From NCBI RefSeq assembly GCF_029203305.1, contig NC_089465.1:682001-746000 (forward strand): a stretch of DNA of 64,000 bases. Direction: 5' to 3'. The DNA is from Yamadazyma tenuis (Eukaryota > Ascomycota > Pichiomycetes > Serinales > Debaryomycetaceae). The position numbers and the translations under genes are program-made. The notes under the pieces were generated by a model, which had not been told where the DNA came from, ran no database searches, and saw nothing but the letters and a program-made list of their open reading frames with translations. This document shows, piece after piece, positions 1 to 64,000 of this stretch; position 1 is the stretch's first letter; the number at the start of each line of letters is the position of its first letter.

Positions 1-3000
1 TCATTTTCATCGTTCTTCTTTTTCCCAATTTCCTTGAATACAGACGTAACATCTACACCTTTCGCTTTCAACTTCTGAACAAAGTCAATGACCGCTGGAA
101 GCTGTTCTAAATCGATACCAGCGATTTTCTTCCGGATTTGATCTCCTGACATATCACTCATTTGATCCATGGCGAGGTTGATTGTACTGGAGATTCTGTG
201 CATATTTCCTTCTTCTTTATCAAGATGGTTAAGCGAGGTTTTGGAGCTGGTACGAGATATGGCTGGTGGGAAAAGGGTTTTAGAAGAAGGTGACAGACGC
301 CCATTCGAGATACTAGGGACTTCAACATCACCTTCGTATGTTGGACGACGAGCGTTTCGAGACTCGGCTCCATCAAACAGATACAACATGTCTTCCGACA
401 GGAATTTGTCGTCAATTAATTGCATGGCCTTACCAATAGAAGAATCAATGAAGATCAACCGAATCAAGGTTTCTTTACCTTCTAAAGACAATTGCTGTTT
501 CAACTGAAGATTGTTCATTGAGTTGACAGCAGACCTCAATTCTGTCCGGATTCTTTTGGCTTTAGTGATAAAGTCACGAACAATGTCCGAGTTCAAATCG
601 AGCTCACCAGCGGCTTTGAGCTCCAAAATCTCATTCAATTGTTGTGCAAGCTCTTCGTTATGGCTATTGTCTTCCAGGGCACCTCCATTAGAATGGTAGA
701 TGTTGTTCTCCATATTCCGCATCGAGTAAAGACCTACGCGATCTTTAAAGTATGTTGGAAGGTCATCAAAATCAGCTTCAAGTTTGCATAAGTTCTTACT
801 GTTCTTAACAGCATGAGAAAGAGACGCAGCAGCAGCCAAATCCAACTTGTTTCCCAAGAGTGAAAAGTATGCAATGTGCTTGCAAAAAGGAAGAACATTG
901 GCAAGCGAGACGATAGCATCCGGCGAAAGTTTATTAGTCTCAAGGTGCAATCTCACAAGTTGGGGAAATAAAGGCAACTTACTGACAAAGTAATTGACTG
1001 CTTCATTGGGGTCTTTTGCACTTTCGGGGGTTGCAAAAAGCTTGGGGTTATTAGACAAGTCCAAGTATTTAAGGTTTGGAAGCTTCAAGAATACCGTCTC
1101 TAAAATAGTTTTAAAATCATCACAATACCTTAGATTAGTAGAATTGATACTGAGGAACATAAGCAGCAGATGTTCCAACTTTTTAGCAAAATCAGGCTGT
1201 TTGTGGAGCTCAAGTAATATCTTCAAATACTGATTGGTTGCAGAAAAGTCGTTGAACCCTAAGTCAATTCCCCGTACAAATGGCTTGAATAACCAATCAT
1301 TGAAGATAACCTGCATGTGCATTGGGCTGAAGTTGTTGTAAGCAAGACCAAGTCGGTTGGTCTTGATGGAAAGAGCTCTATTCACTAGTTTTTCAAAGAC
1401 ATCGACATCAGTTATACAACAACCCGTTAAAATTAGCTCTTCAATCCCTCCACGGGCTATAATTGTAGCAATGAAAAGGTGCCAGTCCATATCTGTTCTG
1501 TTTTCACGGTTGCATGTCATCCGTACAAGCTCGTCTTCTTTCTGAGTTTTCTTCTTCTTGGGTTTTGTGCTGATGACCGTGAGTTGGGGACACTGTGTAA
1601 TATCGAGCTTACTGAGTACGGTGTTTCTAGAGAGAAACCAACACAAAAGCAGCCATCCTTCTGGGTCAAGTGGAGTGTTCCGAAGACTAAGCTTGGTAAG
1701 TTGAGTCTTTGCACTCATAGCACTCAATACAATTTTGAACTGTTCTCGAGATAAATTCACCCCATCCAAAGAAATACAAAGAATAGGAGCAATTCGAATA
1801 AAGTCTGAAAATGTCTGAATTTCCACCATAGTAGGATTGGGGTTACGGAATTGGAGAATTGGAAGTGGAGCCATCGAATCCTTGGGAATCTGCTTGAGAA
1901 TAGCAGGAATAGGAAGAATCTCTCGAAGATGACAGCACCTAGTATACATGAGATCCAAGGCCATCTTCTCCACAGGTACCGTGTATCCCACTCGACTATG
2001 GACAATTGGTTTATCAATAATTGGAAGTCCAGCTGCTGCTGCTTGATCCTTTTCTGATTTTTCCCGGTCTTTATCGTGTTTCTGCTCATCTGCTTTATCC
2101 TTGTCCAGTTTCTCCAAGAAATGAAGGGCCCCGGTCCCACCCACCACTATCCCACCGCCTTGCCCCTGATGGGACTTTTCCATGGCCTTCCTGTCCTCTT
2201 CACTAAGAGGATGGCACTTGAGAGTTCCATTGGGAAGCACCTCCACATTCCCCCGACGGGGACACCGAGAGGGGATTTGCTGAGGAGGATCAATGAGAAA
2301 GGTGGAGCTGTGAAATGCAACTCGTTTTAAAGGCTTTAAATTCTTGAATTCAGGAAGAATTGGTTGAAGAGTACCAACTCTGGCCGGAGTTTTATATTCT
2401 TCCCAATTCTTTGGAAGCCACGCCGAATAGTTTGTACCGTCATCGTCTGGAACTGCCGTAAGTGGACGCCGGTTATATTCTGTGGCCACTGAAACTAAGG
2501 GAAGTTTCGCAGTAGGTACCGATGCAGAAGACACGGATGAACGACGACGAAGGAACGAAAATTTGGACAAACCAGACCGCTCATCATCGGTGAGATTTGT
2601 CGTACTGGCCAGTTCCAGGATCGACAGTTTGCGGGAATTGGTACGTGAAAGTGGCTTCTGAGAATAGAACTTGACGTATTCGTCTAATTTCGGGTCGGAA
2701 GAGCCACTATGAACGCTTGGCCAAGATGAAATTTTCAGTAAAGGCCCACCGTTGGTGGAGGATGAACCGTAACCAGTGGTGTTATTTCCGGAAGCCACCG
2801 TATGTGTCGTTTGGTTGGAGCTGGTTCGAGAAAGTTCGTTGCTTGTTGTTCTACTGAGCCGAAAATTATCTTTAAATAACTCTGACGACCCCAGCGTGGT
2901 CATCTGTGGGCTCATCGGAGGCAGACGATGGAAGCGGGTCTTGATCTTACTGAGGAATCCTCCTTGTGTCAGAGAATTGCTTGATAGCTGTGGCAGCAGT

Positions 3001-3326
3001 GGAGAAAGCACGCCGTTGGAATTGGACCGATCCCGAGAACTAGATTCAAGAGCGGGCAGCAGAAGCACGGAATCCTCTTGAATTGTGGCAACGGAAGGAC
3101 GAGTTTTCAGGACCACATGATCGTTGGAGTTGGAGATAGATGTGGTTAAATGAGGATTCACCTCACCAGGGAGAGACAGAGCCTTTGGGGAACTTTTGGG
3201 GGAAGGCCACACATTAGAGGAATTTGCAAGCGTGGGTGTTACCGCTGTGTCTCGAAGAAGCCAATCGACATCTTCAACGAACCTGAAGTTTGTTTTATTG
3301 TCGGGGTTACTGTTTGCATCTGACAT
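1..3326 (-). CDS. Leucine-rich-repeat, PP1-binding-type protein (GIP3/HER1-like), 3' end beyond window
   Basis: The minus-strand frame opens at the ATG at 3326 and stays open to the left edge, giving about 1108 residues without a stop. The first third is Ser/Pro-rich and looks disordered. A short RVAF (residues 335-338, 2313-2324) preceded by Lys fits the RVxF docking site for the PP1 phosphatase Glc7. It is followed within about ten residues by a DPPQQIPSR stretch that I recall as conserved in this family. From about 2000 down to 720 there are leucine-rich repeats with LDLSNNP-type units, then a helical tail. This architecture resembles yeast Gip3/Her1 and animal PPP1R37. The family call is from memory and is moderate; that it is a real gene is near certain. 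The stop codon lies outside the window. Confidence 0.72.
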   Translation of the reverse strand, partial: MSDANSNPDNKTNFRFVEDVDWLLRDTAVTPTLANSSNVWPSPKSSPKALSLPGEVNPHLTTSISNSNDHVVLKTRPSVATIQEDSVLLLPALESSSRDRSNSNGVLSPLLPQLSSNSLTQGGFLSKIKTRFHRLPPMSPQMTTLGSSELFKDNFRLSRTTSNELSRTSSNQTTHTVASGNNTTGYGSSSTNGGPLLKISSWPSVHSGSSDPKLDEYVKFYSQKPLSRTNSRKLSILELASTTNLTDDERSGLSKFSFLRRRSSVSSASVPTAKLPLVSVATEYNRRPLTAVPDDDGTNYSAWLPKNWEEYKTPARVGTLQPILPEFKNLKPLKRVAFHSSTFLIDPPQQIPSRCPRRGNVEVLPNGTLKCHPLSEEDRKAMEKSHQGQGGGIVVGGTGALHFLEKLDKDKADEQKHDKDREKSEKDQAAAAGLPIIDKPIVHSRVGYTVPVEKMALDLMYTRCCHLREILPIPAILKQIPKDSMAPLPILQFRNPNPTMVEIQTFSDFIRIAPILCISLDGVNLSREQFKIVLSAMSAKTQLTKLSLRNTPLDPEGWLLLCWFLSRNTVLSKLDITQCPQLTVISTKPKKKKTQKEDELVRMTCNRENRTDMDWHLFIATIIARGGIEELILTGCCITDVDVFEKLVNRALSIKTNRLGLAYNNFSPMHMQVIFNDWLFKPFVRGIDLGFNDFSATNQYLKILLELHKQPDFAKKLEHLLLMFLSINSTNLRYCDDFKTILETVFLKLPNLKYLDLSNNPKLFATPESAKDPNEAVNYFVSKLPLFPQLVRLHLETNKLSPDAIVSLANVLPFCKHIAYFSLLGNKLDLAAAASLSHAVKNSKNLCKLEADFDDLPTYFKDRVGLYSMRNMENNIYHSNGGALEDNSHNEELAQQLNEILELKAAGELDLNSDIVRDFITKAKRIRTELRSAVNSMNNLQLKQQLSLEGKETLIRLIFIDSSIGKAMQLIDDKFLSEDMLYLFDGAESRNARRPTYEGDVEVPSISNGRLSPSSKTLFPPAISRTSSKTSLNHLDKEEGNMHRISSTINLAMDQMSDMSGDQIRKKIAGIDLEQLPAVIDFVQKLKAKGVDVTSVFKEIGKKKNDEN

Positions 3327-3729
3327 TGGGGTAGTTGGGTGGAGAGTAACAAATGATGCGCACATCGAAATTATGAGAGAGAAGCAACAACTAGAAACAA
3401 CCAATGGCTGAAAGTTTGAATGCAGTGAAGAATATAATGAGAATATTCGGGCCCAAGTGAATGACTGTCCCCGTCGATAATGGTGGAAGAGCAAGTGGGT
3501 ATGGGTTAAAAAAACATGATAATAATAATCACGTGATCGGACTTATCAATAAGACTAGACGCAAAAACTAAAACGTGAAATTTTCCAAGAGCGTGTATTA
3601 AAACACGACCCACAAATTGTAGGACATGTTGATGGGAAATTAAGTGGAACCGATTATGTATTTAAATCCACAATCTTAGCTACTCTGAACAGTATTTACT
3701 AGGGTTGGTTTTCTCATCTGGTTTTATCT
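3327..3729. promoter_or_regulatory. Intergenic: promoter of the LRR gene and 3' flank of SRP54
   Basis: About 400 bp without a gene. It must hold the promoter of the minus-strand LRR gene (proximal to 3330-3560). A palindromic CACGTG lies at 3530-3535, a Cbf1/bHLH-type site. The part nearest 3730 is the SRP54 3' flank. I see nothing else definite. Confidence 0.45.
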
Positions 3730-5394
3730 TCAACCAAAAGGGCTTCCTCCTCCTCCAAATTGGCTCATCATCCGTTGCATCATTCCAGGGTTTCTCATCA
3801 TCTGTTGTGCTTGAGCCATCATATTTGGATCTTGCATCATCTGTTGGGCTTGGGCCATAACGTTGGGATTATTCATCAAACCAGCCATTCCTCCAGGTCC
3901 TCCAGGTCCTCCAGCACCTCCCATTCCTTGCATCATGTTCTGGATATTTTGCATGAAGTTTGGATTACTCTGTGCCTGTTGGATCATCCGGCTCATATTG
4001 GCATTGCCTCCAGGACCAGCTCCTCCCATAGCTTGGGTAGACTTGGCGGTTTGGGCCATGGTGCTCATCATCTGCTGTTGTTGCAAAACCATTTCAACGT
4101 CAATAACAGCACATCCAGCACCACGGGCCACTCTGACAATTCTTTCGGGCTCATCGATGAACAATAGTCCATCACTATCTAACTCTTGTTGAGTCATAGA
4201 ATCCATGATGTAGATCATATCTTTCATTTTAGCACTGGCCTCTTCTTCACCAACAGCACCCATCAAATTACCCATTCCTGGAATCATACTGGCAATATTC
4301 GTTAGGGGTCCCATTTTCATGAAGTTGTTCATTTGAGTCTGGAAGTCCCGAACAGTAAACTTTCCTTCTTTGATATGTTCCATGGTTTTCTTGTGGTTCT
4401 CATCGTCTTGTAAGTTCAACAGCTTAACATGGTCCATCAACAGTTGCAAATCACCAATTCCAAGTAATTTGGAAATAAACGAAGATGGTTTGAATAGTTC
4501 AAAATCTGCAACATGTTCACCCGTACCAATGAATATGATAGGAGTCTTGGTGGCAGCAATAGCAGATATAGCACCTCCTCCTTTAGCATGCCCGTCCATT
4601 TTGGTCAAGATAATCGACCCAAAATCGGATGCTTCTTTGAATGCTTTGGCTTGTTCTTCGGCTGCTTGACCAATAGATCCATCCATAACCATAACCGTTT
4701 GGTTGGGGAGGATTGCTTCACTAATTTGCACCATTTCGGAGAATAATGATTCTTCTTGCTTATGACGACCAGAAGTATCAACAATGACAATATCAAACCG
4801 TTCGGCCTTAAACTTCGCCACACCTTCGGCCGACACTTTGACTGGATCTGTTTCTAGATATGATCCATAATAAGGAATATTGGCCTTAATAGCATTCTGT
4901 TTAAGTTGGTCAAAAGCACCGGCTCTGAATGTATCGGCACATACAAGACCCACTTTATACCCTCGTTTTTTGTAGTAAACAGCGAGTTTGGTACAACTTG
5001 TAGTCTTACCAGCACCTTGAAGCCCCACAAACATGATGACATGAGACTCTCGTTTCTTAACGAGTTTTTTCTTGCCTTTGGCGGTGGTGGAGGAAGCAGA
5101 AAGCTTTTTGATTTGAGGAGGTTCTTCATAAGCATCCACAAGGGCCACAAGCTCATCGTAAACGGCTTTTTGAAGCTTCTTTCGTTTGTTAGCAACTGTA
5201 TCTGATTTGAAGGAATCAGTATCGATTTTCTGTCTGATGTTCTCTTTAAGGCGAAACACTAGTTTGAAGTTCACGTCATTCTCAATCAACGCATTGGAGA
5301 TGTCCTTAAGCAAGGCAGCGATCTCGTCATCACTCCCTGATGAAACGGACGAAAGAGCCCCCTTAAGTCTGTTTCCCAAGTCTGCCAACACCAT
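3730..5394 (-). CDS. SRP54: Signal recognition particle 54-kDa GTPase subunit
   Basis: SRP54 binds signal peptides emerging from the ribosome and, through its GTPase, docks the complex with the SRP receptor at the ER. The protein has 554 residues. It starts [10 protein letters not shown], the usual start of the family, with an N-domain to about residue 90. The G-domain follows, with the P-loop GLQGAGKTT near 124-132, then DTSGRH and TKMDGH motifs. The C-terminal M-domain ends in a Met/Gly-rich tail. An upstream in-frame ATG at 5517 would add 41 residues with no family counterpart, so I chose the ATG at 5394. A CTG codon in the loop after the G-domain falls at a polar position in homologues, consistent with CTG being Ser. 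Confidence 0.97.
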
Positions 5395-5653
5395 TTCGAT
5401 ATGTTGGTTGAATTGAGGTTGAGGTAGAAAACGAGTGGGTTTGACAAGGCGACTTGATTGGAAAATTTTCGCGGCTTGGTCACGTGAGACGATTATCAGA
5501 GATAACATGGTGCACACTGTCAGAATATAGTAAAGGGTTTAAGAGAGGAGTAAGAAGGGGATGGCAAAAGCGGTTCGTGTATTTGGTGGCCATATGGTAC
5601 TATTATTAGAGGACCAATTGATATTGCTTCTAGTGCTACGGCAGTGGCCCACC
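5395..5653. promoter_or_regulatory. SRP54 promoter with CACGTG
   Basis: Short gap between SRP54 and the downstream end of the protease gene. CACGTG at 5481-5486 lies about 90 bp upstream of the SRP54 start and matches the Cbf1/bHLH core. No other element is certain. Confidence 0.4.
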
Positions 5654-6017
5654 TCACTCGTCGTACCATGGACATGGTACCGTCTTTGTATCGGCTATCA
5701 ATTTGTCAAGCTCTTCGCGGTCCAACTCGTCGTCTGAAAATCCACCGTCATCATCTTCATTAAGTAGGGATTCTGAGTCGGTGCCCACGCTGTCTCTATC
5801 ACTGCCACTGCCAATGACAAAAGTCTGGTCATCGTCACTATCAATGAAGTTATATACTTCTTCGACCAATATTCCGGGCCCGTTCTCGGCCTCGCTGATG
5901 TCGCTGTCGCTGTCTCTGTCAGTTAACTGGTCTCGAAGCTCCTCGATTCTGAATTCCCACTCATCATATGAGTCAAGCTCGTAGGCATCATCTTCTTCTT
6001 CTTCTTCTTCTTCTTCT

Positions 6018-6056
<39 letters not shown>

Positions 6057-7243
6057 TCCTTCTGGTCAAGAAACGCCACTTTTACTTCGTCACCACTGTC
6101 ATAGTCAGACTCAGACTCATCGTAAGGGTCTATCTCAACGGAAAAGTTCCAAAACTTAGCCCATTCGCCTCGAATCACCGCGTAGACTGATACCACCACT
6201 ATGAGGGCCGGTACGATAAACACAAGGGCCGGCTGAGCATTACCCGACGTTAGTACTACTAAAAAGCATGCCACCAAGCCACCGAAGTACGAGGTGATGG
6301 CCACCCCGAAGTAGTCTTTGCCCACACGGGAGCACAAGGTCACAAAGAGTCCCGGCAACGCCACATCACCAAGGCCAAGAATCGCCTGTTCGGTGCCTCC
6401 TTCACCGTACGGGATCACGAGCTTGATGGGCATATCCACCGCCAGAGCCACTGTTATCATCACCCGGGATCCATACACAAATGCAATGTCGTAGGCAGTA
6501 AAAGCACATAGCATGGTCACGGCCGTACCCATGGAGCCCAACTGGGCCAGGAGAAGAAACCATAGGGCTAAGCTGGTGGCGATGATATTGGAGTACACCC
6601 ACCGGCCAGTGGTGGGGCCGTAGTAGTACTGGTACGCAACGAGTCCAGCCACCGCGAGCCCCACCGCGTACGTGGCACTAATTACCACGCCGGCACGGTG
6701 CTCATAGTCTCCCTCGAATTTCTGTTCGGGTGTTACAACTCGCACCAGGTGGTGGTGGAGGTACCGGTGGAATTTGGCGGGATGCTTGATTCCTGCTGCT
6801 GCATAGTCGAGGCGTTCCACGTACCCAGACGGTAATCCGGTGGGAGAAATCACCACCCGTGGCACCTCCCATCCCACAGCTGCGAATAGGAGCAGTACGA
6901 TATGCTCTACCGACACGGTTGTGAACCATAAGGATAAAATTGCCACTACCGCCTGGGCGTGCGCCATAAGCACCGCGAGCGCGGCTGGGGACAAATAAAA
7001 CACCGCCACAAGTACCCCCGTCAGCGCCACCGGTAGGGCGAGCGCGCGGTAACCTTCGAACGGGAGAACTGATGCCCTGGACCCCAACTCAAAAATATCA
7101 TCTGTACACATGATAAGTCGTTCGTGAGATCTGTAGCTGGCCAATGAGATGATTGTAGTGGCCACTGTTGCCTGGACAACGAAAGCTGTTACAACAGGGT
7201 CGATAGTTGGCAACTTTTCCAAAAGCCTTTCGCAATGTGACAT
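5654..7243 (-). CDS. YPF1: Signal peptide peptidase-like intramembrane aspartyl protease (YPF1-like)
   Basis: Polytopic membrane protein of 529 residues with the three hallmarks of presenilin/SPP proteases: YD with the first catalytic Asp at residue 252, LGLGD (GxGD) with the second at 293, and the QPAL (PAL) motif at about 337-340. Yeast Ypf1 (YKL100C) is an ER-membrane protease that cleaves within membrane segments and acts in protein quality control. About nine hydrophobic segments occupy residues 15-360. The C-terminal tail of about 170 residues is strikingly acidic and contains an uninterrupted run of more than 20 Glu encoded by a TCT/GAA microsatellite. The gene is more GC-rich than many neighbours. 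Confidence 0.93.
5991..6060. repeat. Trinucleotide microsatellite coding polyglutamate
   Basis: An uninterrupted TCT repeat runs from 5991 to 6040 and continues with single-base interruptions to about 6060. On the coding strand it reads GAA/GAG and makes the polyglutamate run in the tail of the intramembrane protease. The length is expected to vary between strains in whole codons. Confidence 0.95.
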
Positions 7244-8774
7244 GTCCTTTTAAATACCGCTATTAATTTCTAAATTATTATGGGCTGAGCCAGGAGAGGG
7301 AAAGTATAACGTTGGTATGAAGGGGCTTATTGGAGTTTCTAGCAAGGGGGCCTCTAGGTGTGATGGGAGGTGAGTTCCTGGGTTAAGGTAAAAGTAACAA
7401 ATAGTTATTGTTGATATTTTGCGCGACCGCGCAGACGTGGGAATATTGCCATATTCGTGGGAAGTGAGGGCCCGGAAGAGACGATGTCAATAGCTAATCA
7501 GCAAAAGATACACGACATTGGCCGATTCACAATCGAGATTCTGCAAAGCATTAGCGCTTTGCGCAAAAACATAATCACAATGGGCCATTGGTCAAAATTA
7601 ACAATAAATAGGGCGGATGTAAAGGTATTACATCAAGACTCGCTAATTAGGCAGGTGGCATTAATGCGGGCCTCAGAATGCAGGAGCGACCCCTACATTA
7701 TGCTGCGCGACTGTATAATTAGCCGCCCTACATAAGGCATCCTGTTAGAGAAGACTTTTGCGAATAGTTTTTCGACGAACTACCCCGATTTATTGGTCCA
7801 ACAATAATTTCTCGTTCCTTCGCAGGTGTTAATATATTAATCCAGCAATAATGATGGATCAAGGTCGCTTAAAATATGGGATTGTCAAGCAGTATTTTTT
7901 TTTTTAGCTTTCAAGGAGTAATCAAGATCGTGCAGTCGGCTAATTACAACATAACCTGTGCTACATGACAAAATATTGAATTAGCCGGGTCTAATCTCCT
8001 GCTCGGAGGCGCCAACAAGCTCTTAATTATGGTTGTAATCAAAAACGGCCTAAAATCCTAGACCTCTCAAATCAAAATTCAGGCTGCAACCTGCAAATAT
8101 AAGGCTTAGTATATCCATTGACACCACATTCCCACTTGTATGTCGATCAATCGACTCGTACAAAAATGGTTTGTAACTAAATGGAATTAAGATGCTTTTA
8201 CTGAAAAAATTCTTCGCTGTAAAATTTTAGAAACCTAGGTAATCCATGTAGCTGATATGTGAATATACAATAATTAGTGAGAAAAATAATTAAAATCAAA
8301 CCATTAGAAATAATTAAAACCAAGAAAATAAAACAAAAATAAAAAACAGACATCAAACACCCGTCTTACCAAAATAATAGTAAGTAAGTTTGGTATTAAA
8401 AACCCCTCTCGCCGCCCATCATCGTCAAAAAAAATTTTCGTACAATCAAGACCAAAAATCTCTTCAAGTACATCCTACTCAACTCCAGGAACATTTAATT
8501 GACTAACGCCCCAACTTTCAAGTCGTTTAATCCCAATACCCAACATACCTTCTCATTAACGCTCCTCCCCCCTCCTCCAATTCCCAGAATTTTTTCTTTT
8601 TTTGTATTTGAATTTTGTTTTTGTATGGTTCTTTTTGTATCGTTTTTTTTTATCGGTTTTCATTCAAAGTGATTTATCATTGGCGATAATTTGGCATTAA
8701 TCACATATCATCCACCTTTTTCAAGTTCGACGGCATCTGTATATTACAATTGTATTTTAGTTTGAGGTTTTATC
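7244..8774. promoter_or_regulatory. 1.5-kb intergenic region, divergent promoters of YPF1-like and HEK2-like genes
   Basis: No convincing gene in 1.5 kb. The last 250 bp before 8775 are pyrimidine- and T-rich, as in a long 5' leader. The short word AATTAGCCG occurs at about 7719 and about 7979, and CTAATTA-type words recur at 7652 and 7942. These could be binding sites but are not identified. A 92-codon ORF at 7457-7735 has no recognisable features. Confidence 0.5.
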
Positions 8775-10001
8775 ATGACCGAATCGTTATTTGAGTCCTT
8801 TGAGTCGCCCGCGACTTCTCCATTGTCGTCCCAGGGTTCGACCCAGAGCCATTCCGGTGCTCCGTTGTGGAACGACGCCGGCACCGCCGCCGAAACCAAC
8901 ACCTCCACCACAGTTATTACCACTTCCACCACCATGGGAGCCCCACTCCAACCGCCCTCGCCTTCTCGCGAATCACCAGCCGATGTGCCGGACAATGACA
9001 GCTATCCAGGAACCCAAGACGAAATTCTTCCTCCCGTTTCTCCCGAAAATGGTAATGCCCTCATCAACTACAGACTTCTCATTTCGTCCAAGGAGTCGGG
9101 ATGTTTAATTGGCCAATCGGGACTGGTGATCAATTCAATCCGTCAAGAAACCGATACCAAGGCCGGAATCTCCAAACTTCTTGCGCACACCCAAGAGCGA
9201 ATTTTGACGGTGTCAGGAACATTGGACAATTGCTCAAAAGCTATCAGCTACTTTTCCCAAGCTCTCATTGAGGCTCAGCAGCATGAGGCGGACGCTGCGT
9301 CGACTGCCAGCGCCGGCCCAATGCCACTGTCGGTGGAAGAGTACCCCCATTTCCCGCTCCGCCAATTGAGCATCCACAAAAACATCGCTGGCCACTCCAC
9401 CGTGCTCCGGTTACTTATTCCCAACAGCCAGATGGGTACGATTATTGGCGCCAAAGGAGCTAGGATTCAAAGAATCCAGCAGGTGTTTGGCGTACTGATG
9501 ATAGCTCTGAAGCTGTTTTTGCCCGGGTCCAACGAGAGATTGGTTGAATTACAGGGAAGTGTTCCTGAGTTGTACGCGGCACTTCGCGTAATCAGTCGAT
9601 GTCTTATTGAGGATTTTGGCGGTGTGGTTGGCACCAGCTACTACGTGCCGCGGCCGCGGCGACCAGACGTACCAGTGGTGGCGCCGCTCCCCGTGTCCGC
9701 CCCTGCTGCCCCTGGGACGGGTCCTGCCCTGGACCTGTCGTCGAGCCCGGCGCGCCTCGTCACCACCTCCATGGCATTTTCCAAAGATATTGTGGGAGCT
9801 CTCATTGGCAAGAGCGGTTCAAGAATTCAGGGTGTTCGTAAGATTCTGGGGGCTATTATTGGAATTTCCGACGAGCTCGAGGGCCTGTCGGAGCGAATTT
9901 TCACCATCTCTGGCTCCACATATGCGGTAGATAAGGCCAAAGCCCTTTTGAAACATAATTTGGAGAGAGAACAGCAACGACGTGAAGGTGTACGGAGATA
10001 G
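8775..10001 (+). CDS. HEK2: Triple-KH-domain RNA-binding protein, HEK2/KHD1-like
   Basis: 408 residues with three KH domains at about 98-165, 208-275 and 330-395, each carrying an IGxxG loop (IGQSG, IGAKG, IGKSG). Hek2 binds mRNAs such as ASH1, represses their translation during localisation, and also affects telomere and transcript stability. Domain spacing and the segment around residues 240-262 match Hek2; the related Pbp2 is the alternative. The gene is GC-rich and holds at least eight CTG codons, a codon usually rare in CUG-Ser yeasts. At residues 117, 245, 358 and 371 serine fits the KH alignment and leucine does not. The N-terminal 90 residues are Ser/Thr/Pro-rich. A GATA microsatellite overlaps the stop codon. 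Confidence 0.85.
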   Translation: MTESLFESFESPATSPLSSQGSTQSHSGAPLWNDAGTAAETNTSTTVITTSTTMGAPLQPPSPSRESPADVPDNDSYPGTQDEILPPVSPENGNALINYRLLISSKESGCLIGQSGLVINSIRQETDTKAGISKLLAHTQERILTVSGTLDNCSKAISYFSQALIEAQQHEADAASTASAGPMPLSVEEYPHFPLRQLSIHKNIAGHSTVLRLLIPNSQMGTIIGAKGARIQRIQQVFGVLMIALKLFLPGSNERLVELQGSVPELYAALRVISRCLIEDFGGVVGTSYYVPRPRRPDVPVVAPLPVSAPAAPGTGPALDLSSSPARLVTTSMAFSKDIVGALIGKSGSRIQGVRKILGAIIGISDELEGLSERIFTISGSTYAVDKAKALLKHNLEREQQRREGVRR

Positions 10002-10075
10002 ATAGATAGATAGGTTATTAGTATTTTATTCGATATAAAATATGTGTTGATTAGTCCCATTTCGTATCAAATTGT

Positions 10076-10585
10076 CTAAAACTTGCAGCTCTCAACAATT
10101 TTACCACACAACTGTTCAAGAAACTGCTGGTCTTGTTCATCAAAACCGTTGAGTGCAAGACAATCGATGTCAAGTACTCCCAAACACTTTTTTCCATCCA
10201 TGAGTGGCACCACAATCTCCGAATTGGTGTCTCCGTCACACGCAATATGGCCTGGGAACTTGTGCACATCAACTACAAGTTGTGTTTGGCCCGTTGAAGC
10301 GGCCGTTCCGCAAACACCTTTGCCTACTTCGATTACCTGGCACGCCACTTTGCCTTGGAAGGGGCCAAGTGTGAGGGTATGGGGGTCGCTGGCGATATAA
10401 AATCCGGCCCAGTTGATGGGCACCCCGATGGAATGGAATCCGTGCCACACAAGTGAGCTGCAGTTGGCTAGGTTGGCGACCCAGTTATCGGTGTCGGTGC
10501 TGAGCGCCTCGTACGAGGCCACTGTCTGCTCGAGCATCTCGGCCTTACTGCTGTAGGTAGAGTTGACGAAGTCTGCGTGGGTCAT
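10076..10585 (-). CDS. Free methionine-(R)-sulfoxide reductase (GAF-domain fRMsr)
   Basis: 169-residue single GAF-domain enzyme that reduces free methionine-R-sulfoxide using thioredoxin; yeast YKL069W is the reference. The three family cysteines are visible in order: in VACQV, in GVCG and in HIACD, the last being catalytic. The start at 10585 (MTHADF) gives the usual family length. An ORF extension to 10777 adds 64 residues that are repetitive and unlike the family, so I reject it. The gene is convergent with the KH gene, with only about 75 bp between stop codons. Confidence 0.93.
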   Translation of the reverse strand: MTHADFVNSTYSSKAEMLEQTVASYEALSTDTDNWVANLANCSSLVWHGFHSIGVPINWAGFYIASDPHTLTLGPFQGKVACQVIEVGKGVCGTAASTGQTQLVVDVHKFPGHIACDGDTNSEIVVPLMDGKKCLGVLDIDCLALNGFDEQDQQFLEQLCGKIVESCKF

Positions 10586-11166
10586 TGAGGTGAGAATTGA
10601 AAAGAGACTGTGGCATTGCGCGAGTACCTGAGGCGCTGGGATCACAAAGTAGACGGGAAAACCATGAATTGTCAAAACAACAAGTAATGCCCATGACTTT
10701 TCAGAGAGACAAGTAAACCATGAGTTGTCAGAGAGACAAGTAAACCATGAAGTGCTCCCATTTTCATTCTCATCCAATCTAGCTCTTGCATCCTCTCTTC
10801 TCTATTGGGTGCTCTATTGTGCCCTTTTTGCAGCTGAAACCAGCAACTTGTAGATATTCTCACCATAGACCGTCAAAGCATTCCCTTGCTCAAATCCGTG
10901 TCCTCCAAACGGTATTCTCTCAATGGCTGGCTGTTTTATAAGATGGTCTTCAGCTCATCTCCACATGATCGCACCGCGATATCTTATCCACAAGCCAAAC
11001 TCGCTTTATCATCAGAATCCACAAACTTGTGCTTCAATCCGCCATATTTCTTCAGCTTAAGACTCGAACAATAAACGTTCTCGTCCAAGTGGCTGAACCC
11101 TTCGTACCCATATACCCAGTTCCACCATAATTTCTTGTCCTAGCTGCGAAACTCTTAGTCCCATCA
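10586..11166. promoter_or_regulatory. Divergent promoter between fRMsr and CRT10-like genes
   Basis: About 580 bp without a gene. It contains a 27-bp tandem duplication (10701-10754) and T/C-rich stretches. Nothing else is identifiable. Confidence 0.45.
10701..10754. repeat. 27-bp tandem duplication upstream of fRMsr
   Basis: Two copies of a 27-bp unit beginning TCAGAGAGACAAGTAAACCA (10701-10727 and 10728-10754), differing only near the end. A more diverged third copy may precede them at about 10660-10700. The unit length is a multiple of three, which keeps an upstream reading frame open and produces the spurious long ORF start. Confidence 0.85.
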
Positions 11167-13431
11167 ATGGACCCGTTCTCCCAGTTTCTTGTTTCTAGAG
11201 GGATTCGACGAACTGTAAAGGACTTCAACTCCCTCCACACACCACGAGAAGATACTCCAGCTGACCAGGATGAAGAAATCTTTGACTTTCTCAGTTTGGA
11301 AACGAACGACGATGCTGACACCTTCTATCGAGACCGGCGGGAAAGCTTCAATAGTGCCATGCAAACCATCGACACTGATGGCATCGACGTGAATGCTGAA
11401 ACCAATGGTTCTACTATCACACGGCCCATTCTACGCATTGATCCTGACCTAGATCTTGGTGTTGATTCTTCCACTGATACAAACTCAGACTCTGATACTG
11501 ACACCTACGATCGGTACGAATACTCCCTTGCCAGTACTCGTCCTCCTTTGGTAGTATCTTCCACAAACCGGCATGCTGCTTCTTCGTACGCCCGTCTTTC
11601 AGTACACTCGTCAGACCGAAGACAACAGCTTCTCAATCACCATGAACTCGCAGCTCCAGACGATCCAGCCCTTACGACGGTAATCCCCCACTCGGTAGAG
11701 ATGCTCCTCCAACGTCAGCCGGCCTCCAAATTCACTGAGTCGCTCCAGCTCTCGTTTGTGGGTTCATCTCGTTTGTCACATCATCATGGGGCTCGCAAAT
11801 ATAAAAACAACCTAGCGGTAGCCACTCAAGACTTCTACATCACCGCCTGTGGATCAGAAATCTTGATGTACGAGTACTCTGATGGAGCGTATTTCACCCC
11901 TGCACTGGACCCAATACTACGTTTCGATACTAAGCCTCATGTCACTTCGACAGCTGACCGGTTGGTATCGACATGGCCTTACTTTCCACATACTCTCAAT
12001 TACGTGAGGACCGCCTGGTGGCCGTTAGAAAGTGCCGGCACTGTCGACTCTTCTACTAACATACTTGCGGTGTGTGCGGATGATGGAGTGGTGATGCTCT
12101 ACAGTCTCGCCTCCTTGTCGTCGGCTACACGATCTCCTGCTGCCATTTCTGCGTCTCTGCAACCCTTTCAACTTGCAATACGTCCTGACTTTCGTATTCG
12201 GCTTGAAGCTAGTGCATGGGGTCTTGATTTCATGTCTTATTCTCATGAACAACGGCATTATCACCTCATTGCCGCTTCTGATAACTCCCAGTGTGTAACG
12301 TTATTGGTATACATAGAGCTGGACCAACAATTTCACCACGTTAAAAGTCATCAAATCCTCCACAATATTCCAGATGTCCTGTTTGTAGGACATGGTGTAT
12401 ATTCAGATGACACTCACTACGTTGATGTTTCCTGTTGTCTGATTTCAGGGGAAGTGGTGATATTCCGGTTCGAATTTCGTATTGCAGAAGGTCCACTTTC
12501 TTCTGAGTCAGGCCCAGAGTCTACATATGATGTTGATCCAACAATGCATCGACTCGAGCCTCCACTCCCCCGTTTCCGCCGAATTCAGTTCTTCCATCCT
12601 CGAGTCACCAATCGAGTTCTTTTGAAGGAGGACTCCTGGACTACACGACCAGTTCTTCCAAAGTTTTTTCTTGCCGTAGACTCGTTAGCAGAAGTGTTTG
12701 GGGGTTCCATAAGTGCTGATACTGAGCTACGAATTTTGGCAGAACTGGAGATATTGGCCAAAAAGGCGACATCCGAAGAAGCTCAATCCCAATCTCAACC
12801 TAGTGCTGGAGGAGAGATGGGGGATACAAGATTTGGAATGGCTGCACTGTTCCAATACTTCGAATGCCCAGTACTCTCATTTGATCCACTTACCCGTTCA
12901 GATAGGCTTACGACTGTCGACGATGACTATCGTCGTCTTCACAAGGTATACAACAGAATTGACCGTCAGGGCATTGATCTTTCGTCTTCATCATCGGAGC
13001 CGCTTCTAGTGATATCTACCTCCAAGAAAATGGCCCTTCTACTTCCGGGTCTCTTCTGCACCTGTTCTAGTCCGACACTATTCGATCTTGTGATTCCTGC
13101 TAACGACGATTCTCAACACTCCAACAGAATCTCCATATGCCATGTTATCCCCGAGCTCTCGTGCGTGGTGGCTGCGAGCCAACAAGGGCTTGTGCTGATA
13201 CTCCGTCTAACTCAACATCGAGGAGTTTTTGGAATGCGTCAAGAATACCTTTTTCCCAACGCAGTGGCCCTCGCCATAGGCGAAGATGGTTATCGTACTA
13301 TCACTGCTATTGCTCCTCGTAACGTTTCAGCTGATCCCAATTGCCCAAGGAATATCATTTACATAAACTATTCCGATGGGTTTGTTCTTGCATACGAATT
13401 ATCCCGTACATTGGTGGACTTTTCGATCTGA
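11167..13431 (+). CDS. CRT10: CRT10-like WD/beta-propeller protein
   Basis: 754 residues: an acidic, Asp/Ser/Thr-rich N-terminus to about 190, followed by a region with beta-propeller character. Recurring patterns such as ILAVCADDGVVMLYSL and LVLILRL resemble WD-type blades. Crt10 in Saccharomyces influences transcription of ribonucleotide reductase genes RNR2/RNR3. The assignment rests on overall layout and my memory of the family and is not secure; a generic WD-repeat protein is the alternative. A single uninterrupted frame with an in-frame start at 11167 makes the gene itself clear. Confidence 0.6.
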   Translation: MDPFSQFLVSRGIRRTVKDFNSLHTPREDTPADQDEEIFDFLSLETNDDADTFYRDRRESFNSAMQTIDTDGIDVNAETNGSTITRPILRIDPDLDLGVDSSTDTNSDSDTDTYDRYEYSLASTRPPLVVSSTNRHAASSYARLSVHSSDRRQQLLNHHELAAPDDPALTTVIPHSVEMLLQRQPASKFTESLQLSFVGSSRLSHHHGARKYKNNLAVATQDFYITACGSEILMYEYSDGAYFTPALDPILRFDTKPHVTSTADRLVSTWPYFPHTLNYVRTAWWPLESAGTVDSSTNILAVCADDGVVMLYSLASLSSATRSPAAISASLQPFQLAIRPDFRIRLEASAWGLDFMSYSHEQRHYHLIAASDNSQCVTLLVYIELDQQFHHVKSHQILHNIPDVLFVGHGVYSDDTHYVDVSCCLISGEVVIFRFEFRIAEGPLSSESGPESTYDVDPTMHRLEPPLPRFRRIQFFHPRVTNRVLLKEDSWTTRPVLPKFFLAVDSLAEVFGGSISADTELRILAELEILAKKATSEEAQSQSQPSAGGEMGDTRFGMAALFQYFECPVLSFDPLTRSDRLTTVDDDYRRLHKVYNRIDRQGIDLSSSSSEPLLVISTSKKMALLLPGLFCTCSSPTLFDLVIPANDDSQHSNRISICHVIPELSCVVAASQQGLVLILRLTQHRGVFGMRQEYLFPNAVALAIGEDGYRTITAIAPRNVSADPNCPRNIIYINYSDGFVLAYELSRTLVDFSI

Positions 13432-13785
13432 AGAGTCATTTTGCTGGTCGAAATATTTCAGCTGTTATTGCATCCACTATTGCAAGTTCCTGTTGCAAAA
13501 TTCTCTCAATACTTCACGCTGAACCGCGTTTTATTAGTACATCCAAATAACTTCACGTTAATCTATAGAAAATCAGCCGTTTTCCCCCGTACTTCTTGTG
13601 CAAGTTGTTAAAACCAAATCTATTGTTGTGTCCCCTTCGTGGACTGGCCTTCCCTAAACCACCTCTGCTAGCACCGCTATTAGCAAAGCCAAAAGTGGTT
13701 GCAAAAGTGGTGTGTGCACGAGTTTGGTGCGCGCTCCCTAAAAGTAAATATTAAAACAACAAAGGTCAAAACATTAGTGTCACCA
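13432..13785. promoter_or_regulatory. Intergenic: 3' flank of CRT10-like gene and MIF2 promoter
   Basis: About 350 bp with no gene. The frame upstream of MIF2 is open to an earlier ATG at 13699, but that 29-residue extension has no counterpart in Mif2. No specific site identified. Confidence 0.4.
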
Positions 13786-15207
13786 ATGGATTTACTTAGT
13801 TTGGGATCCCAGTCTCGGAAGACTGGGATCAAACCCAGAAGCAATATGCGTAAAGATAGGTATAACATGGAAGACATAGACGATTTTTTTGAGGACGAAA
13901 GTGGCAGTGATGAGGGAGGCTCGGAAAGCGATGGCAAGGGTCACGGAAACAGATACATATCTAGTAATAAGCCTCAGGGAAGACGTCTGCTGCAGTGGAC
14001 ACAAACCCGTGCTTCAGAAGACAGAGACAGCATAATTGCACGGAAAATCAATTTTACTGATGATGAAGCCGACAAGTTTGACCTCAGTCCGATTGGTAAT
14101 ATTCACCGTCGTAAAAGCTATAGTCTAAAATCGCCGCTACTGGAACAAGGTTCACCTCCTGGTGAACAATACTCACTTGAACAACAAGATAATATGCTTG
14201 AACCTGAGATGAGCTATGACGACTTGAACAATAATATCCTCGATGAGCTTGATGAAGGAGTGGATTTTGAATTAGCAAGAGTTCCAGAAGAGACTGAAGT
14301 ATCTAGCAAATCCATTTCATCACTTACAAAGAACATGGCATTGGGCCGTACTACTAACTCGAAACGAATTCGTAAGAGAACTCCGGTGGTCACCCCAGCT
14401 CCTGTGGTTGTGTCGATCAGACCATCTCCACTTCCATCTCCACCCCCAGATGGGCTCAGGCGAAGCAGAAGAACAAAGATTCAGCCGTTGGCATTCTGGA
14501 GGAACGAGCGTGTTATCTATTCCAAATCATATGATGATGAAGCCGATCCGGATATAACACTTGTAAGAGATACTCACAATATCCCCCTCCAAGAAATTAA
14601 AGAGATCATTCACGTACCGGCACCAACTACTTCATTTGCACGAGGTAAAACTTCTAAGAGTACATCAAGAAGAAACAAGACAAAGAAATCATCTTCAGTT
14701 TCGGATTCACCATCAAACTCAGCCAAACAAGCTCCTACAGAACTTGATTACGATTATGAATCTGATCCTGGAATACTGGGAAGCGAATGGTTCGAAGATA
14801 ACTCTTTGCTGTTACCAGTTTACGAATCAAATGATTCCGAATCCACTAAAACCCAACCTGTTGCCTTTACACACAACTTCTCAAAGTGGCTTGAAGATCC
14901 CCCTGAATCATCTGGTTCTTCTATTGATAATTATAAGTTGGCAACTGTGTTCAAAGATAATTCTCCTGTTGCCGGAGCCCTCTTTGAATTTCCTGTTGAA
15001 GGATTCAAATCCAGCAAGAATAGTGGTAATTGCATTTACGTATTTCACGTTATCAAGGGCCTTCTTGAGGTCAATCTCTCCAATCACACATTTGTGGTTA
15101 CGAGGGGTTGCACTTTCCAAGTCCCTCGTGGAAACACTTACGGCATAATTAACATTGGTAATGGAAATGCCAAAGTCTTATGCGTTCAATCCATGGTCAG
15201 CGAGTGA
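13786..15207 (+). CDS. MIF2: Centromere protein Mif2 (CENP-C)
   Basis: Inner-kinetochore protein that reads Cse4/CENP-A nucleosomes and recruits outer kinetochore complexes. The 473-residue protein starts MDLLSLGSQSRKTGI, which aligns with the Mif2 N-terminus and its following MEDIDDFF element (Mtw1-complex binding). The CENP-C motif (RRSRRTKIQPLAFWRNERV) lies near residue 230. The C-terminal cupin dimerisation domain ends the protein (IYVFHVIKGLLEVN ... GCTFQVPRGNTYGI). I chose 13786 over the ATG at 13699 because of the N-terminal match. The first codons contain a perfect 11-bp inverted repeat. The gene is about 25 kb from the candidate centromere described below. Confidence 0.95.
   Translation: MDLLSLGSQSRKTGIKPRSNMRKDRYNMEDIDDFFEDESGSDEGGSESDGKGHGNRYISSNKPQGRRLLQWTQTRASEDRDSIIARKINFTDDEADKFDLSPIGNIHRRKSYSLKSPLLEQGSPPGEQYSLEQQDNMLEPEMSYDDLNNNILDELDEGVDFELARVPEETEVSSKSISSLTKNMALGRTTNSKRIRKRTPVVTPAPVVVSIRPSPLPSPPPDGLRRSRRTKIQPLAFWRNERVIYSKSYDDEADPDITLVRDTHNIPLQEIKEIIHVPAPTTSFARGKTSKSTSRRNKTKKSSSVSDSPSNSAKQAPTELDYDYESDPGILGSEWFEDNSLLLPVYESNDSESTKTQPVAFTHNFSKWLEDPPESSGSSIDNYKLATVFKDNSPVAGALFEFPVEGFKSSKNSGNCIYVFHVIKGLLEVNLSNHTFVVTRGCTFQVPRGNTYGIINIGNGNAKVLCVQSMVSE
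13805..13830 (+). other. Perfect 11-bp stem-loop inside the MIF2 start
   Basis: GATCCCAGTCT (13805-13815) and AGACTGGGATC (13820-13830) are exact reverse complements separated by the four bases CGGA. In mRNA this would form an 11-bp hairpin about 20 nt after the start codon. It overlaps codons for the conserved LGSQSRKTGI segment. Confidence 0.85.
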
Positions 15208-15341
15208 CTTGTGATTCCAAGTTCAGCACTACGGTGTTTAATATGAAAGGATTCATGCCCATCTGTGTATTTTTATATAAACTGGTGTATAATACTCTTT
15301 TTTCGTTTAATACAATTCATCGAAATAAACTTGCTAGTACC

Positions 15342-16037
15342 CTAGTACTTTTCAACCTTATTGTTTTCTCCATCATAATAACCCAACATTTGGACTTTGA
15401 ATTCAGAAGCGGCAATACCAAATTGCTTCAAAATAAGCGCTTGTCTAACGTCCAATACATCTCCTTTAGTACAAACATGGTATGGTTCATTCAAAAAAAT
15501 CTTACCAGACTTCATCTTGGTTGGAATCTTGAATTTGTTTCTCAAAGTCTCTTCTAAGGAATGAGACATAGTAACATCTTCTTCGATAGATATTTGGCCT
15601 CCTCTGGAATATACAATTCCTTCAGGTATAGTGAAATCTATAGGGGCTCTAGTTTTGGCTCTGGAGTAATCTTGTTTGGTGTATGCGTTGAAATAATCTT
15701 CGACAGTGTTGATTTCTTCATTAGTGAATAATAACCCAACCACACCATCACATAATTTGGATAATTGATGCAAGTCATCTTTATATTCTTCAGCTGTAGT
15801 ATCACCAAGAGCCTTTTCTAATACTCTTCTTTTACCGAGGATTAATCTAGATCCTGCCCAATCACTTCTGATTTCTTGTAAAACTGGAGTACGAACATCG
15901 TCTAACCTTAAGACAAACACATATTTGAACTCATCCAATGCACTTCTCACTTCATCAAAGATTCTTTCTTTGTTCTCTTTGCCTTTCTTATCGGTCTGTG
16001 CCAATGTTACGAGTTTGGAACGTTTAGATCTAGGCAT
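15342..16037 (-). CDS. MRT4: Ribosome assembly factor Mrt4
   Basis: 231-residue paralogue of ribosomal stalk protein P0. It occupies the P0 site on nuclear pre-60S particles and is later replaced in the cytoplasm. The basic start MPRSKRSKLVTLAQT, the central L10-like fold and the C-terminal VQMLGYYDGENN match Mrt4, and the length is close to the yeast protein (236). A partial PAC-like word (CTCATCG, 16131-16137) lies about 95 bp upstream, fitting ribosome-biogenesis regulation. The gene is convergent with MIF2. Confidence 0.96.
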   Translation of the reverse strand: MPRSKRSKLVTLAQTDKKGKENKERIFDEVRSALDEFKYVFVLRLDDVRTPVLQEIRSDWAGSRLILGKRRVLEKALGDTTAEEYKDDLHQLSKLCDGVVGLLFTNEEINTVEDYFNAYTKQDYSRAKTRAPIDFTIPEGIVYSRGGQISIEEDVTMSHSLEETLRNKFKIPTKMKSGKIFLNEPYHVCTKGDVLDVRQALILKQFGIAASEFKVQMLGYYDGENNKVEKY

Positions 16038-16171
16038 TTTATGTTACACTTGTTTGAGAATTGGAAAAACTTTCAAACTTTGTATCTCATCTCAAAAATC
16101 AAAATCAATTGTACGTAGTGCGCGAACCATCTCATCGAGCCCCGCTGCAAAACTATGTGAGTACCAAATTG

Positions 16172-18046
16172 TTATATTTGTGCCATATCTCCAACAGCAA
16201 ATGCTGATAGGTCAATCAGAATATGGAAGTGGTTGAAAATTTCAATAATATCTGATATTTCTATTCTGATATCAGTGGAGTTGAAGCCGCTTTTGTCTTT
16301 GAACTGGCTCATAATATCCATGAACAAATGCTGAAAACCAGCCATCTGATAAGAATCCAAGTCATCGCCATTAAAGCTTATATAATACTTGAAACCTTGG
16401 ACTAAGATTTTAAGTCCAAGCTTGCTAACTTCAGAATTGATAAGTTCATTGAAAATGTGTGAAAACTCCTCTTGTTTCAAGACGCATATGACCACCATGA
16501 AATTGGTGGATGCTATCTTATAATGGACCTCTGATTGTTGCAGTAATAGGAGCAATTTATATAAAAATAGGACCACATGTTCCACGTTTATGGCCTCATC
16601 CTCAGCATAAGTAATGATATCTCTGATCAAACATACCAATTCATTAGTGAGAACCGAATCCAAATCCTTCGGATTGAGGAGAAAAATAAACAGAGCCATC
16701 AGTTCCTTAATGATATCTGCATACTCCTCGGCTTCTTCATCTTCACTCTTATGACTAACAAAAAACCTGAACCTTTTTATCATTTCTACATTCCATGATT
16801 TCATGTCTTGATCAAACTGATGTCTTGGGTTTCTGTCAATTACGAGGGAATATTCCACCTCCACTAGTTCTTCTTCTGGGAAGAAGAATTTCAATAGATC
16901 CTTTTGCACTTCTGAATTAACAATTTCCCGTAAATGTGCGTCACGAACTCTTTGGTTTATGTTGGTTTTTTCAGCAATACGCTTATCATATTCCAACAAA
17001 AGCGAATCAAGTTCATGTTCCTGGTCATCCATGTCTTTCTGTATTCCTCTAGAGATTTTGTCCAATTCATCTTGAATACTGTGTCCTAGTGTGTTGCGTT
17101 CTTTGGTCTGGAATCTAGGAACATGATAAGCTGGGAATCCTATATTATACAGATCACTGATTCCAAAACCGTGATTGTAGCTTTCTTCTTTATCTTCTAC
17201 TTCATTCTGCAAAACAATTTTGGAACTGGATATAGGATTCCCAATATTAACAGCTATTTTATACTCCTTCAGCTGAATCCGGTTCTCCATAATTTGGGAA
17301 TTCAATTTACCCAAGAGAGAAGGATGCATGAATTGCCTTGTTGTTTTATGGGTTGGAGTTTCAGGTGTTTTATCAGCTACCTGATGGCTGAAATTCTCTA
17401 TCCTGGATTCTCCTAGGTTGGTGCTTTGTCTATGAATGCTGAAGCTCGTGTCTCCCTGATAGAGTACTTCAGAGTCTATACTCCCTGAATACCTCCTTTC
17501 GTCGGTGCTACTGCTATCATCAGATTCTTCTACAGAAATATCCAAAGATTCTTCTTCATTTATCGGCTTTGTCGGTACTTGCTTGCTCAACAACTTTTCC
17601 AACCAGACACATATCATAGTAAATATTACTGCCACCAATGGTATAGATATCATCGCCTTGAATACGCTTGCTGAAATGATTGAAGATGTCGTGAGATATA
17701 ACACATTGATAATCAGGGAAAAACGTTGCAGCATTATTGAAGACATCTCAATGAACTCCGCTGAGTAAATTGATATTTTTGTTTGAGTCTCCTTAGCAAA
17801 TAAAGTGGGTCTAATACCACTATGATACGCATTTGAAGCAGTACTTATACATTGGATTGTTGTCAATATAGAGGAGTCAGTTGTACTTTCTGATTCTTCC
17901 AAAAGTCTTGCATTAAGTTTATTGAGCTCCTTTTCTGCTATTTCTGATAAGTGAAGCCCTTGTTGCCAAATAGCTCTGAAAATTGACATGTGGATACTTT
18001 TGTTTTGCTGCAAATAAAGCGGTTTGGTGGTCGCACCCTGAAACAA
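16172..18046 (-). CDS. Unrecognised membrane protein with helical C-terminus
   Basis: 624 residues, single open frame. I do not recognise the family with confidence. One broad hydrophobic stretch at about 112-150 could form a TM hairpin (LIINVLYL... VAVIFTMICVW). It is followed by an acidic Ser-rich linker, a charged coiled-coil-like segment near 340-400, and a long helical region to the end. The layout recalls vezatin/Inp2-type peroxisomal myosin receptors, but this is only a structural impression. A second start at 17989 (MSIFRAIW) is possible. Downstream is MRT4 in the same direction with about 135 bp between. Confidence 0.82.
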   Translation of the reverse strand: MFQGATTKPLYLQQNKSIHMSIFRAIWQQGLHLSEIAEKELNKLNARLLEESESTTDSSILTTIQCISTASNAYHSGIRPTLFAKETQTKISIYSAEFIEMSSIMLQRFSLIINVLYLTTSSIISASVFKAMISIPLVAVIFTMICVWLEKLLSKQVPTKPINEEESLDISVEESDDSSSTDERRYSGSIDSEVLYQGDTSFSIHRQSTNLGESRIENFSHQVADKTPETPTHKTTRQFMHPSLLGKLNSQIMENRIQLKEYKIAVNIGNPISSSKIVLQNEVEDKEESYNHGFGISDLYNIGFPAYHVPRFQTKERNTLGHSIQDELDKISRGIQKDMDDQEHELDSLLLEYDKRIAEKTNINQRVRDAHLREIVNSEVQKDLLKFFFPEEELVEVEYSLVIDRNPRHQFDQDMKSWNVEMIKRFRFFVSHKSEDEEAEEYADIIKELMALFIFLLNPKDLDSVLTNELVCLIRDIITYAEDEAINVEHVVLFLYKLLLLLQQSEVHYKIASTNFMVVICVLKQEEFSHIFNELINSEVSKLGLKILVQGFKYYISFNGDDLDSYQMAGFQHLFMDIMSQFKDKSGFNSTDIRIEISDIIEIFNHFHILIDLSAFAVGDMAQI

Positions 18047-18225
18047 GAGGGAAATAAAGTCGTGCCTTGTACTATATTCTCTCGGCTCCTACCAGATTAC
18101 TCTCTAAACTATTGGAAAACTTGTAGTCGTACGTGTATGTACTATGTGAAACTATTGCTAGCTACAAAAGTGTTAAGTGATCTCCAAATGCCGTTATTGT
18201 CGTTTTTACCTCATGTTTCGTGGCT

Positions 18226-18546
18226 TTACCAGTCTCCAGGTACAACATGTTCATTAGGTGGAGGAATATTTCTTTGGTATTTGGTACCTCCTGGTCTACA
18301 TGGTGGGACATAAGGGTCTGGGTGAGCCCACTCGGCTAATTTTGCTTTGGTACTGGCAATGGCTGCTTCCAATTCCTGAGGGTTTGAGATATGCTTGTTG
18401 GCATCAAATTGCTTTCTGATGCTTATTGTTTGCTGTCTATAAATGTCAAACTTCATGGAGTGGTCAAAGGCAGTCCTTAAGGACTGTCTAAACAACGAGC
18501 TGATTCTTTGGGTGTTTGCTTCTGTGAACGGTAATATCTTGGACAT
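18226..18546 (-). CDS. Mitochondrial complex I LYR-type subunit, NDUFB9-like
   Basis: 106 residues. An LYR-like tripeptide (IYR in FDIYRQQ) follows an N-terminal helix, and the C-terminus carries the family's AEWxHPDPYxPPxxPGGTKYxRNxPPP block. This is the B22 accessory subunit of NADH:ubiquinone oxidoreductase, which in other fungi binds a mitochondrial acyl carrier protein. Its presence shows the organism has proton-pumping complex I, unlike Saccharomyces and Schizosaccharomyces. Confidence 0.9.
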   Translation of the reverse strand: MSKILPFTEANTQRISSLFRQSLRTAFDHSMKFDIYRQQTISIRKQFDANKHISNPQELEAAIASTKAKLAEWAHPDPYVPPCRPGGTKYQRNIPPPNEHVVPGDW

Positions 18547-18738
18547 TGTTGGAGGATGTTGCTTACAGTTTTAAACACAAATTTTTCATTGGCCAAAGCG
18601 CGCGGTCGTGCCTGAGGAGCCACTTGGGAGAGGCTTCTCGCGGGACTATCATATTGTGAATGCGGCAGCGATTAGAGCTCCTACTTCTTTTCCTTCTCTT
18701 TGCTAGTCGTATTACTAATACATATATAACTGATACAT

Positions 18739-20697
18739 TTACTGGCTCTCAGCCACCGTCATTAAACTACCCACAAACGATAAGAGCAACCGGCCTCTTA
18801 CTTCGTTGATGTCTTCAGGAACTAACCAGATTAAGGCTCCTAACTTTCTAGCGATCGAAATAGCCAATTTGGCGTTGGCATACTTCTCGTCATCGCTCAA
18901 GTTGTCGCCTTGATAAACAAGGTCATAGTCAACATATCCAGGCTTGAGTCCATGTAAAACGTCCAACAAGAATACTCCAGAACCCAAAGTCAGGTCCTTG
19001 AACGATCTTATAGTGGTGCTTCTACCGCCCTTCGTAGCTTGAGCATTGGCCCATTTCAAAATATCAGCATCTGTCAAAGCTGTTCCCTTACTGCTTCCTA
19101 ATTGAGATAAGGTACTGGTTATATTTCTTCTCATCAATTGCCATACCAATCCTAAGGTCAATAACTTGTTTCCATCCACAATATCACCACCTTCAATTCC
19201 CACAAGTGAGAAATGAGCAGCCTTTCCGATTTCTACAGCGTAGTTTGTGTTTTCTAGGGCTTTGAATCTCATCAAAGGTCTGTCGCCGGCAGGCTTTTTG
19301 TTAACATGTTTGAAGCTCACTGATCCGGGAATAACCTTATCAAATGCTTGTAACAATACTAACCCATCCTTCAAATCTTCAAACAATGATACAATAGGGG
19401 GGTCAACATCCAATGAGTTCAACCATAAAGTGAATACACGGGCTTCTCTTTCCCCTTCAGCATCAAATTCTTCAACTTCAAACTTCTCATCCTCTTCGAT
19501 TGGGTCTAAACCTGGGTACGTGTTGAATAAATGAGCCACAAACGCCAAATTCAATTTGGGGTTACCAGCAACCAATGAAGTAGGAGTCAAATACTTTCTG
19601 CAACCAATTTTTTCAGCATTATCTAACACTTGCCCAGCTCTAGTTAAGAGATCTGAGGTGTGCAATGGAGATAAATCACAGTATTCTGGTTGCAATTGGT
19701 TAAGCAAAATAGTGTAGCACTCGGCGTCACTAACATCGGAAGTGAAGTTGTTAACTCTTCTAGAACTCTTAGCGTTCTTCAAATGATAGTTGAACCATCT
19801 CAACAAAATCTGTTCAGGTGGAAGTCTCAAAAATTGTTCCAAAGTTTCATCATCTTCCAACAACCGGTACAACTCGGGGTGAAGTTTAATATCGACCTTG
19901 CTCAACAAACCTCTTCTAATAATTTGCCAAATAAGCCCCAAGATCAAGTGCTCCTTTCCGTCAATAATGTCTTCAGTGTGGACATTCACAACCACACATC
20001 CGATGGCTTTAGCAGAGTTGATGACAATATTGGCATTTTCATTCATTTGGAAATTGTTCAAAGTTTTTCTCTTTGGGCCGGTAGTGTTCAAAACTCTGGT
20101 ATCGATGGTATCAGGGACTGAGTCGTTAATCAACTTGGATAATACCAATCCATCCCTACATTCGTCGAAAATCTGGAAAGTGTTAGTGTCAAATGGAAGA
20201 CGAGATCCTACATCAGGATCACCAGCTAATACTGAATTCACGTGGCGGGTGAATTCGATTCTCTCTTCATCGTTGATAGTGTGGGTAGTACCACTAGTCT
20301 TACCTCCAATATAGGTCTTGTGGGCCTGGTTGGCAGTAGCAACTGGTGCATGTGCCTTAGGTGACCGTGGGGATGTTGGAACTCCTCCAACCGCTGGAAC
20401 TCCAAGAGATCCTCCAGATTGGCCCCCTGTACTTGAAGACCCTTCCTTCAACTTCAGCATCAATTGCACAAAATCATCCAATTCCACTTTACCCGAGGCA
20501 TCAACATCAACATCTTTCAACGTCTCTCTTGTTTCGTCGTATGTGTACTTTCCTTTTTTCGATACTGCATTGATAACATCTTTCTTTTCAACACTGCCAG
20601 TGTCTTCCAAATCGATGCTTCTGAAATTTTCAATGATCTCGAAAAGCTCACTCTGATCGAGGTTGGTGTACTTCTTCTGTAATTTCAACACATTCAT
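18739..20697 (-). CDS. SAC6: Fimbrin (actin-bundling protein)
   Basis: 652 residues, close to yeast Sac6 (642). Two N-terminal EF-hand-like loops (DLEDTGSVEKKD and DVDASGKVELDD) precede a Gly/Ser/Pro linker and four calponin-homology domains arranged as two actin-binding pairs. The reading frame begins directly at MNVLKLQKKY, so the 5' intron known in the Saccharomyces gene is absent here. The protein crosslinks actin filaments in endocytic patches and cables. Confidence 0.98.
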   Translation of the reverse strand: MNVLKLQKKYTNLDQSELFEIIENFRSIDLEDTGSVEKKDVINAVSKKGKYTYDETRETLKDVDVDASGKVELDDFVQLMLKLKEGSSSTGGQSGGSLGVPAVGGVPTSPRSPKAHAPVATANQAHKTYIGGKTSGTTHTINDEERIEFTRHVNSVLAGDPDVGSRLPFDTNTFQIFDECRDGLVLSKLINDSVPDTIDTRVLNTTGPKRKTLNNFQMNENANIVINSAKAIGCVVVNVHTEDIIDGKEHLILGLIWQIIRRGLLSKVDIKLHPELYRLLEDDETLEQFLRLPPEQILLRWFNYHLKNAKSSRRVNNFTSDVSDAECYTILLNQLQPEYCDLSPLHTSDLLTRAGQVLDNAEKIGCRKYLTPTSLVAGNPKLNLAFVAHLFNTYPGLDPIEEDEKFEVEEFDAEGEREARVFTLWLNSLDVDPPIVSLFEDLKDGLVLLQAFDKVIPGSVSFKHVNKKPAGDRPLMRFKALENTNYAVEIGKAAHFSLVGIEGGDIVDGNKLLTLGLVWQLMRRNITSTLSQLGSSKGTALTDADILKWANAQATKGGRSTTIRSFKDLTLGSGVFLLDVLHGLKPGYVDYDLVYQGDNLSDDEKYANAKLAISIARKLGALIWLVPEDINEVRGRLLLSFVGSLMTVAESQ

Positions 20698-21343
20698 GAC
20701 TCTTGTGGTTCACAATTGATTTGCTTTTACAGAGAATTATTGTGTTATAAATGTGAAGCAATGTGGTTGGTCTCCTTTTTTGGTGGCTGGTTCAAGTGAG
20801 ATTTTTGTGACTGACTGAATGCGCGTCAGTCATGCACAATTGTTCAACATAATGGATTTTTCATCACTCTAAGCTTCTTGTGTACGAGCTAAAGGAACCA
20901 TGATGCTGTTATAGGGATACATACAGACCGTACCTGACGATATAATTACTGGATCAGCTCGTTTTGTCCCTATGAGTATGGTTTAACGCGATTTCCGCAT
21001 ACGATAAGGCTGGGGCTACCGAATCTCTTCAGCTTCGTCTCCAAAACAACGATCTGCAGTAGGCTTATATCTTTCTAACTTAGGATACCTCGTCATCATT
21101 TCTAAAATACTTCTGTTTTATCTCTTAATTCAGATTTATAGCCTGTTTTATAGCTTCCACTGTAAGCTTGGGAGTGCGCACCGAATCGTCTACAGCTTTA
21201 TTCTCCTGTGAACTGTTGTGAGTCCTCAAAATCCACTAAATCTGGACCCAATTCTGTCCTATATCTAAGTTTTCGGTTCAAGCTATTTGCATTGGCATTA
21301 CAGTTGTATCTGGAGAACAATTTTGCTTCACACTTTAAACTCA
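20698..21343. promoter_or_regulatory. Divergent promoter of SAC6 and VPS18
   Basis: About 640 bp. An interrupted palindrome TGACTGAC (20808-20815) and GTCAGTCA (20825-20832) with a 9-bp spacer lies about 110 bp upstream of SAC6; half sites resemble bZIP (TGACT) cores. No other site is clear. Confidence 0.4.
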
Positions 21344-24300
21344 ATGCCTCCTGACACAGACGAGACTTCTCTTATAACGAGGGAAACGTCACAAGTCATA
21401 TCCTATGACGAAGCTATCTCTGACAACAATGCCGGAGCAGAAGAACCTTCATTTGAGGTTGATCCAGTTCAACTTCAGTTTGAGCTTGACCACAAGCTTC
21501 GACAGCTTTGTGTTAAATCTAACATCATGTTTCTTGTTCTTGATAAGTCAATATTTAAGATTGATCTCGATAACCCGGCAATAGTCAAGCGATTTCAGTT
21601 TGCTAGTGATGCAATAATGAGTAACAGTTGGTTATCTCCTGATGGCCAGCATTTTGTTGTTCAAGTTAATGGAACCAGCTACTTTTACTTGCACAATAGT
21701 TACGATAAATTCAAAGTGCTTCCAAGGCTAAAGGGTCTAGAAATCGAAGATATTGTATTTCCTCATAAGACATCCCAGTCACACTTCGATAATGTATCCA
21801 CTGGTGATTTCTTCATAATCACCAAAGAAAATATCGTACTTTTGGCCAATATCAAATCTCATTTCGGTCAGGACAACAAGAAAGACGATAAGTACCTAAA
21901 GCAAACATACAAGTGTGCGGATAAAATAACGGGATTGTGTTTGAGTAATAACAGTACCAGGATAGAAATCTTCACTCCCCTGTCTATTCTTCAGTGGGAT
22001 TGCTTTGAGCTATCAGTCAACGAAATACTTCGAGTATTCAAATCGGATCCAAAAATAATCAAACTCAGAGGGTCAGGTGATGCAGTACTCGAGTCTTCTG
22101 ACTCCAGTTATGTGCTTTTGTCGGCACACACAAATAACTTGGTGACAAATGATTCTGAATTGACCCTCTCCAAATTATCCAAGTTGAACCCGTTGGTGAA
22201 ATTATCCAATAAGTTTGTGTTGACTAACCACCATATTTTGGTATTGTCCCAAAGCCATTCAGATCTCATTGTTTTCTCCAAGCTATCTAATTCTCCTCCT
22301 AAGGTCATCAAATTACCTCAGCAAGTGTCCAACATTACAGCCGATTATATAAGTCATACGTACTGGCTTTATGGCAAGAATGCAATTTACGAAATTCTAA
22401 TAGAAAACGAATCGGTCAAAGTGTGGTACGACTTCTACAAGATGGGGAAGTATGAGGAGGCTATCAAAGCTTTGGAGTTGTCCGAGTCAAAGGAGAAACC
22501 TTTGAGGGCAAACATGGTTCTTACCAAACAGGGTTACGAATATTTGCAGAAGGGGGCCTTTGGTTTGAATTTCAATAAAAAGTTTGATTCTAGTTTGATT
22601 GCCTTACAGATTAAAGGGTTGCAAATTCTTGCCAATCTGGCTGAGCCTTTCGAAAAGATTTGTCTCATGTTGATGAACTTACATAATTCAGACTCGACCG
22701 ATTTGAATAGTACCATATCTCAAAAGCTTCTTGTGGAATACCTTCTCGTCAAATTCGACCAAGTAAAAAAGGAGAACAACAAGATTAGAATTGTTGTAAT
22801 TTCAAGCTGGATCATTGAGCTTATGCTCCGAAACATATACAACCTCGAAGATGAACAAAACCTGATAAATACAACTATCGGTACAAAGAATGGAGTTGAT
22901 GATGACAAGGCCAAATATTCTAAGGAGATGAATAGCGATTTTATCAAATTTTTTGACTCAAACTACAAATTGTTTGATAAGGATACCGTGTACCAAATAA
23001 TGAGTGAATTGAACTACCAATCAAAACTAATCCATTACGCTGAACTTAACCATGACTACGAATTCATATTGAATTACTGCGCCGATCTTGAGGATTGGTC
23101 TGGGTGTCTTCAAATCTTAGTGAAAATGTATTCAGCTAATGTCCCTAGTTTTGAAAGTGCTCTAATGAGGACTGCATCTGTTTTACTTTTGAATTATCCA
23201 GGACCAACAACTGAAACTTGGTTAAAATTTGCTAATGTAGACTACAAAAAGTTGCTTCTGAGCCTTTTGGTCTATAACAAGAAGTATAGTGCTACCGTTT
23301 CGGCATTCGACAATTACAGTCTAATATTCCTTCTGAAATTAATTTTCCAGAAAAATATCAAGGAAAGAGTCGTCAACAATTATTACTTGCTGCTTCTTAT
23401 AACATATCCAACTCATTCACAAGGTCCAGAAGAAACGGATATCGAAAGCAAGTATATCAACAAGCAGATTCTAAAACTCCTCAATTATATCAGATTGAAT
23501 CCAAAGCTTTATGATTCAGGATTTATCTTGAGGCTTTGTCTTGATAACAACCACATTCAACCAGCTGTGATTATTCTTATCCATGATCTAAAGCTTTTTG
23601 AGCAAGCGTTGAAATTGGCAATTGATTCTGATTTAACAGAATTGGCCATCAGTGTTTTAGAAAGATTCAACAAGTACATTGATAACAATCTTGAAGATGG
23701 CGATGATGATACCCTAGATTTGGATGTAAACCAAAATCCCCTCTCGGAATATCCAAACAAGTTTGTTGATATTAGCAAGAATAAACTACATCACAAGGAC
23801 TTCACCCAAGGAAAAAAACTTTGGGTGATGTTCGCTAAATACTTAATTGAAGGAGTTATGAACAACAAGGAATTCGAAATACTTGGAAATGTTCATGGGG
23901 ATTTGGAATCCGAAGAAAATGGAGATGGACACACTTCTAGTGAAAACGAAGATATAGTCAAAGATTTGACGAATGTGTTAGCAGGCCAAGCTGTCAAACC
24001 AGTTGACCATTCCCCTATTACTCTGAAAAAGGCTAACAGAGTTCTTCGGTATCTTCTTGATTCTTCATTCAATGCTACTATTAACTCCAGCTTTGTCAAC
24101 CTCAGAGACTTACTTCAACTATTCCCTGAGTCAGTGATGGTGAATAATTTTAAAGATGAAATTATAAGATCCTTGAACCAGTATAACAACAAGATTAACC
24201 AACTATCCATTGAAATGAAAGAATCCCTTTTAATTTCCAACAAACTTAATAACCAGATTCAGGAATCGAATGACCGGATAAAGAAAGGTAAAATCTTTAC

Positions 24301-24619
24301 CATTGTTGAACCAGGAGAGCCCTGTTGTTTTTGCAACAAGCTTTTAATCAGCAAAAACTTTGTGGTATTCCCGAATTGTCATCACGGCTTCCACAAAGAG
24401 TGTCTTGTGAAATACTACTTGATGATTAAGGGTGATTACCGGTTCAAAAGATTTTTCCAGAACTTCAAAAAACAGAATGGGGGTGGGAATAAGAAAGAAT
24501 TGGACGATATCATGTTGCGAGAGTGTGTTTTATGTAATGAGAGCAATATTCTTACAATTGATAATAATTTGGTGGATCCTATAAAAGACAAAGCAGCTAT
24601 CGATGAGTGGGAGTTATGA
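21344..24619 (+). CDS. VPS18: HOPS/CORVET subunit Vps18 (Pep3)
   Basis: 1091 residues. The N-terminal half reads as a beta-propeller and the C-terminal half as alpha-solenoid repeats typical of class C Vps proteins. The last 120 residues hold a RING-type zinc finger (CCFC, then CHHGFHKEC, then CVLC). Vps18 is a core subunit of the HOPS and CORVET tethers at vacuole and endosome. It is longer than the Saccharomyces protein (918). I chose MPPDTDETSL at 21344; the ATG at 21287 would add 19 residues rich in aromatic residues. The downstream gene SPB1 is in the same direction. Confidence 0.85.
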   Translation: MPPDTDETSLITRETSQVISYDEAISDNNAGAEEPSFEVDPVQLQFELDHKLRQLCVKSNIMFLVLDKSIFKIDLDNPAIVKRFQFASDAIMSNSWLSPDGQHFVVQVNGTSYFYLHNSYDKFKVLPRLKGLEIEDIVFPHKTSQSHFDNVSTGDFFIITKENIVLLANIKSHFGQDNKKDDKYLKQTYKCADKITGLCLSNNSTRIEIFTPLSILQWDCFELSVNEILRVFKSDPKIIKLRGSGDAVLESSDSSYVLLSAHTNNLVTNDSELTLSKLSKLNPLVKLSNKFVLTNHHILVLSQSHSDLIVFSKLSNSPPKVIKLPQQVSNITADYISHTYWLYGKNAIYEILIENESVKVWYDFYKMGKYEEAIKALELSESKEKPLRANMVLTKQGYEYLQKGAFGLNFNKKFDSSLIALQIKGLQILANLAEPFEKICLMLMNLHNSDSTDLNSTISQKLLVEYLLVKFDQVKKENNKIRIVVISSWIIELMLRNIYNLEDEQNLINTTIGTKNGVDDDKAKYSKEMNSDFIKFFDSNYKLFDKDTVYQIMSELNYQSKLIHYAELNHDYEFILNYCADLEDWSGCLQILVKMYSANVPSFESALMRTASVLLLNYPGPTTETWLKFANVDYKKLLLSLLVYNKKYSATVSAFDNYSLIFLLKLIFQKNIKERVVNNYYLLLLITYPTHSQGPEETDIESKYINKQILKLLNYIRLNPKLYDSGFILRLCLDNNHIQPAVIILIHDLKLFEQALKLAIDSDLTELAISVLERFNKYIDNNLEDGDDDTLDLDVNQNPLSEYPNKFVDISKNKLHHKDFTQGKKLWVMFAKYLIEGVMNNKEFEILGNVHGDLESEENGDGHTSSENEDIVKDLTNVLAGQAVKPVDHSPITLKKANRVLRYLLDSSFNATINSSFVNLRDLLQLFPESVMVNNFKDEIIRSLNQYNNKINQLSIEMKESLLISNKLNNQIQESNDRIKKGKIFTIVEPGEPCCFCNKLLISKNFVVFPNCHHGFHKECLVKYYLMIKGDYRFKRFFQNFKKQNGGGNKKELDDIMLRECVLCNESNILTIDNNLVDPIKDKAAIDEWEL

Positions 24620-24755
24620 TGAGAAGGTAAATATATAATGAAATAATCAGTGGTGATTTGTTGTTGTATTCAACACCCTCCTATATCCTAGTTGTACTTA
24701 TTTTCCCTCTACTCCCTTTATTCAGTTGATTGTGACTTTGTGTAACTTTGCGCAT

Positions 24756-24763
24756 CTCATCGC
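24756..24763 (-). promoter_or_regulatory. PAC element upstream of SPB1
   Basis: CTCATCGC is the reverse complement of GCGATGAG, the PAC box of ribosome-biogenesis genes (bound by Pbf/Dot6-Tod6 in yeast). It lies 41 bp before the SPB1 start codon and is followed by a T-rich tract. Confidence 0.65.
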
Positions 24764-24803
24764 ATTTTTTTCTCTCTATGAAATATATTATTATCTATTC
24801 ACC

Positions 24804-27263
24804 ATGGGGAAAGTACAGAAGAAGAATAGTAAAGGGCGTTTAGATAGATACTACCATTTGGCTAAAGAAAAGGGATACCGTGCTCGTTCCTCTTTTAAGA
24901 TCATCCAAATTAACGAAAAGTATGGCCACTTTTTGGAAAAGTCCAAAGTAGTGATTGATTTATGTGCTGCTCCAGGTTCTTGGTGCCAGGTGGCATCTCA
25001 GTTATGTCCTATCAATTCATTGATTATCGGAGTTGATATTGTTCCTATAAAGCCCCTTCCCAAAGTTATTACTTTCCAATCAGATATTACAACTGAAGAT
25101 TGTAGATCAAAGCTTAGAGGATATATGAAAACCTGGAAGGCAGATACAGTTTTACATGATGGTGCTCCTAATGTCGGTTTGGGTTGGGTCCAAGATGCGT
25201 TTACTCAATCTCAGTTGACTTTGCAAGCCCTCAAATTGGCAGTTGAAAATTTGTCTAACGGAGGAACTTTTGTGACTAAAGTCTTCAGATCCAGAGATTA
25301 TAATAATTTGATGTGGGTGTTTAGTCAGTTGTTTGAAAAAGTGGAAGCCACTAAGCCTCCAGCTTCTCGTACTGTTTCGGCTGAAATTTTTGTTGTTTGT
25401 AAAGGTTTCAAGTCTCCAAAAAAGCTTGATCCTCGTCTTTTAGACCCCAAGCATGTTTTTGAAGAATTGCCATCTGGACCTCAGAATAACGAAGCCAAGA
25501 TATACAATCCTGAGAAGAAGAAGAGACAAAGACAAGGTTATGAAGAAGGAGATTATTTGTTATACCATGTGATGCCTTTGTTAGAGTTTGTGAAAAATGA
25601 AGACCCTATAAATACTTTAGGAGACTTAAATAAGTTAAGTGTGCCTTCAAAAGAAGATGAAGAAACTGAGTTTAAAATGGTGAAAAAGCTTAAGAGTTTT
25701 ACCCCTGAATTACAAGAGTGCATAAAGGATTTGAAAGTATTGGGAAAGAAGGATTTCAAATTGATTTTGAAGTTTAGAAAGCATGCCAGAGAATTGCTTG
25801 GATTGGATGAAGAGGAAGCTGAGTCTGAAATCGAAGTTGAGCCTTTGACTGAGGATCAAAGAATTGATAAAGAATTACAAGAATTAAGAGATAAACACAA
25901 GCAAAAGTCTAAAAGAGAAAAGAAGCATAAGAATGAGCTCAAGCAAAAGGAGATACAGAGAATGCAAATGAACATGTTAACGGATATGAACATTGGTATC
26001 GAAGGTGCCACTAGTGATTCCCAGGGTTTGTTCAACTTGAGGTCCGCTGAAAAGACAGGTGAGCTCAACAAGTTGATCCAAGGTAAGAAGAGAATGATTT
26101 TTAATGAAGCTGATCGCATAAGGGACGTCGAAATTGATGTAGGAGATAATGAAGAGGTAGGAACCGACGATGAGCTTGACGGCTTGGAGGCTCAATTAGA
26201 TGACATGTATCACTCTTATCAAGAGAAGAGAGCTGAAAGAGATGCCAAGTACAGAGCTAAGAAATTAAGAGGTGACGAGGATGACGAACCTTGGGATGGA
26301 ATTCATTCTGAAGAAGAAAATGATGCTGAAGAAAAAGACTATGAAATGGATGACCAAAGTGAAAGTGACCTGGATGATGATGAACACATCAATCGGCTCA
26401 TCGAAGAGAAAAGGGGTAAAGATGGCTTAAGCAAGAGTGCAAAGAACTTTTTTGCTGCTAATTCTCTTTTTGAAGATGTTAATGAAGATGCATTATTAGC
26501 AGCCATGGCTCCAAAAACATCTCCTGTTGATGTAAATGGGGATGACAGAAAATTGGCGGCAGACTCTGAATCAGATGAGTCTGATTTTGCTTCCGACTCA
26601 GATTCTTCTTTTGAAATTGTTAGAGAGAAAAACGAAGTTAGTGAAGATGAAGACTCTTCCGATGAAGAAACACATAAATTCAAGAATCTCAGTGAAAAGG
26701 AAAAGAATGATCTTGCAACCGTGGAAGCTATGACTTTGGCTCATCAGCTTGCGTTAGGACATAAAACGAAGCATGACCTCGTTGATGAGGGTATTAACAG
26801 ATACTCCTTCAGAGATAATGACAATGTGCCTGAGTGGTTCATTGATGATGAGAAGAGGCACAGCAAGATTAGTAAGCCTATCACTAAAGAAGCTGCTATG
26901 GCCATTAAACAAAAACAAAAGGAATTAAATGCCAGACCCATTAAGAAGGTGTTGGAAGCTAAGGGTCGTAAAAAAATGAGAGCTTTGAAAAGATTAGAAA
27001 AGTTAAAGAAGAAGTCTGATTTGATCAACGAAGATGGAGCCAAATCTGAGCATGATAAGGCAGAAGAAATTACCAAATTGATGAAGAAGTTAACCAAGAA
27101 GCAGCAAATCAAACCTAAAGTCACGGTTGTGGTTGCAAGAGGTAGCAACAGAGGACTCAGTGGTAGACCAAGGGGAATCAAAGGTAAGTATAAAATGGTT
27201 GACGGTGTGATGAAGAACGAACAAAGAGCATTAAAGAGAATTGCCAAGAAGCACCGTAAGTAG
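24804..27263 (+). CDS. SPB1: AdoMet-dependent rRNA methyltransferase Spb1
   Basis: 819 residues, close to yeast Spb1 (841). The N-terminal RrmJ/FtsJ-like domain includes VIDLCAAPGSWCQVASQ (AdoMet-binding motif) and the catalytic Lys-Asp-Lys-Glu arrangement around DIVPIKPLPK and VLHDGAPNVG. The remainder is a long acidic/basic, Glu/Lys-rich region with the conserved Spb1 C-terminal domain. It 2'-O-methylates 25S rRNA in the peptidyl-transferase A-loop during nucleolar 60S assembly. MGKVQKKNSKGRLDRYY is the usual start, so the ATG at 24726 is rejected. A CTG in an acidic Ser-rich stretch fits serine. Confidence 0.97.
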   Translation: MGKVQKKNSKGRLDRYYHLAKEKGYRARSSFKIIQINEKYGHFLEKSKVVIDLCAAPGSWCQVASQLCPINSLIIGVDIVPIKPLPKVITFQSDITTEDCRSKLRGYMKTWKADTVLHDGAPNVGLGWVQDAFTQSQLTLQALKLAVENLSNGGTFVTKVFRSRDYNNLMWVFSQLFEKVEATKPPASRTVSAEIFVVCKGFKSPKKLDPRLLDPKHVFEELPSGPQNNEAKIYNPEKKKRQRQGYEEGDYLLYHVMPLLEFVKNEDPINTLGDLNKLSVPSKEDEETEFKMVKKLKSFTPELQECIKDLKVLGKKDFKLILKFRKHARELLGLDEEEAESEIEVEPLTEDQRIDKELQELRDKHKQKSKREKKHKNELKQKEIQRMQMNMLTDMNIGIEGATSDSQGLFNLRSAEKTGELNKLIQGKKRMIFNEADRIRDVEIDVGDNEEVGTDDELDGLEAQLDDMYHSYQEKRAERDAKYRAKKLRGDEDDEPWDGIHSEEENDAEEKDYEMDDQSESDLDDDEHINRLIEEKRGKDGLSKSAKNFFAANSLFEDVNEDALLAAMAPKTSPVDVNGDDRKLAADSESDESDFASDSDSSFEIVREKNEVSEDEDSSDEETHKFKNLSEKEKNDLATVEAMTLAHQLALGHKTKHDLVDEGINRYSFRDNDNVPEWFIDDEKRHSKISKPITKEAAMAIKQKQKELNARPIKKVLEAKGRKKMRALKRLEKLKKKSDLINEDGAKSEHDKAEEITKLMKKLTKKQQIKPKVTVVVARGSNRGLSGRPRGIKGKYKMVDGVMKNEQRALKRIAKKHRK

Positions 27264-30132
27264 TTTTTCACGTCTTCTAATTTAAAATCAAACATTGTAA
27301 GCATTGTCCGTTGTATCATGTAGAGTTATGGAACAATTCCGGTTAATTTTCCAAGTTTCCCTCAGGCGTTCAGCTCCATAAAAGTCTGGATCAACTCAAC
27401 CATTCTGATCTTACAGAGGAGGCCACTGCACATCCAAAGGGGTTCTCATGCACTTCAATTAGAAATGGAACTATGTTGTCAAGGGGCAGCATTGTTTCTA
27501 GGGGGGTAAAGTTTTTTTGTGTTGTATGTTGATGAATAGGCGCCCTCCTACCCATTTAGTGGGAAGGAGGCAGCTCACTTTTATCTGATCGAGCATTTGT
27601 TTTCTGCGTGATTTTGAGAAACCAGATATCCGTTATTGATATATGTTTATGACCTCGATCGTATTCACATCAATACTAGAGAACGATATGTTTCTCAATG
27701 ATCAGACTTTTGCAACCAAATGAAAGAAGCGATTGCCTTTTTTCCTCCGTCTCGATACCATAACTTCTCTCCAATATAATCCTGTTGGGCGGCAGTTGTA
27801 AAATCAACAACAACGCTTGCAGTCAAAAAAAAAATGCCTAATTAAGCAATAGTCAAAAGTTAAAACCGACTCCTGATTTTCCAACTTTCTTGAGATAAAT
27901 GGAGATATAGAAGATCCTACAAGCATCCGAAATGTAGTGGGTGGTAACCTTGGTGTTATCGAATATAGTCTGTCTACGTCTTAAGAACCGTACAATATTG
28001 GTCCTTTGTAGCAAGCACCAAGTTGTCAAGTTTTGACGTAACTCAATTGCCGTATCTCGTAATTGCACTAGAAAATTAAAAAATTTACTGATAACGTTGG
28101 TATTTTGTTTTTGGCATTTAGCCGCCCGCCAAAAAGAGCCTTCGGCAATTAACGAGGAGACTACTAGGCCGAGGCCAAAAGAGTGCAGTGCATGTTTTAG
28201 GGGCCTTTGGTGGACCTTGTGTATCAGTCTTGCCCTGCAGTTTCAGTGACACTCCTTACACTATTTTTGACTTCCTGGCTAATCTCTTCTCAAGGGGCGT
28301 ACTTCTGCAGGACTTGCATAAATTGTTTTAATTTAACCTAATTAGGAAAGTATGAGATAACAAGTAATTGGAGGTTTTTGAGTTGGAAGTGCGGTGCAAT
28401 CGGTTTTGTAACTGTACGGTAAATTGGAGATGTTACAATTACTATTGACTAATTATCATTCCATTGTCCAATTTTAACAGAATCTATTATTGTTGTGTAA
28501 GCCTTTTTACCGTCTACCATTAAATGCATAGAACATGCTGATATATCCGTAAGGACCCAGGCTAAAGGAGATATGTGCACGAAGTCGCCGATCATTTTAA
28601 GAAGGAGGTAACCTGCAGCAATTACTTTAGATATAGAAAATCCCATTAATAATTTGCACCCTTGCCAACAGGAATGTCGTCCGCTGTAAAGATAAAATAT
28701 GTTAACAATCTGTTACAGATTTTTGCAGGTTGAGAAGTTGTTTTTTTTACTCGCCCTATCCTGCTTTCTTGGACAAAACTTTAATATTGTTCCTTTAAAA
28801 AAAGCAAATCTCCAGCCTTCATACATTGACGTGTTATATTTTAATTCGGGTCATTCCCGCAATGAAACCGGCTCTTACAATCTTAAATTTATTAACCTGA
28901 AAAATGCTGAAACTGATTGTAATAAGTGTCGCATCGCATTATACAGAATTGATATTAATCCACAAAACTCCTCTAATCAGGGAAGTATTTGTTTTCTAAA
29001 TGGGCTGGAGAACCAGGATCTTCTGTATTCTCTTATGCTGAATCTTTCAGGTTCCGTACTAAAATTACTCAGAAATGGATAAAGGAATCCAAAGAATGCG
29101 GAAACCTCTAGATTGAATGGAACAGAATTGCCTCCGAGTTACTTCTCTCACTTCGTGATTATTCGTATCTTTGTGAAATGAACTAATCGAGGTACATTAG
29201 ATATTATTCTTAACCTGAACTCTTTGCTCTAGACGAATTTAATTATTCCTGTAGCAAATTCTATCTTCGCAAAGAGCGACATTCCTGTTTAGAGAGTTGG
29301 ATTATTTGTAAGATTTCTGTACGAGGCATATTGTGCATATTGTGCATGTTATTGATGCTTGTTACGAAATATACCTGCAGGTGTGACCAGCAGGGCTGTC
29401 TGAAACGGACAAAGCCAGCGCCCTGAAACAATACTTTTAGTGCATCAAAATGTGTTTAGGTACACGACTATTCTCCCGAAACGAATTTAATGTTGAAAAA
29501 TAATCTAATGGATAGACCCGCCTCCAATATTATCTCCTGTAGTGATATGTCCTGCGCGAAATAACAAGATGGTTATAGTTACTCGTTAAAAGTATATAAT
29601 CTTCCATACCGAAATTGGCTTTGTAATTAAACCGTGCCTTTGGAAAGGGTTTTTGTGTCTTATTTCAAAGTAGCGCATCTTCTACTCAAGTTTTTTTCTT
29701 CAAAAAAATTACATCCCTATCTTTTGTTCATTTATTTCACTACTACAACTAAAAGAGGTTTGCTCCTATAGGTTTTTGCATAAGAAGATAAGTGTCTTCC
29801 ATTCCATAGAATCTGTCTTCCTTTTCTTTTGGGCCCTTTGGTTGTAGCGTTCCTTTTTTACTTCCTAAGACCCGTCTGCGTTCGTCGTGACCTGTTGCGT
29901 GTTCTAGTTGCTGACTTTTATCAAGTGAAGCGTCCATTCATTCCGAATCATACTTTCAGTTCATTCCTTTTCCGTTTGTTTCATTGACTGTGTTACTCCT
30001 TGTGACTTTTCATTTCATTATTTATTTATTTGGATTCTTGTCACTAGCTTGTGATCGTTTGCTTATTTCTACTTAATTCCTTAACCGTGTTAATAATTCT
30101 TCCACAGTCATTCAAACAGTCGTCATATACTA
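27264..30132. promoter_or_regulatory. 2.9-kb intergenic region upstream of a disordered protein gene
   Basis: No gene that I can defend. A 10-bp stem with one A-A mismatch lies at 27544-27570 (CCTCCTACCCA pairing with TGGGAAGGAGG), 280 bp after SPB1. Three ORFs of 65-127 codons show no family features. The last 450 bp are T-rich, as in a long 5' leader. Length and composition suggest an extended promoter for the gene at 30133. Confidence 0.45.
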
Positions 30133-32052
30133 ATGAGCTCCTTGCCGAACGCTACATACTTGTCAGTAACCCCAAATCTGCTGGGCGGTGAAAGAGTGCA
30201 TCGACACAGAAGATCCGCCGCCATTTCCGGTGATTTTGACAATTTTGGTCTCGGACTCTTTTCTCCTTCGAGTAAACCAAATAACAAAGACGATGATACG
30301 GATGCACATTTTAACTTTAATAATGATGATGACTTTGCTAAGAGTGTCTCCGACTTCCTGTTCCCGAACAGCAAGAATTATGACAACTTTATGGTGTCAA
30401 CCCCTCCAAGATATTTTAATTCAAATGGAAGGAAGAACTTGCATTCACCAATCAAACTTAACCAAAAGAGAGCCTTCAATAAGAAGAGCAGTAATAGCAA
30501 CTTGAACTCAAATCACCCAAATACACCAAAGACTAAATTCTTTTTGACAGAAGAAACCAACTTAAATAATGATAATGTACCGGATGCAGTTATCGATTTA
30601 GATGAGGTTCTTAATGCTAACTTGCATATAGGAGATTACATTCACCGATGTCAAAAGGAGAAAGATGATGTCTTTTTCGATGACGAATACTTATCTTCAC
30701 CATTCCTCAAGCCCTTGTCGTCATCACCTTACACATTTTCACCTTCCATCAGTTTACCAAACACTACCCTTTTGCAACAACCAATTCAAGAAAACATTAA
30801 CGACGACATAGAAAATAGTCATGATGATGATGCCGTGATAGGTATTGATGAAAATGAAGTTCTTTACAATCCACCAAACATTGCTGGTGAGGTATATTCT
30901 AATAGCTCGACTAATTCTTCGTGCTCAAGCTTGAAAAGGCAACTGGTGGAGAAGATTATGTCCAATTCTTCTCGAGATTCCAATACTTCTCCCCCAATTG
31001 TAAATCACAATATTGTCAACTCGACTCCAAAAAGATCGGGAGCAAAGGCGAATAGATACCAATCATTTTACGACCAATCTTTCAAATTATCAAATGCATT
31101 GAAATCTTCTGAGAGCGTCAATTTGACTAAACCCAACTCCCCCAAGCATGTCAATATGACATTATACATGTCTTCAAATAATTCATCTACCTTGCATACT
31201 CCTCCACATCAACCTCAATCTCAGCCTCAAGGATTAAGTCAAGCATTCGGCCAGCCAAAGTTCTATAAAGAGAGTCTGAGACTTTTGGCTCACTCTTCAA
31301 GTTTACCAGTTCTACAATCTCAAAGGGGAATGCCTAAATACCAAAGACATGGAGAACTCCGAACAAGGTATATTGAGATCAACAAATTATCTCCGCCCCC
31401 CAGCATTCAGAGTGCTACTTCTGGTAGTCCTACAAGTTCTCCTAGTAAAGGAACACTTCCAAAATTCATTCAGAAGGATAACAGAATCGAAATATCAGTA
31501 ACTTCTCCGCAACAACAAACCACTTCCAATAGTCCAATCAGCATAATTTCAGACACTAACTCGACCATGACATCAAACATAAGTACTGTTCAGTCAACAG
31601 ATCATTCTTCTTTTGTATCAGATTCCAAGGAAAGAGAGAAAGAGAGGGCACTTCAAACACCTCCAATGATTGTTGTTTCCAATGAAAAGGATTCTAACGA
31701 TATTGAGACTGTTCGTAATTCACCTGTATTTATGTCGTCTGGTTCCAAACCACTGTCTCCAACGAAGCGGACACCCAGAAGACCCCTTACCCCAAATGAA
31801 CAGAAGGTAATACAGGAAACAAGAATTCCTCCGTTCAAAGCCAATATGCACCAAAAAAGTGCAAAAAAGCCTCTGGAATTTAAAGTGCCGGCTCCTAAAC
31901 GAATTAATGACCATCTGAAGTCTAAGTCTTTGTCAATGGTATTGACAGACTTGGCTCCAAAGTTGTCAAAATCGACATCTACCCTCGGAGATGATTCCTC
32001 CATTAAGTCTAATAAATCCAGTAAACTTATTAGCTGGTTTCGAAGAAAATAG
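30133..32052 (+). CDS. Disordered Ser/Asn-rich protein, possible Cbk1/Cdc28 substrate
   Basis: 639 residues, low complexity, rich in Ser, Asn, Pro and Thr. I do not recognise the family with certainty. Visible linear motifs: an HRHRRSAAISGDFD block near residue 24-37; FLFP near residue 75, which fits the [YF]xFP docking consensus of the NDR kinase Cbk1; several TP/SP sites followed by Lys/Arg, densest around residues 536-556, as in Cdc28 substrates; and a basic C-terminus ending WFRRK. Fir1/Zrg8-type septation regulators share such features, but this is inference. The unusually long upstream region suggests complex regulation. Confidence 0.85.
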   Translation: MSSLPNATYLSVTPNLLGGERVHRHRRSAAISGDFDNFGLGLFSPSSKPNNKDDDTDAHFNFNNDDDFAKSVSDFLFPNSKNYDNFMVSTPPRYFNSNGRKNLHSPIKLNQKRAFNKKSSNSNLNSNHPNTPKTKFFLTEETNLNNDNVPDAVIDLDEVLNANLHIGDYIHRCQKEKDDVFFDDEYLSSPFLKPLSSSPYTFSPSISLPNTTLLQQPIQENINDDIENSHDDDAVIGIDENEVLYNPPNIAGEVYSNSSTNSSCSSLKRQLVEKIMSNSSRDSNTSPPIVNHNIVNSTPKRSGAKANRYQSFYDQSFKLSNALKSSESVNLTKPNSPKHVNMTLYMSSNNSSTLHTPPHQPQSQPQGLSQAFGQPKFYKESLRLLAHSSSLPVLQSQRGMPKYQRHGELRTRYIEINKLSPPPSIQSATSGSPTSSPSKGTLPKFIQKDNRIEISVTSPQQQTTSNSPISIISDTNSTMTSNISTVQSTDHSSFVSDSKEREKERALQTPPMIVVSNEKDSNDIETVRNSPVFMSSGSKPLSPTKRTPRRPLTPNEQKVIQETRIPPFKANMHQKSAKKPLEFKVPAPKRINDHLKSKSLSMVLTDLAPKLSKSTSTLGDDSSIKSNKSSKLISWFRRK

Positions 32053-32606
32053 TGTATATTTTGATGGAAGTGATAGTGCACCAATAATATTTAATATCTC
32101 CCACTATAGAAAGCGGTTGGCTTGTAAACTACGTAATGCTGTCTCTCGATGAGTATGGGGATAGGTGGTGTCTTTCATGATTGCGTTAATATGGGTTTTC
32201 AAATATGACATGCAAGGCAGGTATGCATGATATTTCAGCAAAGAAGGTTGTTAGTTAAAAACAAGTACTTCCTACAAATGATACTTCTATGTTGAAGCAT
32301 TTATCCATCTAAAAATAGAAACGAGTTAATGTGGAGCACAATGGCCCATTGACTCTTAAAATGGACTCTAGGTATTTTTGTTTTCTTGGATTCCTTGGAT
32401 AGTTTTATATGGGATTTTTGCTCATTCACTGAGAAATCGTTCTAAAATTATATATTCCAAAAAAAGTTGACTGCAAATAACCTTCAAAGCTTTTCCCGCG
32501 TTTTATCGCCCGTTACTTGGAAAGCCTTTAAGCTATCGATTTCGTGCGCATACTAACTTACATTTGGAAAAGAAAATTACGCGATCTATATCTCCATCAA
32601 TCAACT
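32053..32606. promoter_or_regulatory. Intergenic region upstream of the APA2-type gene
   Basis: About 550 bp between two plus-strand genes, with T-rich tracts near the APA2-type start. Nothing specific identified. An in-frame ATG at 32544 lies within it but is not needed for the conserved protein. Confidence 0.35.
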
Positions 32607-33563
32607 ATGTTTTACCCATTACCAGATGACTTTTTCATTCAACTTAAGAACAAATATGATGAGGCGGTTGCCAATAACTTCTTGAACTTCAATGGAGATT
32701 CAGTAAAGAATGAAAGTTTGAAGGTCACTCTTGGAGATGACAGCAACCTGGTGACAATAGACTTACAATACAGCACCATTCATTCATTAATGCTCAGGCC
32801 AGAAAAAGGTGATTTCAAGAAGAATCCTTTTGAAGATCCAGAGCCAGAATTAACCATAATAGAGGATTTTGGGGCACAAAATCAATTCAGAATTGTTTAT
32901 AATAAATTCCCTGTTGTTCCGAGACACATCATGTTGTTGACCAAAGAATTCAAATCCCAAACAACACCATTATCACCTGACGAATTGATCGGCACATTCT
33001 CTATTTTAAAGAAACTTAGTGAAGACAAGGAAAATCAATGGTTTGGATTCTATAACTGTGGTGAAGCAAGTGGGGCATCTCAACCTCATAAACATGTCCA
33101 ATTTATGACGCTTCCAAAAGACTTTACCCCTTTCCCACTACTTGCAGTCGAAAATTCTGATTCTTTTATCCCCACGACAAAGAGAGAACCATTACAACTT
33201 CCTGAACTTCCAATGGCTCATTTTATAGCCAAATTACCTCCAAAACTTGACGACTTAGACGAAGAGAGTTTGGTGTTATACTTCTCGTCTCTTTTGCAAC
33301 GGGCTCTAACTGTATTGAGAGAAAATGATGCCAAGTCCATTTCGTATAATGTTATAATGACCACATCATTCATGATGGTGGTTCCAAGATCTCATGGCAA
33401 GTATGAAGATTTGGGCATTAACTCATGTGGAATCCTTGGGTTATTCTTGTTCAAGAGCGACGATCTACTTGCAAGAGTCAAAGAGAGTACCCCACAGAAG
33501 GTCTGGCAAGATGTTGGATTCCCGAATACTTTTGGTCAGCCTTCCGATGAATATCATTATTAG
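32607..33563 (+). CDS. APA2: Diadenosine tetraphosphate (Ap4A) phosphorylase
   Basis: 318 residues of the HIT-related Apa1/Apa2 family, which phosphorolyses Ap4A to ADP and ATP. The catalytic HxHxQ is visible in PHKHVQ, preceded by NCGEASGASQ, and the C-terminal NVIMTTSFMMVVPRS block is typical. Yeast enzymes are about 321-325 residues, matching the start MFYPLPDDFF at 32607 rather than the ATG at 32544. Apa1 versus Apa2 cannot be distinguished in a lineage that did not share the Saccharomyces duplication. Confidence 0.93.
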   Translation: MFYPLPDDFFIQLKNKYDEAVANNFLNFNGDSVKNESLKVTLGDDSNLVTIDLQYSTIHSLMLRPEKGDFKKNPFEDPEPELTIIEDFGAQNQFRIVYNKFPVVPRHIMLLTKEFKSQTTPLSPDELIGTFSILKKLSEDKENQWFGFYNCGEASGASQPHKHVQFMTLPKDFTPFPLLAVENSDSFIPTTKREPLQLPELPMAHFIAKLPPKLDDLDEESLVLYFSSLLQRALTVLRENDAKSISYNVIMTTSFMMVVPRSHGKYEDLGINSCGILGLFLFKSDDLLARVKESTPQKVWQDVGFPNTFGQPSDEYHY

Positions 33564-33725
33564 ACAGAGAATATATAAATATCATTTTGCTCTCGCTCTA
33601 ATGACCTGCCTATTTTGGAAGTCAAGCTTGAACCAATGAAAACCTTGTAAATTCGCATTAAACATTAGAACCACTCGAGTCCTCAAATAAAAAAAACCTT
33701 CGAAAAAACAAGCTATACCACGAAT

Positions 33726-34106
33726 ATGCTGTCATTTACATCTATAGTGAAGGTATCAGACTATATATTGTCAAGACCAACCTTGTCCAAGATTGTTGTT
33801 CCAGTAGCCAAGACCTTCTGTGCTTACGCTGGTTACAGAGAGATGGGATTAAAGTTCAATGATTTGATCTTGGAAGAAACACCTATCATGCAAAAGGCTA
33901 TTTCTAGATTGCCTCCTAATGAGAGTTATGCTAGAGTCTACAGAAACATCACCGCCCATCAGTTATCCTTGTCTCATGAGTTATTACCTCCAAACAAAGC
34001 TGTCAAGCCTGAAGAAGACAACCATTACTTGGTTCCATACATCTTAGAAGCCGAGAAGGAAGCCTTCGAAAGAGCTGAATTAGACAACATTGAAGTCACC
34101 AAGTGA
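33726..34106 (+). CDS. QCR7: Cytochrome bc1 complex subunit 7
   Basis: 126 residues, the usual length (127 in yeast). Conserved blocks [28 protein letters not shown] and [14 protein letters not shown] are present. The subunit sits on the matrix side of complex III next to cytochrome b. Codon 2 is CTG, so the protein starts Met-Ser in this genetic code. It is convergent with DIC1, with about 105 bp between stop codons. Confidence 0.96.
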
Positions 34107-34211
34107 TCAAGATATCCATGTTTGTCTTCTGCATATATATATATAAGAGAAATACAAAAATTACAATGTATTTGTGTCTCGTTTGAGTCTATTATTCTAT
34201 ACAACCGACAC

Positions 34212-35148
34212 CTACATGCCAATTTTGAACTTCCTTAATTGTTCCAAAGCCAAAAATGTCACAATTGTATGTGGACCTAACCTGATGAAAGAAGGCAACC
34301 ATCCTCTGAACATAAATCCAATGCCTTCGTTCTTAACAGCGGTTTTCAAAATGGTCAAGGCGTTTGAGCCTCCCCCTTTGGCATTCATAATTCTAGTCTT
34401 TACCACATCAGCTGGTGAACATGCGGTAGTGGCCACGAGACCTGCCAATAATGAAGAACTAAAATGAGTAGATTTCTTATTAGCATCCATACCTATATCT
34501 TTAACCAAAATGTTTTTGGCAATATCGTATGTAACCACCTGCGAAGCCGTCATTAAAATCCCTCTAGTCAAATTAGGCATCAACCCCCTAAACAAGGCAG
34601 AAATCTTCTCTTCTTTAACAATTCTAAAAACCCCGTCGAATGCATTTCTATAGTTCCTTCTCTGCTCAACTGGGAGAGTTGAATCGTTTTGCATTCGAAT
34701 ATTGACCACGTCAGAAGGATTTCCTACCAAACCCCCTAAGGCACCGGCCACCATTGACATGGGGAGCAATACTACGGTGTCCGGGGTTCTGTGGTACGTA
34801 TCCACATACAGATCCTTCAAATATTCGTATACTCCAAATCTAACAGTTGAATATGTTGCTTGTCTCAACAATGAGGCTGTCAATCCGGAGTAGATTTTGA
34901 AGAAACCTTCTTTGGTGATTATCTGATAAACCATGGATACTAATGATTGGCCAGGCTTAGACGCAGTTTGCAACCTAACTTTTGCCAAATCAAGTGGATG
35001 GGTGACAAGGCATGCCACCATACTAGAGGCACCACCATACCAAAATCTAGAGTACTTGGGTTAGTATACTGTTTGTCTCAAAATGTTCTGTAAAAAATTA
35101 CTGTAGTTACACGTACGGATATTTCACTTTCTGGGTACTTGCTGACAT
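34212..35148 (-). CDS. DIC1: Mitochondrial dicarboxylate carrier, spliced (exons 35117-35148 and 34212-35046)
   Basis: Joining the two exons gives 288 residues. Exon 1 (32 nt) encodes MSASTQKVKYP. The intron runs 35116 to 35047 with 5' GTACGT, branch site TACTAAC (35066-35060) and 3' CTCTAG. Exon 2 resumes with FWYGGASSM, restoring the first transmembrane helix and the first carrier signature (PLDLAK). Two further signatures, PSDVVNIR and PADVVKTR, complete the three-repeat carrier fold. Dic1 exchanges malate/succinate for phosphate across the inner mitochondrial membrane. Without splicing, the open frame would start inside helix 1 (35021). Confidence 0.95.
35047..35116 (-). other. DIC1 spliceosomal intron, 70 bp
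   Basis: 5' splice site GTACGT at 35116-35111, consensus branch point TACTAAC at 35066-35060 and 3' splice site TAG ending at 35047. The spacing from branch point to AG is about 13 nt. The reading frame is restored exactly (phase 2) within a Pro codon. Confidence 0.93.
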
Positions 35149-38100
35149 TGTATTGACACTGGAATGATATTAGCTTGATAAAAGGCTAATCTCTCCTAAA
35201 ATCAAAGACTTCTCTTCAGTTTGTAAAAGCTCTTCTAAGATTAAAATTTTTGAAACTCCGTCAAACGTTTTTTTCCGAGCACTCGGAATCTCCGATATCG
35301 TGCAGGTATTCACAGTAGCACCCGGAGTTCATGTCAAAACGATTATTGCTTTCCAAACGCTTTCGAAGCTTGACAAGGTCCTTGAATGTTCAGACTATTC
35401 AGAACATTCCTTACTCCTAGTCGTACCATACCAGTCAAGACTCAAGAATCTTGGACAAGATTGAATCAGCAGGTCCCGGAGCAAAACCTCTCCGAATATC
35501 TCCTGCAACGACCGTGTTTGGGCTTAACACTCCCCGCTTCTCAACGCATTTCTGCACATATTTAGTTTCGCCATGGTCCAACCTGGTACTAGAAGATGTC
35601 TTTCAAACAACATTGTAATATAAAATCTTTTTAGTTTTACAGCGGCATATTTGCTTCAGGTTCAGTGCTATTTTGCTACCGTGACTTTTCTCTACATGAG
35701 CACTTCGTCCCCAATCTCTCCAACTATTGTTATCTTTAAGTATGAAAGTAAAAACAAGGAAAGCGGCTGCATTTTCTAAACTGTCTTACGAGATAGTTTG
35801 ATCAATGGATTCATCATTGTCACTGGATCAATAAGTGAACTGAAAGGGCTATGCCATATAATGGCAAAACCGCCAAAGTTTTGGCAAGTGAATGCAGCTA
35901 TATAGCATAGTTATGATATACTTTTATTATTTGTCGTTGGATCTCTCAAAGCCGTAAGGCCTCTTGACAGCTTAGATAAGTATATATTTTTATATTAGAA
36001 GTTGACGAATCATAAGTTGGATACATAGTACGTTATTCAATCAAACTAGAAAATTGCCGTTCTCAGAAATAGCTAGATAAGTGTATATAAATAACTTAGG
36101 ATTTGACGAAACATAGTTAAGAGTCCCAAAGCGAACTGATAAACCTCAAGCATTTTCTCTGTATATGTACTTATTCATTCGCCCAATGATTACTTGAACT
36201 ACCAATTTCTTAACATAAACTATTTGTTTTCTGTTAAGGATATAGAGATCATCAAAGAACTGTGATTTTTGCAATTCTAAAATACGAGCAAAAACAATAC
36301 ATTGATTTAATATGAAAGTAATCTTTGATCCTCGAACAAGTATTATATAAGCATTAGACAATGCTTACTCGAAGAAACAGTAGCCTATTACCCTTGGAAG
36401 GCTACGTTGATTCCAGGTACCTTGTTTTTAGCTAATTGTTGCCGTCCCTTAAAGCTTAGTATTACATAAGCTTCATTTTTTTACTACTATTCCCACATTC
36501 CTTTCAAAATAGAGGTATCTCTCCATAAAGGTACCTTGTATTTCTCAAATATGTTTCAAGTATTTACCAGTAGATAAATGGGATTTATATGGTATCTTCG
36601 TTTCAAGTTGTAGTCTTCTACCTCTATGCAGGGGTGATCTTGAAGACATACAATATTGAAGTTAACCGCAGAAACACAAAGCACCGAGTAGGCCCAATAT
36701 CCGTATAATCTCGTTAATTCAAGAATTCCTCAAACAGAATGTTACAAAACTATTTAGTCAACACAAATAAGCACTAATAGTACTAAAGAATTTCGGATCA
36801 TTCCTTTAAATGAATTATTGACTGTTCCACAAGAACTAGAAAAACACAGAATCGTACTATTTGAACGCTTTCAGAAACATCACGTTTTTTGAAAAACCCA
36901 ATAGCACTTGACGTAAAACATAATTTCAAGAGACTCTATAAACTATTATCCAAGATATATATACTGAATCTCAATACTTCTCCAACCTTTCTAACCTCTT
37001 CGGTAGGTGTATGGGTTATATGGGCTAATATACCATTGAATTATTAGTTTCGGTAACGCTAATTTGTGTTCTAGTTCTCACAAAATTAACATACGGAACT
37101 TCAGTTCTCTCACCACCTACTTCTTTCAAAAGCAAACTCCCTACAATGGTATCTCATTTGACGTTGTAGTGGCTCAAATTATAAAAGCCTTTAATGATAC
37201 ATTTTGGGTGAGTGTATGGTTCAGACCTTGGATGGATGTATGAGTTGTAAGCACCAAAAGTTAGTCAATATTTGGATGTACAAATATTCAGTACATCAAA
37301 TTGAAGCTGAAAGAACAAGCATTCTTTGAGAACCTATGAACTTTTCTCTTTTTTACACTTAACCCTTAAAATCAGCTGGGCTGAACAAATGTGCAGAAGG
37401 ATTATTATTGACAAAAGAGGTTAGGAATTTCTTCAGAGGTTGTTCAACTTTTGTTTAACAGCTGGTACTCTGGGTGTTGGAATTCGAACCTAGTCAATAT
37501 CCTCTTCCTAGTACTCTTTAACTCACCTCCTCAGGTCAGTTCTGATATTAATACCTAAATGACTGGCACTTGAGGCGGACGAACCTTTGAGGCTGACGCT
37601 TCGAACAAAGCGAGAAAGTCCTCTCTTTCTATTGAAGTGTAATCTCAATAAGTTTGAAGAGAGCCTTAGTATTCCTCCTCTTAACTGAATTCCTAGTCAA
37701 CTCCTTATCAATCGAAGGAGATACCTGATAAGCAGAAGAAGCAAGTTTTTGCTCAACTTACCTACAAAAACACAATGAAATACTACCATTCATATCAGCA
37801 TCATCCAATGACAAATTTTCACTCTCATCAGTTGTACTAGCGTCATTCTGCATATGTAAAGCCGTATACTTCAAGATTTTGGCTCTTTTTATTAATGAAG
37901 AATAGCAATGGCTCCTCAACACCTTTAATACTTCTAACCTCTTTCGATAGCTTGAATTTAGGCCATCCTTACCAACATTTAATGATGATAAATACGAGAC
38001 CCCAAAAAAACCTCAATGAAAACCTCCTAATAAACTTGACAACTACATTAAAAGTTCTGTAAACAGTAAACCGTGTATGTCATTTAATTGATCCAACAGT

Positions 38101-38178
38101 CAAACATTGCAAAATTAAAACAGTAGCTGAGTACTTCCTACAAGAGATACATAATCAGAATCCAGGCTTCTCATCTGT
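35149..38178. other. Left flank of the candidate centromere, no gene seen
   Basis: 3 kb of AT-rich sequence. The first few hundred bp are the DIC1 promoter. A loosely repeated element (TAGATAAGTATATA followed by TTGACGAA and CATA) occurs near 35970 and 36075. A segment at 37470-37640 is less AT-rich and might be a remnant of a mobile element, but I find no terminal repeats or coding traces. Confidence 0.45.
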
Positions 38179-39128
38179 TTACGCTTCTCGTAAGCTATTA
38201 TTGGAGAATTTAGGAGAATTACCATCCAGATAAGTTATATCATAATAAATCAGGATGATCTTGAGATGCTTGGAACCAAGTTATACGGCACCTTTATCTG
38301 TCTCAGAGTAGTAAATGCTTTCAGAGAACAGGAGAGAACAAGAGCACCAATACTTCTCAGCAATATCCAAATGTATTTAATAGGAACATTTCTACCTCAG
38401 CTACCAGGCTTCTTCAAAACAATTATAATCAGAAAAGTGCCTAGAAATATGCTGCAACAAGCAATAAAATTGACACTTAACAAGCGTTATCTGTCAGGCA
38501 AGGAGAGAGTAATGCACCTATACAAACGGTAGCAATTTGAGTAGTAGTACAAACATATAAGCAAGACCCCAACTTGTGCCCATATCAATATGAGCCAACA
38601 AATTTGCTACTTGTGAGACTCTAAACAGCATTACCGATGCTTCACAGAAGAATATCTTGAGATTAGGTATATCTCAAAGTAGACCTGAAGCTTTCGAAGC
38701 TGATACCATAGCTTCCTCCACATGAACCGGCACCGTATGCACTTACCTACGTATCAAGAAGTAGAGCCACCAATCTCTCAAAAGCATTCTTCAGAAATTG
38801 GCTATCTAGAAAATCCCTTCGAAGAACCATGAAATCATAAGCATAGATCAATTTACAAAGTCTTTCATTTTTCAAAGAGGAAAGCTTTCAAATACCAGAC
38901 GAATCATAGCTTAAATTGATGACTGTAATAAAGGCAACCGACCCGAGCCCTTCTAAGTACCATGCTATAAGTATAAGAGGGGATATAGTATCACATACTA
39001 ATTCCACACTTCGCCGAAATTCCAGTAACACCAAAGCCAGTTGAATTTTCATAAACAAATTTGTTCAATCATATGCACACAAATTTATCATCTCCGTCAC
39101 TGACTACAACAATTGTGAAGATTATATT
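38179..39128 (+). repeat. Left arm of the 950-bp inverted repeat
   Basis: Begins TTACGCTTCTCGTAAG and ends at ...GATTATATT. Every segment I compared with the reverse complement of 40454-41405 was identical, and paired positions add up to a constant (79584) over almost the whole length. A 2-bp TA difference occurs only at the inner end. It contains an 88-codon ORF (38266-38532) repeated exactly in the other arm. The ORF has no recognised domain and probably is not a gene. Confidence 0.95.
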
Positions 39129-39158
39129 GACCAATGAATAATTTGACCAATGAATAAT
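39127..39158. repeat. 16-bp tandem duplication at the inner arm boundary
   Basis: TTGACCAATGAATAAT occurs twice back to back, exactly where the left arm gives way to the core. The right arm boundary lacks it. Confidence 0.9.
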
Positions 39159-40453
39159 ATTCTTAAGGTTTTGGGGCTTATGTTATTCTATTTTTGTACG
39201 ACGATTTATCAATATCACTAAGTCCATCCCTTTACTTGATCTTTAAATGTCAACTGTTATTCATTGTGTAAAGTTGGCTCTACTTCAATGTAAACGGATC
39301 GCATAAAGCTGCTAAAATATACTTGCGATTTACCTTTCCCTTTATCATATTAGAAACAGAAGTGCTTGGTATTGCTTAATAAACAGGACAAAGTCATAGT
39401 CCAACACCAATGATAACAACAGCACTCGTTGATATTAAGGCAACTTGTTTTACTTCAACAAAGTAAATCTATTAATTTTAATTTAAGAAGTCATTGGCTT
39501 CAAACAATAATGAAAGCCTAACACTATTATTCATCAACCATCTCCAGTTGTCACCCGTTTAATGCTAGCTCAATGTAAGGCATAGCCCATTATACACATG
39601 TTCTTGTTCCACCAGAATGGGGTCCAATATATATGTGTACGCACACCTCTATTGTTGAGAAGGGATGAAATTCTGTAATTCTTTATAATGAAAAGCCCGT
39701 TCATTATATGTTAAATATCTAGCAGAAGAACTCCCTAGATAATTTAAAACAGATACTGTCAAGTATTAAACCAGGAATGTATATTGAAATATTCTCATTA
39801 ATCCAACGTTGTCATATTATTACAAAATTCTTATAAATGTATCTAATTTAACTGTTTAAAAAAATAGTGGTCCTTCTTGTAATTAGTTAACCATGTACCA
39901 ATATCCATCTTTTTTAAAATACAATATCTAATGTTGCTGTAATAATTGATTAAGTTAATTAGTAAAGCATTCTCTACGTTTAATATTTGTTGAAATCTAA
40001 ATCTTAAGTTTAGTTGCAAACCGTTCGTACACAAAAAGCGTAGACGATAAATCAAATACAGCGATACTTGACATCTTTCTTGAAGATGATAAATTCTAAT
40101 CTGAATACAAAAAACTATATAAGTAAAAACGATAGGTAGGTAATACTGGAAAGATGTATATTTTCTAACTGATATTATATTGCTCATAATACTCAAAGAA
40201 ATAAACAAGACCATTTCGTTGGATCCTTTTGTTATCATTTATCGTACTTCACGCTTGATTTCGTTTTTCAAACATATGGTGAGGAATCCAATATACTACT
40301 TGCAGTTCTAACTTCACTTTCTCGAATTTACGTAACGAGGATGTCACTTTGTTTCTGCAGCTATCAATACAACTTCATAAAGATACAAAAATTTGCAACT
40401 TCCTTTGAACCAGTTTCCGATGCATTTGGACATAGTTAGTATAATTATTTATC
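39129..40453. other. Unique core between inverted-repeat arms
   Basis: About 1.3 kb, strongly AT-rich, with no gene. A 131-codon minus-strand ORF (39843-40238) is rich in Ile/Leu/Tyr/Asn, as expected from AT-rich noncoding DNA. If the region is a centromere, this would be the mid core where CENP-A chromatin is centred. Confidence 0.7.
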
Positions 40454-41405
40454 AATATATAATCTTCACAATTGTTGTAGTCAGTGACGGAGATGATAAA
40501 TTTGTGTGCATATGATTGAACAAATTTGTTTATGAAAATTCAACTGGCTTTGGTGTTACTGGAATTTCGGCGAAGTGTGGAATTAGTATGTGATACTATA
40601 TCCCCTCTTATACTTATAGCATGGTACTTAGAAGGGCTCGGGTCGGTTGCCTTTATTACAGTCATCAATTTAAGCTATGATTCGTCTGGTATTTGAAAGC
40701 TTTCCTCTTTGAAAAATGAAAGACTTTGTAAATTGATCTATGCTTATGATTTCATGGTTCTTCGAAGGGATTTTCTAGATAGCCAATTTCTGAAGAATGC
40801 TTTTGAGAGATTGGTGGCTCTACTTCTTGATACGTAGGTAAGTGCATACGGTGCCGGTTCATGTGGAGGAAGCTATGGTATCAGCTTCGAAAGCTTCAGG
40901 TCTACTTTGAGATATACCTAATCTCAAGATATTCTTCTGTGAAGCATCGGTAATGCTGTTTAGAGTCTCACAAGTAGCAAATTTGTTGGCTCATATTGAT
41001 ATGGGCACAAGTTGGGGTCTTGCTTATATGTTTGTACTACTACTCAAATTGCTACCGTTTGTATAGGTGCATTACTCTCTCCTTGCCTGACAGATAACGC
41101 TTGTTAAGTGTCAATTTTATTGCTTGTTGCAGCATATTTCTAGGCACTTTTCTGATTATAATTGTTTTGAAGAAGCCTGGTAGCTGAGGTAGAAATGTTC
41201 CTATTAAATACATTTGGATATTGCTGAGAAGTATTGGTGCTCTTGTTCTCTCCTGTTCTCTGAAAGCATTTACTACTCTGAGACAGATAAAGGTGCCGTA
41301 TAACTTGGTTCCAAGCATCTCAAGATCATCCTGATTTATTATGATATAACTTATCTGGATGGTAATTCTCCTAAATTCTCCAATAATAGCTTACGAGAAG
41401 CGTAA
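40454..41405 (-). repeat. Right arm of the inverted repeat
   Basis: Reverse complement of the left arm: starts with AATATATAATCTTCAC and ends CTTACGAGAAGCGTAA at 41405. It carries the mirror copy of the 88-codon ORF at 41052-41318. The near identity implies recent duplication or ongoing gene conversion between arms. Confidence 0.95.
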
Positions 41406-43526
41406 CCAAGTAACTCAGGAAGAACCTTTGCTTTATTGTGAATGTTCCTCGAGGTGTGTAGACTAGTAAGCCCATAGAGATTTTGACGCATAGATGTTTG
41501 GATCATTATATGGCATTGGAATTACGATTATATTGATATTATTGTGATTTATTTATTTGCATGTTCTTGAGTCACAGCTATTTTAATATAAGTTTGCATC
41601 AATATACCTATTTTTGTTGTATTGTCTACTCACACAGTTCGTTTTATTGTTTGATCTTTAATTATTTGGACCTAGCGCTTTTGCTACTTATCGAGAGGGA
41701 TGCTGCACCCCATACTGATAAAGCTGCTTTGTCCCCCCCTCTTTTCAGGTTGGTGAAAATCTTCAAATTCTTCAGAATGTTATAAGAACCATTCACTGCA
41801 TGTGGTACATACCTAGTGTTCAACTATTTTACTTAGAGTACATTCACCTGAATATAGTCAGGACTTTATGACAAACTATTTTTATTTATAATTAATTATA
41901 ATTTGAAATATCACTGATAGGATTGTGATTTTTATGAGAGATAAGTGTCCAGTGATCCAAGAATGACTTAGACTGATTTTAAGTTTGCGATCTATATCCT
42001 TTTCCTGATTTGAAGCTATCAAATAGTTAACTAATCTAGTTGAAAGCTCTTTGAGTTTGAAAAATTCTGATCTTGTTTTATGGATGTTGAGATGGTTGCG
42101 TCTTTTTAACGACATTAGTATGTAGAATCTGCCTTTAAGTTTTCCTCCAAAGGTTGAATACTCCTTTTGAGAGCGAATTATCGGAGGGACCTTGTGCATA
42201 TCTAAAACCCATCCAATCTTCAAATTGCTATGGGTCGCAACTTGGGCAACTTCCGTGGGTGTATGAGTCAGCCCTTAAGTTCAAGAGTCAGAAGCAGTAT
42301 CATGGGATACTGAAAAGAACCTAGTATTTCACTTCATGTTTTCTTATTTTTAGAGTACACTTTTGAAGGAATCAAATTCCAGATCTAAATATCTGTCTTC
42401 AAGTCTTTGTTCGGTTTCAACCAGCTGTCCTTATAAAGTATCTCATTCAAAACTAAACAGCCCTGGTCCTACAATCCTATACCTCTGAGATGAAGCAGTT
42501 TAATGCTGGGACTGGAGTTGATTTCACAAACCGTACTTTTAAAGTCTTTAAAGCTTTCAATAATTTTTGCTTCCTGAGCTCAAAGATCAAATCGAAATAG
42601 AAACTATTTTGTTCATATAAGATAAAAGGAACATATGCATCAAGATTCTTCCTATGTCTCCATATTCTGTAGACGTTCATATAAAAGTGCAATGTTGAGG
42701 TAAATGTTAACGTTATAACTTTTCTAGATTTTTGCAAATTCTACAAATTCTATTAAAATGTCAACCTTGGTAGAAAACAATTATTAAAGTTTACCCAATT
42801 TATTTTGTGGTAAATGTGGTTTAATATTGATTTTGATTAGGTTCATTTGAAACGTTCTATTGGACTACAACAGGAATGGTACAGAGATCAACCAATCATT
42901 ATGGGGTTAAGTCTTTCCGTTAAAGTTTGTTTCCCAACAGTTCAGTAAAGTTGTTGATCTTTTAGAGGATGAAATGGCTTTTATTAGAAATGATTATTTA
43001 CATTGTTCGTAGGTGATCAATGATGCTGCTTTGACAAGATTATAGTAAATTACCCAACAAATAGAGGGTATTTAGGAAACGGAAACCCTGCAGAATCAGA
43101 TTAACTGCAATCAATTGAACAGCAGTTTCTATGCAGAAAGTTAAGTTAATTGAAATACTTCAACCCAGGGTTATGAATGTATTATGATATTTAGTGTATA
43201 GAGCTTTTGTTAGTGATCTACAATATAGATGTGTAATTTTTTGACATAATTTAGTTATATACTTTAGATAGAACCAATATATGCACAGAGAATTCTCAAA
43301 GAACCCTATTGTACACAAAAATCACAAAGGGCCTTTTACTAGTATTATGTGACAAATTCTACTAATTATTCAAGTGAAGAACAGGAAGACGTTATCAGTT
43401 ATAAATTTCTATATATCTCTCACTTGTTCCACAAGGAAGTGTCCTTACCACAAATATATTCAACCGTTGCGGTTGCGAGAGGACTAAGACTTAGTGCACT
43501 GAGTTTATTTTCTAAAAGATATTAGG
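41406..43526. other. Right flank of the candidate centromere, no gene seen
   Basis: 2.1 kb of AT-rich sequence with only short, featureless ORFs (74-113 codons). The last few hundred bp should hold the ENV9 promoter. No tRNA, LTR or transposon coding trace was recognised. Confidence 0.45.
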
Positions 43527-44528
43527 ATGTTGTTTTGGAATAAAAGGCAGTTTGTGCCAGAGGCAACTGAATACTTCAATCCAATGACCGATAGCAAGGT
43601 GGCAATCATTACAGGCGGTAACCAGGGTATTGGATGGTACACTGTCTTACATTTGTATTTACATGGGTTCAAGATATACATGCTTGCAAGAAATGAGGAG
43701 AGGGCATTGAAAGCAATTGAAGAGATCAAAGTTGAAGCAGAGAAGCGAGTAAGCAAGTACGATGAAGCTGAGACTAGGCTGAGGTTCTTTGGTAGTATTC
43801 ATTACATACCCTGTGACTTATTGGACTTGAAGAATGTCGAAAAAGCTGCTGAAACTATAAAAAAAGCTGAAGACCACTTGGATATTATAATCAATAATGC
43901 TGGACTCATGGGATGTCCGTTCGAGATGACTAAAGATAACTATGAAGTCCAATTGCAGGTAAACGTGGTATCCCATGTTCTTTTGACATTGTCTTTGTTA
44001 CCACTTCTTGTGAACTCAAAGGCTCCAAGGGTTGTTCAAGTTTCTTCTCTTGGCCATAACCTTGCAACTTCATTTTATGAGAATACCAATGACTTGAATA
44101 AATCTCCTTCGTCTTATTATTCCATGTTGAGATATGGTGTGGCTAAAACAGCCGCAATTCATTTTACGGAGGTCTTGGCCAAGAAGTATCCTAATATTTT
44201 ATGCGTTGCAGTTCATCCTGGTGTAATTGCAACATCTTTGTACGACTTTGTTTGGTCAACTAATGGCTTTTTAGGTACAATCCTGAGCTGGATATTCAAG
44301 GTATCTGGAAGTATAATTGCCGTCTCCTCTGAGGTTGGTGCTTATGCTTCACTCAGGGCTGCTTTAGATAACACTTTGACAGTCGATCAAAATAACGGAT
44401 GCTTTCTCACAACGGGTGGTGTTATGTCTAGTGCAAGCAAAGTAGCAAGAAATATGGACTACGCAGAGAAGACCTGGAATTGGAACATCACTCAGCTTCA
44501 AGAACGGGGATTCAAATTGATTGATTAG
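43527..44528 (+). CDS. ENV9: Short-chain oxidoreductase Env9-like
   Basis: 333 residues, against 330 in yeast Env9 (YOR246C), a lipid-droplet oxidoreductase that affects vacuole morphology. The cofactor motif TGGNQGIG (29-36) runs into WYTVLHLYLHGF, a block distinctive of Env9. NNAG follows at 123-126, and YGVAK supplies catalytic Tyr203 and Lys207. The C-terminal FLTTGG and the closing WNWNITQLQERGF also match. First gene right of the gene-free region; not obviously part of the catabolic cluster that follows. Confidence 0.88.
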   Translation: MLFWNKRQFVPEATEYFNPMTDSKVAIITGGNQGIGWYTVLHLYLHGFKIYMLARNEERALKAIEEIKVEAEKRVSKYDEAETRLRFFGSIHYIPCDLLDLKNVEKAAETIKKAEDHLDIIINNAGLMGCPFEMTKDNYEVQLQVNVVSHVLLTLSLLPLLVNSKAPRVVQVSSLGHNLATSFYENTNDLNKSPSSYYSMLRYGVAKTAAIHFTEVLAKKYPNILCVAVHPGVIATSLYDFVWSTNGFLGTILSWIFKVSGSIIAVSSEVGAYASLRAALDNTLTVDQNNGCFLTTGGVMSSASKVARNMDYAEKTWNWNITQLQERGFKLID

Positions 44529-44628
44529 GTTTTTAAGGAGGCATGTATTGTTATGATAGCTAAATAAATGAACTATTGTTATTGAAATGAACTCTAATGG
44601 GATGACTCAGATAAGAGAACGACTTAGT

Positions 44629-45585
44629 TTAACTAAGAGATTTTTCAAACTCTCCTAATTTTTTGATATCGTCTTCGTACTTGTTCCACACTTTCAAATC
44701 CACCTGATGGTTCAATGGGGGTCTCCCAGACACGTTTGAATCACCAAAGCCATGAATAACGTTTAATGCATGTTTGACACCAATCAAGTTAAGGCTGAAA
44801 ACCATTTGATTAGCCCTGGTGACCAAGAACTGTAATTTTTGGGCTTCTTCATATTGTTTATTGTTGAAAAGTTCAAAAAGCTTGAGCATAGATTTGGGGA
44901 ATACACCAGATAAACCATCAATGGCCCCAAAAGCTCCAATAGCTAAAGATGGGACCAAAATTTGACCCAATCCAGTGAATGGTCTGAAGTTGTTGGCTTT
45001 ATTCTCTTCCACTCTTCCAGTCAAAAGAACATATTTGTCCATATTGAAATGGGTTAATTTCACACCAACGATACTAGGGTGTTTCAGCAACACTTCAAAA
45101 GTCTCGGGGTTGATCTCAGTACCGTTACTAACACCTGGGTAGTGATAAATAACAATTGGTAAAGCCAGCTTGTCACCGACCAAAGTAAAATAGTCTATGA
45201 TGCCTTGTTGAGTAGTTAAAGAGTTACCGTAATATCCAGGGGTCAATAAAATAGTATAATTGGCACCAGCATCTTTCAAGGCTTTAATTTCGGCAATAGT
45301 GTCAGGAATATTTGTGTATGGCATACCGGAGATAATCTTGAACTCATCACTTGGTACAGCTGATCTGATAGCCTTGACGATTTCGAGTCTCTCTTGTCTA
45401 GTTAAATGAATAGATTCTCCCATTGATCCACCAGTTACAACACCGTTTATCCCGCTGCTATACAAAAACTTAGCATGGGCAATTTGACTTTCAAGATCTA
45501 ATTCATAGTTTTCGCCTGTGAAGAAGGTGGGAACTGGGGTGTAAATACCCTTTCCAATAGGTGTTTCAAACGTAGAAGCGGTCAT
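44629..45585 (-). CDS. LRA4: DHDPS-family 2-keto-3-deoxy-sugar-acid aldolase (LRA4-like)
   Basis: 318 residues with the class I aldolase (DapA/NAL) fold. Features are TGGSMGES in the substrate loop, Tyr149 in IYHYPG and Schiff-base Lys176 in VGVKLTH. In the L-rhamnose pathway of Scheffersomyces stipitis this family member (LRA4) splits L-2-keto-3-deoxyrhamnonate into pyruvate and L-lactaldehyde. The neighbouring RHA1 and LRA3 support that role. A paralogue lies at 53933-54850 and either could be the true LRA4; the other may use a different keto-deoxy acid. Confidence 0.85.
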   Translation of the reverse strand: MTASTFETPIGKGIYTPVPTFFTGENYELDLESQIAHAKFLYSSGINGVVTGGSMGESIHLTRQERLEIVKAIRSAVPSDEFKIISGMPYTNIPDTIAEIKALKDAGANYTILLTPGYYGNSLTTQQGIIDYFTLVGDKLALPIVIYHYPGVSNGTEINPETFEVLLKHPSIVGVKLTHFNMDKYVLLTGRVEENKANNFRPFTGLGQILVPSLAIGAFGAIDGLSGVFPKSMLKLFELFNNKQYEEAQKLQFLVTRANQMVFSLNLIGVKHALNVIHGFGDSNVSGRPPLNHQVDLKVWNKYEDDIKKLGEFEKSLS

Positions 45586-46008
45586 TTTGTTTTATTTAAT
45601 GGATGAAAATACAGGGATGATCCTCTTATTTGTATCAACAATGAATAACTAGGATTTTTTGAACCGAAATGCCTGGTTGTCCGTATTTTATACTGTACCA
45701 CCAAACTCAACCAGATTTGGAATGCGGAGGTGGGGGATATACCCCACAAAAAATTCTCTCTGCTACGTCGCATTCGGGGTTACACTCGGGTTCGTACTGG
45801 CCCGAGGATCCAGAGGTTTTTGTAGAGGAAAAGGAGATCATAGTATAAGCAGTATTTAGACGTGATATGTTCACTGATGTCATGGAATGTTTGTTGTGTT
45901 TGCTGTTAGTAATTAAAACTAACAAGAAAAGCCTGGTAAAACGCAATTTAAAAAGAGATGAGGCGGAGAACGAAAGAAGATCTTATATTAAGCAGAAATC
46001 ATTCTAAT
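45586..46008. promoter_or_regulatory. Promoter of the first aldolase gene
   Basis: About 420 bp upstream of the minus-strand aldolase. GGTGGGGG at 45729-45736 recurs in other promoters of this cluster. CCCCACAAAAA at 45742-45752 fits the Mig1 consensus (GC box with adjacent A/T), which would give glucose repression. CGG/CCG-type triplets follow near 45775-45810. Confidence 0.5.
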
Positions 46009-46938
46009 CTATTCAGAAGAGTCAAAGATGACAACAGGATCCCAAGGAGGAGAGACGAATCTTTGAGGGCCCCCTCTATTTTCAGCAATTCTGTTCAAGG
46101 CTTCTCCATCTTTATCCTCGAGCTCAATGATCTCGAGGTTGCTTTCAATTCTTTCAGGTTTAACAGATTTTGGCAAAACGACAGTTCCTCTCCAAATAGC
46201 CCAAGAAATAATCACTGTAGCTGAAGACACACCATACTTTTCAGCAATGGCTTTGATAGATTCATCCTTTAACAAAGGAGCGTCGGCGGAACCCAATGGG
46301 GAGTAAGCTTCAAGAACGACATCATGTTCTTTGGCAAATTCCAACAATTTATGTTGTGGCAAGTATGGGTGCAATTCAACTTGGTTACACACGGGTTTGA
46401 CCTTTAAACCGGAATCGAATAATTCCTTCATTTTAGAAACAGTACAGTTGGAAATACCAAGGGATTTAGTTAATCCTTGTTCCACCAAAGGTTCCATTAA
46501 TTTCCAGGTCTTAGTAAAGCTCCAATCATACACAATATCTCTTAATCCATCTGGTCTGGTTGGAATGGCTGGGTGATTACCATTTGGGTTCATAGCCAAT
46601 GGCCAATGCATCAAGTATAAGTCAACATATTCAAGACCCAACTTAGAAAGGGATTCTTTCAATGCCGATTCAGGATCATAGTGCTTAGTCGACCATAACT
46701 TTGTAGTGACAAATATCTGATCTCTGGAAATTCCAGAATCTTTTATAGCTTTACCGATTGGTTCTTCGTTACCGTAACCAGCAGCAGTATCAATATGTCT
46801 GTAACCAGCTTTCAAAGCGGTTAAGACGGAGTTGTAAACTTCTTCATCAGTCGCTCTCCAAGTGCCCAAACCAAGGGCGGGGATAGACGAACCGGTCGAT
46901 AATTTGTAGACCTTAGTAGATTTGAAAGCTTTAACCAT
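46009..46938 (-). CDS. Aldo-keto reductase (GCY1/YPR1-type)
   Basis: 309 residues with the AKR tetrad Asp50, Tyr55, Lys80 and His111 (in HIDTAAGYGNE, TTKLW and LMHWP), and the NADPH-binding LPKSVKPERI near the C-terminus. Close in sequence to yeast Gcy1/Ypr1, which act on glycerol/glyceraldehyde-type substrates. Within this cluster it is a candidate reductase for L-lactaldehyde, L-glyceraldehyde or an unsaturated-uronate product. It is transcribed divergently from RHA1, sharing a 400-bp promoter. Confidence 0.92.
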   Translation of the reverse strand: MVKAFKSTKVYKLSTGSSIPALGLGTWRATDEEVYNSVLTALKAGYRHIDTAAGYGNEEPIGKAIKDSGISRDQIFVTTKLWSTKHYDPESALKESLSKLGLEYVDLYLMHWPLAMNPNGNHPAIPTRPDGLRDIVYDWSFTKTWKLMEPLVEQGLTKSLGISNCTVSKMKELFDSGLKVKPVCNQVELHPYLPQHKLLEFAKEHDVVLEAYSPLGSADAPLLKDESIKAIAEKYGVSSATVIISWAIWRGTVVLPKSVKPERIESNLEIIELEDKDGEALNRIAENRGGPQRFVSPPWDPVVIFDSSE

Positions 46939-47341
46939 TTCTGTTATGATCTCAAAATTAGTTAAGTTAATAGTTCAATCTTAAACCATATATATATATT
47001 GTTGTCGAGCGCTTACCCGCGATCATAACCAAAACACCCCACTCCCCCACCATCGCATTACCTAATTCTCTTCCGCTTCGATGATTCAACGATAGGAGTG
47101 CACGAAACAGACACCAACTGGATCGAGCGTTTAATTTTCCTATATATACTTCGGAAACTCAGTTAATCCTTGGCCGACCTCTCGGTACCGATAATTCTTC
47201 CAAAGACCCCTCGCACTTCAAAGTGGGGCCTATGATTGATGTCACCGCATTAAGGATCAAGTTTCGCGTCCATCCCCGCCAAAAAATATATATTAATGCG
47301 TCTTGCTCCAGAATCTCAATGAACTTAAATTTATATACATA
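46939..47341. promoter_or_regulatory. Shared divergent promoter of the reductase and RHA1
   Basis: Contains CCCGCGATCATAA (47016-47028), exactly repeated in the TRC1/CYB2 promoter. CCCCCACC (47044-47051) is the same word as in the aldolase and transporter promoters. TTGGCCGA near 47170 is found in inverse orientation (TCGGCCAA) in the LRA3 promoter. A TATA-rich stretch precedes each gene. Confidence 0.55.
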
Positions 47342-48109
47342 ATGGCATTACTACAAGATAAGGTGGCTATCATCACCGGCGGTGTTACTGGAATTGGGAG
47401 GCTGATTGCTCTCGGAATGGCAAGAGAAGGAGCCAAAATATGTGTTAATCATCTACCTACCGACAAGCAGGCAGAATTAGCTGAAGAAATGGCACAGGAA
47501 GTTGGTCCTGAAAACTTTCTTGCTGTACCAGGTGATATCTCAAAACAAGAGACTAGTACTAACCTTGTCGCAGAAGCTGTGAAGAAGTTTGGAGAAGTTA
47601 ACATCTTAGTGTCCAATGCTGGTATTTGTGAATTTAATGATTTTTTGGAAACCAAACCCGAGACTTATCTTCAGACTATTGAAATTAACTTGAATGGATG
47701 TTTCTTCGTCACTCAAGCAGTTGGAAGACAAATGAAAAAGCAAGGAAAAGGGGGTAGTATCATTGGAATCAGTAGTATTTCTGCTTTGGTAGGTGGAGGC
47801 CACCAAGCCCATTACACTCCAACTAAAGCTGGTATTTTGTCATTAATGCAGTCATGTGCTTGTGCCTTGGGTCAATATGGAATCAGATGTAATGCTCTTC
47901 TCCCTGGTACTATAAGAACAGCTGTCAATGAAGAAGATTTGGCTGATGATGAGAAGAGAACTTACATGGAAAACAGAACAACTCTCGGAAGATTAGGAAA
48001 GCCCGACGATTTGGCTGGTCCTGCAATTTTTTTGGCTAGTGATCTTTCTGCATACATGACTGGATCCCAACTCCTCGTGGACGGGGGATTGTTTGTAAAC
48101 TTGCAGTAA
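47342..48109 (+). CDS. RHA1: L-rhamnose 1-dehydrogenase (SDR family)
   Basis: 255 residues; oxidises L-rhamnose to L-rhamnono-1,4-lactone with NAD(P)+, the first step of non-phosphorylating rhamnose catabolism. The SDR motifs are TGGVTGIG (12-19), NAG (92-94), the Ser at 144/145, Tyr158 and Lys162. The blocks GKGGSIIGISSISALVGG, HYTPTKAGILSLMQS and the C-terminus LLVDGGLFVNLQ match my recollection of Scheffersomyces RHA1 (also called LRA1). MALLQDKVAIITGG at 47342 is the natural start; 47303 would add 13 residues. Confidence 0.93.
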   Translation: MALLQDKVAIITGGVTGIGRLIALGMAREGAKICVNHLPTDKQAELAEEMAQEVGPENFLAVPGDISKQETSTNLVAEAVKKFGEVNILVSNAGICEFNDFLETKPETYLQTIEINLNGCFFVTQAVGRQMKKQGKGGSIIGISSISALVGGGHQAHYTPTKAGILSLMQSCACALGQYGIRCNALLPGTIRTAVNEEDLADDEKRTYMENRTTLGRLGKPDDLAGPAIFLASDLSAYMTGSQLLVDGGLFVNLQ

Positions 48110-48474
48110 TTTATAGAGAAATAGACTTTTTTAAGGCAGTATTAATGAATGTAAGTTGACCTTTGAAACATGGGCAAGAAAAAAAAACGGTCGGCTGATC
48201 TTTTATAATGGCTTCCTGGTCCCAATTATTGTACACATCGAGAGAGGTACGACACCGGTCGAATGTGAAAAGTCGGGCACATCATCAGGCGCAATACTGG
48301 TTCCCCGGATTATTATGAGCCCTCGCGCAATATCGGCCAAAAGACTAGTCGAGTCCTATACTTACTATTTTGAGGTGGGGTCACCTTGTCCTGATCGGTC
48401 AAGATATATAAAGGGACATATACACAGGGATTTTTCAATAATATTCATATTTGTATCACACAGAAGAAAAAAAG
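48110..48474. promoter_or_regulatory. LRA3 promoter
   Basis: 365 bp. Contains TCGGCCAA near 48336 (shared with the RHA1 promoter), GGTGGGG at 48374-48380 (one G shorter than the cluster word), several CGG/CCG half sites, and a TATATAAA-type box near 48406. Confidence 0.5.
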
Positions 48475-49725
48475 ATGGCATTGAAGGAATTTCCAAAAAT
48501 TGTCGACATTAAGACTTACATTGTTACTGAAAAGGGTAGTGGAGGTGACTACCACGACGTTGCCAAAGGTCACTGGCTTATTGACAGTAAGATTTCTACC
48601 CCAATGACTAAATTTCCAGAATACAGAACTTCAAGAACCAGTTGGGGTATCAATGTTTTGGGATCTTTTTGTGTGGAAATCATTGCTTCTGATGGTACTA
48701 CCGGTTTCGCAACTGGATTTGGTGGACCACCAGGTTGTTGGTTAGTTAAGCAACATTTCTGGAGATTTTTGAAAGATGAAGATCCAAGAAACCTTAATTC
48801 TATTTGGGACAAACTCTTCAGAGCTTCCATGTACTATGGTAGAAAAGGTCTCCCAATTGCTGTTATCAGTGTGATTGATTTAGCCCTTTGGGATTTATTG
48901 GGTAAGATTAGAAACGAGCCAGTGTACAAGATGATTGGAGGTGCTACTAGAGACAAATTAGACTTCTACTGTACTGGATGTGATCCTGTAGCTGCTAAAA
49001 AGATGGGATTCTGGGGTGGAAAGGTTGCCCTTCCATATGGACCAGATGAAGGATTTGAAGGCTTAAGAAAGAATGTTGCATTTTTGAAAAAGCATCGTGA
49101 AGACGTTGGCCCAGATTTCCCATTAATGGTTGATTGTTACATGTCTCTTAATGTTCAGTATGCTATTCAATTGGCTGACGCTACTCAAGATCTTAACATC
49201 AACTGGTTTGAAGAAACTCTTCACCCTGATGACGTTGAAGGTTACGCTTTATTGAAGAGAGCTCACCCAAGAATGAAATGGACTACTGGTGAGCATGAAT
49301 ACACCAGATATGGATTTAGAAAATTGATTGAAGGCCGTAATCTTGACATTGTTCAACCAGATATCATGTGGGTTGGTGGTATGACTGAAATTCTTAGAAT
49401 TGCTGCTCATGCTGCTGCTTATGATATTCCAGTTGTTCCTCATGCTTCTGGTCCTTACTCTTACCACTTTGTCATTTCTCAACCAAACACCCCCTTCCAT
49501 GAATATCTTGCTAACTCCCCAGATTCGAAGAGTGTTTTACCTGTCTTTGGTAATCTTTTCCTCGATGAACCAGTTCCCACAGAGGGATACCTTAACACTT
49601 CCATTTTGGACAAGCCAGGGTTCGGTCTTACCCTTAACCCTAAGATTCAATTGATTGAAGGTGACGCCTTGTTCAACCCAACTCCAGAGAGACCCTTGAA
49701 GATTGAACAAGAAAAGGAAGAGTAA
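48475..49725 (+). CDS. LRA3: L-rhamnonate dehydratase (enolase superfamily)
   Basis: 416 residues; dehydrates L-rhamnonate to L-2-keto-3-deoxyrhamnonate, Mg-dependent. It is co-linear with bacterial RhamD: GSGGDYHD near the start, SWGINVLGSF, metal ligands Asp220, Glu246 and Glu273, and catalytic His323 in VVPHASGPYSYH. The C-terminal LDKPGFG is also shared. MALKEFPKIVDIKTY at 48475 is the natural start. It follows RHA1 in the same direction, as in known yeast rhamnose clusters. Confidence 0.96.
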   Translation: MALKEFPKIVDIKTYIVTEKGSGGDYHDVAKGHWLIDSKISTPMTKFPEYRTSRTSWGINVLGSFCVEIIASDGTTGFATGFGGPPGCWLVKQHFWRFLKDEDPRNLNSIWDKLFRASMYYGRKGLPIAVISVIDLALWDLLGKIRNEPVYKMIGGATRDKLDFYCTGCDPVAAKKMGFWGGKVALPYGPDEGFEGLRKNVAFLKKHREDVGPDFPLMVDCYMSLNVQYAIQLADATQDLNINWFEETLHPDDVEGYALLKRAHPRMKWTTGEHEYTRYGFRKLIEGRNLDIVQPDIMWVGGMTEILRIAAHAAAYDIPVVPHASGPYSYHFVISQPNTPFHEYLANSPDSKSVLPVFGNLFLDEPVPTEGYLNTSILDKPGFGLTLNPKIQLIEGDALFNPTPERPLKIEQEKEE

Positions 49726-49763
49726 TTGGTTTTTCAGGTTAACTAGTTTACATTTATATTATA

Positions 49764-51977
49764 TCAATACATTTGCGAAGGCATAAAAACATTATTAAGT
49801 GGTAACTTGAACCAATCAAAGATTGATAAATCGTCTATGTTACCCTTAGCATTTTTATACCTTGCTACTTTCTTAGAAAGGAGAGAATCAAGAGAACTAG
49901 CATTAAGCTTAATGTCAGCTATCAATCTAGCATCTTCACTGTATGAGTTAGACAGATAGAATTCTCCTGTTCCATCATGACTTGAAGTATCCACTGTCAT
50001 AGTATCGTCTTTGAAAAATTCAAGAATGTTTGCGTACTTGGCGGCACATTCCCATTTCTGGCCTATTCTTCTCAAAAGACTAATGGCATAATCAAATTCT
50101 CCTTCTAGTTGACCTTGTGAATGAATAGCATCCACAAGTATTACTCTGCCACTCACCCAAATTGAAAAAGCATAATAAGGGCCAAAAATTGGAAACACTG
50201 ATTCTTCATCAATTTGGAAAAGTGATGGTAAGGACTTGGATATCTTTAAGATTAGATGGGCAGATTTCAAGCATTTAGCCTTTGAAGTTTGGGCAGAAAT
50301 AAGATACTTATCTTGGGAATCAGAGAATGCAGTTGGAGAGTGCAACCTTATGATCATGGTATGGTACAACGAATGAAGAATCACGTCTTTGACAGTAATT
50401 TGGCTTGACATCAAGATCTCGCTATCAAGAAATTGGGATACATTATCAGGCAAGCTTGATTTCCAGGCTTGAATTTCCTTTTCAAACTCATAACAACCCA
50501 ATTGCCAGGCTAATATACTCCCCATATCTTTAATATCCATGGGGCTTCCTCTAAATTTCAGACCTCTTCCCATAAGGTTTAAAACTTGGATTAAGTAGCA
50601 ATTACTACCATAAATATCCCTGTTACCAGGCTTGAAATTGAAATCATTCAAAGTATGTGTCTGTTCTTTTTCAATCAACGCCTTGTTATACAAAGACTTA
50701 AATTCCCAGAAATCAGCCTTCAATGGAAGTAAGCTAGACACCTCTTCCTGGGGAAGCTTTGACACAAAATGGCTTCCCATACTCGAGAGCTTATCAAGCT
50801 TATAGACTTCCCACATTAAGTATCGTATGGATTCCTTTTCAGCCCAAACTTCCCATTCGGCTCCTTCTGTTCTATTGAGAGAAACCAACTCATTCTGAGG
50901 GATTCCCAATAGATCATTATTTAATGGGAAATCTTTGATAATCCCCAAATGAAGACATCCCCCAACAGCCAAGGATATCATGCTCCATGCTTCATGGTTA
51001 TTAGACTCTCCATATAATGTGAATGCCAAAAGAGCAACAGCTCTTAATTCTTGGATAGTCCTCACAGCAAAACATGAAGATACGATTTTGGACTTAATAA
51101 ATGCAAAATATCTTTCGGCCTCTTGAGGACTGAACAAGTTAATTTGTAATTTAACAGTAGATACAAGGACACCCAACAACAAGAAGTTAGAAGTGTCAAT
51201 AGTTTTCAAGATTCTTGGCCTGTCCAACGTTGGATGAAGAATTGGAAACACAGGGTTCACAAGTTCAAAATACAACTCTACCAATACCTCAATCTTATCC
51301 AAAGGAGGAAGGCTATCAATGTCTTCAGGTGGTGAAATTGCCGAGTTTGTGTTAGGAGTGTAGTTGTTGGAAGAATTATTTCTAGTGAACATTGGACCTG
51401 GACCAGCAGAAATCAAAGCACTATTGGGCGTTATGGTTGGATTAGTGGTAGAAAGATTCATGGGATCAGTACCTGTTGATTGAAAATTCAATGGGATTGG
51501 TCTAATAGTTGAGGAGGTGGCGACACTGGGACCAGTATAGCGTTTTTCAAGAGTATCAAATTTCTCTTCCAAAAACTTCAACTTTTCTTTCAATTGAACG
51601 TTCTCCAATTGATGTAGAGTTTTGCTTTCCTCAACAAACTTGTCCAATTCTTCAATTCGTTCAAAAACTTGTTGCCCATAACCCGACCTTAGCCCGGGCT
51701 TTTTCATCACGCTGTATATGCAAGTTTCCCCATACTTTACACAATTCACACAAGTGGGTTTCTTTTGATCGCATTTAATTTTCTTTAATTTACAATGGTC
51801 ACAGGACTTGGAGATTTTTCCGGAGGTAGAAGGTGGTGGTTTAGTTACTCGACCAGTGTTGTAGGTGGTCAGTATATCGCCTCGTCCACTATCACTATCT
51901 GATGTTGAATTCTCCATTCTCAACCACGGATCAATGATGTCGAAAATTTTTGGTTGGGGAAAAAAACCTGGAAACAT
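49764..51977 (-). CDS. TRC1: Zn2Cys6 transcription factor, TRC1-like
   Basis: 737 residues. The binuclear zinc cluster at 59-86 has the pattern C-x2-C-x6-C-x6-C-x2-C-x6-C, followed by a basic linker and a coiled-coil segment (about 105-145) for dimerisation. The middle homology region begins near 230 (ELVNPVFPILHP). Position between rhamnose genes makes it the likely pathway activator, as proposed for TRC1 in the Scheffersomyces cluster. Its 127-bp promoter is shared with CYB2. Assignment to TRC1 is by context. Confidence 0.85.
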   Translation of the reverse strand: MFPGFFPQPKIFDIIDPWLRMENSTSDSDSGRGDILTTYNTGRVTKPPPSTSGKISKSCDHCKLKKIKCDQKKPTCVNCVKYGETCIYSVMKKPGLRSGYGQQVFERIEELDKFVEESKTLHQLENVQLKEKLKFLEEKFDTLEKRYTGPSVATSSTIRPIPLNFQSTGTDPMNLSTTNPTITPNSALISAGPGPMFTRNNSSNNYTPNTNSAISPPEDIDSLPPLDKIEVLVELYFELVNPVFPILHPTLDRPRILKTIDTSNFLLLGVLVSTVKLQINLFSPQEAERYFAFIKSKIVSSCFAVRTIQELRAVALLAFTLYGESNNHEAWSMISLAVGGCLHLGIIKDFPLNNDLLGIPQNELVSLNRTEGAEWEVWAEKESIRYLMWEVYKLDKLSSMGSHFVSKLPQEEVSSLLPLKADFWEFKSLYNKALIEKEQTHTLNDFNFKPGNRDIYGSNCYLIQVLNLMGRGLKFRGSPMDIKDMGSILAWQLGCYEFEKEIQAWKSSLPDNVSQFLDSEILMSSQITVKDVILHSLYHTMIIRLHSPTAFSDSQDKYLISAQTSKAKCLKSAHLILKISKSLPSLFQIDEESVFPIFGPYYAFSIWVSGRVILVDAIHSQGQLEGEFDYAISLLRRIGQKWECAAKYANILEFFKDDTMTVDTSSHDGTGEFYLSNSYSEDARLIADIKLNASSLDSLLSKKVARYKNAKGNIDDLSIFDWFKLPLNNVFMPSQMY

Positions 51978-52104
51978 ATCACCCGAGACAAAATGTGGGG
52001 GTGAGGAAGAGGGGTGGATAATACTCCGGGCCCGCGATCATAATCGCATATTTTTACAAGCGAAGATCTCGAATGAACAAACCATCAACCACTGAAAAAC
52101 CAAA
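51978..52104. promoter_or_regulatory. Short shared promoter of TRC1-like and CYB2 genes
   Basis: Only 127 bp separates the two start codons. It contains CCCGCGATCATAA at 52031-52043 (identical to the RHA1 promoter copy) and GTGGGGGTG at 51995-52003, a variant of the cluster G-rich word. Both genes are therefore probably co-regulated. Confidence 0.6.
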
Positions 52105-53754
52105 ATGTACAGAAGACTAGTTACCAATTCTGTTAAAGAATATGGATTTGGGTTGAAGAGATGTGGTACCAGGTCTTTTACTAGTTCGGTAAAGCCTTTT
52201 CAATTAAATTTGAAAAATTCAAAGGTTTGGTCTCGATGGGCATCGGTGCTTGCCTCTGCTGCATTCATTGGGGTTGGCTTTCGTGTAACCACAAACCAAT
52301 CTACTATTTTGTTAGATAAAAAGATAAATGCAGAAGATGTTGCTAAGCATGACAATCTCGATAACGGAGTGTGGGTGGTAATCAACGGAAAAGTTTATGA
52401 CTTGACGACCTTCATCAACATGCATCCTGGTGGAACCTCAATTATTCTTAAATATGCCGGAAAGGACGCGTCCTTTTTGTTCAACAAAGTCCATGCCCGG
52501 GGAACTATTGAGAGCATTCTTCCAGAGGAGTGTTATTTGGGAGAATTGGATGGAGAGCTCGAAGAATTCGACGATCCAATGATTCGTGAGGAAAAACGAA
52601 GCCAGGAAATGAGGGCCAAGAGACCACCTTTGATGTCCATTTTGAACCTTACTGAGTTTGAATATGTGGCTCAGAAAATTCTTCCTATTCATGCGTGGGC
52701 GTACTACTCAGGTGGTAGTGACGATGAAGTTACTTTAAGGGAAAACAACTCTGCCTATGGTCGATACTACTTTAAGCCTAAGGTTCTTGTTGATGTTGAC
52801 GACGTGGATATTTCCACCGAGATGTTAGATACCAAAACTTCTGCTCCATTCTATTGCTCAGCAGCTGCTCTGGCCAAACTTGGACACCCTGATGGTGAAC
52901 TTTCGATTGCCAGAGGTCTTTATAAAGAGAATATTATACAAATGATATCAAGTGCTTCTTCTTATCCAATGGATGAAATTGTCGAAGAAACTCCAGGACC
53001 AAAATGGTTCCAATTATATGTGAAGCCTGATAGAGAAGAGAGCTTGGAAACCATTAGAGAGTGTGAGGAATTGGGTGTCAAGGCAATTTTTGTTACTGTT
53101 GATACCCCATTGTTTGGTAGGCGTGAGAAGGATCTTAGATTTAAGATTGCAGATACCGAGGATATAGAGGCAGTGGATTTGAACCTTAAGGACAGCGATG
53201 ACTTCATCTTGTCGTACGATAAGATTAGACTCAAGTGGTCAGATATCGAGACTTTCAAGAAAAATTCTTCTATTCCAATTGTGGTCAAAGGTATTCAAAG
53301 AGTGGAGGATGTACTTTTAGCTATTGAAAACAAGGCTGATGCTGTGGTATTATCCAATCACGGTGGTCGTCAGTTGGACTTTGCTCGTCCTCCAATTGAT
53401 GTGTTAGCAGAACTTATGCCTATTTTGAGAGAGAGAAACTTGGATGATAAAATTGAGGTATTCATCGATGGGGGTGTCAGAAGAGGTAGTGACGTTCTCA
53501 AAGCCCTTTGCCTTGGTGCTAAGGGAGTTGGTTTAGGAAGATCATTCTTGTATGCCAATTCCTCTTACGGAGAAAATGGGGTTATTAAGGCTTGTAAGTT
53601 GTTGAAAGATGAGATTTCCAGGGACATGAAATTATTAGGAGTCACCAAAGTCAGTGAATTGACACCTGATCTTATTCACACATATCCTGCAGTTTTTACT
53701 AGCCATAACAATATCGTATATGAGCCATTATATTTGCCTCAATTCAAAGAATAG
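52105..53754 (+). CDS. CYB2: L-lactate dehydrogenase (flavocytochrome b2)
   Basis: 549 residues; oxidises L-lactate to pyruvate and passes electrons to cytochrome c in the intermembrane space. Order of parts: basic mitochondrial presequence, hydrophobic sorting segment about 43-60, and a cytochrome b5 domain with haem ligands His107 (in HPGG) and His130. The FMN-dependent alpha-hydroxyacid dehydrogenase domain follows, with YYSGG and the active-site histidine in SNHGGRQLD. Inside this cluster it would recover L-lactate made from L-lactaldehyde. One CTG (in AAALAKLG) lies where homologues have Leu/Met, an oddity if CTG is Ser. Confidence 0.95.
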   Translation: MYRRLVTNSVKEYGFGLKRCGTRSFTSSVKPFQLNLKNSKVWSRWASVLASAAFIGVGFRVTTNQSTILLDKKINAEDVAKHDNLDNGVWVVINGKVYDLTTFINMHPGGTSIILKYAGKDASFLFNKVHARGTIESILPEECYLGELDGELEEFDDPMIREEKRSQEMRAKRPPLMSILNLTEFEYVAQKILPIHAWAYYSGGSDDEVTLRENNSAYGRYYFKPKVLVDVDDVDISTEMLDTKTSAPFYCSAAALAKLGHPDGELSIARGLYKENIIQMISSASSYPMDEIVEETPGPKWFQLYVKPDREESLETIRECEELGVKAIFVTVDTPLFGRREKDLRFKIADTEDIEAVDLNLKDSDDFILSYDKIRLKWSDIETFKKNSSIPIVVKGIQRVEDVLLAIENKADAVVLSNHGGRQLDFARPPIDVLAELMPILRERNLDDKIEVFIDGGVRRGSDVLKALCLGAKGVGLGRSFLYANSSYGENGVIKACKLLKDEISRDMKLLGVTKVSELTPDLIHTYPAVFTSHNNIVYEPLYLPQFKE

Positions 53755-53932
53755 ATTATTTATTTATAAAAATGCATAATAGCAATTTCATGTCTTTGAC
53801 ATTATGCTTTGTTGGCCCATTTACACATAAACCATATAGATTTTTCTATCAAGAACTAATGCTTTCTATTCTAACAGCTTTTATTTGTATTGAATACTGC
53901 GACAATACTAGAGATCAATGGTCAAATCAAAA

Positions 53933-54850
53933 TTAAATGGTGACAGACTTTTCACCTTCGGAGATTTCAGCAATGAATTTATCCAACTTCTCCCAACCAG
54001 CAGTGGTGTCCTTATTTAAAGGCATGCGGCCTAAGTAGGTTTCTCCGAATCCAGTGGCTTCGTAAATAATTCTCTTAATTCCAATAACACCATATTCACT
54101 GACACATTTCTCTCCTCTGATAATGGCCAACTGCAATCTTTGAGCTTCTTTAAAGTTACCTTCATCGAAAGCTTGGATCAATCTAGTGTAAATTTTAGGA
54201 TATGCGCCACTAATAGCATCAACAGTTCCCTTGAAACCGATGGAAAGAGCTGGTAATAATAAGTGACCAAGTCCTGTTAAGCAAACAAAGTCTTTGATTT
54301 CTTCATCAAGAGAAATTTCACTGTAGCTAGTAACGTCATTGTGAGAGAATTTAATTCCCACGATGTTCTTATGGGAAGACAAAGTCTTGATAGTGCTGGG
54401 AGCAACGTTAACGTTGTTGGTTACACCAGGATAAACGTAAATCAACACAGGAATTGGTGAGTTATCAGCGACTTCGGTATACCACTCAACTAATGCTTCT
54501 TGAGTGATAGAAGGTCCAAAATAACTGGAAGGTAATACCAAAGCGAAAGAAGCACCCGATTTGGCAACGGATTCTATCTCTTCAATAGTTTCTTGTAAGC
54601 AGTTTTGAGCAATTCCTGCTACAATGGTGAACCCCTTTACATTATCATGGATTTGTTTGACAATTTCGGCTCTTTCAGCTCTAGTCAAATGGGCATTTTC
54701 ACCGGTTGATCCCAACAAGGTTATCCCCTTGATGCCATTATCTTGCAAGAATTTAGCATGAGCTACTTGGGTAGCAAAGTCAATTGTATTCAAGTCCTTT
54801 TTGAAGAAAGTTGGAACTGGTGTATAAACACCCTTTTGTGGTAACAGCAT
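53933..54850 (-). CDS. Second DHDPS-family aldolase, paralogue of the LRA4-like gene
   Basis: 305 residues sharing the YTPVPTFF start and AHAKFL and HLTR-AER blocks with the protein at 44629-45585. Tyr140 (IYVYPG) and Schiff-base Lys167 (VGIKFSH) are retained. The substrate loop differs: LLGSTGEN instead of TGGSMGES. It shares a divergent promoter with the GH105 gene. It may be the real LRA4, or may cleave a keto-deoxy acid from the galacturonate half of pectin fragments, like fungal 2-keto-3-deoxy-L-galactonate aldolase. Confidence 0.87.
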   Translation of the reverse strand: MLLPQKGVYTPVPTFFKKDLNTIDFATQVAHAKFLQDNGIKGITLLGSTGENAHLTRAERAEIVKQIHDNVKGFTIVAGIAQNCLQETIEEIESVAKSGASFALVLPSSYFGPSITQEALVEWYTEVADNSPIPVLIYVYPGVTNNVNVAPSTIKTLSSHKNIVGIKFSHNDVTSYSEISLDEEIKDFVCLTGLGHLLLPALSIGFKGTVDAISGAYPKIYTRLIQAFDEGNFKEAQRLQLAIIRGEKCVSEYGVIGIKRIIYEATGFGETYLGRMPLNKDTTAGWEKLDKFIAEISEGEKSVTI

Positions 54851-55251
54851 AGTTGGTTATCTTATTTTTTGATTTGTTAGGATTTCGAGATAATATAATA
54901 CCAGCGGCCTCGATGTATTATTTGTACGAAGCTCCGATCCGTGGGGAATAGGCGTGTACAGGCGGCGTTTGGGTCTTTTTGAGATGATTCTGGGGATTTG
55001 GACGAATTTGGACGCCAACACACGACTTTATCTTGATTAAGCGAGATTGTTGGTGGGGGCGGGAAGATATGGGGACAAATTGGCAAAGATGGGAAGAGGT
55101 GGGGTAGAATGATTCCAAAAGTAGCATCAACCTGCCGTTCGGAAGAATATGGCATACAAGCCTCAGCATCGGTCACATCAACGGCCCGTGAAAAAATTGT
55201 TTATATATCATCAATCGAGCAACCCCGGAAAATTTCCAAAAATTTACCACT
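54851..55251. promoter_or_regulatory. Divergent promoter of the second aldolase and GH105
   Basis: About 400 bp. GGTGGGGG at 55052-55059, extended to TTGGTGGGGG, is the reverse complement of the CCCCCACCAA repeated in the transporter promoter. GC-rich half sites (CCGATCCG near 54934) are also present. Confidence 0.55.
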
Positions 55252-56370
55252 ATGCCCGCTCACTTATTTGATCTTAAAGCTAAAGATGTTGACTCCCTTG
55301 TCAATATATTAATCGATAATCTAATCCATATCAAGGATGAAACTGGAAAATTCTTGATGACCATTCCAGATGGACGAATCATCGACACTAAAGGGTGGAT
55401 AACTGGATGGGAATGGACCCATGGAATAGGTCTTTATGGAATGTGGCACTATTACGAACTCACCAACAAAAGCCAGATCTTGAAACACATTGAAGACTGG
55501 TTCGAGGCTCAAATGTTTGGACCTGACGGAAGTACTTCCAAGAACATTAACACCATGGCCGTTTTCTTATCTTTAGCATACGTTTATGAAAGGCATGGAA
55601 ATGAACGGTATGTTCCGTACTTGGATTCATGGGCAGAATGGGCCATGTATGATTTGCAAAAAACCAAATGTGGTGGGTTTCAACACGCTACTTACTTAAC
55701 TGATAACCATGAGCAAATGTGGGATGATACGTTAATGATGACGGTAATGCCTCTTGCAAAGATTGGATTATTGTTGAATCGCCCTCACTATGTTGAGGAA
55801 GCTAAGAAGCAAATGCTTTTGCATATCAAGTACCTTTGTGATGCCAAAACTGGTTTATGGTACCACGGATATACTTTTGATGGGAATCACAATTTTGCCA
55901 ATGCCTTTTGGGCTAGAGGAAACTCGTGGATTACTATTGTGATTCCTGAATTCATCGAGTTATTAAACTTACAACCAGGAGACTTTTTAAGAGAGTTTTT
56001 AATCGAAACTCTTGATTCACAAGTGGCTCAATTAGCTGAATTGCAAGATGCAAAGACTGGTTTATGGCATACATTATTAGATGACGAAACTTCGTACCTT
56101 GAGTCTTCAGCAGCAGCTGGCTTCGCATACGGGATCTTAAAAGGTATCAGAAAGAAGTATTTGGATCCCAAATATAAATCAGTTGCTATTAATGCTATTA
56201 AGGGTGTTATTGGCCAAATTGATGGAAGAGGTGAGTTACTTAATACATCTTTTGGTACTGGAATGGGCGATGACTTGCAATTTTATAGAGACATTCCTTT
56301 GACATCGATGCCATATGGTCAAGCTATGGCTATAATGGCTCTTGTGGAGTTTTCTAGATTATATTTATAG
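55252..56370 (+). CDS. GH105 unsaturated rhamnogalacturonyl hydrolase, cytosolic
   Basis: 372 residues of the GH88/GH105 (alpha/alpha)6-barrel family, which hydrates and releases the 4,5-unsaturated galacturonic acid from rhamnogalacturonan oligosaccharides made by lyases, leaving rhamnose-ended product. Visible signatures are GWITGWEWTHGIGLYG, MWDDTLMM (Asp158/159, the catalytic region), FWARGNSW, and SSAAAGFAYG. There is no signal peptide, so the enzyme should act in the cytosol on imported substrate. Length agrees with bacterial YteR-type enzymes. I see no strong sign of recent transfer in codon use, but bacterial or filamentous-fungal origin is possible. Confidence 0.92.
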   Translation: MPAHLFDLKAKDVDSLVNILIDNLIHIKDETGKFLMTIPDGRIIDTKGWITGWEWTHGIGLYGMWHYYELTNKSQILKHIEDWFEAQMFGPDGSTSKNINTMAVFLSLAYVYERHGNERYVPYLDSWAEWAMYDLQKTKCGGFQHATYLTDNHEQMWDDTLMMTVMPLAKIGLLLNRPHYVEEAKKQMLLHIKYLCDAKTGLWYHGYTFDGNHNFANAFWARGNSWITIVIPEFIELLNLQPGDFLREFLIETLDSQVAQLAELQDAKTGLWHTLLDDETSYLESSAAAGFAYGILKGIRKKYLDPKYKSVAINAIKGVIGQIDGRGELLNTSFGTGMGDDLQFYRDIPLTSMPYGQAMAIMALVEFSRLYL

Positions 56371-56623
56371 ATGAATGAAACGTTCACCACCAACGAGGTA
56401 AAGTTAACCATTAACAGGCGCAGGATATCGCTCAGCCATCGGATAAAATACTTAGTAGTGTGGTGGCTCTAAAGACAACAAAGGTATATTCTCGGGACAG
56501 TCTTTACCCGGGATGGAGCCTCGGTAAGCGTATAGTATAGCTCCATCCAATTAGAGAGGTTCTATCATTCCGGCCGAAGTCAATCATGATTATTCATTCA
56601 ATTTTCGTATCATATATATATAC

Positions 56624-58234
56624 CTAATATGCATACCTGAAGTTGACATTCTCTCTGTCAGTCAAATCATCAAAAGCATGCTTCAAGTGAACATCAGCAG
56701 TTGCCACTCCACTTTCAATCAACTTTTCTTTTCTTCTGTTTTCCCTCATCAACCATAACCTCAAGAATAACAAGAGTAAAATCAAGGCGGCATAACATCC
56801 TAAGTGGGTTCCAAATGCTGTCAAGTATCTTGGGTCTTCATTTGCACGGAACACTTGAGGTCCCACGATGTTACCAACAGCCCAACCAACGAAGTTCATG
56901 GTTGTGCAGACAGCTTTTTTGGATTGACCAGCAATGTTTCTTGAAAGTAAAGAAAGTCCCAAGTTAGCAACACCCCAGAAAGAAAGAGTCAAGTAGTAAC
57001 AGAACAATAAGACACCAGTTCTAAGTTTGTGTTGATACGAATCAGGATCGTATTCAGCGTAGGTCAAAGTCATCAATACCACAGTTCCCACAATGGATGG
57101 AACAACGTACATGATCATGAAGAAGATATTTTGGTTGAATCTCTTAGAAAAGTAGGCCGAACTTAAAAGCAAAAAGATCAAATAGGCACCCAAAACCATA
57201 GACAACAACTGAGTTTGTAAAACAGTAAAACCGAAAGATGCAATGATGATGTTAGCAAAAGCTCCCAAACCTGAAGTTGGCAAACTAGTCAAAAATTGAA
57301 TGAAGAAGTAGCAGTAAGCTTGTGGATCTTTGAGAGCTTCAATGAGATGTTCTTTCTTGAACTTCTTGTTCTGAAGACCAGTTTGGTTACTACGGACTCT
57401 CTCAACCATTAATCTCTTGTCTTCTTCACTGAAACATTTAGCAGACATTGGGGAATCAGGCGTGTAAAAGAAAAGGAAAATACCCCAAACAACAGTAATA
57501 CAACCATAAGTCAAGAACAAAATCTCCCAGTTCTTTAAGGCAGCGCCTTCAATCAAAGTGAAACAGTAAGAAAGTAAACCACCAACAATCTGTTGACCAC
57601 CATTCATCATATACCAAAGAGCAACAATGAATGCTTGTTCTTCTCTTTTATACCACATGGAAGACATCAAAATAAAACAAGGTTGACAACAACATTCAAA
57701 TAACCCTAACAAAGTTCTGACAGCAACCAAAATAGGAAAATTTTTACCCAAAGCATGGCACCCTAAGACAATACCCCAAAGAATAATATTAGCAGTCAAA
57801 TACTTAACCACTGGGACCTTTTGAATGATCACATTGGTAGGCAATTCAAAAACCAAAACGGCAATATAAGTACAAGTAGTCAACCAAGAATATTGTTGAC
57901 CAACCAAACCAGCATCTTCCCGAATACCCATAATAGAAGAAAAGGACAAAGTACCTTTATCTAAGGCTTGCAAAAAGTAAGTTCCAATCATGCAAGGTAA
58001 GATTCTCTTGTTAACCAACCGTCTGATCCTCCTATTGGTTTCCTCATCGATTTCAATAGCATCCTCTTGGATGTAATCCAAAATCTGCTTGTCTACCTTT
58101 TCTGTAGCTAACTCATCACCAACCTCTTTATTTTGAAACAGATTGGTTTCCACATTTTCAACGTGGTTTACACTTTCCTTTAACATATCAACTTCACCTA
58201 ATCTTGAAGAATTAGAGCTTGAAACAGTTCTCAT
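56624..58234 (-). CDS. MFS transporter, Dal5/anion:cation symporter family
   Basis: 536 residues with a long charged N-terminus (about 85 residues) and 12 predicted membrane segments. LQALDKGTLSFSSIMGI and LLGLFECCCQPCFILMSSMWYKREEQ are typical of the allantoate permease (ACS) family, which carries organic anions including sugar acids. Next to the intracellular GH105 enzyme it is the natural candidate importer of unsaturated rhamnogalacturonan disaccharide or of a sugar acid. Convergent with the GH105 gene. Confidence 0.93.
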   Translation of the reverse strand: MRTVSSSNSSRLGEVDMLKESVNHVENVETNLFQNKEVGDELATEKVDKQILDYIQEDAIEIDEETNRRIRRLVNKRILPCMIGTYFLQALDKGTLSFSSIMGIREDAGLVGQQYSWLTTCTYIAVLVFELPTNVIIQKVPVVKYLTANIILWGIVLGCHALGKNFPILVAVRTLLGLFECCCQPCFILMSSMWYKREEQAFIVALWYMMNGGQQIVGGLLSYCFTLIEGAALKNWEILFLTYGCITVVWGIFLFFYTPDSPMSAKCFSEEDKRLMVERVRSNQTGLQNKKFKKEHLIEALKDPQAYCYFFIQFLTSLPTSGLGAFANIIIASFGFTVLQTQLLSMVLGAYLIFLLLSSAYFSKRFNQNIFFMIMYVVPSIVGTVVLMTLTYAEYDPDSYQHKLRTGVLLFCYYLTLSFWGVANLGLSLLSRNIAGQSKKAVCTTMNFVGWAVGNIVGPQVFRANEDPRYLTAFGTHLGCYAALILLLLFLRLWLMRENRRKEKLIESGVATADVHLKHAFDDLTDRENVNFRYAY

Positions 58235-58560
58235 ACTTAATTACTAAACAGCTTTAATAGAATAAAATCAGCTTGAATTCTGTTTCAAAAACGGCATTAA
58301 GGTCCCTCTTTATACGTCCGCACAACCACTTGAGATCTTTTGGGGGTCCCGCTAAATTCAACTCATTCGGTGTCGGTTTTTTCTTCACCCACACCTCCCG
58401 CACCAAATTGTATGAAAACCCCCACCAAATCTGGGGGTCAACCCCCACCAAAATCGAGCACTCCCCACATTTTTTCCCACCGCGGCACGACATCGTGCAT
58501 TTTTCCAGCTACAAATCTGGGGTACGGAGGGGGTGGGGCAGTGAAGTCCGATAATAGGAA
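58235..58560. promoter_or_regulatory. Transporter promoter with duplicated C-rich element
   Basis: AACCCCCACCAAA occurs twice in the same orientation (58417-58429 and 58440-58452), each containing CCCCCACC, the cluster word. The intervening CTGGGGGT allows alternative pairing with either copy. CCGCGGCACGACATCGTGC near 58480 holds a small palindrome. Confidence 0.55.
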
Positions 58561-61229
58561 TAGAGTGGGAGTGCGATATTACGTATTTTTTTTTATCGAA
58601 GGGTTCCAAACTATTACATACTACTTCTATGTTGTAGTCCACTCGGGTTTGTCTTCGGACTTTTATCGGGTTAACAGTCAAAGTTTTTCTGATTTATATT
58701 GATTATTCAACCATGAAAAGTCACAAGAAAAAATACTTGGGCCAGTAAATCAAGGATAAAAAATGACCTCTCATCCGATCTACTTGGTACTTTACGACAA
58801 GCCGATCTTTTTTCTTGTAAAATTTAGGGTGGTCCTCTAGTTAGTTTTTTGTGAGGGGAGCAGCCAAGGGAATGATAATACAACGAACCATGAAACTGCC
58901 CCCACCGTGCGCAGTATCTCCAAGAAGGGCAAAATTAGCGGTTCGCAGAATATTTGCTTAGCTACTTTTCTGGATTACCCTATTATTGGTCGGGCAATAT
59001 AAATTATTTTTGAGAGGACGGACGGAACCGAGCAATGAATCAGATCTGACGTTTACATGCGAGGAAGTTTCCATTGTCATAGATATGAAACGAACGTCGA
59101 AATATAACTCAAAATCGTCGTCTTGCACATGGATCCAGTCGTGGGTCTGACCCAGTTTTGGAACTGTTTTCCTTCGAAGCCTCTTTTTGTCCCTCCTCTC
59201 GTTTTTTTCGCTTTGGATAAGCTAGTACCCCACCTGCCAAAATGATAATAATGCCTGGCTTACGGGCACTTCCATAGCTTGAACATTTGTTTATCGGCCC
59301 ATTGATTGGCACGTAAAAGATACTCCATCCTCTTTGGGTTGTATTTGACAATTCTGTTTGTGGGTGAAGCAGGTGACTGCCTGATTACAGGTAACCAGAT
59401 TTTGCTTCAAATATAGTTGAGGTGTTACCCCATGTCGAAAGGCTGGTGTGATTTTTTCGGGTCATTATTGATACGCTTGACGCTATTGTAGAACTTTTTG
59501 TAATTTTGTTGTTAAATGAAGGTGATTTTGGATTATTCTAATCCAGAGAATCTTCTAAGTATAATGGAGCTAGTTACCAGTTGTTTTAGAGAAGTGCTGG
59601 TACGAAACACCATAAGACGGCAGAAACATAACTCCAGAATCTTGTACCCCACTCTATGCAAGTGAAGACTCAGATAATAGATGACAAGGGACAACGTTGT
59701 TCTCACGCTAATAGTATGATACTTGACAGAAGAGGGACTAAGCGATTCCTGCTCTAGCAAAGTACAGAAAGCTGACAGAAAGCTCAAAATAAACCTACAG
59801 CCATGGTATCAATACTATTGGTATTAGTTCACGATATCTTCTTTGTGGATTTTCTTCAGTATCGATTACCGACTCAAGGCATCAACAATCTAAAGTAGCA
59901 ACTTCAACTATAAGGTTGGTGCAATAATACGATTCAATCGTGTAACTCACTTATTTGTTACCATTCAACACAGAGACTATGTCTTTCCATGGTTTGTAGT
60001 ATCAAGTCTGGGGTCCACTCCGGAGGATTGAGTTATTAGTGTTTCCAAATAGACCAACTAATTTAACACCATTGCTTTCACCTTTTCTTGCGTTGTTGAC
60101 ATGAGCTTGTTATGGCTGTTGCATATGAGAATCACCATGTTAAAGTGGGAGTTGTTGAAAAGGAGTATTCAACTTCGTTAGTGTCAAAAAATGCCTAAAG
60201 ACGAACTCGCCCACTCTAGGATTATCCCCCAAAACATACATTTCTTTGTTGACCATCTAAGGATTGGAAACCTTTGTCTTCAAAGGACTTCCGGTACCCA
60301 TTGCGCCGTTGATGAAAAATGCCAACGCATACCTTGGAAGGGGATATCCGTATGGGTTATGGGTGCAACTACATGCGATAGATCCTTCAGAACTTCCGAT
60401 GTAATCCGAATAAAGTGACCCAATGTAAGGAAATCTTAGCTATTGATACCGAAACTGAAATGTTACCTATTACCACAAGATTTAATTATAGTCGTTGAGT
60501 TCCCTAGTGCAAACTCTGGCAGTATGGGTTATAGTTTAAGCAAAAGGTCAAGTTTCCAGCGAAAAGAACAAAGTTTGAACCTACTTTCTCATGCTAAGCA
60601 GTGCTATCCTTGCCATTGATGGTCGAGTTTCGAGACTAGAAGAATACAAAAGTTTCAGTTGGTAGTGGTGAGTCAGCAACCAGGTTTGGGAACCCCAAAA
60701 ACCGAGCTGATTAAAGCGATAAAAACAAGCTTTAATGATAATTTGACAGGCAACTGAGTTGCATCGGTGAGATGTTGAAACTGGAGAACCTCCGTGTAGA
60801 GGACAATTAGACTGTCTTGAGACTCTATCTGTTGCTAAAAACTGAAGATGAATTGTATAGAGTTGGCCTCTGCACGTCATTATGACATTAGATTCTCGTG
60901 GGCATCTACGGATTTAGCACTGTACACGTAATCACGTAGAGATACTAGAAGACTTTTTGGAGCTTGAGAGAAGTCAGATTATTTGTAGCATATGTTATCA
61001 TGGCCTAGTTACTTCTGAAATGGTCTATTTAAGGTCTAATCTGGATATTTTGGCCGTTTGTTACTGATCGGCCAAGCTTCATTTGAAGGCCGCAAATAGT
61101 GCCTATTTCGGTTGCACTTTCGCACTAATTGGAACCTTATGTTATCAGGGTTTTCCGCTTGAATGCGTGCCTATTTAAGTATCGACGTACCCCAAAATAT
61201 ACTAATTTTATTACATTTCGGTTTTTGTT
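58561..61229. other. 2.7-kb gene-poor region, possible decayed coding traces
   Basis: No intact gene. Between about 60110 and 60420 short open stretches in different frames look protein-like (for example AYENHHVKVGVVEKEY before a stop, then KGLPVPIAPLMKNANAYLG in another frame). This would fit a decayed gene, but I cannot name a family. The last few hundred bp are the CPS1 promoter. Confidence 0.35.
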
Positions 61230-62948
61230 ATGAGAGGTTTAAGTTCTAGTGATGTTAAGAGCAAGAAGTCATTGATATATCCCATTGCTATAGCTGGGAT
61301 TGTCGGTTTATCCTTACTTTCAGGTGCCATTTTAAATGCGTTCTCAGGTAAAGATAATCTCAGCACTGATGGACTTTGCCCAATTTTGCCGATCAAAGCA
61401 CCTGTGTCATTCTTAAAAGATAATTCCACTGTGTTGAGTATTCTTCATGACAAGGAGTTCCGTGAAAAATCTGCTGAAAAGTTAGCCAAAGCTGTTCAAG
61501 TGGATACAGTGGTGTTTGATAGTCCACCAGAGCCCGATGAGAACCCTGAATATTGGACAAAGTTCTTAAAGTTCCACCAGTATTTGAGAGACACTTTCCC
61601 AACTGTTCATAGTACTTTGAAGCTCGACAAAGTTAACACTTATGGATTAGTCTTTACTTGGGAAGGAACTAATCCTGATTTGAAGCCTATTATGTTGACT
61701 GCACATCAAGATGTGGTTCCTGTTCAACAAGACTCATTGGGAAAATGGACACATCCACCATTTGAAGGATACTATGATGGGGAGTACTTATTTGGACGGG
61801 GTTCCTGTGACTGCAAGAACGTCTTGACGGCTATTATGGAGTCGTTGGAATTGTTGATAGCTCAAGACTTCAAACCTGAAAGAACCGTTATTGCAGCTTT
61901 TGGAATGGACGAAGAGTCAGGCGGTTTGGTTGGTGCTCGTCACATAGGAGAATTTCTTGAAGAGAGATACGGAGTTGATGGAATCTATGCCATTATTGAT
62001 GAAGGATTCCCCTTCTCACTCGAACCTCAATCTGGTGTATTTATGGCAACCCCGTTGGTGTCTGAAAAAGGAATGGCGACCATCAAACTGCAACTTCAAA
62101 CTCCTGGAGGACATTCATCCATGCCACCAGATCATACTTCCATTGGTATGATCAGTGAATTGGTTTACTTGCTTGAAAACAACCCCTTTGAACCCCTTTT
62201 GACGTCTAAAAACCCTACTCTCAATATGCTTCAGTGTGTAGCTACCCATTTCGGTGACAAGCTCCCTCCCAGTTATAGGGAAGCCATTTTGAAGGCTGAC
62301 TATGATACCAAATCCAATCAAATTGTCGTTGATGCTTTACAAAAGGATGTTGCTACTAGATACTTCATCAGGACTTCTCAAGCAGTTGACATTATCAAAG
62401 GGGGCGAGAAAGCCAATGCATTACCTGAGGCTGTAACCTTGACCGTGAACCATAGAATTGCGCTTGAAAGTTCTATCAAAGAGATAGTGGACAGATTCAT
62501 GAAGTATGCTAAAATAGTGGCTGTGAAATATAATTTGGGCTTGAATTTGGAGGGAACACCAGTCATTGATAGCGAAGGAAAGTTTGGAATCTTAGATGTG
62601 ACTCTCGATGGTAGCAAGCTCGAACCTGTGGAACCATCTCCTTCAGATGACACGGTTTGGGAGTATTTGGCTGGAGTATCGAGACATTTGATGCATGACT
62701 TAATCAAACCAGATTTGGAATATGACTTTGTAGTCACTCCAATGGTGATGCAAGCGAACACTGATACTGCCCGTTATCATCACTTGACCAAAAGTATCTT
62801 TAGATACAGCCCCAGTCTTGGTCAAATGATAAATTTCCACAGTATCGATGAACGTCTTGAATTCGATGCCCATTTACATTTGATTGCATTCTTCTTTGAA
62901 TATTTGCAGACCATAGACACCCCAGATGCCGAAAACCAAAAATTGTAA
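61230..62948 (+). CDS. CPS1: Vacuolar Gly-X carboxypeptidase (carboxypeptidase S)
   Basis: 572 residues (yeast Cps1 576). A single N-terminal signal anchor (about 15-37) delivers it through the MVB pathway to the vacuole. The M20 zinc-peptidase motifs are present: TAHQDVVPV (His ligand), GRGSCDCKN (bridging Asp), GMDEESGG (catalytic Glu pair), IIDEG, and a C-terminal His in HSIDERLEF. It releases C-terminal residues from peptides with glycine in the penultimate position and is nitrogen-regulated in Saccharomyces. Confidence 0.95.
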   Translation: MRGLSSSDVKSKKSLIYPIAIAGIVGLSLLSGAILNAFSGKDNLSTDGLCPILPIKAPVSFLKDNSTVLSILHDKEFREKSAEKLAKAVQVDTVVFDSPPEPDENPEYWTKFLKFHQYLRDTFPTVHSTLKLDKVNTYGLVFTWEGTNPDLKPIMLTAHQDVVPVQQDSLGKWTHPPFEGYYDGEYLFGRGSCDCKNVLTAIMESLELLIAQDFKPERTVIAAFGMDEESGGLVGARHIGEFLEERYGVDGIYAIIDEGFPFSLEPQSGVFMATPLVSEKGMATIKLQLQTPGGHSSMPPDHTSIGMISELVYLLENNPFEPLLTSKNPTLNMLQCVATHFGDKLPPSYREAILKADYDTKSNQIVVDALQKDVATRYFIRTSQAVDIIKGGEKANALPEAVTLTVNHRIALESSIKEIVDRFMKYAKIVAVKYNLGLNLEGTPVIDSEGKFGILDVTLDGSKLEPVEPSPSDDTVWEYLAGVSRHLMHDLIKPDLEYDFVVTPMVMQANTDTARYHHLTKSIFRYSPSLGQMINFHSIDERLEFDAHLHLIAFFFEYLQTIDTPDAENQKL

Positions 62949-63008
62949 CGAGTCATTGTATAATAAGTATGTGATATATAATATTTTAAACTATGTACAA
63001 GTTTATCT

Positions 63009-64000
63009 TTATGCAAGTGTCTTATTGTTTTCACCCTCATATATCCCCAAATATGTGAAAAGTCTGTCCCATTGGCCCTTTTTGTGGACCATGGCTAACA
63101 TTAGTACTGCTGGCAAATGGTAAACCGAGCCCCAGAAAAGTTTTCTAGCATGTACATTAGCCTTTTGTAAACCTTCCACTGTAGGACCTTTCGCAGACTG
63201 GTAGTTGATCTTCTGTTGGCTCCAAAATTGATAAGCAAGGTATGCTAGCCAGGCATTTACAATAGAGGAATCCACCAGGAACATCCAGTCAGTAACATCA
63301 AAGTAGCTTAACCCAAAGCATATTGGAAACATCAATAAAGAATATCTCAAAGACACCCTAGCATTAAGTCTCGGATTTTCAGCAGCCGTCATTATGTACC
63401 CTGCATCTTTATACTGTTGTGCAATGTTGTGTGACAACGAGTTGAAATGAGGAAACTGCCAGGCATATAGCAAACCCGCCAAACACCAAGCACCCGGATG
63501 CCATAAGGAGGACGACGCGGCCCATCCCATTAAAGGGGGAATGGCGCCCACCAAAGCACCCACCCATGTATTTATGATGGATTTTCGTTTCAAAGTTGTG
63601 TATATCCCCCCATATAATACAATGTTCATTACTCCTAAGATTGCCACGGTGGGATTGACTCCATAGTTGAGCATGATAGCACCTAGAGCACCCGTAGCCG
63701 CTGCAAATTGATATGCCTGAGTGCTCGTCAACTGTCCTGTTACAATGGGCCTGTTTGAAGTTCTGACCATTCTTCTATCAAATTCAGGTTCCCTTCCCAT
63801 ATTTATAGCATTGGCAGCTCCCGAGCATAAGGTGGTCCCTATAGCAAGAAACATCAACTCTTGTATAGAAACTGTGTAGGGCGACAATGCGTACGAGCTT
63901 ATTGAACTCAACATAACAAGAACCGTTAAGTTTGGTTTGGTCAATTTGATATATGGCCTAATTAAAGCTTTGAGGGAAGTTTCTTCAATGGCCACCTTTT
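63009..64000 (-). CDS. COX10: Protohaem IX farnesyltransferase, 5' end beyond window
   Basis: About 330 residues of the C-terminal catalytic part are present; yeast Cox10 has about 460, the missing part being the mitochondrial presequence and N-terminus. UbiA-family motifs are visible: NMGREPEFDRRMVRTSNRP (prenyl-diphosphate Mg site) and YAWQFPHFNSLSHNI followed by KDAGY. It converts haem B to haem O in the inner mitochondrial membrane for cytochrome oxidase. The frame has no ATG before the edge (a GTG at 63995 is internal) and is open through 64000, so the gene is partial. Confidence 0.95.
   Translation of the reverse strand, partial: KVAIEETSLKALIRPYIKLTKPNLTVLVMLSSISSYALSPYTVSIQELMFLAIGTTLCSGAANAINMGREPEFDRRMVRTSNRPIVTGQLTSTQAYQFAAATGALGAIMLNYGVNPTVAILGVMNIVLYGGIYTTLKRKSIINTWVGALVGAIPPLMGWAASSSLWHPGAWCLAGLLYAWQFPHFNSLSHNIAQQYKDAGYIMTAAENPRLNARVSLRYSLLMFPICFGLSYFDVTDWMFLVDSSIVNAWLAYLAYQFWSQQKINYQSAKGPTVEGLQKANVHARKLFWGSVYHLPAVLMLAMVHKKGQWDRLFTYLGIYEGENNKTLA

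Follow-up and report, generated by a model that had tools for sequence, protein, structure and literature searches.

Introduction

In N. crassa, the core regulon of PDR-1 (RhaR) is reported to include rha1, lra3, pdr-1, two putative lra4 genes, the intracellular hydrolase gene gh105-1 (NCU02654) and mfs-20 (NCU02653), annotated as an "allantoate permease", and to respond to L-rhamnose (PMC5469009). The same report describes the PL4 lyase gene asd-1 as regulated opposite to gh105-1, which counts against the main reading proposed below (PMC5469009). In lra and rhaR deletion mutants of A. niger, the GH105 gene urhgA and the PL4 gene rglB are reported to drop together with lraA-lraC, and LRA4 is described as containing a PF00701 domain (PMC5674754). 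Erwinia/Dickeya are described as placing an extracellular rhamnogalacturonan lyase (RhiE), a transporter for unsaturated rhamnogalacturonides (RhiT) and a cytoplasmic hydrolase (RhiN) under RhaS, co-regulated with rhamnose catabolism (PMC3870299). The LRA clusters of the yeasts Scheffersomyces stipitis, Komagataella phaffii and Candida auris (clades III and V), as described in the available accounts, share RHA1, LRA3, a PF00701 aldolase (LRA4) and a Zn2Cys6 regulator, with LRA3 lying outside the K. phaffii cluster and an MFS transporter additionally listed in C. auris (PMC2784038, PMC5674754, PMC4891683, PMC8471779). A review of hexuronate catabolism, in the portion available, gives galacturonate and glucuronate as the fungal pathways and treats unsaturated uronates under bacteria and engineered yeast (PMC6353982).

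Here we analyze a window of 64,000 nucleotides from Yamadazyma tenuis (contig NC_089465.1, positions 682,001 to 746,000 of the forward strand), in which nine intact single ORFs make up one 13.6-kb locus (44629-58234). We put the probability at roughly 0.7 that this is a glucose-repressed, intracellular catabolic cluster for unsaturated galacturonyl-rhamnose (delta-4,5-GalA-Rha). The first step would be cleavage of the RG-I backbone of pectin by a secreted PL4 lyase, whose gene lies on a different chromosome; an ACS/Dal5-type MFS permease would bring the resulting acidic disaccharide into the cell, and a cytosolic GH105 enzyme would cleave it to L-rhamnose and unsaturated galacturonate, the latter rearranging to 4-deoxy-5-ketouronate (DKI). 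Rhamnose would then be oxidized in steps by RHA1, a lactonase from outside the cluster, LRA3 and one of the PF00701 aldolases, yielding pyruvate and L-lactaldehyde; an aldehyde dehydrogenase encoded elsewhere would convert L-lactaldehyde to L-lactate, and CYB2 would convert L-lactate to pyruvate. In the uronate half, an aldo-keto reductase (AKR) would turn DKI into 2-keto-3-deoxygluconate (KDG), which the other PF00701 aldolase would split into pyruvate and glyceraldehyde. Of this scheme, the sequence analysis shows the gene families, the conserved GH105 active-site residues, the gene set with its boundary, the common promoter hexamer and the existence of a PL4 candidate; glucose repression, transport, substrate, regulator identity and every step of the uronate half are predicted.

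Gene content and the rhamnose half

The initial annotation had named a nine-gene cluster at this position, and Pfam and NCBIfam searches confirm it: every ORF is intact and belongs to the family originally named. RHA1/LRA1 (47342-48109, plus strand) is an SDR protein for which the L-rhamnose 1-dehydrogenase model RhamDHLra1 ranks top among 232 NCBIfam matches, at 370.3 bits and thus below a cut-off of 400 that comes from a model built for bacterial annotation. The adjacent MR_MLE gene, LRA3 (48475-49725, plus strand), exceeds the cut-off of the L-rhamnonate dehydratase model PRK15440 (505.9 bits against 393). The LRA2 lactonase is not in the cluster, and a search of C5 with Amidohydro_2 gave no match; the same search across the genome gave two, C6:31308-32267 and C4:887669, the former scoring 49.4 bits against an L-fucono-lactonase model with a cut-off of 400 and having one GTGGGG upstream. 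An aldehyde dehydrogenase is likewise missing from the nine genes of 44629-58234. The CYB2-type flavocytochrome b2 (52105-53754, plus strand; Pfam Cyt-b5 and FMN_dh), which matches PDB entries named as mitochondrial cytochrome b2 (top score 480 bits), is predicted from its sequence to convert L-lactate to pyruvate.

A common promoter hexamer

The hexamer GTGGGG lies within 600 bp upstream of all nine cluster genes and of none of the 17 remaining window ORFs, a background set obtained from the 27 ORFs of the window by removing the nine cluster genes and ORF 26744-27319, which was left out because a longer ORF overlaps it. Since the nine genes have six intergenic regions in common, the comparison can also be made by region (6/6 against 0/17 genes; Fisher 1e-5). 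Together these regions hold 14 copies, or 6.04 per kb, compared with 0.51 per kb across 37,320 background bases: two ahead of aldolase A (45586-46008), three between the divergent AKR and RHA1 genes (46939-47341), one ahead of LRA3 (48110-48474), one between the divergent transcription factor and CYB2 genes (51978-52104), three between the divergent aldolase B and GH105 genes (54851-55251) and four ahead of the MFS gene (58235-58834). The AKR/RHA1 and transcription factor/CYB2 regions also have CCGCGATCATAA in common. By the same hexamer, the SDR gene at 43527-44528 falls outside the cluster boundary. GTGGGG was found ahead of 25 of 72 genes in the other loci examined, and the hexamer is therefore not specific to the nine-gene cluster. 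Further copies occur at 58900, 59228 and 59647, in a gene-poor stretch past the MFS promoter region.

The Zn2Cys6 protein encoded at 49764-51977 (minus strand; Pfam Zn_clus and Fungal_trans) is a TRC1/RhaR candidate by family and position, and we infer that the cluster is repressed by glucose. The RhaR/PDR-1 site TCGG-N11-CCGA has no exact match across the six cluster promoter regions, nor does a spacing of 11 stand out; this motif is thus unsupported as the regulatory site of the cluster.

Candidate lyase, hydrolase and permease

A candidate secreted PL4 rhamnogalacturonan lyase is encoded at C1:435628-437463, on a different chromosome from the cluster. It has a hydrophobic N-terminus, three GTGGGG sites within 400 bp upstream, and matches above cut-off to fn3_3 (27.4 bits; cut-off 24.4) and the CBM-like PF14683 (112.1 bits; cut-off 27), corresponding to domains II and III. 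Its N-terminal part has no Pfam match for catalytic domain I, and a PDB search returned no relative, the one match being unrelated (E 0.16). The protein is about 30% identical to Stammera and Enterobacter sequences across 76-78% of its length, and K217 and H283 are kept in 4/4 alignment rows. GH28 and GH78 (the latter searched by PF17389 only) have no match in the genome, so the yeast seems unable to finish oligosaccharides beyond disaccharide length. Since GH105 and a PL4 candidate are present while GH28, GH78 (PF17389) and KduI give no match, it looks like a lyase-route specialist.

The GH88/105 protein (55252-56370, plus strand; Pfam 312.5 bits) is a candidate unsaturated rhamnogalacturonyl hydrolase, for which sequence comparison suggests delta-GalA-Rha as substrate. 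N100, H145, W157, D159, H205, W220 and R222 are invariant in all 21 alignment rows, and D159 aligns with the catalytic Asp143 of Bacillus subtilis YteR (GH105; PDB 1nc5, 2gh4), whose surrounding H, W and R residues align as well. YteR itself scores just 78 bits, whereas the best PDB relatives, 3qwt, 3pmm and 4xuv, score 497-508 bits and define the branch to which the yeast protein belongs; the NCBIfam name for its subgroup is "beta-galactosidase BglB" (429.3 bits; cut-off 420), which counts against the main reading. Rhamnose, rhamnogalacturonan or kdu genes lie near 8 of 11 annotated bacterial relatives, and the Pantoea and Cronobacter loci (2/11) are without a rhamnose, rhamnogalacturonan, pectin or kdu gene. 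A hydropathy scan found no hydrophobic N-terminus, so cleavage would require import.

That import may be provided by the MFS_1 permease (56624-58234, minus strand; Pfam 116 bits), a candidate acidic-disaccharide importer that we take to be ACS/Dal5-like. It scores 224.6 bits against the D-galactonate transporter model TIGR00893, under the cut-off of 395. An MFS gene lies directly beside GH105 in 4 of the 11 annotated bacterial loci; blastp of the yeast permease against six whole or partial bacterial MFS sequences, five adjoining GH105 (L049, both parts of L050, L051 and L053) and one that does not (L054), gave a best E of 0.7. Pfam assigns the three bacterial proteins checked best to MFS_2, while the yeast protein matches MFS_1 only.

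Two aldolases and an aldo-keto reductase

Of the six genes in the genome that belong to PF00701, the DHDPS/NAL family of class I aldolases, two lie in the cluster. Aldolase A (44629-45585, minus strand; Pfam 104.5 bits) is nearest to its own-genome paralogues C3:1060702 (54.0% identity) and C1:817358 (47.7%), and in alignment it keeps a Tyr and a Lys of the PF00701 family, presumably the catalytic residues. Aldolase B (53933-54850, minus strand; Pfam 127.3 bits) is 46.9% identical to C1:1772864. Each is a candidate by family and position, and either may be LRA4, the other then being a candidate KDG aldolase or a second LRA4. The AKR (46009-46938, minus strand; Pfam Aldo_ket_red 169.6 bits) scores 248.3 bits against DkgA, under the cut-off of 425, and matches PDB entries 3o0k and 1mzr; it is a candidate reductase for the unsaturated-uronate product (DKI/DEHU) or for lactaldehyde or glyceraldehyde. 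We tentatively propose, at somewhat less than even odds, a whole eukaryotic route for the uronate half, in which the AKR would stand in for KduI/KduD, making 2-keto-3-deoxygluconate out of 4-deoxy-5-ketouronate by reduction, and this product would be cut, without phosphorylation, by a DapA-family aldolase. If this route is correct, one "lra4" of the Neurospora regulon probably encodes that same KDG aldolase and not one for L-KDR; the permease of Dal5 type next to GH105 would then be a fungal importer of disaccharide.

Alternative readings

The alternatives overlap, so that their odds do not sum to one. It is possible, though on balance unlikely, that the cluster serves rhamnose only, with both aldolases acting on L-KDR, the AKR reducing either L-lactaldehyde or glyceraldehyde, and excretion of the unused uronate half. 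The two putative N. crassa lra4 homologues are both reported as rhamnose-induced and PDR-1-dependent (PMC5469009), the genome has no KduI match, and aldolase A groups with the C1:817358 paralogue, which adjoins an L-fuconate dehydratase homologue and so points to 6-deoxy sugar acids. The two aldolases are, however, just 40.5% identical, and aldolase B is divergent from GH105 and has its promoter region in common with it, both of which count against a rhamnose-only cluster. We consider it unlikely that the MFS permease carries rhamnose, rhamnonate, lactate or DKI while the disaccharide enters via another porter or is cleaved outside: the evidence tying the permease to anions is at the level of the family, but the GH105 N-terminus points to cleavage inside the cell, the N. 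crassa allantoate-type permease belongs to the same regulon as gh105-1 and has the neighboring locus number in the available account (PMC5469009), and MFS genes do adjoin GH105 in bacteria, albeit from a different MFS family.

A different unsaturated uronyl-sugar as natural substrate, for instance delta-GlcA-Rha from ulvan or delta-GlcA-Gal from arabinogalactan, appears improbable. In Aquisalinus, the neighborhood of the chromosomal relative includes a sulfatase, DUF1961 and an RpiB/DUF3666 isomerase, and the yeast genome has a sulfatase gene of its own (C6:16748-18400), but the latter is on a different chromosome, beside an OYE-type flavin oxidoreductase. The presence of a PL4 candidate, in a search directed at PL4 rather than at PL24/25/28 lyases, and the location of both annotated bacterial relatives at 62% identity in rhamnogalacturonan loci also favor delta-GalA-Rha.

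Comparison with known systems

The combination of import, cytosolic GH105 cleavage and rhamnose oxidation put forward in the initial annotation is the best fit, and it gains support from the PL4 candidate, the bacterial neighborhoods, GTGGGG and the PDR-1 regulon. We uphold it only partly, since MFS transport, the substrate of GH105 and what becomes of the uronate are predictions, and since the components had been reported before. Its further remark that it was not aware of such a yeast system holds for the arrangement and not for the components, which N. crassa already has in a single regulon and Erwinia as RhiE/RhiT/RhiN; in the literature we found no description of these parts together in yeast. 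What is new is therefore the one-locus arrangement in a yeast rather than the route, together with AKR and second-aldolase candidates for the unsaturated uronate half. The locus names testable enzymes for the unsaturated uronate left by GH105, points to a possible ligand of a Dal5/allantoate-type permease, and could supply yeasts that use pectin waste with a compact set of parts.

In gene content the cluster is like the PDR-1 regulon, down to the two lra4-like aldolases and the permease. As far as the N. crassa report describes it, rha1, lra3 and pdr-1 are clustered there and the rest have distant locus numbers, whereas all nine yeast genes are in one locus; the listed N. crassa core is without CYB2, and the available account of the regulon does not take up the import of a disaccharide (PMC5469009). 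The Erwinia/Dickeya system is described with a phosphorylated rhamnose pathway, in contrast to the non-phosphorylated yeast route (PMC3870299), and the yeast permease shows no resemblance to the MFS_2 proteins encoded next to GH105 in bacteria, the set compared here in place of RhiT itself. The DEHU transporter DHT1 of the fungus Asteromyces cruciatus, which was combined in an engineered S. cerevisiae with a DEHU reductase from bacteria, is alike in joining fungal unsaturated-uronate import to a one-reductase step to KDG; it differs in handling an alginate monomer and using a KDG kinase, and the available accounts describe no disaccharide, GH105 or natural fungal catabolic genes (PMC6353982, PMC8286568). 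Finally, the known yeast LRA clusters include LRA2 and, in the accounts available, leave GH105 unmentioned, whereas that of Yamadazyma tenuis leaves LRA2 out and adds GH105, an AKR, CYB2 and a second aldolase (PMC2784038, PMC5674754, PMC4891683, PMC8471779).

A bounded catabolic cluster with rhamnose-pathway genes

The nine open reading frames (ORFs) at 44629-58234 are intact, and Pfam and NCBIfam models place each in the family named by the initial annotation: aldolase A (44629-45585, minus strand), an aldo-keto reductase (AKR), RHA1, LRA3, a Zn2Cys6 transcription factor (TF), CYB2, aldolase B (53933-54850, minus strand), a GH105 hydrolase (55252-56370, plus strand) and an MFS transporter. 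The genome searched comprises 10.86 Mb in 8 contigs (here C1 to C6 where named; the window is C5:682001-746000, and bare coordinates are window positions). Its genes indicate an ascomycete yeast. A CTG-clade host was assumed and the ORFs were translated with table 12 (CTG=Ser); this choice has no bearing on the results for GH105, LRA3 and the AKR, whose ORFs are free of CTG codons. The proposed identity of the rhamnose genes held for LRA3, which lies above the cut-off of its NCBIfam model, and in part for RHA1, for which the rhamnose dehydrogenase model is the top of 232 NCBIfam matches while scoring 30 bits under that model's cut-off. The two aldolases (40.5% mutual identity) both carry PF00701, which has six matches in the whole genome and is likewise found in S. 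stipitis LRA4 (PMC5674754, excerpt). The cluster contains neither a lactonase of the rhamnose route nor a lactaldehyde dehydrogenase; a lactonase candidate (Amidohydro_2, 50.7 bits) with one upstream GTGGGG lies at C6:31308-32267, and there are ten Aldedh matches in the genome, none of them on C5, the contig of the cluster. The chromosome that carries the lactonase candidate also has a 550-aa sulfatase next to an OYE-type flavin oxidoreductase (C6:16748-18400; 4649-6301 of the fetched locus L048).

The hexamer GTGGGG is the most enriched of 1,217 in the six intergenic regions of the cluster, with 14 copies distributed over all six and a density of 6.04/kb versus 0.51/kb in 37,320 background bases (Poisson 5.5e-11, uncorrected). 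It occurs within 600 bp upstream of 9/9 cluster genes and 0/17 remaining ORFs in the window, a count that leaves out one overlapping ORF; because the nine genes draw on only six common regions, the fairer test is 6/6 regions versus 0/17 genes (1e-5). The hexamer fits the Mig1/CreA consensus. It also precedes 25 of 72 genes at the other fetched loci, which were mostly picked for sugar-acid genes, including a fuconate-dehydratase cluster, an erythritol-type cluster and the PL4 candidate described below. Given its presence upstream of these other alternative-carbon genes, GTGGGG looks like a mark of such genes; as such it helps to fix the cluster boundary and does not demonstrate control by rhamnose. 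The glucose repression of the A. nidulans lra genes is independent of CreA (PMC7532622, excerpt). The catabolic cluster is real and well bounded.

The site of the rhamnose regulators RhaR (Aspergillus) and PDR-1 (Neurospora), TCGG-N11-CCGA, is unsupported in the cluster promoter regions, with no exact match and two one-mismatch matches versus 0.31 expected; pairs of TCGG and CCGA at spacings 10, 12 and 14 gave 2, 2 and 3 matches, so N11 is no outlier. At other spacings CGG/CCG pairs reached at most 3/7 promoter regions (CGGN9CGG), and the density of single CGG triplets across the six cluster regions is 1.9x that of the background. The element CCGCGATCATAA, common to the AKR/RHA1 (47017-47028) and TF/CYB2 (52032-52043) intergenic regions and absent from the 37,320 background bases, is a possible candidate site of the cluster regulator. 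Beyond the cluster, at a distance of 3.2 kb, a perfect 952-bp inverted repeat flanks a 1,329-bp core (38176-41408) within an 8.5-kb stretch lacking ORFs of at least 150 aa; it is unique in the genome and resembles a centromere whose repeats are chromosome-specific.

The GH105 hydrolase and its relatives

The closest PDB relatives of the GH105 protein are 3qwt, 3pmm and 4xuv (497-508 bits), with YteR at only 78 bits. D159 aligns with D143 of YteR, a position occupied by N in the chain of 2gh4, which we take to be inactivated YteR in a substrate complex, and N100, H145, W157, D159, H205, W220 and R222 are invariant in 21/21 aligned sequences. A Kyte-Doolittle scan found no hydrophobic N-terminal stretch, and on this ground the enzyme is taken as cytosolic.

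Relatives were drawn from the PDB, a bacterial-genome scan, which yielded one (Aquisalinus), and plasmid records, 281 of which match by tblastn (in 227 of them one place alone spans 80% or more of the query). Sixteen plasmid loci among the 40 matches listed were inspected (11 annotated, 5 without annotation), making 17 bacterial loci in the alignment with Aquisalinus. Fourteen of the 17 sequences share 54.6-62.1% identity with the yeast protein; Subdoligranulum (50.3%), Ciceribacter (41.5%) and Gemmobacter (38.7%) are more distant. Among the 11 annotated loci, rhamnose, rhamnogalacturonan or kdu genes occur at eight: rhamnose genes at three (Sphingobium, Sphingomonas, Paracoccus), a rhamnogalacturonan acetylesterase or lyase at two (Sphingobium, Sphingomonas), and kduI and/or kduD at five (Roseicitreum, Alloyangia, Thioclava, Vibrio and the distant Gemmobacter). 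The Pseudoalteromonas locus has an oligogalacturonate lyase, and those of Pantoea and Cronobacter have no rhamnose, rhamnogalacturonan, kdu or pectin gene. An MFS gene adjoins GH105 at 4/11 (Sphingobium, Sphingomonas, Pantoea and Pseudoalteromonas, the last split by an IS).

A Klebsiella aerogenes relative among the matches listed (48.7% identity, in two pieces) is annotated RhiN, and the whole branch is putatively RhiN-like. The RhiN annotation of that one relative conflicts with NCBIfam NF051900, which labels this GH105 subgroup beta-galactosidase BglB and which the yeast protein exceeds (429.3 vs a cut-off of 420); in the open-licence literature, GH105, BglB and beta-galactosidase come together in one paper, on Acetivibrio hydrolases. 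As to a recent bacterial transfer, the GC (0.388) and GC3 (0.371) of the gene resemble those of its neighbours. In the 21-sequence tree the yeast protein pairs, amid bacterial sequences, with 4xuv (support 99/98), titled just "GH105 family protein" in the PDB and presumably from Thielavia terrestris. The host-like composition and this grouping make an old acquisition common to fungi likelier than a recent transfer, 4xuv being the one other fungal sequence in the tree. The genome holds a second GH88 match at C4:968330 (22.8 bits, 31.5 with in-frame neighbours), a 369-aa ORF whose N-terminus resembles a signal peptide by eye and which is presumably another (alpha/alpha)6 hydrolase.

Proposed source and fate of the disaccharide

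A possible source of the disaccharide, unsaturated galacturonyl-rhamnose, is a PL4 candidate at C1:435628-437463 (611 aa; hydrophobic N-terminus; PL4 domains II and III), the single genome match to PF14683 (PL4 domain III), a profile with 0 matches in 14 prokaryotic control genomes. Three copies of GTGGGG lie in the 400 bp upstream of this ORF, which has no Pfam match in its N-terminal part and no PDB relative. The catalytic residues of PL4 enzymes are a Lys/His pair, and K217 and H283 are kept in 4/4 aligned rows. Among 17 matching plasmid records, residues 134-610 align with Candidatus Stammera sequences and residues 136-602 with an Enterobacter huaxiensis "polysaccharide lyase family protein", each at ~30% identity. 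Across 1,154 yeast genomes, rhamnogalacturonan endolyases are limited to fewer than 60 species (PMC11449361, excerpt). Profile searches returned 0 genome matches each for GH28, GH78 (PF17389) and KduI; with GH28 and GH78 not found, only the disaccharide itself would seem completely usable.

For the unsaturated uronate half, the cluster would offer the AKR and the second PF00701 aldolase. An abalone aldo-keto reductase acts on DEHU. Bacteria are known to convert DEHU to KDG with one reductase, and among fungi Asteromyces cruciatus has a known DEHU transporter (PMC6353982, PMC8286568, excerpts). Aldolase A is nearest to its own paralogues, one adjoining an L-fuconate dehydratase homologue (456 bits to 4a35), a hint that it acts on a 6-deoxy acid such as L-KDR, the aldolase substrate of the rhamnose route; aldolase B, which has a common promoter region with GH105, may act on KDG. 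That both aldolases act on L-KDR we consider doubtful. An RpiB-like gene at C5:1104489, the only one in the genome, was rejected as a DhuI-type uronate isomerase: it encodes 152 aa and is flanked by genes of the Zn-alcohol dehydrogenase and Dak1/Dak2 types.

Three other loci deserve mention in their own right. At L047 (3229-7352; C5:1102828-1106951) the Zn-alcohol dehydrogenase, RpiB-like isomerase and Dak1/Dak2 kinase-type gene are adjacent, with GTGGGG present, and presumably form an erythritol-type catabolic set. A sugar transporter, a PF00701 aldolase, an L-fuconate dehydratase homologue (4a35, 456 bits) and a Zn-alcohol dehydrogenase adjoin at L015/L016 (C1:815529-821247), possibly a non-phosphorylated L-fucose-type cluster. 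L014 (C1:1772864-1778303) holds the nearest own paralogue of aldolase B, with four GTGGGG upstream and, by eye, sugar-transporter-like and aldo-keto-reductase-like ORFs nearby.

Comparison with known systems

Use of the unsaturated rhamnogalacturonan disaccharide is the best reading of the cluster's function. Through the cluster, what fungi do with unsaturated galacturonate and which ligand a Dal5-type permease carries become directly testable. The bacterial counterpart is Erwinia RhiE, RhiT and RhiN (PMC3870299, excerpt). In A. niger, urhgA (GH105) and rglB (PL4) depend on the lra pathway and RhaR (PMC5674754, excerpt). The N. crassa PDR-1 core regulon has 22 genes, including putative rha1, putative lra3, pdr-1, two putative lra4 genes, gh105-1 (NCU02654) and the "allantoate permease" mfs-20 (NCU02653); the PL4 gene asd-1 is regulated opposite to gh105-1, and the GCY-type NCU01906 is PDR-1-affected, yet falls in a different expression cluster (PMC5469009, excerpt). 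The adjacent locus numbers of gh105-1 and mfs-20 suggest adjacent genes. GH105 is unmentioned in the excerpted accounts of yeast LRA clusters. The earlier remark that its author knew of no such yeast system stands to the extent that the open-licence literature, as excerpted, yielded none, but the regulon itself is known in a mould, of which the yeast cluster is a physical condensation.
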